Source of the DNA: Corynebacterium aurimucosum
Lineage (GTDB): Bacteria; Actinomycetota; Actinomycetes; Mycobacteriales; Mycobacteriaceae
DNA length: 64,000 nucleotides
Direction: 5' to 3'
Assembly (NCBI RefSeq): GCF_030408555.1
Contig: NZ_CP047048.1
Span: 434,001-498,000 of the forward strand
Shown: positions 1-64,000 of the stretch, in pieces
Position numbering within the stretch: position 1 is the first letter of the stretch
Layout: each line of letters starts with the position of its first letter
The notes under the pieces: model-generated
The model's database searches: none
What the model saw: only the letters and a program-made list of their open reading frames with translations
What the model was told of the DNA's origin: nothing
Position numbers and translations under genes: made by a program

Positions 1-601
1 TGGTGGGGACGTCGGCATCGGCAAGCTTGTCCGCTTTGTTGAGGACCGCGAGGGTGACCGCCGAGTGCGAGGCGTGCGGGCGGATGAAGTCGTCGTGGAT
101 GATGTTGTCCGCGTATTTTTCGGGGTCCGTGACCCAGACGAGGACGTCGACCTGGCCCGCGAGGCGCGTGGCGATCGCGCGGTTGGAGGCTTCGACTGAG
201 TCGAAGTCCGGCAGGTCGAGGAGGATGAGCGGGCCGGCCTTGGGAGCGAAGTCGCCGAGGCGGTTGCGACGGTCTTCGACGTCGAGCCAATCGAGCAGCT
301 CGGAGGAGCCCTCGGGGTGCCACACGGCGGCGAGCGGCGACGACGTGGTGGGGCGGCGTGGCGAGGAGGCGCCGAGATCCTCGCCGACCACGGCATTAAA
401 CAGCGAGGTCTTGCCGGAGCCGGTGGCACCAAAGAAGCCGACCACCGTGTGCTCGGCGGACAGCGCGCGCCGGGCGGCGGCGGACTCGCGGACGCGGGAG
501 ATGGCGGCGTGCTGCTCGGGCGTGAAGAACTCGCCGCCGGACTCGGCGGCGCGGTCGAGGGCGTCGAGACGCTCGGACAGGGAGTGGGAACGGTTAAACA
601 T
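1..601 (-). CDS. Dynamin-like/YfjP-type GTPase, partial (N-terminal 200 residues)
   Basis: Only the N-terminal part is in the window; the gene continues past base 1. The translation has a P-loop (GATGSGKTSLFN, near residue 55), a G3-type DLPDFDS motif and, close to the window edge, the G4 motif NKAD, so it binds GTP. The spacing fits the dynamin-like or YfjP group of bacterial GTPases, which often work as pairs on membranes. The ATG at 601 overlaps the last 8 bases of the upstream GTPase gene, which implies translational coupling. The specific role (membrane remodelling or another) cannot be read from this fragment. Confidence 0.8.
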   Translation of the reverse strand, partial: MFNRSHSLSERLDALDRAAESGGEFFTPEQHAAISRVRESAAARRALSAEHTVVGFFGATGSGKTSLFNAVVGEDLGASSPRRPTTSSPLAAVWHPEGSSELLDWLDVEDRRNRLGDFAPKAGPLILLDLPDFDSVEASNRAIATRLAGQVDVLVWVTDPEKYADNIIHDDFIRPHASHSAVTLAVLNKADKLADADVPT

Positions 602-2306
602 TGCGGACCTCCTCGGTGGCGGCGGTGGCGGCCGCGCGCAGCTCGTCTGCGGAGGGGCCCTCCGTGAGCGGCGCGGTCACGGTGTTGTAGCGCTCGCGCT
701 CGGAATCCATGAGTGCGCCGACGCGCTCGTCGAGGCGTTCGCGGGCGGCTTTGGCCATGCGACGCACGGTGTCCTCGCCGAAGATGGTCTCGAGCAGCTT
801 CTGGCCCACGACGGCGGAGCCGCCAGCGATGGCGATCTCGCCGCCGGTAAGTCCCGCAGTCGAGGCGAAGACGACGACCATGAGCGCGACGGTCACGGCG
901 TTAACACCCAGCGAGGCGAGACGCGCGGTCATGCGCTTGCCCGCGGCGTTTTCCTCGATGTCGGAGACGAGCTCGGCCTGCCATTCGCGCACGAGGAGGG
1001 CGGCGCGCTCGGAAATATCGGCGCTGGCGTGGGCGAGGCCTGGGGATGCGGCGGCGCGCAGCTCGGGCGCGGAGGACCCGAGGTACGACCACGCGCGGGC
1101 TGCGGCGGTCTCGGCGCCGTCGATGATGACGCCGTGGAGACCGGCTTCGATTTCGGTCTCGACCTCGCGTACAGGTGCGGGCTTGCCGGTGAAGAAGGAT
1201 CCGATTCGGTCGAGGGTCGCAGAGAACCAGCGGTCGACCGCGCGGAAAGCATCCGAGGTGCCCACGAAGTCCTGCCAGCGGGCGAGGACCTCGGTGCGCA
1301 AGAGGTTGCCATCGCGGGTGACGTCCTCGACGTGGGCGCGGGCGTCGGCGTAGTGCCCGGCGACGACCTCGTCGATATGCGCGGCGAAGTCCGTGCGAGA
1401 CTCTTGCTCCGCGGCGAGCGTCTCTGTGCCTGCGGCGACCTTGGCCAGGGCGCCTGCGACGGTGCGGGCGGCCAGCTGGTGGCGCGCGGCGGTATCGGCA
1501 GCCAAGCGCTCGAGGTACGCGCGCAGGTCGGCCGTGCGCGCGGCGGGCAGCAAGCCCTCGAGAGGACCTTGGTCCGGCACGACGAAAAACTCGGCACCGA
1601 GGTTGTGCTCGGCGAGCATGCGCTGCAGGTCCGCGGGGACGGTAGCGAGCGCGTCCTCGTCGACGCGGTTGAGGACCACGACGACCTCGATGTTGCGGGC
1701 AGCGGCGTCCTCGAGGAACTGCCACACGAGGTTATCGGCGTAGCGCGCTGGCGTCGTCACGAAGATCCACAGGTCCGCGGCGGCGAGGAGCTGCGAGGCG
1801 AGGGCGCGGTTCGTGTCGTCGATGGAGTCGAAGTCCGGCGCGTCGATGAGCGCGAGGCCCGCGGGCACGGCCTCGGTGGACACGATGCGCAACGTCGTCG
1901 CCTGTGGGTTCGCCTCGCCGTGCTCGCGCGCAAGCCCAGGCAGGACGTGCGGCGCGCCGAAGTACTCCGCGTCCGAAGGATGCGCGATAAGCGAGGGCTG
2001 CCGCGTCGTCGGGCGAATGACGCCTGACGTCGTTACCTCCTCGTGGAGCACACCGTTGACCAGCGTGGACTTGCCGGAGCCGGTGGAGCCGCCCACGACG
2101 GCGAGCAGCGGAGCGTCGAGGTTGGCCAGGCGCGGCGCGATATAGTCATCGACCTGATGGAGCAACGGCGCGGCGCCGGGCAGGGGCGAGGTCGCGAGGG
2201 CGGCGCGCAGGCGCTCGAGGCTCGGCAGGCCTGTCGCGTGCACCTCGGCGGCGCCGGAGTCGGCCGGGGAGGGAAATGGGCGAGAATTATCAGTCACGGG
2301 TTCCAT
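594..2306 (-). CDS. Dynamin-like membrane GTPase, upstream partner
   Basis: About 570 residues. The N-terminal G domain shows a P-loop (GGSTGSGKSTLVNGVL), a DAPDFDSIDD motif in the switch II position and NRVDED as G4. The middle is helical and charged. Near the C terminus is a hydrophobic hairpin (VTVALMVVVFASTAGL and the following Gly/Ala-rich stretch), expected to insert in the membrane. This is the plan of actinobacterial dynamin-like pairs (compare Streptomyces DynA/DynB or mycobacterial IniA/IniC), although no pairwise comparison could be made. I chose the ATG at 2306; a TTG at 2345 and a GTG at 2297 are alternatives, and none has a strong ribosome-binding site. The stop overlaps the start of the next GTPase. 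Confidence 0.8.
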   Translation of the reverse strand: MEPVTDNSRPFPSPADSGAAEVHATGLPSLERLRAALATSPLPGAAPLLHQVDDYIAPRLANLDAPLLAVVGGSTGSGKSTLVNGVLHEEVTTSGVIRPTTRQPSLIAHPSDAEYFGAPHVLPGLAREHGEANPQATTLRIVSTEAVPAGLALIDAPDFDSIDDTNRALASQLLAAADLWIFVTTPARYADNLVWQFLEDAAARNIEVVVVLNRVDEDALATVPADLQRMLAEHNLGAEFFVVPDQGPLEGLLPAARTADLRAYLERLAADTAARHQLAARTVAGALAKVAAGTETLAAEQESRTDFAAHIDEVVAGHYADARAHVEDVTRDGNLLRTEVLARWQDFVGTSDAFRAVDRWFSATLDRIGSFFTGKPAPVREVETEIEAGLHGVIIDGAETAAARAWSYLGSSAPELRAAASPGLAHASADISERAALLVREWQAELVSDIEENAAGKRMTARLASLGVNAVTVALMVVVFASTAGLTGGEIAIAGGSAVVGQKLLETIFGEDTVRRMAKAARERLDERVGALMDSERERYNTVTAPLTEGPSADELRAAATAATEEVRNV

Positions 2307-2394
2307 TGTCGCAGTAATCGGTGCGCGGCGGGGGCGGCGGGGCAACGAGTGTGCAACGAACCGAGAACGAGAAATTCTTTTGGTGCGTCTTTTA

Positions 2395-2410
2395 CTTTAT
2401 TGCAATAAAG
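2395..2410. repeat. Perfect 16-bp palindrome CTTTATTGCAATAAAG
   Basis: Two 8-base arms meet without a loop in the AT-rich part of the divergent intergenic region. The form suits a dimeric regulator site rather than a terminator, because no T-tract follows. No regulator can be named. Confidence 0.5.
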
Positions 2411-2481
2411 GCTACTGTGAATGAAACAGTTATATTTATCCCGAATTTCGGATTAATCTAATTTAGAAATTCCACGGCTTT

Positions 2482-2506
2482 GCGGATATCTTTCTCCGAT
2501 ATCCGC
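2482..2506. repeat. Inverted repeat GCGGATATC-N7-GATATCCGC
   Basis: Nine-base perfect arms separated by TTTCTCC, about 105 bases upstream of the first island gene. It could form a hairpin in the leader RNA or be an operator; no T-tract follows on the plus strand. Confidence 0.5.
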
Positions 2507-2612
2507 CCGGGACTTTGGAGCCTGGGCCGGGAAGGGAGAGAAGTCCCACGACTTCCGGCGCGCACCCAGTGCGCGCGCGAGCGCACGACCACGAAGAGAA
2601 AGCACGAACGCT

Positions 2613-3155
2613 GTGAACGACCACCACGCCGACCGCACTGCGACCACCCGCACCACCGTCGAGGAACTCCTCGCCGAACCTGCCCTCGAGTCCATCGTGG
2701 GCTATGTTCCAGGCGGCTTCGATATGCTCCACATCGGCCACCTCAACATTCTGCGCGCCTCGCGCAAGCTGTGCACCACGCTCATTGCCGGCGTGGCCAC
2801 CGACGAGTCGCTCATTCGCATGAAGAACCGTGCTCCCATCGTCCCGCACGCTGAGCGCATGGAGCTCGTGCGCAGCTTGAGCTTCGTCGACGGCGTGATC
2901 GCCGACCATGACCAGGACAAGCGAGTCGCGTGGGAAGAAGTGCACTTTGACGTGCTCTTCAAGGGCGACGACTGGAAGGGTACGGAAAAGGGTGCGCGCC
3001 TGGAGGCTGAGCTCGCTGAGGTCGGTGCCCGCGTGGTCTACTTGCCGTACACGAAGTCGACCTCGTCGACGATGTTGCGTAAGTTCCTGGCCCACGAAAT
3101 CGCGGAGCGCGACGTGGCGCTCACCGGCGCTGGTGCCGCACGGGAAGAGGCATAA
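2613..3155 (+). CDS. TagD-like cytidylyltransferase (glycerol-3-phosphate or related alcohol phosphate)
   Basis: A 180-residue nucleotidyltransferase. The HIGH motif (LHIGH, residues 39-43) follows a GGFD segment, and the second conserved motif appears as STSSTM near the C terminus. Members of this family transfer CMP from CTP to an alcohol phosphate such as glycerol 3-phosphate. The next gene encodes a CDP-alcohol phosphatidyltransferase, so the likely sequence is activation here and transfer there. GTG start at 2613, preceded by GAAGAGAAAG. The first 25 residues are an extra, poorly conserved extension. The exact alcohol substrate is inferred, not shown. Confidence 0.8.
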   Translation: MNDHHADRTATTRTTVEELLAEPALESIVGYVPGGFDMLHIGHLNILRASRKLCTTLIAGVATDESLIRMKNRAPIVPHAERMELVRSLSFVDGVIADHDQDKRVAWEEVHFDVLFKGDDWKGTEKGARLEAELAEVGARVVYLPYTKSTSSTMLRKFLAHEIAERDVALTGAGAAREEA

Positions 3156-3161
3156 GGACCG

Positions 3162-3923
3162 ATGGCGACGACACAGTCTCGTTTTAGCTGGGCGATCGCG
3201 CAGCTTGACGCCGCGCAGAAGCCCGCGCAAGGCGTACCCGCGTATATGCGCTGGGTCAACCGGCGCGGTGCCCGCGTGATTGCGGCGCTGGGCTATCAGC
3301 TGCGCTGGACGCCGAACCAGGTCACGGCCATCTCCGCGTGCCTGTCGGTGGCGGGCATGCTCGTGCTCATCTTCGCGCCGTTTGCCGTGTCGACGGGCGT
3401 ACTTGCTGCAGTCCTGCTCGCGCTGGGCTTCCTTTTTGACTCCGCGGACGGCCAACTGGCGCGCGTGTCCAAGCTGTCGTCGAAGTCGGGCGAGTGGGTT
3501 GACCACGTCGTCGACGCGTTTCGCTCGCCGCTCGTTCACGTGGCCGTGGCCATCGCGGTCACGGCCCACGAGGGCCCGTACTCATGGCTGGCCTTGGTGG
3601 CGCTCGGGTACTCCGTTGTGACGAGTGGGCAGTTCCTCAGCCAGATTCTTGCTGAGGCGCTGGTGCGCAAGGCAGGCGCGCAGCAGACTCGCGGCGGCAA
3701 CCTGCGCTCGTGGATTTTGTTGCCTACCGACCCAGGTGTGCTGTGCTGGAGCTTTGTCTTCTGGGGCTGGGCGCCGGCCTTTGCCGTGGTCTACGGACTA
3801 CTCGCCGCCGTCGCCGCGGCGCACTCTGCGGTTTCGCTCACGCGCCGTTTTAAAGATCTCTCGGCCGTCGACCGCGCCGCAGCGGAGCTTGCCGATGTCC
3901 CCTCTGGAGGTGCTCATGCCTAG
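3162..3923 (+). CDS. CDP-alcohol phosphatidyltransferase family membrane enzyme
   Basis: A 253-residue integral membrane protein. Residues 93-118 carry the complete family signature D-x2-DG-x2-AR-x8-G-x3-D-x3-D (DSADGQLAR, then GEWVDHVVD), with metal-binding aspartates at 93, 96, 114 and 118. It joins a CDP-activated alcohol to an acceptor alcohol. It lies 6 bases after the cytidylyltransferase and its stop overlaps the next start, so the three genes form one translational unit. In this setting it may add a phospho-alcohol to a lipid or glycan of the island; acceptor and donor are unknown. Confidence 0.88.
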   Translation: MATTQSRFSWAIAQLDAAQKPAQGVPAYMRWVNRRGARVIAALGYQLRWTPNQVTAISACLSVAGMLVLIFAPFAVSTGVLAAVLLALGFLFDSADGQLARVSKLSSKSGEWVDHVVDAFRSPLVHVAVAIAVTAHEGPYSWLALVALGYSVVTSGQFLSQILAEALVRKAGAQQTRGGNLRSWILLPTDPGVLCWSFVFWGWAPAFAVVYGLLAAVAAAHSAVSLTRRFKDLSAVDRAAAELADVPSGGAHA

Positions 3924-4797
3924 GCTCAGCGTCCTCCTGCCGGCCCGCAACGCGCAGAACACCGTCGGTGAGGCGGTCTCCTCGACGCTGCGGGCCTTAC
4001 CGCGCGACGCGGAGCTCGTCGTCCTCGACGACGGCTCCACTGACGCGACGGCGGCCCGCGCGGCGGACGCAGGCCGGGGCGATGCGCGTCTGCGTGTGGA
4101 ATCCCAGCCGCCCTCTGGTGGCATCGCCGTAGCGCTGAACTGGCTTCTCGCGCACACGGACTCCGAGTTGGTGGGGCGCATGGACGCCGACGACATCACG
4201 CTGCCGTGGCGCTTCCGCAGCGCGCTGCCTGCACTCGGACGTGGCGCGGACATCGTGTTTAACCAGGTCCTCTACACCACAGGGGCGCGGACGCGTCCCG
4301 CGGTGCCACTGGGCATTACCCCGGCGGCGTTTGGCCTGCACCTGCTCCTGACGAATCCCGTCTCGCACCCAGCGATGGTTGCGACGCGTGCGGCACTCGA
4401 CTCCGTACGCGGCTACCGCGCGGTGCCCGCCGAGGATTATGACTTGTGGATGCGCGCCGTCAGCGCGGGCTTCCGCCTGCGCCGCCTGGGCGTGTGGGGG
4501 CTCAAGTACCGCGTCCACCCGGATCAGATCACGGCGTCGACTACGTGGCGCAGCGCGTCCTGGGATAACGCGGACCAGGCGGAGGCTTTCGGGGACTTGA
4601 GCGCGGCGCTCGTAGGCGAGCGTCTCACCCGCATTGTCACCCTCGCGCAGCATGACGCCTCGACTCGCGAACGGGAACTGGCGCACTTCGCCGACCTCAT
4701 TCGCACCGCTGGTCGCCGCCTAGGCCCCGTCCAGCACGCCGCCCTGGAACATCGCCTGCGTTCGCGTCTTGCGTGGGCGCGCGATATTTCTGCCTGA
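3916..4797 (+). CDS. GT2-family glycosyltransferase
   Basis: A 293-residue GT-A fold enzyme. VVLDDGSTD (residues 36-44) is the nucleotide-sugar-binding segment, and GRMDADD holds the metal-binding D-x-D (residues 90-92). No membrane segment is evident, so it should act at the cytoplasmic face. The ATG at 3916 overlaps the preceding stop by 8 bases. Sugar donor and acceptor cannot be deduced. Confidence 0.87.
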   Translation: MPRLSVLLPARNAQNTVGEAVSSTLRALPRDAELVVLDDGSTDATAARAADAGRGDARLRVESQPPSGGIAVALNWLLAHTDSELVGRMDADDITLPWRFRSALPALGRGADIVFNQVLYTTGARTRPAVPLGITPAAFGLHLLLTNPVSHPAMVATRAALDSVRGYRAVPAEDYDLWMRAVSAGFRLRRLGVWGLKYRVHPDQITASTTWRSASWDNADQAEAFGDLSAALVGERLTRIVTLAQHDASTRERELAHFADLIRTAGRRLGPVQHAALEHRLRSRLAWARDISA

Positions 4798-4845
4798 CCT
4801 TATCATCTTTTCTGTCCGTCCCCTTTGATTGAGGATCGTAAATTC

Positions 4846-5991
4846 ATGAACGACACCCGAAATGCCCCGTCTGACGCCGTGGGTTTTGACGTCTTGTGGG
4901 CTGCGCTCACCCAGCGCCCGCGGTGGATTGCCGTCGGCATCGTGGCGGGGCTCATCGCCGCGGCGGTGTACCTGGTGGTTACGCCGTGCAATTACGTGGC
5001 GAGTACCCAAGTCAACGTCGCCGCCGTGAGTGCCGACCCGCTGGTGGGGGACAAGGCGCCGTCGACGCTCGTGGACTTTTCCACGGAGCTGCAGATCGCC
5101 AAGTCTGCGGAGACGGCGCGCGCGGCGAAAGAAAAGCTCGGCGAGGACTGGACCACGGAGGAACTCCAGGGCGTGGAAGCGTCCGGTGATGCCGAGGGAA
5201 CCGTGGTGACGTTGACATACGCGAACCCGGACGAGGACCGCGCTATCGTGGGCGCCGATGCCTTGGCAACGGCGTACCTGAGCCAGCGCGTAAGCCTGAC
5301 CCGGGCCCGCGTGGAGGACACGAAGGCCTCTCTCGATGAGGCTATCGCGCGCTCCCAAGAAGATTTTGGTACCTCGACGAACGTCGTGCAGAAGGACATT
5401 TTGTCGCAACGTCTCGCTACGCTGCGCGACCGCCGGGCGGCTCTGAGCTACGTGAGCTTTGATGCTGGCAGTGTTATCGCCGCAGCAGGGGATAACCCGG
5501 TGTATCGCTCCCCGTCGCCGGTCAAGTTCCTCCTCGCGGGTGCGCTGGGCGGTCTCGTCTTCGGCGTCGTCCTTGCCTTATTGGCCTATACCTGGATGCG
5601 CCGCCCGCGCTCGATCGCGGATCTAGAGCGCGTCTTCCACGCGCCCGTGTTCATCGGCGTCGGCGCCGCGGGCGATGCCCAGCGCTGGGACCTCGCCGCC
5701 GCCCAAGCGGCGCACGCGACCCGCGGTGCCCAAGGTGTGACCGTGCTGCGTGATGGTGAGGACGCCGAGACCGTTGCGGCTGCAGACGCCGTTACACACG
5801 CCACAGGCGCTCAGATGCTCGCGGCCGACACCCACCGCGCTGAGCGGCTCGCCGCCGTACAACAGGGAACCGACGTGCTCCTCGTGGGCCCGGTGCGCTG
5901 GACCACGACGCAGTGCGCGGAGCTGCAGCGCGACCTCGCGAGCGTGGGCGTGACGCTGCGCGGCATCATTACGACCGCTGCGAAGCACTAA
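4846..5991 (+). CDS. Wzz-like polysaccharide chain-length/co-polymerase protein
   Basis: A 381-residue protein with a membrane segment near residues 28-46 and a second near residues 220-245. Between them is a large periplasm-side region with coiled-coil character, the Wzz plan. The C-terminal cytoplasmic part looks like a remnant of a bacterial tyrosine-kinase domain without a P-loop. Such proteins set polymer length together with a Wzy polymerase, which is encoded two genes downstream. I chose the ATG at 4846, with GAGG at 4831, over the longer TTG start at 4825. Confidence 0.78.
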   Translation: MNDTRNAPSDAVGFDVLWAALTQRPRWIAVGIVAGLIAAAVYLVVTPCNYVASTQVNVAAVSADPLVGDKAPSTLVDFSTELQIAKSAETARAAKEKLGEDWTTEELQGVEASGDAEGTVVTLTYANPDEDRAIVGADALATAYLSQRVSLTRARVEDTKASLDEAIARSQEDFGTSTNVVQKDILSQRLATLRDRRAALSYVSFDAGSVIAAAGDNPVYRSPSPVKFLLAGALGGLVFGVVLALLAYTWMRRPRSIADLERVFHAPVFIGVGAAGDAQRWDLAAAQAAHATRGAQGVTVLRDGEDAETVAAADAVTHATGAQMLAADTHRAERLAAVQQGTDVLLVGPVRWTTTQCAELQRDLASVGVTLRGIITTAAKH

Positions 5992-6003
5992 GGGAGGCCA
6001 CGA

Positions 6004-7326
6004 ATGACGCACTCCACCGTCCGCCCGGGCGCAGACAAGCCCGGCACGCCTGACCCTGCGGATATCGACGTGCTCGATATCGCACCTATCGCCATTGCGG
6101 TTTACGACCGCGGCACCGACACTCTGGAGATTCTCTCCGGTGATGAGAACGCCGAGCCTTCGTCCCACGAGGCCCGCGTGCTCATCCGCGAAGACGGACA
6201 CACGCTGGGCTACCGCGAGGTCACTGGCAGTCCTTTTGTTCCGCTCGATGAGCAGGAGCTGCACCGCCTCGCCCAAGCCGAGGCCGCCGGCCTGCCTGGT
6301 GTCCAGCGCGCGTGGACGCAGGGTGCGGGCGCGGGGCTGAGCGCCAGCCTTATTCTGTGCACGATGGGCCGCAACCCGTTGCTCCCACGCGCCGTGGCGG
6401 CGGCGCTCGCGCAGACACACAACGACCTTGAGGTCATCGTCGTCGATAACGCGCCTGCTACGGGGGATACCCGCCGCGCACTGGCAGGCATCGAGGACCC
6501 GCGTTTGCGCATCGTCGACGAACCCCGGGGCGGCTTGTCCCATGCCCGCAACCGCGGCGTGGCAGCGGCCCAGGGCGAGATCATTGCGTTCAGCGACGAT
6601 GACGCGCAGGTGCATCCGGAGTGGATGGCCAGCATCCTTGACGTCTTCGCCGCGGCCCCCGCCGGACAGATCGGCGCCGTGACCGGACCCGTCTTCCCCG
6701 CGCAGTTGCGCTATCCCTCGCAGTTCCTCTTTGAGGATCGCGGCGGTTTCCCCAAGCAAGTGCGCCCCACCGTCTGGGCCAGCGCCCCGCAACCCGCGGC
6801 GGTGCGTGCGTTGGGCGATCCGGGCGAAGGCGGCCCCTTCTTCCCCTTGACTACCGCGCGCGTCGGTGCCGGCGTCTCCATGGCGTATCCGCGTGCCGTC
6901 CTCTCCGAGATGGGCGAGTTCGACACCGCGTTGGGGGCCGGCAGCCTGACTAAGGGCGGCGAGGACCTCGATGCCTTCGCGCGTGTACTGCGTGCCGGTC
7001 GCGCCATCATCACAACGCCCGACGCGGTCGTTCACCACACCCACCGCGAGAACGTCGCCGGCCTAATCGCGCAGTCGTACGGCGATGGAACCGGCATGGC
7101 GGCGCTGCTCACCAAGGCGGTGACGCACCATCCCGCTGCGATCGCCTTGCTCGCACGCCGCATTCCGCGCATCCTGCGTCGCATCGCGCCGGGTTCGGAG
7201 CGCGTCCAAGGCAATGCGGGCAGCGGCTTGCCGATGCCCCCTCAGTTGCTGCGCCAAGAAATCCGAGGTTTCCTGCGTGGACCTGTTCTCTACGCGCAGG
7301 CCCGGTGGGCGACGAGGGCGTCATGA
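6004..7326 (+). CDS. GT2-family glycosyltransferase with an N-terminal extension
   Basis: A 440-residue protein. About 110 N-terminal residues are unlike a GT core. Then a GT2 domain starts at SASLILCTMGRN, with VIVVDNAP in the nucleotide-binding position and FSDDDAQ as the D-x-D motif. A GGEDLD segment follows, as in the catalytic part of many GT2 enzymes. Good ribosome-binding site GGGAGG before the ATG. The stop overlaps the next start (ATGA). The extension could be an acceptor or partner-binding module; substrate unknown. Confidence 0.83.
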   Translation: MTHSTVRPGADKPGTPDPADIDVLDIAPIAIAVYDRGTDTLEILSGDENAEPSSHEARVLIREDGHTLGYREVTGSPFVPLDEQELHRLAQAEAAGLPGVQRAWTQGAGAGLSASLILCTMGRNPLLPRAVAAALAQTHNDLEVIVVDNAPATGDTRRALAGIEDPRLRIVDEPRGGLSHARNRGVAAAQGEIIAFSDDDAQVHPEWMASILDVFAAAPAGQIGAVTGPVFPAQLRYPSQFLFEDRGGFPKQVRPTVWASAPQPAAVRALGDPGEGGPFFPLTTARVGAGVSMAYPRAVLSEMGEFDTALGAGSLTKGGEDLDAFARVLRAGRAIITTPDAVVHHTHRENVAGLIAQSYGDGTGMAALLTKAVTHHPAAIALLARRIPRILRRIAPGSERVQGNAGSGLPMPPQLLRQEIRGFLRGPVLYAQARWATRAS

Positions 7327-8633
7327 GCACGGGCGCGCACGACGCAGCGCGCCTGCCTGCTTGGCCGTTGCTCGCTCCGTTTGCCGCGTACGCGCTGTGG
7401 TGGCTGCTGGGAGTAGGAGACTTCATCTGGATTGTGGCCGCGGCCGTCATGGTCGTCACGTGGTTCGGCCGCCGGGAACTCGTTGCCGCAGTCCCGATTA
7501 TTATCTGGGCGTTGTTTTTGCTGTGGGTCGTTGCTTCGGTGCCGTTCAACGACACCCCGGGGCGCATCATCGGCGCGGTCTACCGCCTGTTGCTCTATGC
7601 CTCGGCCGGCGTCTTCGCAGTCCACGTCTACTCGGCGCGGGGGAGTCTGCCGGCGCACCGCGTGACGCGGGCGATGGTGTGGTTCCTCGTGGGCATGACC
7701 GCATGCGGTTACCTCGCGATGGCAGCGCCTGAACTCGTTATCCGCACGCCCACGTCGTATGTGACCCCGGGCTTCCTTAAACACAACGACCTCATCGCGG
7801 ACATGGTCATCCGTCGCACTTCGCAGTGGAACCCGAATGCCTGGGTCGCCCAGGACGTTCGCCCGGCCGCGCCCTTCCTCTATGCGAATACGTGGGGTAA
7901 CGTGTATTCCCTCGTCTTGCCCTTGGTGCTGCTCCACGCGTGGTTCGTGCGCAACAGCCCTCGCATGTGGGGCGTGCTGGCCATCGCGCTGGTGAGTCTG
8001 CCACCGGCCTTGGCGACGCTCAACCGCGGCATGTTTATCGGACTGGGCGTTGTCGCCGTGTGGGTGGGCTTTCAGGCTCTGCGGCGTGGCGCCATGCGCG
8101 CGGTGGGCAGCGCCGCACTGGGGCTCGTCCTCATCGCGACGGCGTGGTATTTCTCGCCCCTGGGCGCGAGCTTCTTTAACCGCGTCTCCACGACGAACTC
8201 CACGGACGACCGGTGGGCGCTCTACCGCACGACGTGGGCTCGCACGCTCGAGTCCCCGCTCTTCGGCTTTGGTTCTCCGCGCCCGGCGGAATATCCCTGG
8301 CTGCCGTCGCTCGGTACCCAGGGTCAGCTGTGGACCGTGCTGTTTTCCCATGGCATCGTTGGTCTCGTGCTGTTCCTACTGCCCTTCGTGCTGGGTTGGA
8401 TTGCGCTCATGCCGTGCCGTGACCCTGCGGGAGCCGTCCTTGGCGGTGTTCTGCTCGCCACGCTCGTGGAGACCTTCTTCTACGGCATGATGACAGGCGT
8501 GCTGGTTTCGCTCGTGGTGCTGGGCCTGGGGCTTCGCCACCGCGCCGCCGAGACCCAGAATCCCCTCCATCCTGCATCCCGGCGCACCGCCGCGGCGTCG
8601 GCGTCTCGGGCGGCATCCGCGCGGGCTCGCTAG
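7323..8633 (+). CDS. O-antigen ligase/Wzy-like polymerase
   Basis: A 436-residue, very hydrophobic protein with about ten to twelve predicted membrane segments and a larger extracellular loop in the middle (after residue 145). The region TLNRGMFIGLG and the following segments resemble the Wzy_C/O-antigen ligase core. It would polymerise or attach lipid-linked repeat units outside the membrane. The ATG at 7323 overlaps the upstream stop by four bases, linking it to the glycosyltransferase gene. Ligase and polymerase cannot be separated by sequence reading. Confidence 0.77.
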   Translation: MSTGAHDAARLPAWPLLAPFAAYALWWLLGVGDFIWIVAAAVMVVTWFGRRELVAAVPIIIWALFLLWVVASVPFNDTPGRIIGAVYRLLLYASAGVFAVHVYSARGSLPAHRVTRAMVWFLVGMTACGYLAMAAPELVIRTPTSYVTPGFLKHNDLIADMVIRRTSQWNPNAWVAQDVRPAAPFLYANTWGNVYSLVLPLVLLHAWFVRNSPRMWGVLAIALVSLPPALATLNRGMFIGLGVVAVWVGFQALRRGAMRAVGSAALGLVLIATAWYFSPLGASFFNRVSTTNSTDDRWALYRTTWARTLESPLFGFGSPRPAEYPWLPSLGTQGQLWTVLFSHGIVGLVLFLLPFVLGWIALMPCRDPAGAVLGGVLLATLVETFFYGMMTGVLVSLVVLGLGLRHRAAETQNPLHPASRRTAAASASRAASARAR

Positions 8634-8666
8634 CGGTGCGAGCCGTAAGCGAGGCGTGTCACGCGT

Positions 8667-9443
8667 CTAGCAGCGTGGATCGTCCGGGAAGCTCGTCTTC
8701 ATCAGCTTCCACTGGCCGTCGACGCGCTCGAAGGTGAGCAACGTGATCGAGCGACGTTCGCTCGCCGGCAGGTTCGGGGTGATATCCGTGCCGTCGGCGT
8801 CGAAGGTACGCACCCCGGAATTGTCCACACAGGCGCGCACCACGCGCGTCGTGCCGTCCGAGGCGCCCTCGTCGGCAGGCGCCAGTGCGACGGCCTCCAC
8901 GACCTCACCGGTGCCTTCTCGGCGCCAGCCATTGGACTCGTATTCGATGCGCTGGTTCTCCGCGTCCTCGAGCGCGTCGGCACCCAGGGCCTCGGAGGCG
9001 CGTGCCGGTAGCGCCTCGCTCGGGTTCGTAAGGGCTTCTTGCCCTGCGGCGAGGGCCGCACCGACGCCCTGCGCATCAAGCCCCGCGGGCATCTCCATCG
9101 TCGCGGTGGGAGAGTGCGGTGCTGCAGCGCGGCCAGCACGCGGCGTGTCCTTCGCGTCCCCGTCGGACGAGCCGCCGCGGCGTCCCGACCCTAGCTCCTT
9201 CGCGGCATCGGTAGTTTCTGCCGCACCAGATGTAGGTGCCTGCGAGGTCGATGACGCGGACGCCGAGCGTGTTTCTTTGGTGCTTTCAGTGGCCAAGGCC
9301 GGCGCATCCGTGGCGGTGTTCTCGTCCGCCTCGTCCTTGCTACAGGCAACGAGGCTAGCGACCAAGGCAATTCCGACGCTTGTCGAGAAACCTTTTCGCA
9401 AAAAACCTTGCCGACCATGAAAAGAGTATTTAAAATCCCGCAT
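8667..9443 (-). CDS. Predicted secreted lipoprotein of unknown function
   Basis: 258 residues with a positively charged start, a hydrophobic stretch and a lipobox LVAC with the cysteine at residue 34, so probably anchored to the outer face of the cytoplasmic membrane. A long Ser/Thr/Ala-rich, low-complexity linker follows to about residue 130. The C-terminal part ends in DGQWKLMKT, as in small NTF2/SnoaL-like folds of other actinobacterial lipoproteins; this is a weak resemblance. It runs against the island genes and probably has its own promoter in 9444-9561. Confidence 0.7.
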   Translation of the reverse strand: MRDFKYSFHGRQGFLRKGFSTSVGIALVASLVACSKDEADENTATDAPALATESTKETRSASASSTSQAPTSGAAETTDAAKELGSGRRGGSSDGDAKDTPRAGRAAAPHSPTATMEMPAGLDAQGVGAALAAGQEALTNPSEALPARASEALGADALEDAENQRIEYESNGWRREGTGEVVEAVALAPADEGASDGTTRVVRACVDNSGVRTFDADGTDITPNLPASERRSITLLTFERVDGQWKLMKTSFPDDPRC

Positions 9444-9561
9444 GATTCTTATTTTATCCAGACATCCTATAGGGTGTTAATGAGATGAATGTACAGGAAT
9501 CTAGAAAGAAATAGAACTGGCTTATTGATAGCTATTAAAAAGCCGTAGAAAGTGAAAGTAT

Positions 9562-11148
9562 ATGAGCGCACCAAGAGCTGGCGCAGAGACCGCGGCTAAC
9601 GACCGTGCGCACGACGCGTCCGCAGCGACGGCGGCGGCAGAGAACTCGGGCTCACAGCAGCGCGAACTCGCCCGCGGCGGAGCCTTAAGCTTTGTCGGAT
9701 CGGCGACCAGCGCAGCCTTGGGTTTTGTCCTCACCATCGTCATTTCGCGACTTTTTGGTGCGGCACACGCGGGAATTATTTTTCAGGCTACTGGTGCGTT
9801 TTCCGTCGTCCTTGCCTTTGCCAAATTCGGGCTGGATTCGACGTCAAATTACCTTCTTCCCCGCGTAAAGATCGACGATGCGCGGCAGGTTCGCCCTGTC
9901 GTCTACGGCTTCCTTATCATTGCGGTGGCCGTGAGTCTGGTGCTCGTTGTTGCACTGGAGATCGCCGCGCCCTTATTGTGGACTGACAACCCCGAGGTCG
10001 CGCGCTCGGTGCGCGTGATTGCGCTCTTTATTCCTTTCGGCTCTGTATTTCTCATCCTTGCTGCCATCCTGCGTGCCCTGGGCTCAGTGCGCGACTACGT
10101 GATGGTGGCAAATATCGGCCTTCCCGTCCTGCGTCCGCCTTTCATCGCCGTCGTGGCGGTAGCGGGTGGCGCGGCGGTGGCGGCATCGGCGGCGTGGGCA
10201 CTGCCCATGGCGCTCATGGCGGTGGCGGCAGCCGTGCTAGTGCTGCGGCGCCTACGCCGTATCGAAGAGGTTCATGGTGCCTCGGAGCGTGCGCTGCCGC
10301 GCGCGAGCCAGGTCCGTGAGGTCTTCGGGTTTGCGGTCCCGCGCACGCTGTCCGCGGGACTGGAACAGGCCATTGTGTGGTTCGACGTGTTGCTTGCCGG
10401 CTGGCTTCTTAGCGACCACGCGGCAGGCATCTACGCCGGCGCCTCCCGCTTCGTTCAAGCCGGCTTGCTTGTCGATGCCGCGCTGCGCGTCGTCGTTTCC
10501 CCGCAACTGTCCGCATTGCTGCACCGCGGCGAGATGTCGCGTACCCGCGAGCTTTACCTCACCGCCACGATGTGGCTCGTGCTCATTGGCACGCCGGCGT
10601 ACGTGTTTTTGGGCTTCTTCGCGCCGATCTTCCTCGGGCTGCTGGGCCCTGAGTTCCGCGAGGGCGGAACGGCGCTGGCGGTTCTTGCGGCAGGCGTGGC
10701 CGTGACGTTCTTGGCGGGCAATATCCACTCGCTGCTCGTTATGAGCGGCCGCAGTGGATGGGCCGCGTTCAACAAGCTCGTCGTCTTGGCCGTCAACGTC
10801 GGCGCGAATTTCGTGCTCATGCCGCGCTACGGGATCATCGGCGCCGCCGTGGCGTGGTCCGCTTCGATGGTGCTTGATGCGCTCATGGCCGCCGTCGAGG
10901 TCAAGGTCTTTCTGGGCATTGCGCTCACGGCGCGGGAGGTTCTTGCCCCCGTCGCCGTGGTGCTCGGCACGCTTGGCCTCGCTTCCGGTGTGGCGGTGTG
11001 GCTGGGTGGCCAGAGCCTGTGGGCGCTCCTCGGGGCGCTTGCGGTCGGCGGTGCTGCGTATATCGCAGTGTGCTGGCGGTGGCGCGCGCTGCTACGCCTT
11101 GGAGCGCTGGGCGAGCTCGTCGCCGCCAAACAAGGAAAGCGCTCGTGA
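9562..11148 (+). CDS. Wzx/MurJ-like polysaccharide flippase
   Basis: 528 residues with about fourteen predicted membrane segments, starting after a 40-residue Ala/Ser-rich cytoplasmic N terminus. The pattern (GALSFVGSATSAALGFVLT near the start, repeated hydrophobic pairs, short loops) matches the polysaccharide-export branch of the MOP superfamily. It would flip lipid-linked repeat units across the membrane for the polymerase encoded upstream. The spacing after the reversed lipoprotein gene suggests a separate promoter. Confidence 0.8.
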   Translation: MSAPRAGAETAANDRAHDASAATAAAENSGSQQRELARGGALSFVGSATSAALGFVLTIVISRLFGAAHAGIIFQATGAFSVVLAFAKFGLDSTSNYLLPRVKIDDARQVRPVVYGFLIIAVAVSLVLVVALEIAAPLLWTDNPEVARSVRVIALFIPFGSVFLILAAILRALGSVRDYVMVANIGLPVLRPPFIAVVAVAGGAAVAASAAWALPMALMAVAAAVLVLRRLRRIEEVHGASERALPRASQVREVFGFAVPRTLSAGLEQAIVWFDVLLAGWLLSDHAAGIYAGASRFVQAGLLVDAALRVVVSPQLSALLHRGEMSRTRELYLTATMWLVLIGTPAYVFLGFFAPIFLGLLGPEFREGGTALAVLAAGVAVTFLAGNIHSLLVMSGRSGWAAFNKLVVLAVNVGANFVLMPRYGIIGAAVAWSASMVLDALMAAVEVKVFLGIALTAREVLAPVAVVLGTLGLASGVAVWLGGQSLWALLGALAVGGAAYIAVCWRWRALLRLGALGELVAAKQGKRS

Positions 11149-11201
11149 CTTGGCGCCTCGGTGCCGCTTTCGCAGCGAAACACAACTTTAGAAAGAACTC
11201 C

Positions 11202-14200
11202 ATGTCTCACTCACGATTTTCGCTTCTCGCCGCAGCGGTTGCGCTGTGCGCCGGTATCCTCGCGCCCGTCGCAGGCGCGCAGGAGCCGGCGCCGAGTCCA
11301 GCGGCACAAGACACCCCGGCCGTCGTCACGCGGGACGGGTCCAGCCCGGACCGAGCTGCCGCGTCCTGTTGGGCTATTAAACAAGACAACCCTGATGCCA
11401 AGAACGGCTCCTACTGGCTGCTCACCCCGCAGATGGAGGCGCCGCAGGAATTCTTCTGCGATCAGGAAATGGACGGTGGCGGCTGGGTCATGATTGGTCG
11501 CGGCCGCGAAGGTTGGGACCGTTACCCCGCAGGCCAAGGCGATATTTCCGCGCTCACTAGCCGTGATCGCACCCCGGCGGACTTCGCTCCGGCGCAGCTG
11601 CCCACCAAGACCATCGATGGTCTGCTGAGCGGCCAGCACATCAACGAGTTGGACGAGGGTATGCGCGTCGTGCGTGCCACCAATAACTCCGGTACGCGCT
11701 GGCAGACCGCGGATATCAAACCGCAGCGCATGGAGAACTGGTCGTGGGCGCTTTCCGCCGAGGACCCGGCGCTCTTCCGTTTCGATAATGGGCCCTTGTG
11801 GTACCGCGCAGACCGTACGGACAGGTTCATGGGCAACGCCATCGGCCTGCGCGGCATAGATATTTCCACCACGCGGGCCCGGCAATACAAGATCGGCTTC
11901 GGCTATGGCCCGTGGAAAAGGGTCGGCCGTACGGGGGCTGACTCATTTATTTGGAGCACGAATGGATATGCCGCGCTGCCGTACGCGGAGCTGTATCTGC
12001 GCCCGCAGCTGAGCAACGCCGATGCCGGATTTGAGCCCATCCCGGATGCCGGCCTCGACGAGGTAACGAATTCCGCAGTCGTCTCGAGCTTCTCGTCGCC
12101 CACGCAGTGGGGCGTGACAGGTAACCTGACCGGCCGTAGCACCGAGGGTAACGCCCCCGTGCAGGCCTTTGCGCAAAAAGACGACACCGTCTTCGTGGGC
12201 GGCAATTTCACGGCGGCAGAAAACCACGCGACGGGCGAGTCCCTCCCGCGCACCGCGGTCGCCGCGTTCGACGCCACCACGGGTGAGGTCCGCCGCGACT
12301 TTGCCGTGGATCTCGACGGTCAGGTCAAGGCTCTCCTCGTTCTGCCCAACGGCAAGCTGCTTATCGGCGGTGATTTCCTGCGCGCCGGCGGCGAAGAGCA
12401 CCGCGGCACCGTCCTCGTGGATCCGAAGACGGGCGCTATCGATGCATCGTGGACGCTCAACGTCGTCTCGCGTCTGCGCGACGGCATTATCAGCGTCAAG
12501 GCGCTGTCTCTCTCCGGGGACCATGTTTACCTCGGCGGTAAGTTCACCCACCTCACCAGCGGCGGCGACAATTACATCTACGCGCGTTCCGCAGGCCGCG
12601 TGAGCCTGGACGGCGTGCCGGACCGCTCGTGGAATCCCGAATTCAACGGCACCGTGGTGGACACGGACGTCTCGGCTGACGGCGGGCGTTTCTACGCGGC
12701 GGGCTACTTCACGAAGTCCGTGGACAACCCGGTGAACAAAGCAGCGGTCCTCACCACGGCCGCAGGTGCCGCTCCGGCCGTGGACTTCCAGTTCCAGGCC
12801 AGCGACACCAGCGCCACCTACCAGCAAGCCATCGAGGATTCTGGCGAGCTCGTCTTCATTGGCGGCGCCCAGCACTCCCTCTTCGGTTACGAGCCGCAGA
12901 GCATGAACCGCGTCTCTGGCTCCATCATGAGCTCCAACGGCGGCGACGTGCAGACTATCGCTTCCAACGGCGAGGTCACCTACGCCAGCTGCCACTGCAA
13001 TGAGAACGCCTACCAGGATTCCTACTCGTGGCCGACGCTGAGCGAGTCCCGCACCCGCATCGACAACATCCAGTGGGTCGGTGCCTGGGACGCCAAGACC
13101 GGCAAGCAGCTGGGCGAGTTCTCACCGTACATGCTGGGGTCGAACAACGGCGGCGGCTGGTCGCTGTTCATCGCGGAGGACGGCGCGCTGTGGGCTGGCG
13201 GCGACTTCACCGGTTCCCGCACGAATCTCACCACAGCACAGTGGAACGGCGGCTTCGTCCGCTACCCGGCCCAGGACCGCGAGGCTCCCCGCGTGCCGGA
13301 TAAGGTCACCTTCAACCAATCTACTGCGAAGACCGTCGGCCTGACCTGGGCTGAGGCTTCCGATGCCGCCAGCTACGAGGTCTTGCGTGACGACCGCGTC
13401 GTCGCGACGTCGATCAGCCCGCGCGCCACCGTGCCGCGCGGTGGCGATGACCGCTACTTCGTCCGAGCAGTGGACGAGGCGGGCAACCGTTCCGCGACGA
13501 CCCACGTGGCCGTCGCGCCGGAGGCAGGTTCGCTCGGCTACGACGACCCTCAGCTCATCGCCGCGGGCGCGGACTGGCAGTACTCCTATAACCAGGGCGC
13601 GCCGGACGCTGCGTGGAATACCACCGAGGGCACGCGCGACGGATGGCAGGCGGGTGCTGCGCCGCTGGGTTACGGCGGCGCGGATCTCGGCACCGAATTC
13701 CAGACGCCGGCCGCGGCACAGCGCCCCGTCACCGCGTGGTTTGCGCATCTCTTCGACGTCGCGGACCCGACAGCGTTTACGACGGCGACGCTTAAGGTCA
13801 TTGCCGATGATGGCGCTGTGGTCTACGTCAATGGCCACGAGGTCGGACGCGTCCGCATGGACGAGGGCGACGTGAAGGACACCACCCGCGCGAATGCCGT
13901 GGTCTCCGCCGCGCGCGCCGCAGAGGAGCGCACGACGATCGACATCCCGTCCTATTACTTGAAGCCCGGCGAAAATATCGTCGCTGTGGAAACCCACCTC
14001 AATTACAAGTCCAGCCCGTCCCTGACTTTCGACGCGTCGTTGCTCGTCACGGATTCGGCACCGGCCACCATCACGGAGATTCCGGTGGACCGCAGCGAGC
14101 TCATCGCCGCGGGCGCGGACTGGCGCTACTCCTACGCTGCCGATGCCCCCGCCGAGGATTGGGCCACCACCCTCGACGTCGCAGACTGGAACGAGGACGC

Positions 14201-14783
14201 CGCTCCCATCGGCTGGGGTGCTGGTGACGTTGCCACGCCGTTGACCTACGCCGCGAACACCGCGTACTTCGTTAACGACATTGAGCTCTCTGAGGACGAC
14301 CTCGCCGCCTTGCGTGAACAACACGGCGACGACGCGGTGGTGCGTCTCGAGGTCCGGGCCGACGATGCCGCGCTTGTGCGACTCAACGGCGAGGAAGTCG
14401 GCCGCGTCCGCTTGGGCGAGCCTCGGTCTGAGGTCGCCCACACCGCGTATGCGGATAGCTCCGTGAGCGCGTCGGTTGCCGCGCGCGACCGCTATGTCGT
14501 CGAGGTTCCGCTGTCGCGCTTCCATGCGGGCAGCAACCGCCTGGCCGTCGAAACCCACCTCAATTATAAGTCGGCTCCGTCCTTCGTCTTCGACCTCAGC
14601 GCCACGGTCACCGAGCCCTCGGGCGATCCCGCCCTCGCCGCGCTGGCCGAAGCCGCCGCGGACCTCGCCGAGGATTCCGTCGCAGAAGCCGATGACGATG
14701 CCGCAGAAGCCGAGCTCACTGACGATGCCGCTGCCGACGACGTTGACGCTGCAGCTTCTGCAGACGCAGACGCGGAACAATAA
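11202..14783 (+). CDS. Large secreted fibrinogen-like / beta-propeller / FN3 protein
   Basis: 1193 residues, start at the ATG at 11202, followed by a Sec signal peptide (cleavage likely after APVAGA, about residue 26). Residues 50-270 form a fibrinogen-like domain with FFCDQEMDGGGW, the bacterial YCDxxxxGGGW signature. Residues 290-690 contain at least six repeats built around VFVGGNFT, LLIGGDF, VYLGGKFT and LWAGGDFT, read as a beta-propeller. Residues 690-775 resemble a fibronectin type III domain. Two homologous domains follow (about 780-960 and 960-1150); both begin LIAAGADW and end near VETHLNYKS. The tail of about 40 residues is Asp/Glu/Ala-rich. There is no LPxTG motif or C-terminal anchor. 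It lies between the flippase and a glycosyltransferase, so it may bind or process the island's polymer. Confidence 0.82.
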   Translation: MSHSRFSLLAAAVALCAGILAPVAGAQEPAPSPAAQDTPAVVTRDGSSPDRAAASCWAIKQDNPDAKNGSYWLLTPQMEAPQEFFCDQEMDGGGWVMIGRGREGWDRYPAGQGDISALTSRDRTPADFAPAQLPTKTIDGLLSGQHINELDEGMRVVRATNNSGTRWQTADIKPQRMENWSWALSAEDPALFRFDNGPLWYRADRTDRFMGNAIGLRGIDISTTRARQYKIGFGYGPWKRVGRTGADSFIWSTNGYAALPYAELYLRPQLSNADAGFEPIPDAGLDEVTNSAVVSSFSSPTQWGVTGNLTGRSTEGNAPVQAFAQKDDTVFVGGNFTAAENHATGESLPRTAVAAFDATTGEVRRDFAVDLDGQVKALLVLPNGKLLIGGDFLRAGGEEHRGTVLVDPKTGAIDASWTLNVVSRLRDGIISVKALSLSGDHVYLGGKFTHLTSGGDNYIYARSAGRVSLDGVPDRSWNPEFNGTVVDTDVSADGGRFYAAGYFTKSVDNPVNKAAVLTTAAGAAPAVDFQFQASDTSATYQQAIEDSGELVFIGGAQHSLFGYEPQSMNRVSGSIMSSNGGDVQTIASNGEVTYASCHCNENAYQDSYSWPTLSESRTRIDNIQWVGAWDAKTGKQLGEFSPYMLGSNNGGGWSLFIAEDGALWAGGDFTGSRTNLTTAQWNGGFVRYPAQDREAPRVPDKVTFNQSTAKTVGLTWAEASDAASYEVLRDDRVVATSISPRATVPRGGDDRYFVRAVDEAGNRSATTHVAVAPEAGSLGYDDPQLIAAGADWQYSYNQGAPDAAWNTTEGTRDGWQAGAAPLGYGGADLGTEFQTPAAAQRPVTAWFAHLFDVADPTAFTTATLKVIADDGAVVYVNGHEVGRVRMDEGDVKDTTRANAVVSAARAAEERTTIDIPSYYLKPGENIVAVETHLNYKSSPSLTFDASLLVTDSAPATITEIPVDRSELIAAGADWRYSYAADAPAEDWATTLDVADWNEDAAPIGWGAGDVATPLTYAANTAYFVNDIELSEDDLAALREQHGDDAVVRLEVRADDAALVRLNGEEVGRVRLGEPRSEVAHTAYADSSVSASVAARDRYVVEVPLSRFHAGSNRLAVETHLNYKSAPSFVFDLSATVTEPSGDPALAALAEAAADLAEDSVAEADDDAAEAELTDDAAADDVDAAASADADAEQ

Positions 14784-14795
14784 GGAGAATCCCGC

Positions 14796-15551
14796 ATGAC
14801 GTATAACAGCACCACCGACCGCGTCCCGTCCAGCGCGGGCGCATCACCTGCACCGGATCCGGCCGTGGCGGAGTTCGCTCGGCGCATCGCACGACCCGGC
14901 GCCGTGGTCACATGGCTTAACCACTGGTCGGTGCAGCAGGCGCAGTGGTCTGCGCTCGAAACCATGACGGACATCGGCATCGACGGCACGCTGCTTCAGC
15001 TCATGCTGGCGCGTTGCGGCATGGACATGGGCCGCACCTCGGCCGACCTCGTCCTTCCGGTCCTGTTTCGTGACGTCCTCGAGCCGGACCAGCGCATTGC
15101 GTTCATCGGCTCCGCGCCGGGCGTGGCGACGCGGGCGGCGGAGCGCATCGGCGGGCACCAGACCTGCGCCTTCGACGGCTACGGCGAGCTCAAGGAGCTG
15201 CGCCGCGATCCGTCGCAGCTGCGCGCCTGGCGTCCCGACGTCGTCGTGCTGGGCCTAGGCGCACCGCTGCAAGAGGAAGTCGCTGCCGAGCTGCACGTTG
15301 CGCTGCCCGAAGCCATCGTGTGTACCGCCGGTGGCTGGATCGATCAGCTGGCCGCCAATGAGCAGTACTTCCCGGTGTGGGTCCACAAGTACCGCCTAGG
15401 CTGGGCGTGGCGCATAGCGCACGAGCCGCGCCGACTCATCGGCCGCTACACCGTCGATGCAGTCGGCTTCCTGCGCCGCCTGCCGCGCATCGTGTCTGAC
15501 CTTCGGGTGCTGCCCCACAAGGCCGACGCCACGGGCTTCCACCGCGGCTAA
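14796..15551 (+). CDS. WecG/TagA/CpsF-family glycosyltransferase
   Basis: 251 residues. The family pattern is visible: IAFIGSAPG, then VVVLGLGAPLQEE (the usual G-x-P-x-QE region), then AGGWIDQLA and the C-terminal EPRRLIGRY. These GT26 enzymes add the second sugar (often ManNAc) to an undecaprenyl-linked first sugar. The start is 12 bases after the fibrinogen-like gene, with AAGGAG before the ATG. It closes the plus-strand island and is followed by a strong terminator. Confidence 0.87.
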   Translation: MTYNSTTDRVPSSAGASPAPDPAVAEFARRIARPGAVVTWLNHWSVQQAQWSALETMTDIGIDGTLLQLMLARCGMDMGRTSADLVLPVLFRDVLEPDQRIAFIGSAPGVATRAAERIGGHQTCAFDGYGELKELRRDPSQLRAWRPDVVVLGLGAPLQEEVAAELHVALPEAIVCTAGGWIDQLAANEQYFPVWVHKYRLGWAWRIAHEPRRLIGRYTVDAVGFLRRLPRIVSDLRVLPHKADATGFHRG

Positions 15552-15567
15552 ATCCCTCACGCACAAG

Positions 15568-15604
15568 AGCCTGGCTCCAGCAAATGCTGGAGCCAGGCTT
15601 TTTC
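15568..15604 (+). terminator. Rho-independent terminator of the polymer island
   Basis: A 14-base perfect stem (AGCCTGGCTCCAGC and its complement) closes on an AAAT loop and is followed directly by TTTTT, 16 bases after the last island stop codon. Confidence 0.93.
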
Positions 15605-15724
15605 TCTGCCGTCAGTTTTCTGTCGCCAGCAGCCTTGCTGCGTTGGCGAGCGCGCCGGCCCGCCGCGGCTCCTCGGGCCTGCGCGCCGTGACTGCCGTGG
15701 CGCATATGGCATGAGCGACGAAAG

Positions 15725-15771
15725 AGCTCCCTCTGCGGCCGTCAGGGAGTGAGAACACCGCAGGGGGAGCT
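15725..15771 (-). terminator. Probable terminator of the minus-strand sugar transferase
   Basis: Arms AGCTCCCTCTGCGG (15725-15738) and CCGCAGGGGGAGCT (15758-15771) pair with one G-T wobble. Read on the minus strand, the hairpin lies just after the transferase stop at 15791 and is followed by CTTTCG. The T-tract is short. Confidence 0.6.
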
Positions 15772-16225
15772 AAGTGGCGAAGAAGGCGGTTTAGTACGCG
15801 CCTTCTTGCGTGGCAAGCACCTTGAAGGTGCGGAAGAAGATCATGATGTCCATGCCGAACGAACGCTCAGCACAGTAGCGCAGGTCCAGGTTGATGGAGT
15901 CTTCCCACGACAAGGTGGAACGCCCCATAACCTGCCACAGGCCCGTGATTCCCGGCTTGGCGTTGAACTTGCCCAGCTCACGCGGGGTGAACTTGGCGAC
16001 CTCGCGCGGCAGCGGCGGGCGCGGTCCGATAAGCGACATGCGGCCGGTGAGCACGTTGAAGAGCTGTGGCAGTTCGTCGAGGCTTGTGCGGCGCAAGAAG
16101 CGGCCCACGCGCGTGATGCGCGGGTCGTCCTGCAGCTTGAAGAGCACCTCGTTGCCAGCGTTGCCTGCGGAGGCTTGGGCGGCGAGGGGGCCTGACCCCC
16201 GGAAAGTAGACACGTCGGGGGTTAG

Positions 16226-17068
16226 CTATGCTGCTTGGGTCAGTGTAGCTGATGTGAGTGCTTCGAAGTCATCGGGGGCTAGAAGGTTGCACCAGGAGTG
16301 CCGTCTGCGCGTGTTGTAGCGCATGCACCATCGGAAGACTTCTTGGCGGCAGATGATGGGATTGTCAAAAACTTTCCTATCTCGCAGAACTTCACGCTTT
16401 AAAGTGGCGTTAAACGATTCTGCCAGGGCATTATCGGCACTCGTTCCCACTGCTCCCATGGATTGGCGAACACCAAGTTGGGTGCAGTGGTCTTGAAAAG
16501 CCTGTGAGGTGTACACACTGCCATGATCAGAATGGAAAATTACCCCTTTAAGGCTTCCGCGAACCTTGCTGGCATGGGACAAAGCTTCGATAACCAGCGA
16601 TACCCGCATGTGATCGGCGAGCGCATGACCGACAAGTTTGCGCGAGTAGACGTCGATGACTGTGGCAAGGTACATGTTCTTGCCTCCCTTACACGGCAGG
16701 TAGGTGATATCGCCTACATACACCTGGTTCGGCTTATCAGCGGTGAATTTGCGGCCTACTAAATCTGGCATGACTCGATGACCAGGCTTGCGCCTGGTAG
16801 TGACACATCGACGTTGTTTGGTAAAGCCTTTTAGCCCCATGGATTTCATAATGCGTGCGACCTTCTTGTGATTGATCGGAGGAAAGTCCGTATCGGCTTT
16901 AAGGCTTGCAGCGATGCGTTTAGCACCATAAAGCCCGTGCTCATCATCGAAGATGCTCTTGATTCGTGCACCAATAAGAGCATCCGAACACATCTTTAAC
17001 CTGCGTTTTTCGCGGGTGTTGACCCATTTGTAGAACGAGGAGCGATTGAGCTTTAACACGTGGCACAT
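16226..17068 (-). CDS. IS3-family transposase OrfB (DDE integrase domain)
   Basis: 280 residues from the first ATG. The reading frame stays open upstream to about 17140, in the -1 frame relative to orfA, as expected for production by programmed frameshifting. HTH_21-like start (RSSFYKWV), then an rve catalytic core with Asp in YVGDITYL, Asp in FHSDHGSVY and Glu in NALAESFNA. No stop or missing catalytic residue is visible, so this copy may be active. Confidence 0.9.
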   Translation of the reverse strand: MCHVLKLNRSSFYKWVNTREKRRLKMCSDALIGARIKSIFDDEHGLYGAKRIAASLKADTDFPPINHKKVARIMKSMGLKGFTKQRRCVTTRRKPGHRVMPDLVGRKFTADKPNQVYVGDITYLPCKGGKNMYLATVIDVYSRKLVGHALADHMRVSLVIEALSHASKVRGSLKGVIFHSDHGSVYTSQAFQDHCTQLGVRQSMGAVGTSADNALAESFNATLKREVLRDRKVFDNPIICRQEVFRWCMRYNTRRRHSWCNLLAPDDFEALTSATLTQAA

Positions 17069-17118
17069 CCGCTTGACCGAGTACTCGGTTCGATGGTCAT
17101 AGACAAACTGGAAGCGGA

Positions 17119-17418
17119 TTACCAGCGTGTCTCTTCGGCAAAATATTTCGCGGCCTTACGCAGGATATCGCGTTCTTCACGAAGCTTAGAGACTTCTTTT
17201 TCTAGCTGACGGATTCGTTCAGAATCAGTCGTCGCCTGTGCCTTGTCGCGCATGCTTTTTGTGCGGACACGCTTGCCGGTGCCGTACTGCTTAAGCCAGG
17301 AATAAAGTGAGGAACGATTGATTCCTAGCTCTGCTGAAGCCGCGTGAAGTGAGAGGTCCTCATTGTTTTCGTAGAGGGCCACAGCATCACGTTTGAACTG
17401 TTCGGAGTACCTAGGCAT
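17119..17418 (-). CDS. IS3-family transposase OrfA (helix-turn-helix, leucine zipper)
   Basis: 99 residues. The N-terminal helix-turn-helix (FKRDAVALYENN to SSLYSWLKQYG) is followed by a heptad-rich segment (RIRQLEKEVSKLREERDIL) for dimerisation. The stop lies about 50 bases upstream of the first orfB ATG. The probable -1 slip site is the A/T-rich run near 17137-17148, where orfA reads AKYFAEE. Confidence 0.88.
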   Translation of the reverse strand: MPRYSEQFKRDAVALYENNEDLSLHAASAELGINRSSLYSWLKQYGTGKRVRTKSMRDKAQATTDSERIRQLEKEVSKLREERDILRKAAKYFAEETRW

Positions 17419-17783
17419 GGTGGTAGATTACCTTTCTTCCCAACCCAACAGGGCTGGATATCAGGTGTCTACCTAACAGGGGTCAGGTCCAGGAGCTGGT
17501 CCACGAGCTGCTCGGCGTTCGTGCGCATGGTGCGGAATTTGAGCATGGTGAAGTGTCCCTGGCGGTAGCCGACGCGGGTCTGCGCGAAGAAGACCGGGCC
17601 GCCATCGTCAAGCTTGATGAGGAGCGCAACGATGAGCAGGACAGGAGAGAGAAGAATGAGCGCCGTTGCGGAGAGTAGAATGTCGCTGATGCGCTTGGCC
17701 CCCGTGTACAGCGCCGGGGCGTCGGACGAACGATCCGGGATGACAGCGAGGGTACTCGCGGGACGGAGATTGGGAGTCGTCAT

Positions 17784-18156
17784 GAGTTCCTTAGTTGAGC
17801 ATTACTGGTCGCAGCAGCGCAGAAAGCCTGCGCGCAGATTTATTCGGTTTATAAAACAACTGCTTTTAGGAAAAGCTTTTGAATTAACCGAGAATTGAGT
17901 ACAAAGCTTAGAGAATTACAGAAAATTGATCAAGCTGTTTTAGGCACGCCAATTGTCAAGTTGTTGTGATCCTGGGGGGTTGGGTGCCTCTGTTTCCTAC
18001 TTTTAGTAGGTAACAGGCTTAAGGGACATTTGTGTGGGATTTGTGGTGTCGATTCATTCCTTGAGCTGGGGCAATGTGCGGATATTGAATTGGAATCAGT
18101 TCCAACCGAGGTTTAGCCCTCAAATACGCCGGTCATTGCCAACCTGTGGTATTTGA
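17784..18156. other. Intergenic region between the broken transferase and the IS1249-like remnant
   Basis: About 370 bases without a supported gene. The part next to the transferase (17820-17940) is AT-rich and is the likely promoter region for it. A short imperfect inverted repeat lies at 17992-18014 (CCTAC-TTTTA-GTAGG core). The terminal repeat of the IS1249-like element is probably in the right half, but I could not define it. Confidence 0.4.
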
Positions 18157-19056
18157 ATCTGCTACGGCAATTCTTATGACAGGTCTAGGAATCGCCCAGC
18201 ATGCCCGATCTGCGGAACACAAGCATGCACAAGAACGGCACAACAACAGCCAGAACCCCACGCTGGCGTTGCCCCAACTGCAACGCTTCTCAAACCGGCA
18301 CCAGGGCCAACACCGCCAATATCCAGCACTTCAAAGTCTTTCTAGACTGGGTCCTCACTGGTGAACCAGCCCAACGCATAGCACACCGCCTTCACGTCAC
18401 CCGACGCACACTGACCCGGTGGTTTACCTTCTTTTGGTTCATCGTGGTGCCCTCACATACCGACAAGTTCCGCGTCTACGACCAGTTGTTTATCGACGGC
18501 ACCTACTTTCACAAGAAATGCCTGCTTGTTGCGTGCACCGCGGAACACCCCGTGGCCTGGCTGTGGTGCACCGGGGAATCAAAATACAACTACGCCAGAC
18601 TCCTAGACATGCTCGCACCACCACTAATCGTCACGATCGGCGGCTCTGGCGGTGCCCGCGCAGTCATTAAAAAGCACTGGCCAGATACCAAAATCCAGCG
18701 ATGTCTCGTTCATGTTCAGCGCAATATCCTCACCGACATCTCACGTCATCCCCGCTATCTGGCACATAAAGCACTGCGCAAGTTCGCGTATCAGCTCACA
18801 CATATCGAAACTCAAGATGAAGCACGCGAGTTCATTACTAGAGTCCACAAGGCCAGCGTGACATTCGGCCCCTGGCTAAAAGAGAAAACATACCGCAGCC
18901 AGGTAAAAGCCGCGGATATACCGCGGTGGGTCAAGCCGAGTCAAAAATTCTGGTTCACGCACCGTGGCGCTAGGCGAAGCTTCAACAGGCTCAATGAACT
19001 TATCAACGACGGAACGCTATTTACCTACCTGAATCCGCCAGAAGGCATAACTGAAG
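18157..19056 (+). pseudogene. IS1249-like (IS256-related) transposase, frameshifted and 3'-truncated
   Basis: The main frame (from 18201) reads HKNGTTTARTPRWRCPNC, the second half of the N-terminal zinc ribbon. The first half, ACPICGT, is in another frame (from 18199), so a 2-base insertion in ACACA near 18216 has split the ribbon. The core has the first catalytic Asp (FIDGTYFHK). The second, expected in a TDGGSG-type motif, reads TIGGSG, an Asp-to-Ile change. CLVHVQRNI follows as in the family. The 3' part is lost where the next IS begins at about 19057. The gene is dead. Confidence 0.75.
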
Positions 19057-19071
19057 TGCCCCGGGTTTTTC

Positions 19072-19995
19072 CTAGGCATTTGCCTTGATTTCCATTATTT
19101 TTCGACTGGGGTGGTGTTCCCATATTTCGGCTTCGACTTCAGCCGGGGTGCGGTAGCCTAGGCTCTGGTGGAGCCGTGATTCGTTCCACCAGTTAACCCA
19201 CTCGAACGTGGCGATGTCCACGTCGACGACATCGGCCCACGTTCGCCTATGAATCAGCTCATTCTTGTAGGAGCCGTTGACATTCTCCGCCAGAGCATTG
19301 TCGTAGGAATCACCAACAGTGCCGGTCGACGCCGTAATTCCATGCTCAGCCAGGCGCTCGTTGTAGACGATGCTCACATACTGCGACCCGTGGTCCGAGT
19401 GATGAATTAGGCCCGCCGTTTCCGTGGCGCACACGATCGCCTGGTTGAGCGCCCGCAGCGGCAACGCCTCAGTGCGCATCGAATCAGACAACGCCCACCC
19501 GACAATCCTCCGGGAGTACACATCAGTGACAAAAGCTGTGTACACAAACCCTTTCCTGGTGCGCACATACGTAATGTCCGCCACCCACAGACGATTAGGG
19601 CCAGGAGCCTTAAACTCACGATTTGCCAAATCTGGGCGAAGATCCGGGCCTGTGGGCTTACGCGTCGTAATTGGTGCCCCACCTTTTCCCTTGCCGGACA
19701 GACCAGCGCTGCGCATCAGCCGGGCTGTTTGCTCACGCCCAATGTCAACGCCCTGGCGTTGCAGCATGCGCCACATCTTCCGCACGCCGTAGACGCCGTA
19801 ATTTTCAGCGTGAACGTCGCGAATATGCTCTACAAGGGTAGCGTCGCGAAGGGCGCGGGAGCTTAAGCCCCGGGTCTTGGATTGGCGGTACCCACGCGAG
19901 CTAAGAAAACCGCCTTCGCGATGCGTGTTGAACGTCTGGCAGATGAACTCGACTGAGAAACGATTCCGATGCTCATCGACGATCGATGAATCGGA
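19072..19995 (-). pseudogene. IS3 transposase OrfB, 5' end frameshifted
   Basis: The integrase core is complete: Asp in WVADITYVRT, Asp in IHHSDHGSQY and Glu in DNALAENVNG. Upstream of the first usable start (GTG at 19785) the frame also encodes normal orfB sequence (RFSVEFICQTF, REGGFLSSRGY). Near 19974-19990 an extra 7 bases (repeated TCGA/TCG units) break the frame just after the stretch EMIRFID, so the join to orfA is lost. Confidence 0.75.
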
Positions 19996-20002
19996 TCATT
20001 TC

Positions 20003-20314
20003 TTAACTTTTCAGGTCGAGTTCGGATGCGAAAAAGCTGAGGCGGCTTTCAACAACTCGTTGGTGTCGCGCAGCTCGTGATTTTCTCGACGCAACCTTGC
20101 GTTTTTCTGCAGCAAGGTCTTCGGGCATTGATTCCACAACACGTCCTTCGCGACGAGCGGCCTGCGTCCATTGCCTCGCTGTGTGCCACGAGACGCCCAG
20201 CTTTGGTGCCACGATCTTGCAGGCTGCCTGCATGGAAATGTTCTCCGTCAGGATGCGGTCTTCCGCGAGGCGGACCACTCGGTCCTTCGCATCCTGATTA
20301 AACTTCGTTGGCAT
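20003..20314 (-). pseudogene. IS3 transposase OrfA with two compensating indels
   Basis: The start MPTKFNQDAKDRVVRLAED and the helix-turn-helix (SWHTARQWTQ) are normal. After MPEDLAAE the frame reads KRKVASRKSRAARHQRV, unlike the family. Dropping one A from AAAAA restores ENARLRRENHELRDTNELL, the expected leucine zipper. A second indel in a T-run before FFASELD returns to the original frame. The dimerisation zipper is therefore scrambled although the ORF is open. Confidence 0.7.
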
Positions 20315-20445
20315 GTTCCAAATTTTCCTATCTACTCAAACGGAACAAAACCTGAGGCACCTCATCTTAACAGGGACAGCAATAAGCCATACCGAAGCCA
20401 GCGACTAGTTCCACTGTCCTTTCGGGCGGCGGGAACGGGCATAAA

Positions 20446-20477
20446 CATAGCCCGCCCACTCGGGCGGACAGGCTATG
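20446..20477. repeat. Hairpin-forming inverted repeat
   Basis: CATAGCCCGCCC pairs with GGGCG and, after a GACA bulge, GGCTATG, around an ACTC loop. No T-tract follows on either strand, so a simple terminator is unlikely. It lies between the mobile-element wreck and the rplN promoter region. Confidence 0.5.
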
Positions 20478-20648
20478 AATCTTCGGTGCCCTGGGGTGGA
20501 ACTACTAACAACGTAATGGGGCTAAATTCGCTGACAGGAAATGGCGCGCGGTAGGCGAGGGGCGCGGCGGTCGATGGGGGTGCGTCGCGTGAGCGGCTCG
20601 GCTGTGATGTGTGTTGCGGCGAGTGCTGCAGAGGGCGCGCGGAACGTT

Positions 20649-20677
20649 TTGGCAAACGCGAGTCTCTATGGTTCAAT
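20649..20677 (+). promoter_or_regulatory. Candidate promoter for rplN-rplX-rplE
   Basis: TTGGCA (20649-20654) and TTCAAT (20672-20677) are 17 bases apart. The -35 is good, the -10 weak. If right, the rplN leader is about 165 bases. Confidence 0.35.
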
Positions 20678-20848
20678 ATTTAGGTTGCTTGCAGCCGGCC
20701 GGCGCAGGCGGTGCGTTTCCGAACCGTGTGCCCCGAGACCCATCGACAGTTGTTCGTTGAATAAGCCCTGCAAGTATCCATGTACATAGACCGCGTGTGT
20801 CAAGGACGGAAATCTTGGCGCACATTAATCCAGGTCAGGAGACCCATA

Positions 20849-21217
20849 GTGATTCAGCAAGAATCGCGTCTGCGCGTCGCCGACAACTCCGGTGCACGAG
20901 AGCTCCTCGTCATCCGCGTTCTCGGCGGCTCCGTTCGACGTTTTGCTGGCATTGGTGACATCGTCGTCGCCACTGTCAAGGAAGCCATCCCGGGTGGCAA
21001 CGTAAAGGAAGGCGACATCGTCAAGGCCGTCATCGTACGCGCCAAGAAGGAGACCCGTCGTCCGGACGGCTCCTACATCGCATTCGATGAAAACGCCGCA
21101 GTTATTCTCAAGGGTGACAACGAGCCGCGCGGTACCCGCATCTTCGGCCCGGTTGCTCGCGAACTTCGTGACAAGCGCTTCATGAAGATCGTTTCTCTCG
21201 CACCGGAGGTGATCTAG
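20849..21217 (+). CDS. rplN: 50S ribosomal protein L14
   Basis: 122 residues from the GTG at 20849 (AGGAGACCC upstream), the usual L14 length. [18 protein letters not shown] and the C-terminal [23 protein letters not shown] are diagnostic. It starts a three-gene group with rplX and rplE. The genes that often precede it (rplP, rpmC, rpsQ) are not in the preceding 20 kb. L14 sits at the intersubunit face and contacts 16S rRNA. Confidence 0.97.
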
Positions 21218-21221
21218 TCTT

Positions 21222-21536
21222 ATGAAGATTCATAAGGGCGATATGGTGATCGTTATTTCGGGCCCGGACAAGGGCGCGAAGGGCAAGGTCATCGAGGCAT
21301 ACCCGAAGCGCGACAAGGTCCTCGTTGAGGGCGTCAACCGCGTTAAGAAGCACGTTGCTAACTCCGCTACCGAGCGTGGCGCCGAGTCCGGCGGAATCGT
21401 GACCCAGGAAGCTCCGATCCACGTGTCCAACGTTGCGATCGTTGACTCCGAGGGCAACCCGACCCGCGTGGGCTACCGTTTCGACGAAAACGGCAAGAAG
21501 GTCCGCATCGCACGTAGCAACGGGAAGGACATCTAA
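21222..21536 (+). CDS. rplX: 50S ribosomal protein L24
   Basis: 104 residues with an N-terminal KOW motif ([21 protein letters not shown]), which initiates folding of 23S rRNA during 50S assembly. Four bases after rplN and directly followed by rplE, so cotranscribed. Confidence 0.97.
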
Positions 21537-21537
21537 A

Positions 21538-22089
21538 ATGAGCGAGAACTACACTCCGCGTCTGAAGACCCGCTACCGCGAGGAAATCAAGAAGGCTCTG
21601 AACGAAGAGTTCAAGTACGAGAACGTGATGCAGATTCCGGGCGTCACCAAGGTTGTCGTCAACATGGGTGTGGGCGACGCTGCCCGCGACTCCAAGATGA
21701 TCAACGGCGCTCTCGAGGACCTTACCGCTATCACCGGCCAGAAGCCGCAGGTGCGTCGCGCTAAGAAGTCCATCGCTAACTTCAAGCTCCGTGAGGGCAT
21801 GCCCATCGGCGCACGCGTTACCCTGCGTGGCGACCGCATGTGGGAGTTCCTGGACCGCCTGCTGACCATCGCGCTGCCGCGTATTCGCGACTTCCGCGGT
21901 CTCTCCGACCAGCAGTTCGACGGCCACGGCAACTACACCTTCGGCCTCAGCGAGCAGACCATGTTCTACGAGATCGACATCGACAAGGTGGACCGCCCGC
22001 GCGGTATGGACATCACCGTCGTCACCTCCGCTACCAACGACGAGGAAGGCCGCAAGCTCCTGCGCGAGCTCGGCTTCCCGTTCAAGTAA
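21538..22089 (+). CDS. rplE: 50S ribosomal protein L5
   Basis: 183 residues from the ATG at 21538; a longer open frame exists upstream inside rplX but is not used. Diagnostic segments are [32 protein letters not shown] and the C-terminal [11 protein letters not shown]5 binds 5S rRNA. In most bacteria rpsN follows; here a terminator and accessory genes follow instead. Confidence 0.97.
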
Positions 22090-22121
22090 GCGGCGACACT
22101 TTCTCTTTGAGATAGAGAACG

Positions 22122-22157
22122 ACCCCCGGTACTCCCTGCAAGGAGGCCGGGGGTTTC
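22122..22157 (+). terminator. Terminator after rplE
   Basis: Stem ACCCCCGG/CCGGGGGT with an inner CTCC/GGAG stem, followed by TTTCGCG, 33 bases after rplE. The T-run is short. Confidence 0.75.
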
Positions 22158-22221
22158 GCGCGTCCTGACACGGAGTACGATATCGGGTGCCTTAACGTTT
22201 CTCGAGCCAGTGAGGTACTGG

Positions 22222-23007
22222 ATGTCTCTCAACGAAGCCGCCGCCGTTGCGGTGAAGAAGAAGCTCACGCTTCTCGACGAATCCCTCGCCCGTTTCGCCG
22301 TGCGAGCTACCCTGGCGGGCGCGTACCTAGCCATCGGCACGGCATTCGCTGGCGTAGTGGGGATGGGTGTCGAAAAGCACGCGACTGGCTTAGGCTCCTT
22401 GGTTTTCGCTGCGCTTTTCGGGCTCGGCCTGTTCGCCATTGTCATCTTGGGTGCTGATTTGGCCACCAGCAACATGATGTACATGGTCTACGGCGCGGTG
22501 AAGAAGCAGGTGGGGTGGGGAAAGGCGCTGTGGTTGCTCGTGGTGACCACGCTGTTTAACCTCGTCGGCGTAGTGATTTTTGCCGCCGCCATGTCGGTGT
22601 CCGCGAAGCTGGGAAACATGGACCCGGGTCACCTTATCGCCACGATGTCGGCGGGGAAGCTGGAGAAGACCCCGGGCGGTCTTTTCGTCGAGGCCGTCGT
22701 TGCCAACTTCGTGGTGAACATGGCGATCATCGGGGCGATCTCGGCCAAGGAGCTGGTGTCCAAATTCTTCGTCATCGTTCCCATCATCGCGTGCTTTGTG
22801 GGCTTAAGCCTTGAGCACGTCATCGCGAACTTCTGTCTGATGTTGCTGACGGTCTTCTGTGCTAGCCCGCTGCCCGATGCCTTTAGCCTGGGCGCGGTGC
22901 TCACCAACTGGTCCATCGCGTGGATGGGAAACCTCATCGGCGGTGGCTTCCTCATGGGTGGGGTCTACGCGTGGCTTAACTCCGGCCCGGAAGCGTATCG
23001 CGACTAA
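22222..23007 (+). CDS. Formate/nitrite transporter (FNT) family channel
   Basis: 261 residues with six predicted membrane segments. The FNT pattern is seen in LAGAYLAIGTAF, ILGADLATSNMM and GNLIGGGFLMGG. FNT proteins are pentameric channels for formate, nitrite or hydrosulfide. The neighbour fdhD points to formate. ATG at 22222, with GAGG at 22212; a GTG at 22210 would add four residues. The 3' end overlaps the convergent fdhD by 32 bases. Confidence 0.88.
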   Translation: MSLNEAAAVAVKKKLTLLDESLARFAVRATLAGAYLAIGTAFAGVVGMGVEKHATGLGSLVFAALFGLGLFAIVILGADLATSNMMYMVYGAVKKQVGWGKALWLLVVTTLFNLVGVVIFAAAMSVSAKLGNMDPGHLIATMSAGKLEKTPGGLFVEAVVANFVVNMAIIGAISAKELVSKFFVIVPIIACFVGLSLEHVIANFCLMLLTVFCASPLPDAFSLGAVLTNWSIAWMGNLIGGGFLMGGVYAWLNSGPEAYRD

Positions 23008-23827
23008 GTTGACCCGAATAAAGGTTGAATCGGTCGCCGCGGGTAAAGCCGACGAGCGCCATGCCCGTCTCCCGGGCGGTTGTGACGGCTAAGGAGGAGG
23101 CTGCGGAGACCGCGACAAGCATGCCGAAGCCGGCCATCGCTGCTTTATTGACGAGTTCGAAGCTGGCGCGCGAGCTCATGACCAGAATGAGGTCACTGGC
23201 GGGCAGCTTTCCTTCCATGAGCAGGTTGCCGATGACCTTGTCGGCGGCGTTGTGCCGCCCGACGTCCTCGCGCACCACGACGGGAGCGCCGTCGAGAGTA
23301 AAGGCCCCGGCAGCGTGAATACCTCCGGTTTTACGGAACTGCTTCTGCTCCCGCTTGAGGGCCTCGGGCAGCTTGGCGACGACCCCCGGATCCACCGGCA
23401 CCTGTGGAATCTCGTAGCGTGACTGCTTCATGAGTGCCTCGATGGAGGAGGTGCCACACACGCCGCAGGCGGACGTGGTGGTGGTCAGACGCAGATCGGC
23501 GAGCGTGAGCGCGTGGGGGTTAGCCAGCTCCACGTCGAGCAGATTATAGGGATTGCGCCCATCCACCGAGGCGCCGGCGCAGTAGCGGGCCCCCCGGACG
23601 TCACTGACCTTCTCAATGTGTCCTTCGGAGTGGAGGAAACCATGTGCCAGCTCGACGTCGTGTCCCGGGGTGCGCATCGTCGTCGTTAGTGTTTGCCCGC
23701 CGACGCGGATCTCCAGCGGCTCCTCGCCGGCGACGGAATCGCCACGGGTATCGACTTGGGTGACGTGGCCGTTCTCATCGAGGCGCACCTTGGTCAGTGC
23801 GAATGTGGCGTTGACGCGCCCGCTCAT
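22976..23827 (-). CDS. fdhD: FdhD, sulfur carrier/chaperone for formate dehydrogenase
   Basis: 283 residues. The essential Cys pair is in SACGVCGTSS; VVREDVGRHNAADKVIG and LVMSSRASFELVNKA are further family signatures. FdhD passes sulfur from a cysteine desulfurase to the molybdenum cofactor of formate dehydrogenase. The ATG at 23827 overlaps the stop of the small upstream gene. No formate dehydrogenase gene is in the window, although one neighbours fdhD in some corynebacteria, so its client must be elsewhere. Confidence 0.95.
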   Translation of the reverse strand: MSGRVNATFALTKVRLDENGHVTQVDTRGDSVAGEEPLEIRVGGQTLTTTMRTPGHDVELAHGFLHSEGHIEKVSDVRGARYCAGASVDGRNPYNLLDVELANPHALTLADLRLTTTTSACGVCGTSSIEALMKQSRYEIPQVPVDPGVVAKLPEALKREQKQFRKTGGIHAAGAFTLDGAPVVVREDVGRHNAADKVIGNLLMEGKLPASDLILVMSSRASFELVNKAAMAGFGMLVAVSAASSLAVTTARETGMALVGFTRGDRFNLYSGQLSRDTLPGRS

Positions 23828-24072
23828 CGGTTGAGGGCCTCCTTCAAGGTGGCAATGTGTGCACGGGCCTCATCGGTGTTCTTGGACGCGAGCCCCACCA
23901 GGTAAGCGGTTAGGGGAGCGGCGGGCCGGGACTGGGTATGCGCAACGTCTTTGGTCAGATCGAGAAGTTCTTTGATCAAAGCGGTGGCCTCCTCGGGAGA
24001 GGCGCCGATCAGCTCGGCAGCCTCCTTCAGCCACTGATGGGCGGTGCGGATCGGATCAGGTGTTTCGCTCAT
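23824..24072 (-). CDS. Small DUF6457-like protein next to fdhD
   Basis: 82 residues, helical and acidic, beginning MSETPDPIRTAHQWLKEAAE. It resembles the small DUF6457 proteins found beside molybdenum-cofactor genes in actinobacteria. Its stop overlaps the fdhD start (ATGA), so the two are translated together. A helper role in cofactor delivery is inferred from position only. Confidence 0.75.
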   Translation of the reverse strand: MSETPDPIRTAHQWLKEAAELIGASPEEATALIKELLDLTKDVAHTQSRPAAPLTAYLVGLASKNTDEARAHIATLKEALNR

Positions 24073-24383
24073 GGCTTCCTATGCTAACGCGTTTTGGAAA
24101 ACTGCATGTCAGCGGGTAGAGTAATCCGACGGACTTGCATTTTTCCACTCCTGTGCCGCGAAAACAGTGCAGGAGGTGCGGAAACGTGCCAAGCCGGAAG
24201 AATTGAACACATCTACTTTGTTGTAGGCCCCTCGCCGTAGATAGCGGACCGTTGTCTGTATCAAAGGGTGGCGAGCGCCTCGTGGTATTGACCGCGGGGA
24301 GCGTGAGTAGCCCGAAATCACACGGAAAACGCTTTGGTGAGCTTTTGTGGGAACCGCAACGAGAAAGGTTAAAGGTCACTCAT
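24073..24383 (+). promoter_or_regulatory. Divergent region: leader of the rpsH operon
   Basis: 311 bases without a gene between the fdhD unit (minus) and rpsH (plus). It must hold the promoter of the second ribosomal group. TTGAAC at about 24203 is a possible -35, but I cannot place a good -10 with proper spacing. Confidence 0.4.
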
Positions 24384-24767
24384 ATGACTATGACTGATCC
24401 TATTGCCGACATGCTGTCGCGCGTGCGCAACGCATCTAATGCGCACCACGACGTCGTGTCGATGCCGACCTCCAAGCTCAAGGCGAACATCGCTGAGATC
24501 TTGAAGCAGGAAGGCTACATCGCTGACTACTCCGTCGAGGGCCACGAGCTGTCCCTCGAGCTTAAGTACAACAACCGTGAGCGTTCCCTCTCGGGTCTGC
24601 GTCGCGTGTCTAAGCCGGGTCTGCGTGTGTACGCAAAGTCCACCGAACTGCCGCAGGTTCTGGGCGGCCTGGGCGTGGCTATCATTTCCACGTCTCAGGG
24701 TCTGCTTACCGACCGTCAGGCTCAGGAGAAGGGTGTAGGCGGAGAAGTTCTCGCCTACGTCTGGTAA
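24384..24767 (+). CDS. rpsH: 30S ribosomal protein S8
   Basis: 127 residues from the ATG at 24384. [17 protein letters not shown] at the start and [20 protein letters not shown] at the end are diagnostic. It is a few residues shorter than many S8 proteins, with the gap near residue 55 ([10 protein letters not shown]). First gene of a six-gene group. Confidence 0.97.
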
Positions 24768-24781
24768 GGGAGGATTGACAC

Positions 24782-25318
24782 ATGTCTCGTATCGGTCTAG
24801 CACCTATCGCCGTCCCGAAGGGCGTCGACATCACCATCAATGGCCAGGTTGTCAACGTTAAGGGTGCCAAGGGCACCCTCGAGGTTGAGCTGCCGGAGCC
24901 GATCACCGCAGCCGTCGAGGATGACGAGATCAAGGTCTCCCGTCCGGATGACGACCGCAAGAACCGCGCCCTGCACGGTCTGGCCCGCTCCCTGGTCAAC
25001 AACGCCGTTGTTGGCGTGACCGAGGGCTACACCAAGAAGATGGAAATCTTCGGTGTTGGTTACCGTGTCCAGCAGAAGGGTAAGGACCTGGAGTTCTCTC
25101 TGGGTTACTCCCACCCGATCCTCATCGAGGCTCCGGAGGGCATCACCTTCGCTGTGGATGGCGCAACCAAGCTCTCCGTATCTGGTATTGACAAGCAACT
25201 GGTTGGACAGGTCGCCGCGTACATCCGCCGCCTGCGTAAGGACGATCCTTACAAGGGCAAGGGTATTCGCTACGACGGCGAGCAGGTCCGCCGCAAGGTC
25301 GGAAAGACGGGTAAGTAA
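24782..25318 (+). CDS. rplF: 50S ribosomal protein L6
   Basis: 178 residues, normal length. [16 protein letters not shown] opens the protein. [20 protein letters not shown] is the C-terminal L6 signature that contacts 23S rRNA. 14 bases after rpsH, with AGGGAGG before the ATG. Confidence 0.97.
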
Positions 25319-25321
25319 GCA

Positions 25322-25723
25322 ATGGCTAACACTGAAAACGCAAAGCGCACCCCGGTTGGCAAGGACATTTCCTCGCGTCGTCGTGAAGCACGCGCGCGCC
25401 GCCACTTCCGCATCCGTAAGACCCTCCGCGGCACCCCTGAGGCACCGCGTCTGGTCGTTCACCGCTCCTCCCGCCACATGCACGTTCAGGTCATCGACGA
25501 CCTGGCCGGCCACACCCTGGTTGCCGCTTCCTCCATGGAAGCCGACGTGCGCGCACTCGAGGGCGATAAGAAGGCCAAGGCTGCCAAGGTAGGCCAGCTC
25601 ATCGCTGAGCGCGCCAAGGCCGCTGGCATCGAGCAGGTCGTCTTCGACCGTGCAGGCTACAAGTACCACGGCCGCGTTGCTGCGCTGGCCGACGCCGCTC
25701 GCGAAGGTGGTCTGCAGTTCTAA
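25322..25723 (+). CDS. rplR: 50S ribosomal protein L18
   Basis: 133 residues. The basic N terminus ([19 protein letters not shown]) binds 5S r[24 protein letters not shown] is the family C-terminal signature. Three bases after rplF. Confidence 0.97.
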
Positions 25724-25763
25724 TGATTAAGGCATACGGAAACATCAACGGAAGGAACGCCTA

Positions 25764-26390
25764 ATGTCGGACCGTGAACAGCGTGACGGCGGACGCTCCG
25801 CCGAGAACAACAACGACCGCAAGGGTCGCAACAACGGCCGTCGTAACGACCGCCGCAACCACCAGGACAACGAGCGCGATAAGTACATTGAGCGCGTTGT
25901 GACCATCAACCGCGTCGCTAAGACCGTTAAGGGTGGCCGCAACATGTCCTTCACCGCTCTCGTCGTCGTCGGCGACGGCCAGGGCATGGTGGGCGTCGGC
26001 TACGGCAAGGCCAAGGAAGTCCCGGCCGCAATCCAGAAGGGTGCAGAAGAGGCTCGCAAGAACTTCTTCCGCGTCCCGATGATTGCTGGCACCATTACCC
26101 ACCCGGTCGAGGGTCGCGACGCAGCTGGCATCGTGATGATGAAGCCAGCCGCTCCGGGTACCGGTGTCATCGCCGGCGGTGCTGCTCGTCCGGTGCTTGA
26201 GTGCGCTGGCGTGCAGGACATTCTGTCGAAGTCCCTGGGCTCCGACAACGCTCTCAACGTCGTCCGCGCTACCGTGGACGGCCTCAAGCAGCTGGTTCGC
26301 CCTGAGGAAGTTGCCGCACGTCGTGGCAAGTCCCTCGAGGAGGTCGCACCGGCCCAGATGCTGCGCAAGCGCGCAGGTCAGGAGGCATAA
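25764..26390 (+). CDS. rpsE: 30S ribosomal protein S5
   Basis: 208 residues. A charged Asn/Arg/Asp-rich N-terminal extension of about 40 residues, common in actinobacteria, precedes the S5 core ([36 protein letters not shown]). AAGGAAC precedes the ATG. S5 takes part in decoding accuracy and mRNA unwinding. Confidence 0.97.
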
Positions 26391-26393
26391 GCA

Positions 26394-26579
26394 ATGGCTC
26401 TGAAGATTACTCAGGTAAAGGGCCTTGTGGGCACCAAGCCGAACCACCGCGCAAACATGGAGTCGCTTGGTCTCAAGCGCATCGGTCACTCTGTTGTGAA
26501 GCAGGATACCCCGATCATCCGCGGTATGGTTCACAAGGTGCGTCACCTGGTCACCGTCGAAGAAGTGGCAGGGGAGTAA
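26394..26579 (+). CDS. rpmD: 50S ribosomal protein L30
   Basis: 61 residues: [19 protein letters not shown] and GLKRIGHSV are diagnostic. Three bases after rpsE and three before rplO. Confidence 0.96.
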
Positions 26580-26582
26580 ACC

Positions 26583-27032
26583 ATGGCTGATATCATCAAG
26601 CTCCACGACCTGCGCCCGGCCGCAGGCTCCAACAAGCCCAAGACCCGCGTCGGCCGCGGTGAGGCATCCAAGGGTAAGACCGCTGGTCGCGGTACCAAGG
26701 GCACCGGTGCTCGTAAGCAGGTTTCCGCTGCTTTCGAGGGTGGCCAGATGCCGATCCACATGCGTCTGCCGAAGCTTAAGGGCTTCAAGAACCCGAACCA
26801 CGTTGAGTACCAGGTAGTCAACGTTGCTGACCTCGCAGAGGCTTTCGCTAACGGTGGCGACGTCACCGTTGCGGACATCGTTGCTGCTGGCCTGGTTCGC
26901 AAGAACCAGCCGGTCAAGGTTCTGGGCAACGGTGAGATCAACGTTAAGTTGAACGTCACCGCTGACAAGTTCTCCAAGTCTGCTGTTGAGAAGATCGAGG
27001 CTGCTGGCGGCACCGCCACCGCAACCAAGTAA
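26583..27032 (+). CDS. rplO: 50S ribosomal protein L15
   Basis: 149 residues. The glycine/lysine-rich N-terminal extension ([21 protein letters not shown]) reaches into the 50S core. Last gene of the group, followed by a terminator rather than by secY, which is 3.3 kb away. Confidence 0.97.
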
Positions 27033-27060
27033 TTCTTTTGCAGGCTCTGTGAGAGCCACC

Positions 27061-27104
27061 GCCCTCCCGCGGCGCTACTTTCGAGTGGCCTTCGGGAGGG
27101 CTTC
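27061..27104 (+). terminator. Terminator after rplO
   Basis: Nine-base perfect stem GCCCTCCCG (27061-27069) and CGGGAGGGC (27093-27101) with a 23-base loop, then TTCT. It lies between rplO and the convergent tmsA-like gene. Confidence 0.7.
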
Positions 27105-27137
27105 TGGCGTTTTCGGCATGGAATGTATGCGGGGCCG

Positions 27138-28619
27138 CTAGGCGTCGTTGACCGTCTTCTCGTAGAGGCCGGGGAAGCGGCCATCCGGATCGGTGACAGC
27201 CTTGATGCGCTCCGGGAGATTTCCGCCGTAGAGCTTGGCAAATTCTTCGGGGGAATAGAAGGCCTCCGAATACAACGACTTATGCCCGCCGAGCTCGCTG
27301 ACCTTGTTTTCAATGAGGCGATTGAAGGCTCCATTGCCGGGGGCAGAGGGGTCGACGTGATTGCCCTCCACGCCTGACCAAAAGCCCACGTTGATCCAGG
27401 TCTGGCCCGGGCACAGGGGGTACAGCGGCCACGGAGCCGGGGAATCAGCGGCCAGCGTGCCTGTGCCAGTGAGCTCCTCGACGCCCTCGCGCAGCCGAAT
27501 CGGGCACAGCCACACTGGTTGGATGTCGGAGGCTTGGAAAAACCAATCCAAGAACTCCGGCAGATTGTCCGGTGTGACCTCGATGTCCTGCACCACGCGC
27601 TCGCCGCGGGGCAGGCCCTTCGGCTTCTTGATGAAGTTGTACTCCAGCTCGTATTTGCGGTCCAGGCGCACGAGCTTCCAGTAGAAGGAACTGCGGCGCA
27701 GCTGCCGCGGCCACACCTTGCGCACACGCGGATTCTGCGCTCCGAAAGCACGCGAGCACCAGAACCAGTCCGTGTCCCAGCGCCAGATATAGTCGCGCAC
27801 CGTAAGGCGGTCGCGGCGGATACCTCGGGCGTGCTGGAGGCTGCGGTAAAAAATCTTCTCCCGCGTGTAGTCGGAGGTCGGCCCCGCCTCATCCGTAAAC
27901 CGCGCCATGACCAGATAGGATTCTTCGGGTGAGAAGACCACGCCATCCAGGCCGTGCACTTCGACATCGTCATAGGAGTGGGTGCGGGAGACGTCGTCAA
28001 GCGTGCGTGCCACAGACTCAAAGTCGTGGAAGCGTACCTGACGCAGCTCCACATAGGGCTTGACCGCGCGCAGCTCAATCTTCAGGCGCACCGCATAGCC
28101 CAAGGAGCCATAGGAGTTGGGGAAGAGGCGGAAGAGATCGACGTTCTCCTCGCGTGAGCACGTGACAATATCCCCCGTGCCGGTGAGGATGTCCATCTCC
28201 AGGACGGATTCATGCGGCAGTCCATCGCGGAAGCTCGTGGACTCCACGCCCATGCCCGTCACGGCGCCACCGAGCGTAATGGTCTTGAGCTGCGGCACCA
28301 CAAAGGGCATGAGCCCGTGCGGCAAGGTGGCATCCACAAGGTCCTCGTAGGTGCACATGCCCTGGACCTCGGCGGTCTGCGCAATGGGATCAACCTCAAT
28401 CACCCCGTCCAGACCGGAGACGTCCAGCCCCGCGTGCTCACCGCTGCGCCCGCGGAAGAGGTTTGAGGTCTTCTTTGCCAGGCGCACACGCTTATCCTTC
28501 GGCACGGCGTGGAAGCTACGCAGGAGCTTATCGACGCCCTCCCGGTGCGCCTTCCAACCCACCGGCGGGATCTCTACTGCGTCAACGCTGCGGTGATTGC
28601 GGATGAGATCGGTCAACAT
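27138..28619 (-). CDS. tmsA: FAD-linked oxidoreductase, TmsA/BfaA-like (methylene reduction in branched fatty acids)
   Basis: 493 residues. The N-terminal FAD-binding domain of the PCMH type shows IEVDPIAQTAEVQGMCTYEDL, TITLGGAVTGMGVESTSFRDGL and the following hydrophobic core. The C-terminal half is a substrate-binding cap. The upstream neighbour is a cyclopropane-synthase-like methyltransferase. This pairing is known for 10-methyl (tuberculostearic) fatty acids: the methyltransferase makes a 10-methylene lipid and the flavoprotein reduces it. Start 17 bases downstream of the partner stop. Family assignment is firm; the exact reaction rests on the pairing. Confidence 0.75.
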   Translation of the reverse strand: MLTDLIRNHRSVDAVEIPPVGWKAHREGVDKLLRSFHAVPKDKRVRLAKKTSNLFRGRSGEHAGLDVSGLDGVIEVDPIAQTAEVQGMCTYEDLVDATLPHGLMPFVVPQLKTITLGGAVTGMGVESTSFRDGLPHESVLEMDILTGTGDIVTCSREENVDLFRLFPNSYGSLGYAVRLKIELRAVKPYVELRQVRFHDFESVARTLDDVSRTHSYDDVEVHGLDGVVFSPEESYLVMARFTDEAGPTSDYTREKIFYRSLQHARGIRRDRLTVRDYIWRWDTDWFWCSRAFGAQNPRVRKVWPRQLRRSSFYWKLVRLDRKYELEYNFIKKPKGLPRGERVVQDIEVTPDNLPEFLDWFFQASDIQPVWLCPIRLREGVEELTGTGTLAADSPAPWPLYPLCPGQTWINVGFWSGVEGNHVDPSAPGNGAFNRLIENKVSELGGHKSLYSEAFYSPEEFAKLYGGNLPERIKAVTDPDGRFPGLYEKTVNDA

Positions 28620-28636
28620 AAAACTCCCTTAAGTCT

Positions 28637-29944
28637 TTAGAAGCGCGAATCTTCCCACCAGCGGCGCTCTGGAACGCCGGCGCGGGAGCCGGCGTCGCCC
28701 AGTTTGACGCCCACGAAGTGGTACAGGTTGATGATGTTGTGCTCAAAGCCCCACTCGGATCCGGCCATGTAGATGGCCCACAGGCGCGCGGTGGGCAGAC
28801 CCACCAGCGAGCAGGCTGCCTCCCAGTTCTCCTTGAGGTTCTCGCACCAATCACGCAGCGTGCGCATGTAGTCGAAGCGAAGGGATTCCGTGTGGACAAC
28901 TTCGAATCCGGCATCCTGCATGCACTTGGTGATGGTGCCGGAGCCGGAAAGCTCACCGTCGGGGAAGATATAGCGGTCGATGAACCCGCCCTTCGGCGTC
29001 TTATGGTTATCCGGGTAAGTGATGCAGTGGTTGAGCATCACACCACCCGGCTTGAGCTTTCCGTGGAGGAAGCTGAAGAAGCTGGGATAGTTCTTGACAC
29101 CGATATGCTCGAGCAGCCCGATGGCGGAGATGGCATCGAAGCCTTCCTCGGTGACGTCGCGGTAATCCAGGAAGCGGATTTCCGCCAGGCCCTCGAGGCC
29201 CTCCTCCTTAATCTTGGCCTGGCCCCATTCAGCCTGTTCCTTGGACAACGTCACACCGAGTGACTTCACACCGCGCTTGGCGGCGTAGCGCACCATCCCG
29301 CCCCAGCCACAGCCGACGTCCAAGTGCCGGTCGCCCTCCTTGAGGCGCAGCTTGTCGAAGATGAGTCGGTACTTGTTTTCCTGAGCCTCATCCAGCGTGG
29401 CGTCGGGGGAGGGGTAGTAGGCACAGGTATATGTCATCGAATCGCCGAGGAAAAGCTCGTAGAAGTCATTGCCCACGTCATAGTGATCGGAGATGACCTC
29501 CGCATCGCGCTCCTTGGAATGCTTGGAAAGGCCTTCGTGCAGCTTGCGGCGCAGCCAGGAAGCGCGCTCAACCTCTGGGACCGGCTGGATTTGGAAGGCA
29601 CCCAGCGAGGCTAAGGAGCGGGCTACCCGGGCCAGTGTCTTGGCGTCCGGGCGGGAGAACTTGTCATACATCGCATGCAAGGCGTCGAAGATGCCATAGG
29701 GATGCGCCGGGTGTTCGCCTTCGACCGTGATGCCATCAGTGACATAGGCGCGGGCGAACCCGACGTCCCCTGGGTGAGTAGCGATATAGGCCAAGCCCTG
29801 GAGGTTGTTAATCCTGACGGTGAACTGCGCATCGGCCGGGCCGGTGGAGGAGCCGTCGAATGCCTCCCAGCGGAAGGGGTTGGGGCTGGGGACGAAGGTA
29901 TCGATAATCTCAGCCACGGTCATCGGGGTGAATCGCTTACTCAT
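28637..29944 (-). CDS. tmsB: Cyclopropane-fatty-acid-synthase-family methyltransferase, TmsB/UfaA1-like
   Basis: 435 residues from the ATG at 29944; an open frame runs 38 codons further upstream but lacks a better start. The SAM-binding motif I is HLDVGCGWGGMVRYAA, followed by GVTLSKEQAEWGQ, ISAIGLLEHIGVKNY and the C-terminal WAIYMAGSEWGFE of the CFA/mycolic-acid cyclopropane synthase family. Position 5' to the FAD oxidoreductase suggests it methylates oleoyl phospholipids at C10. A plain cyclopropane synthase is the alternative. Confidence 0.8.
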   Translation of the reverse strand: MSKRFTPMTVAEIIDTFVPSPNPFRWEAFDGSSTGPADAQFTVRINNLQGLAYIATHPGDVGFARAYVTDGITVEGEHPAHPYGIFDALHAMYDKFSRPDAKTLARVARSLASLGAFQIQPVPEVERASWLRRKLHEGLSKHSKERDAEVISDHYDVGNDFYELFLGDSMTYTCAYYPSPDATLDEAQENKYRLIFDKLRLKEGDRHLDVGCGWGGMVRYAAKRGVKSLGVTLSKEQAEWGQAKIKEEGLEGLAEIRFLDYRDVTEEGFDAISAIGLLEHIGVKNYPSFFSFLHGKLKPGGVMLNHCITYPDNHKTPKGGFIDRYIFPDGELSGSGTITKCMQDAGFEVVHTESLRFDYMRTLRDWCENLKENWEAACSLVGLPTARLWAIYMAGSEWGFEHNIINLYHFVGVKLGDAGSRAGVPERRWWEDSRF

Positions 29945-30324
29945 AAAATTACATACTTCTTTCGGTTCGGCGTCTGGCAGATAAAGCACGGCCATACTCC
30001 GAGACGCTCCAGGCGTCGCCGGAAAGGTCGAAAAGATGTAAAAATCTTGTAAGGACATTGCCTTAAAGCAACGGGGTCCATGGTAGGCCCGATCTGTAGA
30101 AGGTGCTAAGGGAGAAAACCATAGGGAGCCCAGCGGCGTGGCATGGACGGGGTCAATGTGGCGAATGAGGCCGAGGCTGGTAGGGTGATGGGGTCAAAAG
30201 TGTTCAACCGTTCCTATGAGAGACCTTAAAAAGACTCTTAAAGTTTGGGAACAGATGAGATCCACCCCCGTGCGCGGCGAATTCGAACCGCATAACAAGC
30301 GCGGTAGGCCAGGAGGATTTAGTA
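29945..30324. promoter_or_regulatory. Divergent promoter region between tmsB and secY
   Basis: 380 bases without a gene; both flanking operons must start here. The stretch 30215-30250 is AT-rich, with two CTTAAA copies 15 bases apart (30225, 30240). AGGAGGATTT at 30311 is the strong ribosome-binding site for secY. Confidence 0.5.
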
Positions 30325-31650
30325 GTGTCCGCCATTCTGCAGGCTTTCAAAGATGCCGACCTGCGTAAGAAGATCATCTTCACGCTCGTGTTGATTATCC
30401 TCTACCGCGTTGGCGCACAGATCCCGTCGCCGGGCGTTGATTACGCCACCATCGCCGGCCGGCTTCGTGACCTCACGGAGGAAGCAGGCAACCTCTATTC
30501 GGTGATCAACCTGTTCTCCGGTGGTGCGCTCCTGCAGCTGTCCATCTTCGCCATCGGCATCATGCCGTACATTACGGCGTCGATTATCGTGCAGCTGCTG
30601 ACCGTGGTCATTCCCCACTTCGAGCAGTTGAAGAAGGAGGGACAGTCCGGTCAGGCCAAAATGACGCAGTACACGCGCTACCTCACCCTGGCGTTGGCGC
30701 TGCTGCAGTCTTCGGGCATCGTGGCTCTGGCGGACCGCGAGCAGCTTCTAGGACAAGGTGTGCGCGTCCTGGCGGAGGACCGCAACTTCTTCACCCTCAT
30801 CGTGCTCGTTATCACCATGACCTCCGGCGCCATCCTTGTGATGTGGATGGGTGAGCTGATTACTGAGAAGGGCATCGGCAACGGTATGTCGCTGATGATT
30901 TTCGCCGGTATTGCTACCCGCCTTCCTACCGACGGCGTTAACATCCTCCAGAACAATGGCGGCCTGGTCTTCGCCATGGTTCTTGCCGGGCTCATCTTCC
31001 TCGTCGTGGGCATTACCTTCATCGAGCAGGGCCAGCGCCGGATTCCGGTGCAATACGCCAAGCGCATGGTGGGCCGCCGCCAGTACGGTGGTTCCTCCAC
31101 CTACCTGCCGCTTAAGGTCAACCAGGCCGGCGTTATCCCGGTCATTTTCGCTTCCTCGCTGATCTACATGCCGGTGCTCATCACCCAGATCGTTAACTCC
31201 GGTTCCGCGGGCGTGTCTGATAACTGGTGGCAGCGCAATGTCATCGCGCACTTGCAGTCGCCGAGCTCCTGGCAGTACATCGTCCTGTACTTCGTGCTCA
31301 CCATCTTCTTCTCCTACTTCTACGTTTCGGTTCAATATGACCCGGCCGAGCAGGCTGAGAACATGAAGAAGTATGGTGGATTTATCCCGGGCATTCGCCC
31401 GGGCCGACCGACCGCCGAGTACCTAGGCTTTGTCATGAACCGTCTGTTGTTCGTCGGCTCGATCTACCTCGCGGTTATCGCCGTCTTGCCGAATATCCTC
31501 CTGGATCTTGGAATCGGCAGCGCTGGTGCCGCTGGTACCTCCGCTTTCGGTGGTACCGCCATCCTCATTATGGTCTCGGTGGCCCTGACCACGGTCAAGC
31601 AAATCGAGTCCCAGCTCCTACAATCCAACTACGAAGGACTGCTTAAGTAA
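30325..31650 (+). CDS. secY: Preprotein translocase subunit SecY
   Basis: 441 residues with ten predicted membrane segments. [20 protein letters not shown] is segment 1. [15 protein letters not shown] and the C-terminal [16 protein letters not shown] are SecY signatures. It forms the protein-conducting channel with SecE/SecG. GTG start at 30325 after AGGAGG. The stop shares a base with the adk start. Confidence 0.97.
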
Positions 31651-32195
31651 TGCGTTACGTACTCCTTGGCCCTCCCGGTGCCGGCAAGGGCACCCAAGCC
31701 GCTCTCCTCAGCGAGAAGCTCGGCGTTCCGCACATCTCCACCGGTGACCTCTTCCGCGCCAACATTGGTGAGGGCACCCCGCTCGGCGTAGAGGCCAAGT
31801 CCTACATTGATGCCGGCAAGCTGGTGCCGACCGACGTCACGGCTCGCATGGTGGAGGACCGCCTCAACCAGGATGACGCCAAGGACGGCTTCCTTCTCGA
31901 CGGCTTCCCGCGCACCGTGGAGCAGGCCGACATCCTGGAGAAGCTACTCGCCGACAAGGGCCTGAAGCTCGATGGCGTCCTGAACTTTGAGGTATCCGAG
32001 GACGTCGTGGTCGAGCGCATGCTTGCTCGCGGCCGCGCGGACGACACAGAGGAAACCATTCGCACCCGCCTAGGTGTCTACCGCGAGGAGACCTTCCCGC
32101 TCATCGAGCACTACGGCGATGCCATCATCTCCATTAAGGCTGAAGGAAGCGTTGAGGAGATCAACGAGCGCACCCTTCAGGCTATGGGCAAGTAA
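31650..32195 (+). CDS. adk: Adenylate kinase
   Basis: 181 residues. P-loop GPPGAGKGT (residues 7-15), AMP-binding [10 protein letters not shown] and the [11 protein letters not shown] segment are complete. It is the short form without a zinc or long LID domain. It starts on the last base of the secY stop, as in many bacterial secY-adk-map operons. Confidence 0.97.
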
Positions 32196-32210
32196 TCTGC
32201 CAACCTCGCC

Positions 32211-33005
32211 ATGGCTTTTCGACGACGCACCAAGACCATTCCCGCCCGCACGCCGGGCGAGCTCGACGCCATGCAGGCGGCCGGAGAAGTTGTCGGCCGC
32301 GCTCTGCAAGCCGTGCGGGCCGCCGCGGCAGTGGGGGTGAGTACGCTCGAACTCGATGAAGTAGCCGAGCACACCATTCGGGATGCCGGCGCCGTGCCCA
32401 CCTTCAAGGGGTATGCCGGCTTTCCGGGGTCTATTTGCGCCTCCGTCAATGACGTGATTGTCCATGGTATTCCTCACAAAGACCTTCTCCTGGCCGAGGG
32501 AGACCTCGTCTCCATCGACTGCGGCGCCACGCTAGACGGCTGGGTGGGGGATAGTGCGTGGACGTTTGGCGTCGGCAAGCTCAGCCCTGAGGCACAGGCG
32601 CTGAGCGACGCCACCGAATGGGTCCTACACGAAGGCCTCAAGGCCATGGTTCCCGGCAACCGGCTTACCGACGTCTCCGCAGCCCTCGAGCAGGCTACCT
32701 ATCGCGCCGAGGATAAGTTCGGCGTGGGGCTATTCATCGTCGATGGCTACGGTGGCCACGGCATTGGCCGTGAAATGCACGAAGAGCCTTACCTGGCTAA
32801 TGAAGGTAAGGCGGGACGTGGCCCGATTATTCAGGAGGGCTCCGTCCTCGCCATTGAGCCGATGCTGACCCTGGGTACCGAGGACAATGAAGTTCTCGAC
32901 GATGATTGGACTGTCGTGACGCTCGACGGTTCACTATCTGCCCACTGGGAGCACACGGTGGCGGCCACGGAGAATGGTCCGCGCATCCTGACTCAGCGAT
33001 ATTAA
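32211..33005 (+). CDS. map: Methionine aminopeptidase type I
   Basis: 264 residues. The metal ligands of the pita-bread fold are visible: Asp in [19 protein letters not shown], His in [15 protein letters not shown] and Glu in [10 protein letters not shown] and the C-terminal WEHTV. It removes the initiator Met cotranslationally. 15 bases after adk. Confidence 0.96.
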
Positions 33006-33021
33006 AACCTGTGTCCTGGGT

Positions 33022-33050
33022 AGGCATTTTGCCTAAGGAAGGTTTATACT
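33022..33050 (+). promoter_or_regulatory. Promoter of the L,D-transpeptidase gene, predicted leaderless
   Basis: TATACT at 33045-33050 is a near-perfect -10. Transcription would start six to eight bases later, at the ATG (33057). The -35 region (about 33022-33027) is poor. AAGGAAGG at 33035-33042 is too far from the start to be a usual ribosome-binding site. Confidence 0.5.
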
Positions 33051-33056
33051 TTTGCC

Positions 33057-33848
33057 ATGTCTAAGATTCGCTCCCTAGTTGGCGCCCGTTCCCTACGTCG
33101 CGCCACCGCAATTGGCCTGGTAACCGCCACTCTCTCGGTGGCTCCGGCCGCCAACGCACAGACGGTTCCTTCGATCGACACCCTGTCTTCCGACGTTCAG
33201 TCCCAGCTTGATGAGTTCGCTGGCCAGACCCGCGAGAACGCGTGGAATAGCCGCAACCAGATGCTGGAGACGCTCCAGAGCGTTAACCCGCAGGCGGCTG
33301 ACGCCCTCCGCCCAGTTATCGATGGTGCCATCGAGCTGATCTTCCCGGGTCTGATTGACCAGAAGAATGCTGAGATCCGCGCCGCTCGCGAAGCTGAAGA
33401 GCGCGCCCACGCTGAGCAGATTGCCCGCGAGAAGGCTGCCGCTGAGGAAGCTGCCCGCAAGGCTGAGGCTGAGCGTCAGGCACAGCGCTTCGACGTTGGT
33501 CCTTGCCCGGCAGATGCACGCATCTGCGTGGATCGTGGTGGGAGCCGTACCTGGCTGCAGGATGGCAACGGCAACGTCACCTACGTCGCTCAGGGCATGT
33601 CTGTCGGCAAGCCGGGTGAGGAAACCCCGGCTGGTACCTTCTACATCAACCGCAAGATCAAGGACGAGATCTCCTGGGAGTTCGGCAACGCCCCGATGCC
33701 CTACGCCATGTACTTCACCAACAATGGCCACGCCTTCCATGAGGGTTCCCCGGCATACCAGTCCAATGGCTGCGTGCGCCTGACCCATCAGGATGCGGTG
33801 CGCTACTGGAATGATGTGCCGATGGGCTCGAAGGTCTTCATCTACTAA
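33057..33848 (+). CDS. Secreted L,D-transpeptidase (YkuD domain)
   Basis: 263 residues. Sec signal peptide with likely cleavage after ANA (residue 34). A helical, Glu/Ala/Arg-rich coiled coil at 118-152 may act as a spacer. The YkuD domain runs from 155 to the end. The catalytic motif is intact: His in GHAFHEGSP and SNGCVRL with Cys239. Such enzymes make 3-3 cross-links in peptidoglycan or attach proteins to it. No LysM or Ig-like domain is present, unlike mycobacterial Ldt proteins. It appears monocistronic, with its own promoter and terminator. Confidence 0.9.
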   Translation: MSKIRSLVGARSLRRATAIGLVTATLSVAPAANAQTVPSIDTLSSDVQSQLDEFAGQTRENAWNSRNQMLETLQSVNPQAADALRPVIDGAIELIFPGLIDQKNAEIRAAREAEERAHAEQIAREKAAAEEAARKAEAERQAQRFDVGPCPADARICVDRGGSRTWLQDGNGNVTYVAQGMSVGKPGEETPAGTFYINRKIKDEISWEFGNAPMPYAMYFTNNGHAFHEGSPAYQSNGCVRLTHQDAVRYWNDVPMGSKVFIY

Positions 33849-33886
33849 GACGTTGCGGTGAGCGAGTCACCGCTACATGGCATCAG

Positions 33887-33916
33887 CCTCCCGCACCATG
33901 TGGTGACGGGAGGTTT
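33887..33916 (+). terminator. Terminator after the L,D-transpeptidase gene
   Basis: CCTCCCGCACCA pairs with TGGTG-A-CGGGAGG around a two-base turn, then TTTCTGT. Strong stem of 12 pairs with one bulge, 38 bases after the stop. Confidence 0.8.
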
Positions 33917-33922
33917 CTGTAT

Positions 33923-33951
33923 TTGGAAAACCCGTTCTCGCAGCGTATGCT
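33923..33951 (+). promoter_or_regulatory. Promoter of infA
   Basis: TTGGAA (33923-33928) and TATGCT (33946-33951) with 17-base spacing, directly after the preceding terminator. It would give a leader of about 110 bases before infA. Confidence 0.55.
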
Positions 33952-34071
33952 TTAGTGCTGGTGTCTGTATGCGGCCAAAGTGGTTGCTGGAGGCACCAGG
34001 CAGTAGACATCAAACATGCAGGTGGGGGCGTCGCCAAGCGTGGCACGCACTTCACCAGAAAAGTAGAGGTT

Positions 34072-34290
34072 ATGGCTAAGGAAGGCGCAATCGAGGTTGA
34101 GGGTCGCATCGTCGAACCCCTGCCCAACGCAATGTTCCGCGTCGAACTCGACAACGGACACAAGGTACTCGCCCATATCTCGGGCAAGATGCGTCAGCAC
34201 TACATCCGCATCCTCCCGGAGGACCGCGTTGTTGTGGAGCTGTCTCCTTATGACCTGACCCGCGGACGCATCGTCTACCGCTACAAGTAA
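34072..34290 (+). CDS. infA: Translation initiation factor IF-1
   Basis: 72 residues, the standard length, from the ATG at 34072 (AGAGG upstream). The S1-like OB fold is seen in [20 protein letters not shown] and [20 protein letters not shown]. It binds the ribosomal A site during initiation. Flanked by its own promoter and terminator, so probably monocistronic. Confidence 0.97.
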
Positions 34291-34314
34291 AGACTGTAAG
34301 CCTCCTCACCCACG

Positions 34315-34338
34315 GGACGCACTAGCTGCGTCCTTTTT
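34315..34338 (+). terminator. Terminator after infA
   Basis: GGACGCA and TGCGTCC around a five-base loop, followed by TTTTT. Separates infA from the rpsM operon. Confidence 0.8.
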
Positions 34339-34475
34339 CACCTCAGGCTGCGATGGCCTGAGCCCACGCTGCTAAGCATACCCACAGTACCCCGGCACGG
34401 TCCGGGGCGAAGCGTATGCGTGGCGGGGGACGGATGAGGAGAAAACCATCGTAACAACCCGAAAGGACTAGCCAT

Positions 34476-34844
34476 ATGGCACGTCTAGCTGGTGTTGACC
34501 TCCCGCGCAACAAGCGTATGGAGGTTGCTCTCACCTACATCTACGGCATCGGGCCTTCCCGTGCCAAGGAACTGCTGGAAAAGACCGGCATTTCTCCCGA
34601 CCTGCGCACCGACAACCTCGACGACGATCAGCTGTCGGCGCTGCGTGACGTCATTGAAGCTACCTGGAAGGTAGAGGGTGACCTCCGCCGCCAGGTTCAG
34701 GCTGACATCCGTCGCAAGATTGAAATCGGTTGCTACCAGGGCATCCGCCACCGTCGTGGCCTGCCCGTTCGTGGTCAGCGCACCAAGACCAACGCTCGTA
34801 CGCGCAAGGGCCCGAAGAAGACGATCGCAGGAAAGAAGAAGTAA
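34476..34844 (+). CDS. rpsM: 30S ribosomal protein S13
   Basis: 122 residues. [20 protein letters not shown] and [20 protein letters not shown] are diagnostic; the basic tail reaches the P site. First gene of the alpha-type operon, preceded by GAAAGGA. Confidence 0.97.
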
Positions 34845-34847
34845 AAT

Positions 34848-35252
34848 ATGCCACCCAAGACTCGTTCCGGCGCGCGCCGTGGTGGTCGTCGCGTCGTAAA
34901 GAAGAACGTGGCCGCTGGCCACGCATACATCAAGTCCACCTTCAACAACACCATCGTGTCCATCACGGACCCGCACGGTGCTGTCATCTCCTGGGCATCC
35001 TCCGGCCACGTCGGCTTCAAGGGTTCCCGTAAGTCCACCCCGTTCGCTGCGCAGATGGCTGCAGAGAACGCGGCCCGCAAGGCCATGGACCACGGTATGA
35101 AGAAGGTTGACGTTTTCGTCAAGGGTCCGGGCTCCGGCCGCGAGACCGCCATCCGTTCCCTGCAGGCTGCAGGCCTCGAGGTTTCCTCGATCACGGATGC
35201 CACCCCACAGCCGCACAACGGCTGCCGTCCGACCAAGCGCCGCAAGGTTTAA
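34848..35252 (+). CDS. rpsK: 30S ribosomal protein S11
   Basis: 134 residues. [20 protein letters not shown] and [18 protein letters not shown] are diagnostic. Three bases after rpsM. Confidence 0.97.
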
Positions 35253-35273
35253 GGGAAAGGAAGAGGTAAGAAA

Positions 35274-35879
35274 ATGGCTCGTTATACTGGCCCCGCTACC
35301 CGCGTATCCCGCCGTCTGCGCGTCGACCTGGTCGGCGGCGACATGGCATTTGAGCGTCGCCCGTACCCTCCGGGACAGGCTGGCCGCAACCGCATCAAGG
35401 AATCTGAGTACCTGCTGCAGCTCCAGGAGAAGCAGAAGGCAAAGTACACCTACGGTGTGCTGGAGCGTCAGTTCCGCCGCTACTACGCCGAGGCTAACCG
35501 TCTCCCGGGCAAGACCGGTGACAACCTCGTCGTTCTGCTCGAGTCCCGTCTCGACAACGTGATCTACCGCGCCGGTCTGGCCAACACCCGCCGCCAGGCT
35601 CGCCAGCTTGTCTCTCACGGTCACTTCACCGTGAACGGCAAGAAGATCAACGTTCCTTCCTTCCGCGTTACGCAGTACGACATCATCGATGTTCGTGAGC
35701 GTTCCCGGAAGATGGAATGGTTCGAAGAGGCTCAGGACCGCCTGGTAGACGCCAACGTTCCGGCGTGGCTGCAGGTCGTTCCGGACACCCTGCGCATCCT
35801 CGTGCACCAGCTGCCCGAGCGCGCTCAGATCGACGTCCCGCTGCAGGAGCAGCTCATCGTCGAGCTTTACTCGAAGTAA
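35274..35879 (+). CDS. rpsD: 30S ribosomal protein S4
   Basis: 201 residues. MARYTGPATRVSRRLRVDLV, then the S4 RNA-binding domain (LDNVIYRAGLANTRRQAR, LVSHGHFTVNGKKINVPS). The N terminus has no zinc-ribbon cysteines, so it is the C-minus form. S4 nucleates 30S assembly. AAAGGAAGAGG before the ATG. Confidence 0.97.
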   Translation: MARYTGPATRVSRRLRVDLVGGDMAFERRPYPPGQAGRNRIKESEYLLQLQEKQKAKYTYGVLERQFRRYYAEANRLPGKTGDNLVVLLESRLDNVIYRAGLANTRRQARQLVSHGHFTVNGKKINVPSFRVTQYDIIDVRERSRKMEWFEEAQDRLVDANVPAWLQVVPDTLRILVHQLPERAQIDVPLQEQLIVELYSK

Positions 35880-35948
35880 TCCTTCGACACTTTCATCTTT
35901 ACCCCTTCTACCGGCGTCATATAGCGGGCGCCGACAAGGAGAAACTCC

Positions 35949-36959
35949 ATGCTTATTTCCCAGCGTCCTCAGCTCACCGAGGAATTCATCGACTCGTCCC
36001 GCTCTAAGTTCGTCATCGAGCCGCTCGAGCCGGGCTTCGGTTACACCCTTGGCAACTCGCTTCGTCGGACGCTGCTTTCGTCCATCCCGGGCGCGGCAGT
36101 AACCTCCATCAAGATTGACGGTGTGCTCCACGAGTTCACCACCATCAACGGTGTGAAGGAAGACGTTTCCGAGATCATCCTGAACGTCAAGGGCTTGGTT
36201 CTGTCCTCCGACTCCGACGAGCCGGTTGTGATGTACCTGAGCAAGGAAGGCCCGGGTGAGGTCACTGCAGGCGATATCCAGCCGCCGGCTGGCGTGGAGA
36301 TCCACAACTCGGATCTGCACATTGCATCGCTGAATGAGTCCGCCAAGCTGGAGATGGAACTCGTCGTCGAGCGCGGCCGTGGCTACGTCCCGGCTGCTGC
36401 TACCTCGGGAGAAATCGGCCGCATTCCGGTTGACCAGATTTACTCCCCGGTGCTGAAGGTCTCTTACAAGGTCGAAGCTACTCGTGTTGAGCAGCGCACT
36501 GACTTTGACAAGCTGATCATCGACGTCGAGACCAAGAACTCGATTTCCGCACGCGACGCCCTGGCTTCCGCCGGCGGCACTCTGGTCGAGCTCTTCGGCC
36601 TGGCTCGCGAGCTGAACACCGCTGCTGAGGGCATCGAGATTGGCCCGTCCCCGCAGGAGACGGAGTACATCGCCGCCTACAGCATGCCGATCGAGGATCT
36701 GAACTTCTCCGTCCGCTCCTACAACTGCCTGAAGCGTCAGGAGATCCACACCGTTGGTGAGCTCGCTGAGTGCACCGAGTCGGACCTGCTGGATATCCGC
36801 AACTTCGGTCAGAAGTCGATAAACGAGGTAAAGATCAAGCTGGCTAACCTGGGCCTGGCCCTCAAGGACACTCCCGAGGACTTCGACCCGACCCAGCTGG
36901 AAGGCTACGACGCAGAAACCGGTGACTTCAAAGACCCGGCTTCCGACGATTCCGAGTAA
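35949..36959 (+). CDS. rpoA: RNA polymerase alpha subunit
   Basis: 336 residues. N-terminal dimerisation domain with [20 protein letters not shown]-terminal domain with [20 protein letters not shown] and [19 protein letters not shown] for DNA and activator contact. Acidic tail. 69 bases after rpsD, with AAGGAGAAA upstream. Confidence 0.98.
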
Positions 36960-37037
36960 AGAATTCCACTGAATCGTGACGGCGCGACTTTTGCGCCCCG
37001 TCGCGCGCTCAATTAATCCGCACACGAGGAGTACATC

Positions 37038-37532
37038 ATGCCTACCCCCAAGAAGGGTCCGCGTCTCGGCGGCTCCGCCAGCCAGCAGAAGCACCTGCTG
37101 AGCAACATGGCTGCGAGCCTGATCGAGCACGGCGCAATCAAGACCACCGATGCCAAGGCGAAGGTTCTTCGCCCGTACATCGAGAAGATCATCACCAAGG
37201 CGAAGGCCGGCACCGTTGCTGACCGTCGCGCAGTTCTCAAGCTCATCCCGCACAAGGATGTCGTTGCTTACCTCTTTGATGAGCTGGCACCGAAGTTCGA
37301 GAACCGTGAGGGTGGCTACACCCGCATCATCAAGCTGGAGAACCGCTCCGGCGACAACGCCCCGATGTCCCAGATCTCCCTCGTTCTCGAGGAGACCGTG
37401 ACCTCCGAGGCAAACCGCGCTACCCGCGCTGCTGCCTCCAAGCAGGCCGAGGAAGCTAAGGCTGAAGAGGCTGAGGCTGAGTCCGCTAAGGCTGACGAGA
37501 CTGAGGCAGAGGAGACCACCGAGGAGAAGTAA
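37038..37532 (+). CDS. rplQ: 50S ribosomal protein L17
   Basis: 164 residues. The core is standard ([38 protein letters not shown]). About 40 C-terminal residues form a repetitive Glu/Ala/Lys extension, as in other corynebacteria. Followed by a strong terminator. Confidence 0.97.
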
Positions 37533-37552
37533 TTCTTCTTTAGGTCTTATAG

Positions 37553-37590
37553 GGCCCGCGCTCACCACTGTGGTGGGACGCGGGCCTTTG
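37553..37590 (+). terminator. Terminator after rplQ
   Basis: Eight-base perfect stem GGCCCGCG/CGCGGGCC with an inner CACCA/TGGTG stem, then TTTG. Confidence 0.85.
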
Positions 37591-37632
37591 TCGTCTTTTA
37601 CGGGCCCCGGTGCAGGTGCTCTGGATGAAGTA

Positions 37633-37692
37633 CCGTTTTAACAAATAAGGGTCCAAAAATTGCAGTTTTTAGGCCACTATTTGTTAAAACGG
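37633..37692. repeat. 60-bp AT-rich near-palindrome
   Basis: Perfect 15-base outer arms (CCGTTTTAACAAATA at 37633-37647; complement at 37678-37692). The arms enclose a second stem, GTCC-AAAAA with TTTTT-A-GGCC, around a TTGCAG loop. It lies between the rplQ terminator and truA and is much more AT-rich than its surroundings. No T-tract follows. It could be a small mobile repeat (MITE or REP type) or a large regulatory hairpin. Confidence 0.75.
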
Positions 37693-37744
37693 GCCACCGA
37701 CGCAGTCTGCACGGCGCTTCGGGCGCACGGTATCATCAACCCCC

Positions 37745-38605
37745 ATGAGTGAAAGCGTTCGCCTGCGACTGGACTTGGCCTATGACGGCACCGACTTCCA
37801 TGGTTGGGCTCGGCAGAAAGGTGGGCTTCGCACGGTGCAGCAGACCGTGGAGGAGAAGCTGAGCATGGTGCTGCGCCACCCCGTGGAGCTCACCGTGGCC
37901 GGGCGCACCGACGCGGGCGTTCATGCCAGCGGTCAGGTGGCTCACTTCGACACCACCCGTGAGGCGCTGAGCCAACGGAGCATCGATGGTGACCCTGCCA
38001 AACTGGTCAGGCGCCTGGCCAAGCTGCTGCCCGTCGACGTCCGTGTACACGCCTGCACCGAAGTATCGCCCGATTTTGATGCGCGCTTTTCGGCGCTATG
38101 CCGCCACTATGTCTACCGCATTACGACGCATCCGCGCGGGGCACTGCCGACCCGCGCGCGCGATACCGCGACCTGGTTCAAGCCGGTGGACCTGGATCTG
38201 ATGCAGGCAGCCGCCGACAGGCTGGTGGGCCTCAACGATTTCGTGGCCTTCTGCAAAGCCAAGCCGCACGCAACCACCATCCGCGAGCTGTTGGCATTTG
38301 AGTGGAAGGATGTCTCCACGCCAGCCGAACCGCAGCTTTATGAGGCGCACGTGAGCGCCGATGCTTTTTGCTGGTCCATGGTGCGCTGTCTCGTAGGCTG
38401 CTGCCTGCGGGTGGGCGAAGGCTCCCGTGACGTGGATTTCGCAGACCAGATGCTCAAAGAGACCAGCAGGTCTTCCCAGATTCCCCTCGCCCCGGCAGCG
38501 GGTTTGAGCCTCGTCGGCGTGGACTATCCCGATGCGGACCAGTTAGCCGCGCGCGCGGAGATGACCCGCAGCCGTCGCGCTGCAGAGGATACCGAGTTGG
38601 GTTAA
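37745..38605 (+). CDS. truA: tRNA pseudouridine(38-40) synthase
   Basis: 286 residues. LAYDGTDFHGWARQ at the N terminus and the catalytic Asp56 in VAGRTDAGVHASGQ are intact. MVRCLVGCCLRVGEG is the C-terminal family motif. It modifies the anticodon stem of many tRNAs. Shortly upstream of eccB, as in other actinobacteria. Confidence 0.95.
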   Translation: MSESVRLRLDLAYDGTDFHGWARQKGGLRTVQQTVEEKLSMVLRHPVELTVAGRTDAGVHASGQVAHFDTTREALSQRSIDGDPAKLVRRLAKLLPVDVRVHACTEVSPDFDARFSALCRHYVYRITTHPRGALPTRARDTATWFKPVDLDLMQAAADRLVGLNDFVAFCKAKPHATTIRELLAFEWKDVSTPAEPQLYEAHVSADAFCWSMVRCLVGCCLRVGEGSRDVDFADQMLKETSRSSQIPLAPAAGLSLVGVDYPDADQLAARAEMTRSRRAAEDTELG

Positions 38606-38659
38606 TCTAGAACCCACTGCGCCGTGGGAGGGTGGCGCACTGATTCGGGGAGGATTCTC

Positions 38660-39919
38660 ATGGCACGCGCGTTGCCTACTACCAAGGCCCAAGTATCCGG
38701 GCACAAGTTTCTACTGCGTCGCCTCGAGCACGGCTTGGTCTTCGGGGATATCCGCATGATTCATGATCCGCTAAAGCGACGGCGCCGCGCCTTGCTTGGC
38801 GGGGTGGCCGCCGTGGCCTTTTTGAGTCTCGGATCGGGGCTCATCGCGTGGATGCAGCCGGACCCGCAGCCAGGGGATGCGCCCGTCGTGCGTTCTTCTG
38901 AGGGGCAGCTCTTAGCGCTAGTGAATGGCACCTATCATCCGGTGACCAACCTGGCTTCGGCCAGACTCATCGCCAACGAACCGGTCGAAGCGCAGGCCGC
39001 CGGCGAAAGCTTCCTGGAGCAGGTGAACCTGGGCACACCGCTGGGAATTGCGGATGCGCCTAACCTCCTGGGCACGGCGATGGGGGAGGAGTCAGGCTGG
39101 TCGGCCTGTTTGGAGGAATCTACGCAAGGCGAGAACTGGCAGTCCAGCAGCCGCGTCGGCATCGTCACCGTGGTGGCCCACCATGCCGTTCCTACCTTCG
39201 ATGCGGAGCACGCCGCCGTGGTGGAATCCGCGGGAACGCAGTGGCTGCTGACGGGCCAGGGGCGCGTCGTGTTGCCTGAGGCTACGAGCACGCAGGGCAG
39301 GGTCCTGCGCCGCGCGTTGGGGATGACTGCAGAAACCGCTGTGTGGACCATGCCCGAGGAATTGCTCAACGCCTTCACAGAGCTGGAGCCGCTGAGCTTT
39401 CCAGCCGCGCCGCCTGAGATCCTCGACACCGGCGAGCAGTTGTGGGCGCGCACGGAGCACGGTGTTTTCTCCATCACCCCCACCCAGGCGGAGATGCTCG
39501 TCGGCGTGGGTGCTCAGCGCCTGCCCGCACAGGCGCAAGAGGTGGCCGCGCTGGGCGACGTCCCACCGACCTTCAACCTGCCCACCACCCGCGTGGACTT
39601 CCTGTCTCCCGAGCAAGGCTGGTTGTGTGCGACACACGAACAGGGTGCTGGCATGCTGCGGCCGGTGGCGGCCACGGTGGACCTACCGGGAGATTCGCCC
39701 GCGCACCGTTTCGCCGGACTCCAAGCTGGCGTGGGCGTGGATAGCGGGCACGGTTATCACGTGGTGTCCGCCACTGGCAGACGCCACGAGCTGGCTGGTG
39801 CCGCGGAGCTGAGCGCGCTGGGCGTGGAGGAACCGGAGCAGGTGCCGTGGGAGATCCTGCGCCTGTTGCCGGAAGGCTCTACCTTAAGCCGCGCGGAGGC
39901 CTTAAAGGCTGAGCACTGA
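38660..39919 (+). CDS. eccB: Type VII secretion protein EccB
   Basis: 419 residues from the ATG at 38660 (GGGGAGGA upstream). LPTTKAQVSGHKFLLRRLEHGL is the family start, and one membrane segment follows at about 47-67. The rest is a large extracytoplasmic domain with the repeats typical of EccB. It is shorter than the mycobacterial ESX-1 to ESX-5 EccB proteins and fits the ESX-4 class. Its 3' end overlaps mycP, on the other strand, by 41 bases. Confidence 0.92.
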   Translation: MARALPTTKAQVSGHKFLLRRLEHGLVFGDIRMIHDPLKRRRRALLGGVAAVAFLSLGSGLIAWMQPDPQPGDAPVVRSSEGQLLALVNGTYHPVTNLASARLIANEPVEAQAAGESFLEQVNLGTPLGIADAPNLLGTAMGEESGWSACLEESTQGENWQSSSRVGIVTVVAHHAVPTFDAEHAAVVESAGTQWLLTGQGRVVLPEATSTQGRVLRRALGMTAETAVWTMPEELLNAFTELEPLSFPAAPPEILDTGEQLWARTEHGVFSITPTQAEMLVGVGAQRLPAQAQEVAALGDVPPTFNLPTTRVDFLSPEQGWLCATHEQGAGMLRPVAATVDLPGDSPAHRFAGLQAGVGVDSGHGYHVVSATGRRHELAGAAELSALGVEEPEQVPWEILRLLPEGSTLSRAEALKAEH

Positions 39920-41054
39920 AAACCGCCACGAGGATGAGCATGCCTAAGGCCCCGAGGAGCAAACGCACCTGTGGCCAGGACGTGTCTTTCGATGCCGCCG
40001 CTGGTGCGACCGCAATCGAGCGATCCTTACGGGAATCGCTCGGGGGCCGATAGGTTACCGCAGTAAGAGGATCCACCACCCCGTGCCCGGGTTCGGCCGA
40101 ATCAATAATGCGCTGGCGCAGCTGTGCCGGGGAGTCCCCGGGGTATCGCTGCACCAGCAAAGCGAGAGTACCGCTGACCAGCGGCGCAGCAAAGGAAGTG
40201 CCTTGAAAGGTAGCGTCGCCTTTTCCCGTGGCCCAGCCGCCGCCGGGTTCAAGCGCAAGAGGGACGTTTCCTTCCGCGCTGAGGGGCGCGGCGATGGAGT
40301 ACTCCGCGAGGTCATGCGGCGTAGCTAAGGCGCCGACCGCGAGGACGGTTTCGGCTTCCGCGGGAAAGACCACGTCATCCTTTTCGCAGCCGCCAGCCGT
40401 GGCGTTTCCCGACGCCGCCACGACCACCGCCCCAGCCTCTTCTGCACGGCGAAGCGCCGCATCCACACCAGCGCGGTCCACCCTTGCCGCGGCATCCTGC
40501 GGAACGCAGGAGACCACGGAGACGTTGATGACCTTTGCGTCTGCGTTAACAGCATCCTCGATGGCGGCAGCCAGGCTGGCCAGTGTGCCGGAGCCAGCTC
40601 GTTCCGCTTCACTGCTCTCTGCTGCTGGAGCCCGGTAATGCGAACTGGTCTGCCGGATGGAGTAGATTTCCGCATCCGGAGCCACGCCGAGCTCCTTACC
40701 TGCGATGACGCCGGCCACTACCGTTCCGTGCAGGTCACAATCCCGCAGCGGGTCTGGTTCCTCCGGGGTTACGAAGTCCGCTCCTGGTGATACGTGCAGC
40801 TGTGGGTGGGCGGCCACCCCAGTGTCGATGACCGCGACCTTCACCCCGGCACCCGTGGCAAAGGAATGCAGTCGCGCACGATACTCCGAGTACTGCGCCG
40901 AAGGCTGTGGTCCTGCCGGAGCCCGTGTGGCTACTGCACAGGCGGTATCCGGTTCACGGGCAGCAGCTACCGGCCCGGGTAACACGCAGGAACCCCAAGC
41001 CAGGACGGCGCCAAGGGCTGCGCTGGCAGCGCTGATTCTGCTTAGAGCTGTCAT
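39879..41054 (-). CDS. mycP: Type VII secretion mycosin (subtilisin-like serine protease)
   Basis: 391 residues from the ATG at 41054. Signal peptide, then a subtilase domain with Asp77 (AVIDTGVAAHP), His109 (DLHGTVVAG), the oxyanion Asn in AASGNATAGG and Ser287 in FQGTSFAAP. A C-terminal membrane segment (LLLGALGMLILVAVF) anchors it. Mycosins stabilise the T7SS complex and process substrates. The start overlaps the eccD stop (ATGA). Confidence 0.94.
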   Translation of the reverse strand: MTALSRISAASAALGAVLAWGSCVLPGPVAAAREPDTACAVATRAPAGPQPSAQYSEYRARLHSFATGAGVKVAVIDTGVAAHPQLHVSPGADFVTPEEPDPLRDCDLHGTVVAGVIAGKELGVAPDAEIYSIRQTSSHYRAPAAESSEAERAGSGTLASLAAAIEDAVNADAKVINVSVVSCVPQDAAARVDRAGVDAALRRAEEAGAVVVAASGNATAGGCEKDDVVFPAEAETVLAVGALATPHDLAEYSIAAPLSAEGNVPLALEPGGGWATGKGDATFQGTSFAAPLVSGTLALLVQRYPGDSPAQLRQRIIDSAEPGHGVVDPLTAVTYRPPSDSRKDRSIAVAPAAASKDTSWPQVRLLLGALGMLILVAVFSAQPLRPPRGLR

Positions 41055-42382
41055 GCGCCCAACCCCCGAATGAACTCGAAGAGCCCGGCCAGGTGCGCGG
41101 CGAGCGGCAGGCAAGCGGCGAGCGCGAGTGCCTCGGCGCGCTCGAACCACACGATGGTAGTTGGCTCAATCTGCTGTAGTTTGCCTGCCCACACCGGTAC
41201 TGAAAGCATGGCCACCACGATGAGACCCACGATCACGCTGAGCACCCACGTTCCCATAGTCGGGGCACTAAGCAGCTGCCACTCGCGCAGAGGTACCGCC
41301 ACCGCGGCACTAGCCGCGGCCAGGCCATAGATACCCAGTGCCCACGCCGCAATGAGCCGGGCATGGCGTGCCGCATGCACGATGACCGCTCCGGCGATGC
41401 TCACGCATAATGCCTGGGAAGCAACCACGGTTGCGTCCGCGTGAGCGTTGAGCGCGACGAGAAAGAGGGAAGGAATGCCCGCCAGCGTGCAGCCCACCGC
41501 TATACCTTCGTAGGCCTGCCCGGCGTGCCGGGCTTTGAGTGAGTTATCCGTGGGATCCTCATCCGAGATACTCAAGTCCTGCCCGGCGGTGGGCAGTTGC
41601 GGCACTCGGAGGCCAGCAAGCCGCGTGGTCAGCAGGGGAGAGGCCGCTAGCAGGACCACAGTGGAGGCAAGTAACGGGCCGGGGCCAAGCACACCGACGA
41701 GCGCGAGCAGGCACCACGTGGCGGCACTTGCCCGAGCACGTAATCCGCCAATACGCACCACGTGGGAGAGCACCGCCACAGCACCCACGGCCGCCGCAGC
41801 ACCCACGAGTGGTGCGGCCGGAATCACGGTTCCGGCTGGGCCAGTAGCGACAGGTGAACCAGTGGACAGTGCCCCCGCCAGACCAGCAGCAACGTGGGCG
41901 GTTGCAAGCAGAGAACCGCGCCGGGTCCACGCCGCGAGCACGAGGCCGAGGAGTGCAGCGGCGGCGCAGCCAATCGAGGGAGATAGGGCGGCGGCGAGCA
42001 AGGCGCCGACGGCGATAAGCCCTGCCACGCCCCAGACCCCGGCTAGACCAGACAGCTGCGTGGTCGAGGCCTCGGCAGCGAGTGCCTCCGCGGCATCCCG
42101 CACGATGGGCGCCGGTGTCGGCGCATCTGGGCTGAGCACCAGGACGGAGCCGTCTTCCAAACTGGTGCGGTCGAGTGGCGTGGTCATCGATATGGTTTTG
42201 CCCGCCGCGGTGGTGGCGCGCCAGAGGATGGGGGCCGGGGGGACGTCGACAAGCACGAGCAATTCTCCCAGCACCTCCCCGACGCTGGAAGAAAGCGGTA
42301 GCGATACATCTGCTTCTTTGCGGGTCTGGCCTGCATGGATGCGGACGGTGACGTGAATGGAATGCGCAAGTGCGCGAGTCAT
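41051..42382 (-). CDS. eccD: Type VII secretion channel protein EccD
   Basis: 443 residues. The N-terminal 85 residues form a ubiquitin-like domain (VTVRIHAGQTRKEADVSLPL), followed by about eleven membrane segments. EccD dimers form the membrane vestibule of the secretion complex. It shares a 130-base divergent promoter region (42383-42512) with eccC and is coupled to mycP. Confidence 0.92.
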   Translation of the reverse strand: MTRALAHSIHVTVRIHAGQTRKEADVSLPLSSSVGEVLGELLVLVDVPPAPILWRATTAAGKTISMTTPLDRTSLEDGSVLVLSPDAPTPAPIVRDAAEALAAEASTTQLSGLAGVWGVAGLIAVGALLAAALSPSIGCAAAALLGLVLAAWTRRGSLLATAHVAAGLAGALSTGSPVATGPAGTVIPAAPLVGAAAAVGAVAVLSHVVRIGGLRARASAATWCLLALVGVLGPGPLLASTVVLLAASPLLTTRLAGLRVPQLPTAGQDLSISDEDPTDNSLKARHAGQAYEGIAVGCTLAGIPSLFLVALNAHADATVVASQALCVSIAGAVIVHAARHARLIAAWALGIYGLAAASAAVAVPLREWQLLSAPTMGTWVLSVIVGLIVVAMLSVPVWAGKLQQIEPTTIVWFERAEALALAACLPLAAHLAGLFEFIRGLGA

Positions 42383-42512
42383 GGAAAGTACCTCCCCCGA
42401 AAAATTTTTCTGGGCAACCCCTTGCCCATTGCCTCACATTGTGGCTTACTTGTGGCACGCTGTCCACCGCTTAAGGAGGCGGTGGAGTACTTCGGGGGGG
42501 AAGGACTTTGAC

Positions 42513-45500
42513 ATGCGCGTACCTACACGCGTCGTTGGCACTGGGGTGGCGGCCTATCGGGAGCCAGCACCACCGTTGCCGCAGGGCAGCATTGATGCCG
42601 AGGCGGTGCCGGAGGCAGCCCGCGCACAACCGGTGCCGCTCGTGCGCTTACTCATGCCGCTGGTGATGATCGCGGCCATGCTGGGCATGGTGGCGCTCAT
42701 GGTTCTCGGAGCGGGGGATGCACGACGGATCAGTCCCATGAGCCTCATGTTCCCGCTCATGATGCTGGCCAGCATGGCCATGATGTTTAACCCACAGGCA
42801 GGCGGGCACGATCCGGATGAGACCCGCCGGACCTACTTGCGCCACCTCAAGGCACTGCGGGAGGAAGCACTAGAGCGTGGGGCGGCTCAGCGCGCGCACG
42901 AGGAACACCGCAACCCTGACTCCGAACAGCTTGGCGCGCTGATTCCCACCCCGCGGCTGTGGGAGCGGACGGCGGATGCCCCGGATGCCTTGGAAGTGCG
43001 GGTGGGGACGGGGCCGATGGCCCTGTGCACTCCCATTAATGTGCCGGATTCGGGTGCGGCGGAAGACCTCGACCCGGTGTGCGCGGTGAGCCTGCGCCAG
43101 ACCGTGCGTGCGGTGGGAACCCTCGCGGATATGCCGGTGGTCATCCAGTTGCAGGCCTTTCGCGTCGTCGGCCTGGCCGGTGAAGACGCCGCTGGGGTGG
43201 CCCGCGCGCTGCTGTTACACCTGGCGGTGCTGCATGGCCCGGAGACCGTGGGCATTGAGTATCACGGTGCGGAATGGGGATGGTTGAAGTGGCTGCCGCA
43301 TTCCAGGGAGCCTGACCAGGCGCAGTTTCGCATCTGCGTCATGACGGAGGAACAAGGGCATAGCGTTGGTGTGCTGCGCAGTGACGCGCCGGGGGATAGC
43401 CCCACAACCACCATCGCCGTGGGGGTGACACCCCATTCGCCGCTGGGACGGCGCGCCGAGGAAGAGGGCATCTACCTGCGGGCGGAAAGCACGCTCTCCG
43501 TGGTTACTGCCGCGGGCGAGGAGGAGCTAGGAAGCTGCGCGCTTGTCGACGTCCCCACGGCCCTCCTCCTTGCCCGCACCCTCGCGCCCTATCACCGCCC
43601 CTTCGGTGGCGATGTCGCGTCCACGCCTCGGCATGGCCGCAATGCGGATGTGCCCTCGTTGCTGGGCTTTCGGGATGTAGATGCGCTCCAAGCCTCCGGC
43701 ATGTGGCAGGGGCGCAGCCCTGCTGAGCGGCTGTGTGTGCCCATCGGTGTCGACGAGTCCGGGCACGCTTTGATGCTTGACTTAAAGGAGTCCGCGCAGG
43801 GCGGGATGGGGCCGCATGGGTTATGCATTGGTGCCACAGGCAGCGGAAAATCGGAATTACTTCGAACGCTTGTCGTAGCGCTGGCCGCCACGCACAGTCC
43901 GGAGGAACTCAATCTTGTGCTCGTTGACTTCAAAGGTGGCGCCACCTTCTTGGGCTGTGAGGAACTGCCGCACACCTCCGCCGTGATTACCAACCTGGAA
44001 GAAGAATCCACCCTGGTGGAGCGAATGTACGATGCCATCTCCGGCGAGATGAATCGCCGCCAGGAGCTGCTGCGCAAGGCAGGAAATTTTGCCAACGTGG
44101 GCGAATTCAACGCCTCCGCTGCCGCGGTGGCGGAGCACGGGCCGCTGTCGGCGTTGGTCATTGTGGTGGATGAGTTTTCGGAGCTGTTGGGGCAGCACCC
44201 GGACTTCGCTGAACTCTTCGTCGCGGTGGGAAGGCTCGGCCGCTCGCTGCACGTGCATCTGCTGCTCGCTTCCCAGCGCTTGGAGGAAGGGCGCTTGCGG
44301 GGATTGGACTCGCACCTGTCTTATCGCATTGGGTTGAAGACTTTCTCCGCCGGGGAATCCCGCCAGGTCCTCGGTGTGCCTGATGCTTATCACCTCCCCG
44401 CCCAGCCGGGAGCCGGCTACCTCAAAACGGATGCCGATGCCCCCACGCGCTTTCAGGCTTCTTATGTTTCTGGCCCGGTCACGCGCCGGGTAGTGCGTGA
44501 TGAGGTGGCCGAACATACGCGGCATTCGGCACGCGTGGAGCTTTTTAGTGGGCATCGTACGGCGGAGGAGAACGCGGACTATACGGAGCTCGTGGATTCT
44601 TCGAGCACACTCTTGGACACAGTGGTGGCTGCCGCCCGGGAGGAAGCCACCAAGCGCGGCCAGTCAGCGAGGCGAATCTGGTTGCCACCCTTGCCGCCCG
44701 TGGTAGAGCTATCCAGCGTTGCCGCTCTGCGCACGGATTCACTCAGCGCAGGTGGCGGGCTACGCGCGGAGGTGGGGCTTATTGATCGTCCTTATCACCA
44801 GCGTCAAGACCCGCTGCTCGTGGATTTCACGACGGGCGGTGGGCACCTTGCACTGTGCGGCGGACCGCAGTCAGGAAAGTCGATGGCGCTGCGCAGCATC
44901 GCCTCCGGTATGGCCCTGTGGCATTCGCCGGACCAGGTGCGCTTTTATGTCATCGACCTAGGAGGCGGGCAGCTGCGGGTGTTGGACCGTCTGCCTCATG
45001 TAGCTGGGGTAGCCGGACGTGAGGAACCGGAAAAGGTGCGGCGCATCGTCGATGAAGTCGCCGGCCTCGTGCGCCGCCCGGAACCTCGCCACACCTTTTT
45101 GATCGTGGACGGCTGGCACCACATCGGCACCTCCGGGGCAGACTTTGAGGACTTAGCTGAGCCGATTACCCAGTTGGTTGCTGACGGTGCCTCCGCCCGC
45201 GTTCACGTCTTGATTGCAGCGGCGCGGTGGACCAGTTTGCGGCCGTCGATTCGGGATCTCATCGCGGCCCGCCTTGAGCTGCGCTTGGGCGAAGCCATGG
45301 ATTCCCTCATCGACCGCAAGGCGCAGCAGAAGTTGCCGGCAGCACCTGGGCGAGGGATCACTTTAGCAGGGGAAAACCTCCTTTTTGCAGCGACCTCACC
45401 GCAGGATATCGCTCATATCTGTGGCGTGCATGCGGATGCTGTTCCGGTTCCACCGCTGAAAATGTTGCCCACTGTGCTCACCGAATTGCCTGAGCCGGAA

Positions 45501-46241
45501 GATGGTTCGTCATCAGACGGGGTGGCCTGGGGCATTGGTGGTCCGGACCTAGAGGTCCTCGACTGGGATCCGGGCGTCCAGCCTCACCTCGTGTGCATTG
45601 GCTCTCAAGGCTCCGGCAAATCGCATTTTCTCAGCGTGATTCTCGCCGGAATCAGCCAGCTGAGTCGGGAGGAAGCCCGCCTGGTGGTCATCGATGAGCG
45701 CCGCGCGCATTTGGGGACGCTGGATGAGGAGATGGTGGCGGCCTATGGGGCGTCGGCAAGCGCGGCCACCCAAGCCATTCTCGATACAGTGCGCACCCTA
45801 GAGCAGCGCCTCCCTGGCGCCGACGTCACCCCTGCCCAGCTCGCCGCGCGGAGCTGGTGGCAGGGCCCAGATATTTACCTTGTCATCGATGACCTCGACC
45901 TCGTCAGCGAGATAGCGCTAGCACCTCTGCTGGAGCTCCTCCCGCACGCCCGCGATGTGGGGCTGCACCTGGTGTTCGCGCGCAAAGCAGGTGGCATTGG
46001 GCGCGCGATGTTTGGGCAGTTCCTCTCGGCGGTGCGGGACTTGCAGCCGGCGCTGCTGCTTCTCGACGCCGACCGTGACGAAGGCGCCATCTTCGGCGTC
46101 AAACCGACGGCATTGCCGCCCGGCCGCGGCCAATGGGTCGTCCGCGGCGTATCCCAAGGCTTGGCGCAGGTCTATGTGCCAAGCGCCGATAGTTCACATA
46201 CCTCACCACAGACCACAAGCAACAAGGGAGAGAACCAATGA
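42513..46241 (+). CDS. eccC: Type VII secretion ATPase EccC (FtsK/SpoIIIE type)
   Basis: 1242 residues in a single chain (fused EccCa and EccCb). I chose the ATG at 42513 because GGGGGGGAAGGA stands before it; an open frame extends 52 codons upstream. Two membrane segments lie at about 50-95. Three ATPase domains follow with P-loops GATGSGKSELLR (near 440), GGPQSGKSMALR (near 783) and GSQGSGKSHFLS (near 1029). VIVVDEFSELL is the Walker B of the first. EccC recognises WXG100 signals and powers export. The stop overlaps the next gene (ATGA). Confidence 0.95.
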   Translation: MRVPTRVVGTGVAAYREPAPPLPQGSIDAEAVPEAARAQPVPLVRLLMPLVMIAAMLGMVALMVLGAGDARRISPMSLMFPLMMLASMAMMFNPQAGGHDPDETRRTYLRHLKALREEALERGAAQRAHEEHRNPDSEQLGALIPTPRLWERTADAPDALEVRVGTGPMALCTPINVPDSGAAEDLDPVCAVSLRQTVRAVGTLADMPVVIQLQAFRVVGLAGEDAAGVARALLLHLAVLHGPETVGIEYHGAEWGWLKWLPHSREPDQAQFRICVMTEEQGHSVGVLRSDAPGDSPTTTIAVGVTPHSPLGRRAEEEGIYLRAESTLSVVTAAGEEELGSCALVDVPTALLLARTLAPYHRPFGGDVASTPRHGRNADVPSLLGFRDVDALQASGMWQGRSPAERLCVPIGVDESGHALMLDLKESAQGGMGPHGLCIGATGSGKSELLRTLVVALAATHSPEELNLVLVDFKGGATFLGCEELPHTSAVITNLEEESTLVERMYDAISGEMNRRQELLRKAGNFANVGEFNASAAAVAEHGPLSALVIVVDEFSELLGQHPDFAELFVAVGRLGRSLHVHLLLASQRLEEGRLRGLDSHLSYRIGLKTFSAGESRQVLGVPDAYHLPAQPGAGYLKTDADAPTRFQASYVSGPVTRRVVRDEVAEHTRHSARVELFSGHRTAEENADYTELVDSSSTLLDTVVAAAREEATKRGQSARRIWLPPLPPVVELSSVAALRTDSLSAGGGLRAEVGLIDRPYHQRQDPLLVDFTTGGGHLALCGGPQSGKSMALRSIASGMALWHSPDQVRFYVIDLGGGQLRVLDRLPHVAGVAGREEPEKVRRIVDEVAGLVRRPEPRHTFLIVDGWHHIGTSGADFEDLAEPITQLVADGASARVHVLIAAARWTSLRPSIRDLIAARLELRLGEAMDSLIDRKAQQKLPAAPGRGITLAGENLLFAATSPQDIAHICGVHADAVPVPPLKMLPTVLTELPEPEDGSSSDGVAWGIGGPDLEVLDWDPGVQPHLVCIGSQGSGKSHFLSVILAGISQLSREEARLVVIDERRAHLGTLDEEMVAAYGASASAATQAILDTVRTLEQRLPGADVTPAQLAARSWWQGPDIYLVIDDLDLVSEIALAPLLELLPHARDVGLHLVFARKAGGIGRAMFGQFLSAVRDLQPALLLLDADRDEGAIFGVKPTALPPGRGQWVVRGVSQGLAQVYVPSADSSHTSPQTTSNKGENQ

Positions 46242-47368
46242 CCACGACGCATGCACTGCGAACCCCGACAACCGCGCCCGAGACCACGCTAGCTATTACG
46301 GTGCTCGATGCCGCCACGATCTATGAAGGCCCAGAGACGATCTATCGCTATGACCTGCCCGGCACTGGAATCACCGAAGGTTGGGCGCTGGAGGCAGTCC
46401 TCGACCAAGCCGAAAAGGTCTGCGGGGCGGAATGGCCGGATATCAGCGTTGATGTGGTGGCGGATCCCTCCGGAACGGAGGTCAGTGTCGAAGCCGTGAG
46501 TATTCTGCGCCGTCAGCTCGCTGGTGCGGGTGCGACCGTGCAGGAACCAGAACCATTGCCGCCGTCCGTGTCTGTTGCGGCTAGTGCTGCACCGTCTTCT
46601 TCCCGTTTGGTCGTGGGCACGCAGCACGAGGACCTTGGGGATGAGGACGCGGCGACTGCCGAGCTGTCCCGGCCTGCCCGCCGCGGGCGCTCGCACCGTG
46701 CAGCGGAATCCCGCTGGTCCGCGTTGTTGGGAGGTATCGATCCTTTCTACATCGCTATCGCGGTCATGGTGCTCGTGGTGGCCGGGGTGTCGTGGTGGGC
46801 GGTGGGTCGCAAGGATGCGGCTGTGGCAGCGTCGACTCCCGATCAGACAGCTGAAGGAGCATCTGCCGCCTCCGGGACTTCGGGCACCGCCTCGAATCCC
46901 GACACGGAGGCACAGCCCGAGGGCCCGGCCGAGGGGGCCGGAGCTGAGGAAACCGGAAGCAGGCAGCTGCGACCCGGTCAGCAGGCCATCGACGTGGAGG
47001 GAATGTCCCTGGTGCTTCCTCAAGGATTCCGCACCAGCGTGGAGGATGGTCTGGTCACCGCTGCCGGTGAAGACCCCAACCTGCGCATCCTCCTGGCTGC
47101 TGATCCGCTTTTCAATGTGCCTGTCGACGCGTTGTTCACAGAGATTAAAGAGCAGATCGAATCCGATCCTGCCCTCCGTGATCCGGTAGAGGACTCTGGA
47201 CGGCTGACGTATACCGAGGATCCCGGCGACGGCTCCCGGGTGACGTGGATGATGTGGGAAGACAAGGGCCATCAGATGTCCGTGGGCTGCCACACCAAGT
47301 TTGAGCCCAATGTAGTGCAGAAGGCTGCCTGCCGAATGGCGGCAGAATCGCTGGTCAAGAAGGACTAA
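46238..47368 (+). CDS. Type VII secretion-associated protein, Rv3446c-like
   Basis: 376 residues. A cytoplasmic N-terminal part of about 165 residues, one membrane segment (FYIAIAVMVLVVAGVSWWAV, near 170-190), a Ser/Thr/Glu-rich linker and a conserved C-terminal domain (MSLVLPQGFRTSVEDGLV to CRMAAESLV). This is the plan of the Rv3446c family found only in ESX-4-type loci. Its function is not established. Translationally coupled to eccC. Confidence 0.83.
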   Translation: MTTTHALRTPTTAPETTLAITVLDAATIYEGPETIYRYDLPGTGITEGWALEAVLDQAEKVCGAEWPDISVDVVADPSGTEVSVEAVSILRRQLAGAGATVQEPEPLPPSVSVAASAAPSSSRLVVGTQHEDLGDEDAATAELSRPARRGRSHRAAESRWSALLGGIDPFYIAIAVMVLVVAGVSWWAVGRKDAAVAASTPDQTAEGASAASGTSGTASNPDTEAQPEGPAEGAGAEETGSRQLRPGQQAIDVEGMSLVLPQGFRTSVEDGLVTAAGEDPNLRILLAADPLFNVPVDALFTEIKEQIESDPALRDPVEDSGRLTYTEDPGDGSRVTWMMWEDKGHQMSVGCHTKFEPNVVQKAACRMAAESLVKKD

Positions 47369-47547
47369 GCGGGAAAGTTCTGCGAATCTCAAAGAATCTG
47401 GAAATTAGTGGGAACCGATGAGCTACTAGCTCAGTCCAATAAGGGTGAGAAGGACACAGGGTGCTTCTCGGGGGGAAGAAACACACACCAATCCCTAGGA
47501 ATAAGGGATACGCCCCAAGGTAGGGAACAAGACAGAAAGAGAAGGAC

Positions 47548-47865
47548 ATGACTCAAACGTTCCGCACAGAAGCCGACGTAATGGTGGCCACCGCTGGCCG
47601 CGTCGACTCCACCAACGACGAGGTACAGGGGGAGCTCACCCGCCTGCAGGGTGTTGTGGACTCCGTCCGTGGCAGCTGGGCAGGCCGCGCGCAGGTTTCC
47701 TTTGACAACCTAATGCAGCGCTACAACTCCTCCGCGCAGCAGCTGCGTGAGGCGCTGACCGCCATCAGCGAGAACATCAGGGACAATGCCCGCAACTTTG
47801 ATTCGGTCGAGGCTGATAACGCCCAGTCTTTCGAGAACGTTGGCGGCGCGGGCCTGGCCCTCTAA
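47548..47865 (+). CDS. WXG100 protein (EsxU position)
   Basis: 105 residues, two helices joined by the W-x-G turn (SWAGRAQVSF, residues 47-56). Size and motif identify a type VII substrate of the ESAT-6/CFP-10 superfamily. It probably pairs with the product of the next gene. By position it corresponds to esxU of the mycobacterial ESX-4 locus. A strong start context (AGAGAAGGA) precedes the ATG. Confidence 0.9.
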   Translation: MTQTFRTEADVMVATAGRVDSTNDEVQGELTRLQGVVDSVRGSWAGRAQVSFDNLMQRYNSSAQQLREALTAISENIRDNARNFDSVEADNAQSFENVGGAGLAL

Positions 47866-47935
47866 ACACGAGCTGCTTTCACTGACTACTGCACACGCTG
47901 AACCACGCACGAACACAGAAGATAAGGAACACGCA

Positions 47936-48223
47936 ATGTCTGGAATCAAGTATCAGTTTGGCGCCATCGCCGGTGCCGCCGCCGACATCAACTCCACCTC
48001 GGGCCGCATCAACGGGCTCCTCGGTGACCTCAAATCCACCCTGCAGCCGATGGTATCGACGTGGGAGGGAGATTCCGCTGCCGCATATAACGCGGCGCAG
48101 GCGAAATGGGACAAGGCAGCCGCCGAGCTCAACACGGTGCTAGCGACCATCTCCACCACGGTTTCCCAGGGCAATGACAATATGAGCGACGTCAACCGTC
48201 GCGCTGCCGCTAGCTGGGGCTAA
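47936..48223 (+). CDS. WXG100 protein (EsxT position)
   Basis: 95 residues from the ATG at 47936. The W-x-G turn is STWEGDSAAAY, and helices on either side complete the hairpin. It likely forms a heterodimer with the preceding protein and is exported by the EccC complex. By order it matches esxT. A longer open frame upstream (from 47786) has no good start. Confidence 0.9.
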   Translation: MSGIKYQFGAIAGAAADINSTSGRINGLLGDLKSTLQPMVSTWEGDSAAAYNAAQAKWDKAAAELNTVLATISTTVSQGNDNMSDVNRRAAASWG

Positions 48224-48658
48224 ACCACTCCTACTGTGAGTCTTGAGCTGGGTGTGCGGACACTTTCTGCCTGACCATTCACCACCATGAGCAGTGAGCG
48301 GGAGGGGGGAAGACGCGGAGGCTAGGGGAGTGGCGCAGAGAATGGAAGGGCTGGACGCGCCACCTTGACCCACACCACCCTCCGCCCACTCAGTAAAAGG
48401 CGCCGGTATCGCTTCTCATCAACGTTTCTGTCTCGAACCCCCACCCCGAATTAGCTGGGATGGAGGCGTTGGTGAGGGGCGATATCGGCGTTTTGGGTTT
48501 TTGATCCGCTGCGTACTAAAGTGAAACACCTATGTGTCCGCACCTCGTTGAACGTTGGTGCGCGCGTGCTGCAGGTCTCCACCGGCCGCTGTATGTACCG
48601 CGTAGGGGCTTACATAGCGATGGCCGGCAGTTCCGAGACAGACTTTCAAGGAGTCATT
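48224..48658 (+). other. Leader region of rplM-rpsI
   Basis: 435 bases without a supported gene. It must contain the esx 3' end and the rplM promoter. TTGGGT at 48493 and TACTAA at 48514 are a weak -35/-10 pair with only 15-base spacing. AAGGAG at 48648 is the ribosome-binding site for rplM. I see no clear terminator for the esx genes. Confidence 0.4.
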
Positions 48659-49102
48659 TTGTCTACTTTCCACCCGAAGAGCGGTGACATCACCCGCAAG
48701 TGGTACGTCATCGACGCTACCGACGTGGTTCTGGGCAAGCTCGCTTCCACCGTGGCTGACATGCTGCGCGGCAAGCACAAGCCCCAGTACGCACCGAACG
48801 TTGATTGCGGCGACCACATCATCATCCTGAATGCGGACAAGATCCACATTTCCTCCAACAAGCGCGAGCGCGAGATGCGCTACCGCCACTCCGGTTACCC
48901 GGGCGGCCTGAAGTCCATGACCCTTGGTCAGTCCCTGGACGCCAACCCGGTCCGCGTTATCGAGGAAGCTGTAAAGGGCATGATGCCGCACAACAAGCTT
49001 TCCAACGCCTCCATCAAGAAGCTGCACGTTTTCGTGGGCGAGGAGCACCCGTACGCCGGCCAGAAGCCGGAAACCTTTGAGTTTAAGCAGGTGGCACAGT
49101 AA
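48659..49102 (+). CDS. rplM: 50S ribosomal protein L13
   Basis: 147 residues, the normal L13 length, if translation starts at the TTG at 48659; the conserved start [19 protein letters not shown] and the AAGGAG spaced six bases away support it. An in-frame extension upstream is unlikely. [13 protein letters not shown] is the family motif. Shares one base with rpsI. Confidence 0.95.
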
Positions 49103-49638
49103 TGACCGAGCAGAACATCGACAACAATGTAGCCGACGCTGCCGACATCGCTGCAGCAACCGCCGCTACCGAGGAGTTCACCAACACCATCGGTGATTCC
49201 CTGGCAACCGATACCGAGGCTGAGGTTGAGACCGCTGCCCCGGCTATCCACGAGGGCCCGATCCAGACCGTTGGTCGCCGTAAGCGCGCCATCGCTCGTG
49301 TTCGCCTCGTTGCTGGTTCCGGCAACATCTCCGTCAACGGCCGCGCCTTTGACGAGTACTTCCCGAACAAGCTGCACCAGCAGGACATCCTGCTGCCGCT
49401 GACCATCCTCGAGCGCGAGGGTCAGTTCGACATCAAGGTCACCGTCAACGGTGGTGGCCCGACCGGTCAGGCAGGCGCCCTGCGCCTGGCTATCGCCCGC
49501 GCACTGAACATCTACAACCCGGCTGACCGCCAGGCCCTGAAGAAGGCTGGCCTGCTCACCCGTGATGCTCGTGCCGTGGAGCGCAAGAAGGCTGGTCTGC
49601 ACAAGGCACGTCGTGCCCCGCAGTACTCCAAGCGTTAA
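49102..49638 (+). CDS. rpsI: 30S ribosomal protein S9
   Basis: 178 residues: an acidic, Ala-rich N-terminal extension of about 50 residues (usual in actinobacteria) and the S9 core ([19 protein letters not shown]). The C-terminal tail [10 protein letters not shown] contacts the P-site tRNA. Confidence 0.96.
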
Positions 49639-49658
49639 TCTTCGCTTACTGCATTTTC

Positions 49659-49704
49659 CGAAAGCCGCTGCTTCCCTTTCGTGGAGGCGGCGGCTTTCGC
49701 CGTG
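49659..49704 (+). terminator. Terminator after rpsI
   Basis: Ten-base perfect stem CGAAAGCCGC (49659-49668) and GCGGCTTTCG (49690-49699), 21-base loop. No T-tract follows, so confidence is moderate. Confidence 0.55.
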
Positions 49705-49810
49705 TATGGCAGGGGTGGGGCGAGTTTCCTGCTATGTTGCGGGGTATAACCAAGCCCCAAAGGTGGACCGATCTGCGCCACACAACGGGGAGCGGGCATA
49801 ATGAACAACT

Positions 49811-51154
49811 ATGACTCGACTTTTTGGAACCGATGGAGTTCGCGGCCTCGCGAACAAGAAGCTCACACCGATTCTCGCGCTGCGCTTGGGCCAGGCGGCA
49901 GCGGAAGTTCTTACTTCAGACCGTGAATCTTATGAGCGTCGCCCGCTCGCGATTATCGGGCGCGACCCGCGTGTGTCGGGTGAGATGCTGGATGCGGCGA
50001 TTGCCTCGGGTCTGGCATCGCGAGGCGTTGACGTCGTGCGCGTCGGCGTGCTGCCTACCCCGGCAATCGCGTTCCTTACCGATGACTTTGGGGCAGATCT
50101 CGGCGTGATGATCTCCGCTTCCCATAACCCGATGCCAGACAATGGCATCAAGTTCTTCTCCGCGGGCGGCAAGAAGTTGCCGGATGAGGTGGAAGACCAC
50201 ATCCAGGCTGCTATGGACAATCTCACTGAAGATGGCCCGACTGCGACCAAGATTGGCCGCATTATTTCGGAGGCTCCCGACGGCCGCGAGCGCTACCTGA
50301 AGCACTTGGCGGAGGTCGTCACCACGGATCTCAGCGGCATCAAGGTTGTCGTCGACACTGCAAATGGCGCTGCCTCCAAGGTTGCACCGCAGGCCTATGA
50401 GGCTGCGGGTGCTGAGGTCGTTGCCATTCACAACAAGCCTAATGCCTTCAACATCAATGAGGATTGCGGCTCGACGCACATTGAGAAGACCCAGGAGGCC
50501 GTCGTCGAGCACGGCGCCGATCTGGGCCTCGCACACGATGGTGACGCTGACCGCTGCCTAGCCGTGGATGCCGAGGGCAACGTCGTTGACGGTGACCAGA
50601 TCATGGCGATCCTCGCCGTGGGGATGAAGGAAGAAAACGATCTCCGCTTCAACACCCTGGTGGCCACCGTGATGTCGAACCTGGGCCTGAAATTGGCCAT
50701 GCAGGAGCAGGGCATCGAGGTCAAGGAAACCGCCGTGGGTGACCGCTACGTGCTGGAAGAGCTCAATCGCGGTGACTTCTCTCTGGGCGGTGAGCAGTCC
50801 GGCCACGTGGTGCTGCCGGATGATTGCACCACTGGTGATGGCACGCTAACCGGTTTGTCCATCATGGCGCGCATGGCCAAGTCCGGAAAGTCCCTCAAGG
50901 AGCTGGCCTCCGTGATGACGGTGCTGCCGCAGGTGCTTATCAACGTGCCGGTTTCCGACAAGACCGCCATCCTTAACGCCCCTGAGGTTAAGGAAGCTAT
51001 CGCTGCTGCCGAGGCGGAGCTCGGTGATACCGGCCGTGTTCTGCTGCGCCCGTCCGGCACGGAGGAGCTCTTCCGCGTCATGGTGGAGGCTGCTGAAAAG
51101 GAGCAGGCGCGCAAGGTCGCAGGCAAGCTTGCGGCCGTCGTTGCTGCAGTGTAG
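49811..51154 (+). CDS. glmM: Phosphoglucosamine mutase
   Basis: 447 residues. Active Ser104 in [17 protein letters not shown], the metal-binding loop [11 protein letters not shown] and the C-terminal phosphate loop [12 protein letters not shown] are all present. It converts glucosamine 6-phosphate to glucosamine 1-phosphate for UDP-GlcNAc. TATAAC at 49745 is a candidate -10. GlmS, which supplies the substrate, is encoded 3.7 kb downstream. Confidence 0.96.
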
Positions 51155-51172
51155 CTCTACTCATTCCACCAC

Positions 51173-51217
51173 AACCCCAGGCTGCTGGCCTGGGGTTTCG
51201 TGTTTTTGGGGTGGTGT
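51173..51217 (+). terminator. Terminator after glmM
   Basis: Ten-base stem AACCCCAGGC (51173-51182) and GCCTGGGGTT (51188-51197), five-base loop, followed by TCGTGTTTTT. Confidence 0.85.
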
Positions 51218-51293
51218 GGGAACCAAAGGGGATGTTTCTCAGTCCAATAAAAGCAGGAATCACTGTTTGTTGTGGACGAGAAGGAGGGCGCAT

Positions 51294-51605
51294 ATGCCCG
51301 ACGTATTTTTTGATGAGGATGAAGCCACGCGGCTTCTCGACGCCGTCGTGGACCAAACCCGTGCCCAAAGTGACGCGCACCGCGGGGATAGGCCGAATTT
51401 TCCCCAATCCTCCGCGGGGCGTGATTTCGGCGGGCACGGCGCACAGATTCAGGCCCTGTTGAACCGGCTCTATGAACGCGGTGCGTGGCGGTTAGAGAAC
51501 ATATCGGCCACAGCGGATGCCGCGCGCGAACAACTGCGTGCTTTCGGGGACGTGGACCGCGGCCTCGCCGGGCAACTCGGTGACCAAGAAGTAGGGGTGA
51601 ATTGA
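51294..51605 (+). CDS. Small acidic protein, Rv3440c-like by position
   Basis: 103 residues from the ATG at 51294, after the strong site AAGGAGGGCG. Two charged helical halves (EATRLLDAVVDQTRAQSD and ALLNRLYERGAWRLENISAT) with a Gly/Pro turn between them. Length and shape recall WXG100-type proteins, but there is no W-x-G turn; the only Trp is in GAWRLEN. Gene order (after glmM, before a long Pro-rich gene) matches Rv3440c of M. tuberculosis, which is uncharacterised. Overlaps the next gene by one base. Confidence 0.7.
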   Translation: MPDVFFDEDEATRLLDAVVDQTRAQSDAHRGDRPNFPQSSAGRDFGGHGAQIQALLNRLYERGAWRLENISATADAAREQLRAFGDVDRGLAGQLGDQEVGVN

Positions 51606-53272
51606 TGTCCACGATGGTCAAGTCACTCTTGGGTGATTATTCACAAGCGGTGTCCCAGTTCCAAGCGGCAAGCCAAGGAGGCTATTCCGGGCCCAGCACG
51701 CCTATTGGCTTGTTGGGGGACATGGTGGGGTCGGTCGATGGGATTAACCCAGGCGACTTGGTTACGAACACTGCGTCGGCGATGGGTGCTCGCCGCCCAG
51801 GGCGCGGTGGTAACGGGTTGCGGGAATTCCTTCTCGGTACGGTTCTATCGCTGGCCGGGGGAGCGATCATGGATCATTTGCGCGGCGTACAAGACGATTT
51901 CGACAAGGAAAGGGACGAAGCCGGTGATTTGGTGGAATCCGCGCAGCAGTGTTCGGATGCCATCGAAGACGTCGTTGATGTTTCTGATTCCGCGGTGGCA
52001 GAGCTTATCTCTGCTGTGATTCCACTGATTAACATCTTGACCATGCTGTTGCAGCGGCACCCTCTGGGAAAGGTCATCATCCCGGTGATATCGCGCATTG
52101 GTGGGGAGCTTATCGATCAGACGAATGACACCATCACGCAAACGTGCCGGGACCGCGATACCGCCATTGAGAATTGCTATGACGAGTTTGAACGGCGCTG
52201 CACCGAGGTGTGCGAGCGGGAGCTGCCGGAAACCCCGCCAGAGCCCGAATGCGGCTGTGAGGAGAAGCGGAAAGAGTGCCCGCAACCTGAGCCTGAACCT
52301 TGTGCATCGGCCCAGCCGTCACCAGCTCCGGCCCCGTCCACACCGTCTCAGCCCACACAGCCAGCTCAGCCTTCGGCGCCAGCTGCACCGCAGCAACCTG
52401 TAGAGCCGAAACCAGAAACACCGGTGGCACCACCAGAAAAGCCGGAGCCCACCCAGCCCGCCACGGTGCCTGAAAAAGACTGCCCACCGGTTGAAGAGAA
52501 GCCACAGCCTGCGCCGCCGACTGAGCCGAGCCATGTGCCGACTGAGCCCGCTTCAACGGCACCAGAAGAGGAGCACACACCGTGCCGCTGCACAGAAGAG
52601 AAAGCGGCACACACCTGTGACTGCGGTGAGCATCAGCGAGAACTAGGAACCACGAAGCCCGCTGATGCAGGAGTTGACGTTCCCATCGAGCCTGTGCCGC
52701 AGGAGGTGGTGGACTGCCCAGAGGACGAGGAGCCGGTGGCTGAGGAGGCCAAGTGTCCTGAAGAGTCGTTAGAAAGCGATGATTGCGAAGAGCCAGAGCA
52801 GCCACCCGGTGCGGAAGCAGGTGAGTGCAAGCCTGAAGAAGCCTGCTGTGGAAGCTTAGGCCTGCTTGGCGTGGGCGTTGCCATTCTGGGGCTGGGTCTG
52901 TTGGCTGAGGCAGCTATGGACTTCGTGGAGAATCTGCCGGAGCCGGAGCCCGTACCGGAGCCTGTACCCGAGCCAGAACCGCAGCCAGAGCCCGAACCCT
53001 GCCCACCGCCTGCACCAGAGCCTGCTCCTGACAACGGTGTTACGCCGCCGCCTCCGGAGCTGAACAACGTTCCTGAGCCAGAGGCACCGCCAGAGAAACT
53101 TGCGCACATGCAGGCAGCGGAGGCACCGGCGCCGCAGCCAGCCCCGGCGCCAGCACCTGCACCTGAGCCAGTACCAGGTCCGGCCGCTGGGGCTGAGGCC
53201 ACGCCAGAAATGCCCCCGCAAGAAAGTTCAGAAACCTCCTCCGTACACGCACGAAAGGCAGGGCAGTGGTAA
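51605..53272 (+). CDS. Proline-rich, Cys-containing membrane protein, Rv3439c-like by position
   Basis: 555 residues. The N-terminal 180 residues are non-repetitive, with hydrophobic stretches (EFLLGTVLSLAGGAIM; LISAVIPLINILTMLL). A Cys-rich charged segment follows (TCRDRDTAIENCYDEFERRC, about residues 180-220), then long Pro/Glu/Ala repeats. One clear membrane segment (SLGLLGVGVAILGLGLLAEA, about 417-437) and a second Pro/Glu-rich tail end the protein. The ATG at 51605 overlaps the preceding stop (TGATG). The position matches the Ala/Pro-rich Rv3439c. Function unknown; envelope location likely. Confidence 0.72.
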   Translation: MSTMVKSLLGDYSQAVSQFQAASQGGYSGPSTPIGLLGDMVGSVDGINPGDLVTNTASAMGARRPGRGGNGLREFLLGTVLSLAGGAIMDHLRGVQDDFDKERDEAGDLVESAQQCSDAIEDVVDVSDSAVAELISAVIPLINILTMLLQRHPLGKVIIPVISRIGGELIDQTNDTITQTCRDRDTAIENCYDEFERRCTEVCERELPETPPEPECGCEEKRKECPQPEPEPCASAQPSPAPAPSTPSQPTQPAQPSAPAAPQQPVEPKPETPVAPPEKPEPTQPATVPEKDCPPVEEKPQPAPPTEPSHVPTEPASTAPEEEHTPCRCTEEKAAHTCDCGEHQRELGTTKPADAGVDVPIEPVPQEVVDCPEDEEPVAEEAKCPEESLESDDCEEPEQPPGAEAGECKPEEACCGSLGLLGVGVAILGLGLLAEAAMDFVENLPEPEPVPEPVPEPEPQPEPEPCPPPAPEPAPDNGVTPPPPELNNVPEPEAPPEKLAHMQAAEAPAPQPAPAPAPAPEPVPGPAAGAEATPEMPPQESSETSSVHARKAGQW

Positions 53273-53529
53273 TGCCGCACAATGATTTTGATGAGTTCGC
53301 ACGCGGATTCCGCGAGCGCACAGCCGCACGGCTGCTGGAATTTGAGAAAGCCATGGCTAAAGCACAGGACGAATTGGAAAAGTCTGCGCAGCGTGCCGCC
53401 CAAGCCCAATCGCCTACAGAGGCGCAGCGGCGGAACCCTGCTTCTAGGAGCGGAGCGCACAGTCAAAGCCAAAGGCAGGGGCGAGGCCGCCCGCGCGGCC
53501 AAGTGCAATCAGTGCTCAGGCGCGGGTGA
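53272..53529 (+). CDS. Small hypothetical protein, possibly frameshifted
   Basis: 85 residues from the ATG at 53272, one base into the preceding stop. A coiled-coil-like helix (DEFARGFRERTAARLLEFEKA) covers the first half. The second half turns into low-complexity Gln/Arg/Ser sequence. In another frame the same DNA reads KCNQCSGAGDTETGKFLC up to a stop at 53587, which looks more protein-like. A single indel near 53430 may therefore have changed the C terminus. Confidence 0.5.
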   Translation: MPHNDFDEFARGFRERTAARLLEFEKAMAKAQDELEKSAQRAAQAQSPTEAQRRNPASRSGAHSQSQRQGRGRPRGQVQSVLRRG

Positions 53530-53629
53530 CACGGAAACCGGGAAATTCCTCTGTGCGCCAGCAGCTCCCGGTGTTACTGTGGCGTGAGTAGCCACTGCAC
53601 GTATCAACCAAGGTTTGGGGGAAGACCAC

Positions 53630-53848
53630 ATGACAGTTCCTTGGCGTTATGACGTCTTGTGGGGAGTTCTTCCCATGCTGTACCTCTTGGTGGCTTTTGT
53701 CGTGCTTGGCATTGAGATTAAATGCGACAGAGATATGGCCCACATAAAGCTGTGGACGGCCGCGCAGCTGCTTCTCCCAGGAATTGGCCTTATCGCCTGG
53801 CTTCTCCTTGAAGTTCCCCGCTTAAAAAGACTAAAGCAGGACGAATAA
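53630..53848 (+). CDS. Small two-helix membrane protein (PLDc_N-like)
   Basis: 72 residues from the ATG at 53630 (GGGGGAAG upstream). Two membrane segments (VLPMLYLLVAFVVLGIEI; AAQLLLPGIGLIAWLLL) and a short basic tail. The second helix, with LPGIGLIAWLLL, resembles the PLDc_N domain of small actinobacterial membrane proteins. Its last codons lie inside the terminator stem of the convergent gene. Confidence 0.6.
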   Translation: MTVPWRYDVLWGVLPMLYLLVAFVVLGIEIKCDRDMAHIKLWTAAQLLLPGIGLIAWLLLEVPRLKRLKQDE

Positions 53849-53868
53849 ACGATCGTCCTGCTTTAGTC
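53829..53868 (-). terminator. Terminator of the minus-strand hydrolase-fold gene
   Basis: Sixteen-base perfect stem (GACTAAAGCAGGACGA and complement), eight-base loop. On the minus strand it is followed by TTTTT; on the plus strand there is no T-tract. It overlaps the stop codon of the convergent small membrane gene. Confidence 0.9.
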
Positions 53869-53918
53869 GGAGCACACGTGCGCCTTGCGGTGCTAGCTCG
53901 TCGAAACCTTTCCCGTCG

Positions 53919-54740
53919 CTAGAAACCCGCGTGCTTGGTGAGGTCCTCGCCGAGGAAGCTCTCGACGCCCTTGGCGGAGGCGTCGGCAGCCGCAAAGGCG
54001 TCATACTTGGACTCACCAGCCAGGGTGGACAGCAAGAAGCCGGTGACTAGGCCGCGGGCTGTCTCAACGGCGGATCCTTGAAAGAAGCCGGAACCAAGCG
54101 CCAACTTGAAGAGTTTATCCTCGCTGAAACCGGACTGCGTGCCCTTAGCAATCTCACGGTAGGCCACCGGGCCGCCCCAGGCGTTGGCTAGCTTCGCGGG
54201 ATTACCGGCGCGGAAGATATCATCCTGGCCTGCGCCGATAACAAGGCCGCGGGCCTTAACAGCGTGGGCGGCCTGAACTGCAGAGGGGGAAGTATCGGCG
54301 GGGTAGAGGGCAGCAACGGCGCGGACCTTTGGGTTATCAACGGCGGCCAAGGTGGCTACGCCGCCGCCCATGCCGTGCCCAAAGACACCCAGTTTGGAGG
54401 GGGACACCGAAATCTTTCCGGCACCCAACCGGACACCAGCGGCAATCTGCAACGCCGATTCGAGGTCGGCAGCCAAGTTGCGGTGCTTGGCAAAGACACC
54501 TGTCTCCGTATCGGGAGCAACCACCACGATGCCCCAGCTGGCCAAATGGCGCAGGGTGGCGTGGTAGTCCTTAACGCTTTTCGTCCAGTCGTGGGCAAAT
54601 GCCACGGCAGGCAGACCTTTACCCTCAGCTGGGGTGTAGACCTTGCCCTCCAGCCCTGCATAGGACAGGTCCCCGACGAGAACGCGGTGCGGGCCGCGCT
54701 TAGACAACGTACCGAGATGCTTCTTCAAATTCGCAGACAC
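53919..54740 (-). CDS. Alpha/beta-hydrolase-fold protein, apparently without catalytic Ser and His
   Basis: 273 residues with the order of a dienelactone-hydrolase/lipase-like fold: VAFAHDWTKSVKDYH (oxyanion region), WGIVVVAPDTETG, LGVFGHGMGGGVATLAA (nucleophile elbow) and VIGAGQDDIFRAG (acid region). The elbow reads G-H-G-M-G where G-x-S-x-G is expected, so the nucleophile Ser is Gly. At the usual His position the sequence is AKGTQSGFSED, with Gln instead of His. It is probably a non-hydrolytic binding or scaffold protein. Divergent from glmS; its position recalls Rv3438. Confidence 0.75.
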   Translation of the reverse strand: MSANLKKHLGTLSKRGPHRVLVGDLSYAGLEGKVYTPAEGKGLPAVAFAHDWTKSVKDYHATLRHLASWGIVVVAPDTETGVFAKHRNLAADLESALQIAAGVRLGAGKISVSPSKLGVFGHGMGGGVATLAAVDNPKVRAVAALYPADTSPSAVQAAHAVKARGLVIGAGQDDIFRAGNPAKLANAWGGPVAYREIAKGTQSGFSEDKLFKLALGSGFFQGSAVETARGLVTGFLLSTLAGESKYDAFAAADASAKGVESFLGEDLTKHAGF

Positions 54741-54842
54741 GCTTTACAGAATAGAGCAAAGAGTAGGTAAAGCGGTGGACACTATAAGGCAGTGGGGGGA
54801 GAATTAAACGCGATCCTTGAGATTCGGCATGATAAATCATGC

Positions 54843-54850
54843 TGTAAAAT
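54843..54850 (+). promoter_or_regulatory. Possible -10 of glmS with near-leaderless start
   Basis: TGTAAAAT lies nine bases upstream of the glmS ATG. There is no ribosome-binding site between them. TTGAGA at 54817 is too far (22 bases) to be a standard -35, so this is tentative. Confidence 0.35.
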
Positions 54851-54858
54851 TTTTTCCC

Positions 54859-56730
54859 ATGTGTGGAATCGTTGGATACATTGGCCGAAATACCGATGGC
54901 TGTGAGTACTTTGCGTTAGACGTTGTGCTGGAGGGCCTGCGCCGACTGGAGTATCGCGGCTATGACTCAGCAGGCGTCGCAATGTACGCCGATGGTGAGA
55001 TCGGCTGGCGCAAGAAGGCCGGAAAAGTCGCTGCGCTGGAAGCCGAAATCGCTGCGCGTCCACTGAAGGATTCCGTCCTGGGCATCGGCCACACCCGCTG
55101 GGCTACTCACGGTGGCCCGACCGATCTGAACGCCCACCCGCACGTGGTGGATGGCGGCAAGCTCGCCGTCGTGCACAACGGCATCATCGAGAACTTTGCT
55201 GAGCTTAAAAGCGAGCTGGAGGGCAAGGGACATAACTTCGTCTCCGAGACCGACACCGAGGTAGCCGCCACCCTTCTGGCAGATGTGTTCCACAACGAAG
55301 CCAGCGGTGACCTCACCAAGGCTATGCAGCTGACCGGCAAGCGTCTGGAAGGTGCGTTCACCCTCTTGGCTATTCACGCCGAGCAGGCGGATCGCATCGT
55401 GGCTGCGCGCCGCGATTCGCCGCTGGTCATCGGCCTGGGTGAGGGGGAGAACTTCCTGGGTTCGGACGTCTCCGGCTTCATCGACTACACCAAGTCTGCC
55501 GTGGAGATGGACAACGACCAGGTCGTGACCATCACCGCGGATGACATCGAAATCACCGACTATGAGGGCAACCCCGCCCAGGGCAAGCCTTTCGAGATCA
55601 AGTGGGATGCCGCTGCTGCTGAAAAGGGCGGCTTTAACTCCTTCATGGAGAAGGAAATCCACGACCAGCCAGCAGCCGTGCGCGATACCCTGCTGGGCCG
55701 CCTCGATGAGACCGGCAACCTGATCCTCGATGAGATCCGCATCGAGGAATCGGTGCTCAAGTCCATCGACAAGATCATCGTCATCGCCTGCGGCACCGCC
55801 GCCTACGCCGGCCACGTCGCGCGCTACGCCATCGAGCACTGGTGCCGCATCCCGTGCGAGGTGGAGCTGGCCCATGAGTTCCGCTACCGCGATCCGATCG
55901 TCAACGAGAAGACCCTGGTCGTGGCCCTGTCCCAGTCGGGCGAGACCATGGATACCCTCATGGCCGTGCGCCACGCCCGCCAGCAGGGCGCCAAGGTGAT
56001 TGCCATCTGCAACACCCAGGGTTCCTCCATTCCGCGCGAGTCCGACGCCGCCCTCTACACCCACGCCGGCCCGGAGATCGCCGTGGCCTCCACCAAGGCC
56101 TTCCTGGCGCAGATCACCGCGACCTACCTGCTAGGCCTCTACCTGGCGCGCCTGCGCGGCAACATGTTCTCCGATGAGGTCAACTCGGTCCTCGAAGACC
56201 TGCGTGGCATGCCGGATAAGGTCCAGGCAATCATCGACAACGAGCAGCAGGTCTACGACCTAGCCAACGCTATGGAGAACGCCAAGTCGGTGCTTTTCCT
56301 AGGCCGCCACGTCGGCTTCCCTGTCGCGCTGGAGGGCGCGCTCAAGCTCAAGGAGATTGCCTACCTGCATGCGGAGGGCTTCGCCGCCGGTGAGCTCAAG
56401 CACGGCCCCATCGCGCTCATCGAGGAAGGGCAGCCGGTCTTCGTCATCGTGCCTTCCCCGCGTGGCCGCGATTCCCTGCATGCCAAGGTTGTCTCCAATA
56501 TCCAGGAGATCCGCGCCCGTGGTGCTATCACCATCGTCATCGCGGAAGAGGGCGACGAGGCAGTCGAGGCCTACGCTAACCACATCATCCGCATCCCGCA
56601 GGCGCCGACGCTGATGCAGCCGCTGCTGGCTACCGTTCCGTTGCAGATTTTCGCCTGCGGTGTAGCCACCGCCAAGGGCTATGACGTGGACCAGCCGCGC
56701 AATCTGGCGAAGTCCGTGACCGTCGAATAG
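54859..56730 (+). CDS. glmS: Glutamine-fructose-6-phosphate aminotransferase (isomerising)
   Basis: 623 residues from the ATG at 54859. The start is fixed by MCGIVGYIG, because Cys2 becomes the N-terminal nucleophile of the glutaminase domain. HTRWATHGGPTDLNAHPH belongs to that domain. Two SIS domains follow (ACGTAAYAGHVARYA; LSQSGETMDTL) and the C-terminal NLAKSVTVE is conserved. Open frame upstream (14 codons) is not used. First committed step of amino-sugar synthesis. Confidence 0.96.
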   Translation: MCGIVGYIGRNTDGCEYFALDVVLEGLRRLEYRGYDSAGVAMYADGEIGWRKKAGKVAALEAEIAARPLKDSVLGIGHTRWATHGGPTDLNAHPHVVDGGKLAVVHNGIIENFAELKSELEGKGHNFVSETDTEVAATLLADVFHNEASGDLTKAMQLTGKRLEGAFTLLAIHAEQADRIVAARRDSPLVIGLGEGENFLGSDVSGFIDYTKSAVEMDNDQVVTITADDIEITDYEGNPAQGKPFEIKWDAAAAEKGGFNSFMEKEIHDQPAAVRDTLLGRLDETGNLILDEIRIEESVLKSIDKIIVIACGTAAYAGHVARYAIEHWCRIPCEVELAHEFRYRDPIVNEKTLVVALSQSGETMDTLMAVRHARQQGAKVIAICNTQGSSIPRESDAALYTHAGPEIAVASTKAFLAQITATYLLGLYLARLRGNMFSDEVNSVLEDLRGMPDKVQAIIDNEQQVYDLANAMENAKSVLFLGRHVGFPVALEGALKLKEIAYLHAEGFAAGELKHGPIALIEEGQPVFVIVPSPRGRDSLHAKVVSNIQEIRARGAITIVIAEEGDEAVEAYANHIIRIPQAPTLMQPLLATVPLQIFACGVATAKGYDVDQPRNLAKSVTVE

Positions 56731-56761
56731 CGCTGAGCCCTCAAGTGGCACAATGGTGGGT

Positions 56762-57859
56762 ATGTTAAAAACCACCGTTGACCTCAACGCTATTGCCCAC
56801 AATGTTGCTCGCGTGAAGGAGGCGGTGGCCCCGGCCCGCCTCATGTGCGTGGTCAAGGCGGATGCCTATGGCCACGGCATCGAGCGCTGCGCACCGGTCA
56901 TGGCGAAGGCTGGGGCAGACGCCTTCGGGGTGGCCACCTTGGCCGAGGCTGTCACACTGCGGAAGGTCATTGACACCCTCCCCATCGCTGCTTGGCTGTG
57001 GGAGCCAACGGAGGACATTGCCCCGGCCCTCGCCGCTGGTATCCAGATCGGCATCCCTTCGCTGGCGCACGCCCAAGCACTCATTGCTGCTGAGACTCCC
57101 ACCGAAGTCTTCGTGATGGTGGAAACGGGGATGCACCGATCGGGCGTCGACAAGCATGCGTGGGAGGAGACCTTCCGCCTGCTTGCCGACGCCCCCCACA
57201 TCACCGTCCTCGGCCTTATGTCCCACTTCGCCTGCGCTGATGAGCCGGCGCACCCGCACAATGATCATCAGGAATCTGAGTTCCGCCAGGCCCTAACGCT
57301 TGCCCGTGAGGTGGGGCTGGAGTGCCCGCTGAACCACCTGGCTAACTCGCCCGCGGCCTTAACTCGCCCCTCGGCGCGTTTTGAACAGGTGCGCGTCGGT
57401 GTGGCCCTGTATGGGCTCGAACCGGTCGCCGGGCGCGACCATGGGCTGGAACCCGCCATGACGTGGGAGGCTTCCGTCGTCGCAGTGAAGCCGATTTCGG
57501 CGGGGGAGTCCACGTGTTATGGCCTGACCTGGACCGCGGATAGCGACCGCGAGCTCGCCACCGTCAGCGTGGGCTATGCCGATGGCCTACCGCGCGCCTT
57601 TCAGGGGGCGCTGCAGGTAGGCATTGGTGGTGAGCTCTACCCGCAGGTGGGGCGCGTCTGCATGGACCAGATCGTCGTCGACCTCGGCGCGAACCCTCAC
57701 GGCGTGCGCGCCGGAGACACTGCCGTTATCTTCGGGCGCGGCGGTATGAGCGCTACAGAATTAGCCGAGACAGCCGGGACCATCAACTATGAAGTGGTGT
57801 GCCGCCCCACCGGGCGCACCGAGCGTACATACCGCGAAGGAGCTAGCGATGCGCAGTGA
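56762..57859 (+). CDS. alr: Alanine racemase
   Basis: 365 residues from the ATG at 56762; an ATG at 56753 is the alternative. PLP-binding Lys32 in MCVVKADAYGHG, the catalytic Tyr in STCYGLTWTAD and GRVCMDQIVVDLG are present. It supplies D-Ala for peptidoglycan. Starts a short distance after glmS and overlaps tsaE by 11 bases. Confidence 0.95.
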   Translation: MLKTTVDLNAIAHNVARVKEAVAPARLMCVVKADAYGHGIERCAPVMAKAGADAFGVATLAEAVTLRKVIDTLPIAAWLWEPTEDIAPALAAGIQIGIPSLAHAQALIAAETPTEVFVMVETGMHRSGVDKHAWEETFRLLADAPHITVLGLMSHFACADEPAHPHNDHQESEFRQALTLAREVGLECPLNHLANSPAALTRPSARFEQVRVGVALYGLEPVAGRDHGLEPAMTWEASVVAVKPISAGESTCYGLTWTADSDRELATVSVGYADGLPRAFQGALQVGIGGELYPQVGRVCMDQIVVDLGANPHGVRAGDTAVIFGRGGMSATELAETAGTINYEVVCRPTGRTERTYREGASDAQ

Positions 57860-58313
57860 TTTTCCACACGAAGGACGCCGTGAGGCCGCCACGCCAGAGG
57901 ATGCCCAGGCATTTGGTGAAGAGCTAGGCGCGGCGCTGGAAGCAGGAGACCTGGTTATCCTCGACGGCCCCTTAGGTGCCGGGAAAACCACCTTTACGCA
58001 GGGCATTGCCCGCGGGATGCAGGTGAAGGGGCGGGTGACCTCACCGACCTTCGTCATCGCCCGCGAGCACCCTTCCCGCGTGGGCGGGCCGACGTTGGTG
58101 CACGTGGATGCCTACCGCCTCCTCGACCATTCTGAGGATCCGTTGGGGGAGCTGGACAGTCTAGACTTGGACACCGAAATAGAGGACGCCGTGGTCGTTG
58201 CCGAGTGGGGTGGGGGCTTCATGGAGCGCCTGTCTGATGCGTACCTCGCTATCACAATTAACCGCGACTCGGACGATGATGTCCGCGTATTTACATGGAA
58301 ATGGGTGAATTAA
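57849..58313 (+). CDS. tsaE: tRNA t6A biosynthesis ATPase
   Basis: 154 residues from the ATG at 57849, inside the alr 3' end. P-loop GPLGAGKT (40-47), switch-like TSPTFVIAREHPS and VHVDAYRL are family marks. It works with TsaB and TsaD, encoded downstream, in threonylcarbamoylation of tRNA A37. Confidence 0.93.
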   Translation: MRSDFPHEGRREAATPEDAQAFGEELGAALEAGDLVILDGPLGAGKTTFTQGIARGMQVKGRVTSPTFVIAREHPSRVGGPTLVHVDAYRLLDHSEDPLGELDSLDLDTEIEDAVVVAEWGGGFMERLSDAYLAITINRDSDDDVRVFTWKWVN

Positions 58314-58314
58314 C

Positions 58315-59907
58315 GTGCTGGCTTTTCTTGCTGAACAGCCCTTGCTGACGCTCTTTCTCATCATGGCGGTGGGACTGGCCGTGGGCAAGATCAATGTCTT
58401 CGGCATCTCGCTCGGCGCCGCGGCTGCGATGTTCGTGGCCTTGGGCTTGTCCGCGGCGAACCCGGACATCGTGGTCCCGGCGTTCGTGTACCAATTTGGC
58501 CTGGCCATCTTCGTTTACGTCATCGGCCTGAACTTCGGCCGTAGCTTCTTCGAAGATTTCCGCCGGCGCGGCTGGAAGATGTCCATGGTGGTCATCGTCT
58601 TCTTCTTCATTCTGGCGGGGCTGACAACCCTGGCGATGCGCCTCTTTGATCTGGACCCCGCGATCAGCGTGGGTACCCTTGCAGGTTCGCTGAGCTCGAC
58701 GCCGGGTATGGCAGCGGTCGTCGAGGCTTTGGGCGGTGACAGTACCCCGGTGGTGGGCTATTCCTTGGCCTACCCAGGCTGCATCATCGGAACCATCCTG
58801 GTGGCCGCCATCGGTGCGAAAGTCCTGCGTGTGAACCACGTTGAGGACGCCCGCGCCGAGGGCATGATTGCGGAGCCACTGGAGTGGCGGGCGGTGCGCC
58901 TGACCCGCGACTTTGACGCAACGGTAGGTCAGCTGCAGGAGGTGACTGGCGAGCGCGTCATCGCTACCCGCCACGTCAACAATCCCCACAACCACAACCT
59001 GGCCTACCCGGAGCTGCCGCTGCGCGCCGGCATGGAGCTTTTGCTCAACGGCACGGCCCCAGCGCTGGATAGCGCGATTTCCCAATTGGGTGAGGAGATC
59101 CACCTCAACCTCCACGAGGAAGATGGCCTGGTCTACCGCCGCCTGACCGTGTCCAGCCCACGTGTTGCGGGCTATCAGCTCAAGGACTTGGACACTGTGA
59201 AGGAAGGCTTCCTCATCGCGCGCGTGCGCCGCGGTGACTCGGACGTTGTACCGAACGAGGAAACCGTCCTGCATTACTCGGACCGCGTGCGCGTTATCAC
59301 CGCGCCGGGCAGGCTTGACGACGTCCGCCGTTTCCTCGGCGACTCCGAAGCCAAACTCGGCAACGTTGATCTCTTCCCCTTTGCCCTCGGTCTCTTCATT
59401 GGTCTGCTCTTCGGCGCTATCCCGATTCCGTTGCCGGGTGGCACGACGCTCTCCTTCGGCTTCGGTGGCGGCCCCATCGTCGTCGGCCTCATCCTGGGCG
59501 CGCTGGGCCGCTCGGGCCCGATTAACTGGCAGCTTCCTTTCCACGCCAAGCAGACAATCTCCACGCTGGGCTTGACCTTGTTCTTGGCGGGCGTGGGTAC
59601 GTCGGCAGGCGGCCAGTTCCGTGATGCGCTGTCGGATCCGACCTCCCTGAAGTACATCGGTGTGGGCATGGTGCTGTCGCTGGTCTCCGCCATCGGCATC
59701 GTCGCGGTATCCATGCTGGTGCTGCGCCTGAAGTTTGATGAGTCGATGGGCATCGCCGCGGGTATGACCACGAACCCGGCGATCATGGCCTACCTCAACC
59801 CCCAGACCGGTACTCAGCTGGCAGAGCGCGGCTATGCCACCGTGTATCCCACGACGATGATCGGCAAGATTCTCATGTGCCAGGTCTTGGCCTTGATTAT
59901 TGTTTGA
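58315..59907 (+). CDS. AspT/YidE-YbjL family transporter with RCK_C domains
   Basis: 530 residues. Two hydrophobic halves of about five segments each (start LAFLAEQPLLTLFLIMAVGL; second half FPFALGLFIGLLFGAIPI) flank two soluble TrkA_C/RCK_C domains (about 195-350). This is the layout of the aspartate:alanine exchanger superfamily. The GTG at 58315 comes one base after the tsaE stop. Substrate unknown; a metabolite antiporter is the best general guess. Confidence 0.85.
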   Translation: MLAFLAEQPLLTLFLIMAVGLAVGKINVFGISLGAAAAMFVALGLSAANPDIVVPAFVYQFGLAIFVYVIGLNFGRSFFEDFRRRGWKMSMVVIVFFFILAGLTTLAMRLFDLDPAISVGTLAGSLSSTPGMAAVVEALGGDSTPVVGYSLAYPGCIIGTILVAAIGAKVLRVNHVEDARAEGMIAEPLEWRAVRLTRDFDATVGQLQEVTGERVIATRHVNNPHNHNLAYPELPLRAGMELLLNGTAPALDSAISQLGEEIHLNLHEEDGLVYRRLTVSSPRVAGYQLKDLDTVKEGFLIARVRRGDSDVVPNEETVLHYSDRVRVITAPGRLDDVRRFLGDSEAKLGNVDLFPFALGLFIGLLFGAIPIPLPGGTTLSFGFGGGPIVVGLILGALGRSGPINWQLPFHAKQTISTLGLTLFLAGVGTSAGGQFRDALSDPTSLKYIGVGMVLSLVSAIGIVAVSMLVLRLKFDESMGIAAGMTTNPAIMAYLNPQTGTQLAERGYATVYPTTMIGKILMCQVLALIIV

Positions 59908-59978
59908 TAGTCGTCGCGTAGGATATCCCCGTACTGTTTATTCCCGCTATCCCCGCGTGAGGAGCTAACACCACCTTT

Positions 59979-60548
59979 ATGAACAAGCTTGGTCAATTCA
60001 TCACCACTGTCGTTATCGGCGGCTTCGCCGTATTCCTTGCCGCGCTCATCGTGCTGCCGATGGTCCGGACGGCGGACGCGGAGTCGAAGGAGCCCTCAAC
60101 CGTTGCTCAGTCCCTGAGCGCCTACCCGAAGAATCTGGACTTCGCTATGTTCATCCCGCAGGATGTGTACGGCCCAGAGTGGAGTGCGGCCGCAGCCGTC
60201 TGCCCGGGTATCACCGAAGAGCAGCTCAAGGAGCGCGGAGTGGAGACGGGAAACCTGAATATCGACTTCGTCGATGGGGCTGTGCCTGATGACGTGAACT
60301 ACATGCTGCTGGTCTCGCAGTACAACGAATTCAAGGCGGAGAAGCTGCCGCGCGCGAAGGTGGACCTCTGTGATGGTTTCCTGCAGCAGCTGAAGACACC
60401 GGAAGCTGCTAGCCAGAATATCCCGCCGCTGTTGCCGTTCCAGCAGGGACAGCCGCTGCAGTTTATGCGCGATACCCCGGAATACGTGGAGAAATTGGGG
60501 AAGAACAACCCTGACTACGTTGAGACCGACTGGCACCTCGCAGGCTAA
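59979..60548 (+). CDS. Membrane-anchored protein of unknown function
   Basis: 189 residues. One N-terminal membrane segment (FITTVVIGGFAVFLAALIVL), then an extracytoplasmic domain with two Cys (AAAVCPGIT and VDLCDGFLQ) that could form a disulfide. I do not recognise the family. It starts 71 bases after the transporter and its stop shares a base with tsaB, so it is cotranscribed with the t6A genes. Confidence 0.75.
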   Translation: MNKLGQFITTVVIGGFAVFLAALIVLPMVRTADAESKEPSTVAQSLSAYPKNLDFAMFIPQDVYGPEWSAAAAVCPGITEEQLKERGVETGNLNIDFVDGAVPDDVNYMLLVSQYNEFKAEKLPRAKVDLCDGFLQQLKTPEAASQNIPPLLPFQQGQPLQFMRDTPEYVEKLGKNNPDYVETDWHLAG

Positions 60549-61240
60549 TGAAGGTTCTCGCACTCGATACCGCCACCACGGATCTGGTCACGGGCATCGT
60601 TGACACCGACACCGGGGAGAGCATCGACCGTGTTATCAGCGGTACGCGCGCCCACAACGAGAAGCTCATCCCTACTATCGAAGAGCTGCTTGCCGACGCC
60701 TCCCTGACCTACCCAGATCTCTCCGCCATCGTCGTGGGCATGGGGCCCGGGCCGTTTACCGGTCTGCGCGTAGGCATGGCTACCGCTTCCGCCCTGGGAG
60801 TGGCCCTTGATCTGTCGGTCCATGGTGTGTGCACTCTGGATGCCATCGCGCACGGGCGCACGGGGGAGTGGCTGGTGGCCATCGATGCTCGCCGCAAAGA
60901 GGTCTACTGGGCCACCTTTGCCGATGGGGAGCGTCGCAGCGGCCCAAACGTATCGAAGCCGGAAACCCTTGATCTGAGCGCTGCCGGACTCGCGATCCCG
61001 GACAGCGTGCGCCTAGTGTTCCCAGAGTCTATTGCCCCTCGTTTGCCGGAGGGCATCGCTGGCCTTCCCCGTGAGTGGGCTACCCCGCGCGCAGCGGGTT
61101 TGGTTGCCTGCGCTGATCTGTCCGCTGAACCTGAGCCGCTTGTCCCTCTCTACCTTCGTCGTCCCGATGCCGTGGAACCACAGGCTAAGCCGCGCTCGGC
61201 TGCCTTGGTCGGCGGCATCGAGGAGATACCGGCATCATGA
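60548..61240 (+). CDS. tsaB: tRNA t6A biosynthesis protein TsaB
   Basis: 230 residues. ASKHA-like start (LALDTATTDLVTGIVD), GMGPGPFTGLRVGMATA and AIDARRKEVYWATF are diagnostic. It is the inactive partner that supports TsaD. The ATG overlaps the upstream stop, and the end overlaps rimI by four bases. Confidence 0.94.
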   Translation: MKVLALDTATTDLVTGIVDTDTGESIDRVISGTRAHNEKLIPTIEELLADASLTYPDLSAIVVGMGPGPFTGLRVGMATASALGVALDLSVHGVCTLDAIAHGRTGEWLVAIDARRKEVYWATFADGERRSGPNVSKPETLDLSAAGLAIPDSVRLVFPESIAPRLPEGIAGLPREWATPRAAGLVACADLSAEPEPLVPLYLRRPDAVEPQAKPRSAALVGGIEEIPAS

Positions 61241-61773
61241 GGCTGCGGCCATTAGCGTCCGCGGACGCGCCGCGCTGTGCCGAGTTAGAGAAGGTCCTTT
61301 TCCCCGGCGAAAGCCCATGGCCGGCGCGAGCCTTCGAGCAGGAAATCGCGGCGGGCCACACCACGTACTGGGCGGTTGACGCAAGCGTCAACCGCGTGGG
61401 CCACAACGACAACCGCGTGGGCCACAACGTCAACCGCGAGGGCCACAACGACAACCGCGCGGAAGTTCTCGGCTACGCCGGCGTGGGCCGCATGGGCCCC
61501 GCTGCCTGGCCGGAGTACGAAATCCGCACCATCGGCGTCGATCCCGCGGCCCAACGGCAGGGCATCGCGCGGCTGATGATGGACGCCATCGTCGAACTTG
61601 CAGATTCCCACGACGCGCCCATCTTCCTCGAAGTGCGCGTGGGCAACGATCCGGCCATCCGCCTCTACGAGGCCTATGATTTTGTCATCAACGGCCTGCG
61701 CCGCAATTACTATCAACCCTCCGGTGCGGACGCCCACACCATGTATCGACCACGAAAGAGTGAAAGATGTTAA
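61237..61773 (+). CDS. rimI: Ribosomal-protein-alanine N-acetyltransferase, with a tandem-repeat insertion
   Basis: 178 residues. The GNAT core is normal: [19 protein letters not shown] (acetyl-CoA loop) and [20 protein letters not shown]. After YWAVDAS, residues 51-75 are a repeat of the seven-residue unit [14 protein letters not shown], which the family does not have. The repeat lies between two strands of the N-terminal sheet and keeps the frame. Part of the tsaB-rimI-tsaD cluster. RimI acetylates the N terminus of S18 in other bacteria. Confidence 0.92.
61387..61461 (+). repeat. 21-bp tandem repeat inside rimI, about 3.6 copies
   Basis: Units at 61387-61407, 61408-61428 and 61429-61449 differ at one or two positions; a partial unit follows (61450-61461). 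Consensus G(T/A)CAACCGCG(T/A)GGGCCACAAC. The unit is a multiple of three, so copy number can change without a frameshift. Confidence 0.93.
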
Positions 61774-62819
61774 TCCTCGGCATCGAGTCCTCCTGCGACG
61801 AAACCGGCGTGGGCATCATCGAGCTGTTTGATAACGGCCACATGGAGATCCGCGCCGACGTCGTCGCCTCCTCCATGGAGCAGCACGCGCGCTTCGGCGG
61901 CGTGGTTCCGGAGATTGCCTCCCGCGCCCACCTCGAGGCCATGCCACAGGTGATGAAGGCGGCGTTGGAGGAAGCGGGCGTCAAGAAGCCAGATGCGGTG
62001 GCCGCCACCGTGGGCCCGGGCCTAGCCGGCGCGCTCCTCGTCGGAGCGTCGGCAGCCAAGGCTTTTGCTTCCGCGTGGGGCGTGCCCTTCTACGGCGTCA
62101 ACCACCTCGGCGGTCACGTCGCGGTGGCGAACCTGGAGGGCGAGGAGCTGCCGCATTCGGTGGCACTGCTCGTCTCCGGCGGCCACACGCAGCTGCTCGA
62201 GGTTGAGGCCGTGGGCAAACCCATGAAGGAGTTGGGCACCACGCTTGACGACGCCGCCGGCGAAGCCTACGACAAAGTCTCCCGTCTGCTGGGCTTGGGG
62301 TATCCGGGAGGGCCGATCATCGATAAGCTGGCTGCCCAAGGAAAGCCCACCATCGACCTGCCGCGGGGTTTGTCCAAGGCTGAGGACCTGCGCGGGCCCA
62401 ACCGCCACAATTTCTCTTTCTCAGGGCTCAAGACTGCGGTGGCGCGCCACGTGGAAAAGGCCGAGCGAGAAGGCTCGACTGTTCAGGTTGAGGATCTCTG
62501 CGCCTCCTTCCAGGAAGCGGTGGCAGATGTGCTGACTGCCAAAGCTGTGCGCGCCTGCCAGGACACAGGCGCCAAGGTGCTGCTGCTCGGCGGCGGAGTA
62601 GCAGCGAATTCGCGGCTGCGCGCACTGGCGGCAAAGCGCTGCGAGTCTGCGGGCATTGAGTTGCGTGTGCCGCGCTTCAAGCTATGCACCGACAACGGCG
62701 TGATGATTGCGGCGGTGGCCGCCCAGCTCATTCACGAAGGCGCCGAGCCTTCCGGCCTGGCATGCGGGACGGATACGCAGCTTGAGGTGGAAGTCCCCCT
62801 CGTCGCCGCTGCGCGCTAG
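61767..62819 (+). CDS. tsaD: tRNA N6-threonylcarbamoyladenosine transferase
   Basis: 350 residues. [17 protein letters not shown], metal-binding [21 protein letters not shown] and [11 protein letters not shown] are all present. Overlaps rimI by seven bases. Together with TsaB and TsaE, encoded in the same cluster, it completes the t6A pathway except for TsaC. Confidence 0.95.
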
Positions 62820-62871
62820 AAGATTCGTACCACGCTCTGTGTCGTCGAGATTGAGGACGCCGGTCACGGCC

Positions 62872-62925
62872 GCGCTCTAGCGGAGGCGTACTTGGGGGTG
62901 CGCTCTAGCGGATGCGCAACCCCCA
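62872..62925 (+). repeat. Direct repeat and hairpin after tsaD
   Basis: GCGCTCTAGCGGA occurs at 62872-62884 and 62900-62912. The second copy forms the loop of a hairpin (TGGGGGTGCGC, 62893-62903, with GCGCAACCCCCA, 62914-62925). No T-tract follows; it may still end tsaD transcription. Confidence 0.55.
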
Positions 62926-62986
62926 GGGTGCCGGTAGTGTGATGACCGATAATCGTCCGGCTCACACACAAGGAGCTCACACCGTT

Positions 62987-63415
62987 ATGACCACTGGATT
63001 CCTCGTTAACCCTGATCTGTCCCGCCGCATCATCGAGTTTGAGCTCGAACAGGCAAATCAATTCCTCGGTGGTACCACCGAGGATCGCGTTTCCGTGGCC
63101 TTCCAGGATGATGGCCAGACCTACGCGGCGTTGTTTAACCCGAACGCGAAGGCTGACGACGCCGACCCGAACCCGGTGGCCTCCTTGGCCCGCAATGCTG
63201 CGGCTACCGGCAACTCCGCTTTCTTGCAGGACCCAATCCGCTCCATCTGCGGACCGGTCATCTTTGTCGCTGCCGACGGTGACGATAAGAACATCGACGA
63301 AGTCGTCGAAGCCGTGGAGCACGGCATCCGCGCGGTGAAGAACTACCGCGAGGACAACCCGGAGGAGTACAACCTCTGGCGTGCGGCCGTCATCAACTCT
63401 GATAGGCAGGTCTAG
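62987..63415 (+). CDS. Conserved hypothetical protein between tsaD and groES
   Basis: 142 residues from the ATG at 62987 (AAGGAG at 62970); an open frame 25 codons longer has no ribosome-binding site. Mixed alpha/beta, acidic, no signal peptide or membrane segment, no Cys-based motif. TTGFLVNPDLSRRIIEFELE starts it and AVEHGIRAVKNYREDNPEEY lies near the end. I do not recognise a family. Confidence 0.75.
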   Translation: MTTGFLVNPDLSRRIIEFELEQANQFLGGTTEDRVSVAFQDDGQTYAALFNPNAKADDADPNPVASLARNAAATGNSAFLQDPIRSICGPVIFVAADGDDKNIDEVVEAVEHGIRAVKNYREDNPEEYNLWRAAVINSDRQV

Positions 63416-63427
63416 ATCTGACAGGCA

Positions 63428-63484
63428 GCCCCTAAACCCGCAGGCTGCCTCAATCCTGCAGGACGCCCCTAAACCCGCAGGCTG
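63428..63484 (+). repeat. 20-bp direct repeat, two copies
   Basis: GCCCCTAAACCCGCAGGCTG at 63428-63447 and 63465-63484, perfect. The first copy is also part of a hairpin (AGGCAGCC with GGCTGCCT). Confidence 0.85.
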
Positions 63485-63540
63485 GCTTAGATTCGGCAAG
63501 AAGACTGTGCGCGCGCTCGCGCACCCGTCAAGTACTCAAG

Positions 63541-63574
63541 GACGCGACGGCCCGAATGGGCCCGAGCGTCTTTT
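63541..63574 (+). terminator. Terminator upstream of groES
   Basis: GACGC-GAC-GGCCC, loop GAAT, GGGCC-CGA-GCGTC, followed by TTTT. Internal mismatch but good T-run. It probably ends the transcript of the hypothetical gene at 62987. Confidence 0.75.
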
Positions 63575-63769
63575 GTAGTTTTGGATCTCACAAGATTCCA
63601 GGCAGCGGCGGGAATCGTGATAACTCTCGCGCGCGTGAGAGCATCATCCTGGCGGGGCGCCGCGGTAGGCGGCGTGGTGGGAAGACCGGCCTGCTTGCAG
63701 GAGACATTTCTCGTGCTTGAAGTGGCGTTCGCGGAGGGCGAACGGGTTAGCGGCCCACAACGTTGAGGG

Positions 63770-63796
63770 CTAGCAGTCGCGCGGGTAGAGTGCTAG
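63770..63796 (+). promoter_or_regulatory. CIRCE operator (HrcA site) of groES
   Basis: CTAGCAGTC, nine bases, GAGTGCTAG. This matches the CIRCE consensus TTAGCACTC-N9-GAGTGCTAA at 15 of 18 arm positions. HrcA is expected to repress groES here until heat shock. Confidence 0.88.
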
Positions 63797-63866
63797 GCAG
63801 GTTGTTTTGACCCACAGTTGTTCACCCGCGACGACGGCTGTGCTGGGCTACCCACAACCGGCACAC

Positions 63867-63886
63867 GCACGTCCACGTGGACGTGC
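63867..63886 (+). repeat. Perfect 20-bp palindrome before groES
   Basis: GCACGTCCACGTGGACGTGC lies 14 bases upstream of the groES ribosome-binding site (GGAGGA at 63901), within the expected leader. It could be a second operator or an mRNA hairpin. Confidence 0.75.
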
Positions 63887-63913
63887 ACTAGGAACACTTT
63901 GGAGGAAATCATC

Positions 63914-64000
63914 ATGGCAAACATCAAGCCGCTGGAGGACAAGGTCATCGTCCAGATCGTTGAAGCTGAGACCACCACCGCGTCCGGTCTGGTTATCCCG
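63914..64000 (+). CDS. groES: Co-chaperonin GroES, partial (N-terminal 29 residues)
   Basis: Starts at the ATG at 63914 after GGAGGA and runs off the window. [20 protein letters not shown] and SGLVIP are the conserved GroES start; the mobile loop would follow. Controlled by the upstream CIRCE. Confidence 0.95.

What the first reader, a model, noticed from the sequence alone, without database searches (positions are those of the whole stretch)
2613..15551. Surface-polymer island that joins CDP-alcohol chemistry, Wzx/Wzy-type assembly and a fibrinogen-like protein
The sequence shows TagD-like and CDP-alcohol phosphatidyltransferase genes coupled by overlaps to GT2, Wzz-like and Wzy-like genes, then a flippase, a 1193-residue secreted protein and a WecG/TagA enzyme. 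Known families suggest a polyprenol-linked glycan carrying a phospho-alcohol. Such a combined plan is neither standard corynebacterial arabinogalactan or lipoglycan synthesis nor a plain capsule locus. The product is an inference and could be new.
Basis: partly seen in the sequence, partly recalled or inferred. Interest (0 to 1): 0.72.

Follow-up and report, generated by a model that had tools for sequence, protein, structure and literature searches.

The report
Conserved phospho-alcohol surface-glycan gene cluster
A block of eleven genes in a Corynebacterium, shared almost gene for gene with Actinomyces and Schaalia relatives, probably builds a surface sugar polymer carrying a phosphate-linked alcohol by an uncommon enzyme pair and comes with its own secreted lectin-like protein; in this strain the starting enzyme is split by a jumping element.

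Summary
Window 2613-15551 encodes the named genes. Missed were a membrane-anchored protein gene on the other strand (8667-9443), an initiating phosphoglycosyl transferase (PGT, 15791-17783) and an IS3-type element that splits it here. The order recurs in 10 of 242 Corynebacterium genomes; six of its genes keep this order in 13 of 13 Actinomyces/Schaalia-type loci. The ten genes measured are under purifying selection. In 7 of 10 carriers a flank fits the rpsQ/rplN gap. Best reading: PGT, WecG and two GT2 enzymes build a lipid-linked oligosaccharide; the TagD-like enzyme makes a CDP-alcohol and the membrane CDP-alcohol phosphotransferase adds the phospho-alcohol; Wzx flips the unit and Wzy/Wzz polymerise it. 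The CDP-alcohol enzyme is additional to two others in 7 of 7 carriers tested; TagB/F is absent from 13 of 13 and LicD from 10 of 10 corynebacterial carriers. The alcohol, its acceptor and the secreted fibrinogen-like protein's role are inferred. Two of 13 Actinomyces-type loci lack Wzy and Wzz there. My paper searches found no named polymer.

The parts
2613..3155 (+). TagD-like CTP:phospho-alcohol cytidylyltransferase (180 aa)
   Evidence: PF01467 55 bits; H40, G42, H43 and G118-W121 (GDDW) invariant in 18 sequences; matches glycerol-3-P, ethanolamine-P and Fom1-type cytidylyltransferase chains
3162..3923 (+). Membrane CDP-alcohol phosphotransferase (253 aa)
   Evidence: PF01066 49.4 bits; DxxDGxxAR-x8-GxxxDxxxD present in the window protein; D93, D96, G97, R101, G110, D114, D118 invariant in 20 sequences; best solved match AF2299
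3916..4797 (+). GT2 glycosyltransferase a (293 aa), ATG overlaps the previous gene's end
   Evidence: PF00535 66.3 bits; sequence
4825..5991 (+). Wzz-like chain-length protein; two membrane segments, tail without Walker A motif
   Evidence: PF02706 24.8 bits, just under cut-off 25.5
6004..7326 (+). GT2 glycosyltransferase b with about 110-residue N-terminal extension
   Evidence: PF00535 84 bits at residues 115-237
7305..8633 (+). Wzy/O-antigen-ligase type membrane protein
   Evidence: PF04932 35.3 bits; nine hydrophobic windows
8667..9443 (-). Membrane-anchored protein, here with a lipobox (LVAC by eye), outer domain of NTF2-like fold with two invariant Cys
   Evidence: same place and strand in relatives; alignment of 16: C205 and C258 invariant; lipobox Cys in the 8 corynebacterial rows, not in the other 8; AlphaFold blocks from residue 120 on mostly 87-97; fold hits Tim44, ARC6, CaMKII hub; the name NTF2-like is recalled
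9562..11148 (+). Wzx-type flippase
   Evidence: PF01943 44.3 bits
11202..14783 (+). Secreted 1193-aa protein: hydrophobic signal-like start, fibrinogen-like YCDxxxxGGGW domain, beta-propeller, FN3, two jelly-roll-like repeats (43% identical), acidic tail
   Evidence: NF040941 63.7 bits
14796..15551 (+). WecG/TagA/CpsF-type glycosyltransferase
   Evidence: PF03808 87.8 bits
15791..16213 (-). C-terminal piece of the initiating phosphoglycosyl transferase (Bac_transf)
   Evidence: PF02397 positions 65-177
16188..17490 (-). IS3-type element (ORFs 17119-17418 and 16226-17068) that splits the PGT; flanks overlap by 3 bases against G012; bounds are those of the alignment, approximate; IS3 type judged by eye
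17469..17783 (-). N-terminal piece of the initiating phosphoglycosyl transferase
   Evidence: PF02397 positions 1-64

Best explanation
The island is a conserved gene cluster for a Wzx/Wzy-type surface glycan that carries a phospho-alcohol. Predicted steps: (1) the PGT puts a sugar-1-phosphate on polyprenyl phosphate; (2) the WecG/TagA-type enzyme and the two GT2 enzymes add further sugars, giving about a tri- to tetrasaccharide; (3) the TagD-like enzyme makes a CDP-alcohol (glycerol or ethanolamine most likely, unproven) and the membrane CDP-alcohol phosphotransferase moves the phospho-alcohol to the lipid-linked glycan, in place of a TagF or LicD enzyme; (4) Wzx flips the unit, Wzy polymerises it under Wzz control; (5) the membrane-anchored NTF2-like protein and the secreted fibrinogen-like/propeller/jelly-roll protein act outside on the product (binding, holding or ligating it). 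Gene content, order and conservation are shown; steps 1, 2 and 4 follow from family knowledge; steps 3 and 5 are inferred. In this strain step 1 is probably blocked because the only PF02397 gene is split.
For: Order TagD-CDPOH-GT2a-Wzz-GT2b-Wzy-minus-strand protein-Wzx-FBG-WecG in 10 of 10 corynebacterial carriers (G000 and G012 are near-identical), with a PGT at one end in 10 of 10, split in the window's own. CDPOH, GT2a, GT2b, minus-strand protein, Wzx and FBG in this order in 13 of 13 Actinomycetaceae-type loci. dN/dS 0.018-0.178 for ten genes. CDP-OH enzyme additional: 3 PF01066 copies in 7 of 7 carriers tested against 2 in 4 of 5 genomes without the enzyme. PF04464 in 0 of 13 carriers, LicD in 0 of 10 corynebacterial carriers, PEP mutase over cut-off in 0 of 13. 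Catalytic motif intact. One PGT gene only in 8 of 10 genomes searched; in the six corynebacteria among these it is the cluster's.
Against: No chemistry known. Two of 13 Actinomycetaceae-type loci (L037, L043) have no Wzz or Wzy match at this place. Wzz is just below its cut-off. The TagD-like protein misses the g3p_cytidyltrns equivalog cut-off by far (67 against 165.4), so the alcohol is open. In a class-wide sample 8 of 20 TagD-like loci showed no CDP-OH gene in the stretch read. One of 5 genomes without the enzyme also has three PF01066 copies. Two of three Actinomycetaceae genomes carry LicD genes elsewhere.
Confidence: 0.6

Rival explanations
1. The TagD-like/CDP-OH pair makes a special phospholipid head group (as CDP-choline or CDP-ethanolamine phosphotransferases do with diacylglycerol) that serves as the lipid anchor of the glycan (a lipoglycan) rather than decorating its repeats.
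For: Solved CDP-OH matches after AF2299 include choline/ethanolamine phosphotransferases, which act on diacylglycerol (established knowledge). By whole-chain score the best solved cytidylyltransferase match is human ethanolamine-phosphate cytidylyltransferase, though per domain B. subtilis TagD (70.7) and the Fom1-type chain (70.0) score above it (64.0).
Against: The pair lies first in a run of glycan-assembly genes and, in Corynebacterium, was found only with them (10 of 10); a PGT and WecG indicate a polyprenyl-PP start, which needs no other anchor for assembly.
Confidence: 0.2
2. The glycan is attached to protein: the Wzy_C enzyme acts as an O-oligosaccharyltransferase, or the secreted fibrinogen-like protein is the carrier (glycoprotein system).
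For: The Wzy_C family includes ligases and oligosaccharyltransferases (established knowledge); the secreted protein is a fixed member of the cluster and stands in two tandem copies in L037, L088 and L089.
Against: A Wzz-like protein fits polymerisation, not protein transfer; the secreted protein has no clear Ser/Thr-rich stretch by eye; L037 and L043 keep the secreted protein yet show no Wzy match.
Confidence: 0.1
3. A teichoic-acid-type polymer with the polyol phosphate in the main chain.
For: TagD-like and WecG/TagA-like enzymes are teichoic-acid hallmarks.
Against: TagB/F-type polymerase (PF04464) in 0 of 13 carriers while 3 of 14 control genomes ring; export is by a Wzx, no ABC exporter among the cluster's genes.
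Confidence: 0.07
4. Decaying remnant without function in this lineage.
For: PGT split here; the near-identical G012 has WecG out of frame by one base against the window; G019 keeps only a TagD scrap behind rpsQ.
Against: Genes of other carriers are under purifying selection (two species pairs), and the window's other ten genes are open.
Confidence: 0.03

Closest known systems
Wzx/Wzy-dependent capsule or exopolysaccharide loci (including a GumD/GumM-type start by PGT plus WecG-family enzyme; the Gum comparison is recalled)
   Same: PGT, GT2s, WecG family, Wzx, Wzy, Wzz-like
   Different: Adds a TagD-like/CDP-alcohol phosphotransferase pair, a membrane-anchored NTF2-like protein and a large secreted fibrinogen-like protein as fixed members
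Wall teichoic acid synthesis (TagO-TagA-TagB-TagD-TagF-TagGH)
   Same: TagD-like and TagA-family enzymes
   Different: TagB/F family in 0 of 13 carrier genomes; Wzx instead of an ABC exporter in the cluster
AF2299 and related CDP-alcohol phosphotransferases; choline/ethanolamine phosphotransferases
   Same: Catalytic motif and sequence similarity
   Different: Genetic setting in a glycan operon; acceptor unknown
Glycerol-3-P and ethanolamine-P cytidylyltransferases; Fom1 cytidylyltransferase domain (5x3d; its Fom1 identity is recalled)
   Same: HxGH; GDDW shared with TagD and 5x3d
   Different: YTxxTSS where B. subtilis TagD has RTEGIST; below equivalog cut-offs; no PEP mutase over cut-off in 13 carriers
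Fibrinogen-related lectins (intelectins and others)
   Same: Profile positions about 54-117 match intelectin, angiopoietin, tenascin and fibrinogen chains; NCBIfam domain NF040941 over cut-off
   Different: Rest of the domain unmatched and modelled at low confidence; propeller and jelly rolls added

Membership tests
Wzx/Wzy-dependent surface polysaccharide locus | Flippase (PF01943) and Wzy_C membrane protein (PF04932) | tested here: met
   44.3 and 35.3 bits, both above cut-off; Wzy without match in 2 of 13 Actinomycetaceae-type loci
Wzx/Wzy-dependent surface polysaccharide locus | Initiating phosphoglycosyl transferase in the cluster | tested here: met
   PGT at a cluster end in 10 of 10 corynebacterial carriers, but as two pieces around an IS3-type element in the window
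Wzx/Wzy-dependent surface polysaccharide locus | Wzz co-polymerase | tested here: inconclusive
   24.8 bits against cut-off 25.5; two membrane segments; no match in L037, L043
Wzx/Wzy-dependent surface polysaccharide locus | A polymer is made | not testable with these tools
   chemistry needed
Wall teichoic acid pathway | TagB/F polyol-phosphate transferase (PF04464) | tested here: not met
   0 of 13 carrier genomes; controls B. subtilis, Bacteroides ihuae and Lactococcus lactis ring
Wall teichoic acid pathway | TagD equivalog (TIGR01518 cut-off) | tested here: not met
   67 bits against 165.4
Wall teichoic acid pathway | TagGH ABC exporter | not tested
   none among the cluster's genes; genome not searched for it
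CDP-alcohol phosphotransferases (PF01066) | DxxDGxxAR-x8-GxxxDxxxD motif and family score | tested here: met
   49.4 bits; motif residues D93, D96, G97, R101, G110, D114, D118 invariant in 20 sequences, the A of AR is S in some; motif pattern itself recalled
Household phospholipid synthesis | Copy conserved across the genus, independent of glycan genes | tested here: not met
   strong match in 7 of 151 genomes; at least two other PF01066 copies are present in 12 of 12 genomes tested
LicD-type phosphocholine decoration | LicD transferase in the genome | tested here: not met
   0 of 10 corynebacterial carriers; 2 of 3 Actinomycetaceae have LicD away from the cluster
Phosphonoglycan synthesis | PEP mutase over TIGR02320 cut-off | tested here: not met
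   0 of 13 over cut-off; sub-cut-off matches (at most 128 of 319.55 bits) in 8 of 13, also in 6 of 14 controls; no control is over the cut-off, so there is no positive control
Fibrinogen-like YCDxxxxGGGW proteins (NF040941) | Domain score over cut-off | tested here: met
   63.7 bits against 30
Intelectin-type lectins | Calcium and diol-binding site in the later part of the domain | tested here: inconclusive
   only about profile positions 54-101 align with intelectins; model there mostly below pLDDT 60

The most novel reading that the evidence does not exclude
The cluster defines an undescribed route of glycan phospho-alcohol decoration in Actinomycetota: a TagD-like cytidylyltransferase feeds a membrane CDP-alcohol phosphotransferase that acts on polyprenyl-linked oligosaccharide instead of a phospholipid acceptor, and a co-encoded secreted fibrinogen/intelectin-like propeller protein recognises the resulting exposed diol or phospho-alcohol and holds the polymer at the surface: a bacterial self-glycan lectin made with its own ligand.
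Probability: 0.25. Interest if true: 0.7.

Novelty: new variant of a known kind. Interest (0 to 1): 0.5.

Why it matters
If right, a class of surface polymers shared by some corynebacteria and by Actinomyces/Schaalia is set by one portable 11-gene module, and a CDP-alcohol phosphotransferase family known from phospholipid synthesis works on glycans. It would tell where to look for phospho-alcohol antigens in these commensals and give a test case for bacterial fibrinogen-like proteins whose ligand is encoded next door. The split PGT here, the WecG out of frame in the near-identical G012 and the scrap in G019 suggest repeated loss of the trait.

Tried and rejected
A natural TagD-CDP-OH fusion (P0082) was rejected: it runs from inside TagD into the middle of the CDP-OH protein at a shared short word, so it looks like a deletion chimera on a 1240-base contig. 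A phosphonate route, suggested by the match to 5x3d (titled phosphoenolpyruvate phosphomutase, its Fom1 identity recalled), was set aside for lack of a PEP mutase over cut-off (no positive control there). A dedicated LCP ligase was looked for: 2 LCP genes in 8 of 10 genomes, 3 in 2 of 10, and the window genome's two lie far from the island. The fibrinogen-like protein search in 301 genomes of the family found the own copy and one weak match (2 of 301); I cannot tell how many of the other carriers that sample held, so I used the TagD-like search of the 242 genus genomes for the census and found the protein in the carriers by direct reading. The AlphaFold model of the secreted protein is poor overall (mean pLDDT 59.9); only the propeller part (about 320-500) is trusted. 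Its Foldseek hits to rhamnosidase and beta-galactosidase have rmsd about 28-38 and are not used. In one search the C. pilosum GT2b and G463 WecG came out as stubs of 7 and 8 residues and the Pauljensenia hongkongensis TagD ran on through a stretch of N; the stubs were left out of the tree and the run-on TagD was cut before the X run.
Full report
What is there. The window is part of a 2.74-Mb genome in two contigs. 20,000 of the 20,681 bases of the small contig were compared: they match plasmid NZ_CP068167.1, labelled Corynebacterium aurimucosum, and NZ_CP068163.1, labelled C. glucuronolyticum, both at 100.0%. The island is 99.98% identical in DNA over 16,188 bases to genome G012. I take the organism as C. 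aurimucosum or very near it. That G012 is strain ATCC 700975 is recalled from its chromosome size, not shown. Three things were missed: a gene on the minus strand at 8667-9443, a phosphoglycosyl transferase on the minus strand at 15791-17783, and an IS3-type element that splits it.

Site. rpmC and rpsQ lie upstream (G000:C1:426820-427373) and rplN downstream (20780), so the island stands between rpsQ and rplN. Flanks fit this gap, on one or both sides, in 7 of 10 corynebacterial carriers: G000, G012, G029, G026, G135, G509, G502. In G463 rplN-rplX lie before TagD instead, so the exact site differs; in G141 and C. pilosum no ribosomal gene was seen in the stretches read. G019 has a 114-base TagD scrap close behind rpsQ with no other cluster gene matched before rplN.

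Conservation. Of 242 Corynebacterium genomes, 16 match the TagD-like protein at E 1e-3 or better: 10 at 65% identity or more over most of its length (two of them, G000 and G012, near-identical strains), one is the G019 scrap, five are distant (27-36%). The CDP-OH enzyme has a strong match (66-100%) in 7 of 151 genomes; the other 42 of the 49 matching genomes show only weak similarity. In 10 of 10 carriers the order is TagD, CDP-OH, GT2a, Wzz, GT2b, Wzy, minus-strand protein, Wzx, FBG, WecG; the PGT is on the opposite strand behind WecG in 8 and ahead of TagD in 2. In the genome-contig scan 20 loci encode a CDP-OH relative. Of these 20, 18 hold Wzx, 17 TagD, and 16 a strong FBG match plus two with a weak one; L050 is a weak match with none of the partners. 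The 13 loci L032-L043 and L049 (Actinomyces, Schaalia, Pauljensenia, and two contigs labelled Xylanimonas and Sanguibacter that group with Schaalia odontolytica) all keep CDP-OH, GT2a, GT2b, minus-strand protein, Wzx, FBG in this order; TagD is seen in 12, Wzz in 11, Wzy in 11. L037 and L043 have no match to Wzz or Wzy between GT2a and the minus-strand protein.

History. A concatenated tree of eight proteins from 25 loci, rooted on Leucobacter and the Arthrobacter and Galactobacter MAGs, puts the nine corynebacterial rows in one group (split support 1.000), next to A. provencensis and an Actinomyces MAG, inside the Actinomycetaceae sequences. This fits one transfer between the two groups; the direction is inferred. 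dN/dS is 0.018-0.072 (G026/G135) and 0.046-0.178 (G029/G509) for the ten genes other than PGT (own Nei-Gojobori script; dS above 1 for several genes makes those ratios rough). A class-wide search found the TagD-like family at E 1e-25 in 65 of 394 genomes and 20 of 137 genera. I fetched 20 loci from the stronger of these: 12 of 20 also hold the CDP-OH gene in the stretch read, 12 of 20 some FBG-protein match (in most only part of it, in three about 940 of 1139 profile positions), and 8 of 20 show no CDP-OH gene, for some of them with a stretch cut short by the contig end.

Mechanism. The CDP-OH protein has the full catalytic motif. In 7 of 7 carriers tested there are two other PF01066 genes and this third one; of five genomes without it (one of them G019, which has the TagD scrap) four have two and one has three. 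A CDP-alcohol needs a user: TagB/F is absent from 13 of 13 carriers, LicD from 10 of 10 corynebacterial carriers (two of three Actinomycetaceae have it elsewhere). So the neighbouring CDP-OH enzyme is the best candidate. LtaS-type transferases were not searched for. The TagD-like family keeps HxGH and GDDW but has YTxxTSS where B. subtilis TagD has RTEGIST, and fails the glycerol-3-phosphate equivalog cut-off; the alcohol is therefore open. No PEP mutase passes its cut-off in 13 of 13. The number of transferases suggests a unit of three to four sugars; no sugar-nucleotide genes were recognised in the cluster, so common nucleotide sugars are probably used (inference).

The outer proteins. The minus-strand protein has a confident outer domain with matches to NTF2-like folds (Tim44, ARC6, CaMKII hub; fold name recalled). 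Its lipobox Cys is present in the 8 corynebacterial rows of the alignment and absent from the other 8, which keep a hydrophobic start. The secreted protein has a hydrophobic signal-like start, no C-terminal sortase motif (one LPRTA lies inside, at residue 348) and no other membrane segment; a fibrinogen-like start, a propeller with good confidence, an FN3 domain and two jelly-roll-like repeats 43% identical to each other. It stands in two copies in L037, L088 and L089. The protein search found 713 relatives at E 1e-3 among 7997 scored, best 120 listed. Part of its first domain matches intelectins. Intelectin-1 binds exocyclic vicinal diols through calcium (PMC12800186, passages seen), a group that a terminal phosphoglycerol would offer (chemistry known). 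This link is a lead only: the later part of the domain does not align and is poorly modelled.

State in this strain. The only PF02397 gene found in the genome is the split one, while in G012 it is open. In G012, WecG is out of frame by one base against the window. Both strains may lack the polymer, unless another enzyme such as WecA starts it; WecA was not searched for.

Known or not. Genome paper PMC2830990: by term search the words polysaccharide, glycosyltransferase, fibrinogen and genomic island do not occur in its main text; only two passages were seen. Paper searches gave listings and abstract starts only; none of what they showed names this cluster or its product. The library lacks most subscription papers, so this is not proof that it is unpublished.

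Noticed in passing
window 594-2345 (-) and the window's left edge: Dynamin-like GTPase gene (PF00350) with a second GTPase-like gene beside it (read in G012); the same pair stands near the cluster site in G029 and G019.
   Followed up: partly
window 16188-20314: Three transposase-type elements in a row (IS3-type inside the PGT, another transposase-like ORF at 18201-19088, a second IS3-type at 19072-20314; types by eye) between the island and rplN.
   Followed up: partly
L051 17124-17877: WecG is out of frame by one base in G012, near-identical to the window strain: a second, different hit on the cluster, or a sequencing error.
   Followed up: partly
L089 8054-15203, L037, L088: Two neighbouring copies of the fibrinogen-like protein gene in Schaalia odontolytica and relatives.
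   Followed up: partly
window 38624-47368: ESX/type VII secretion genes (EccB PF05108; FtsK/SpoIIIE PF01580).
   Followed up: no
L038, L049: Contigs titled Xylanimonas cellulosilytica and Sanguibacter keddieii carry loci that group tightly with Schaalia odontolytica; labels look doubtful.
   Followed up: no
L062 (G000 contig 2): Plasmid matching records labelled C. aurimucosum and C. glucuronolyticum at 100.0%; one label may be wrong or the plasmid moved recently.
   Followed up: no
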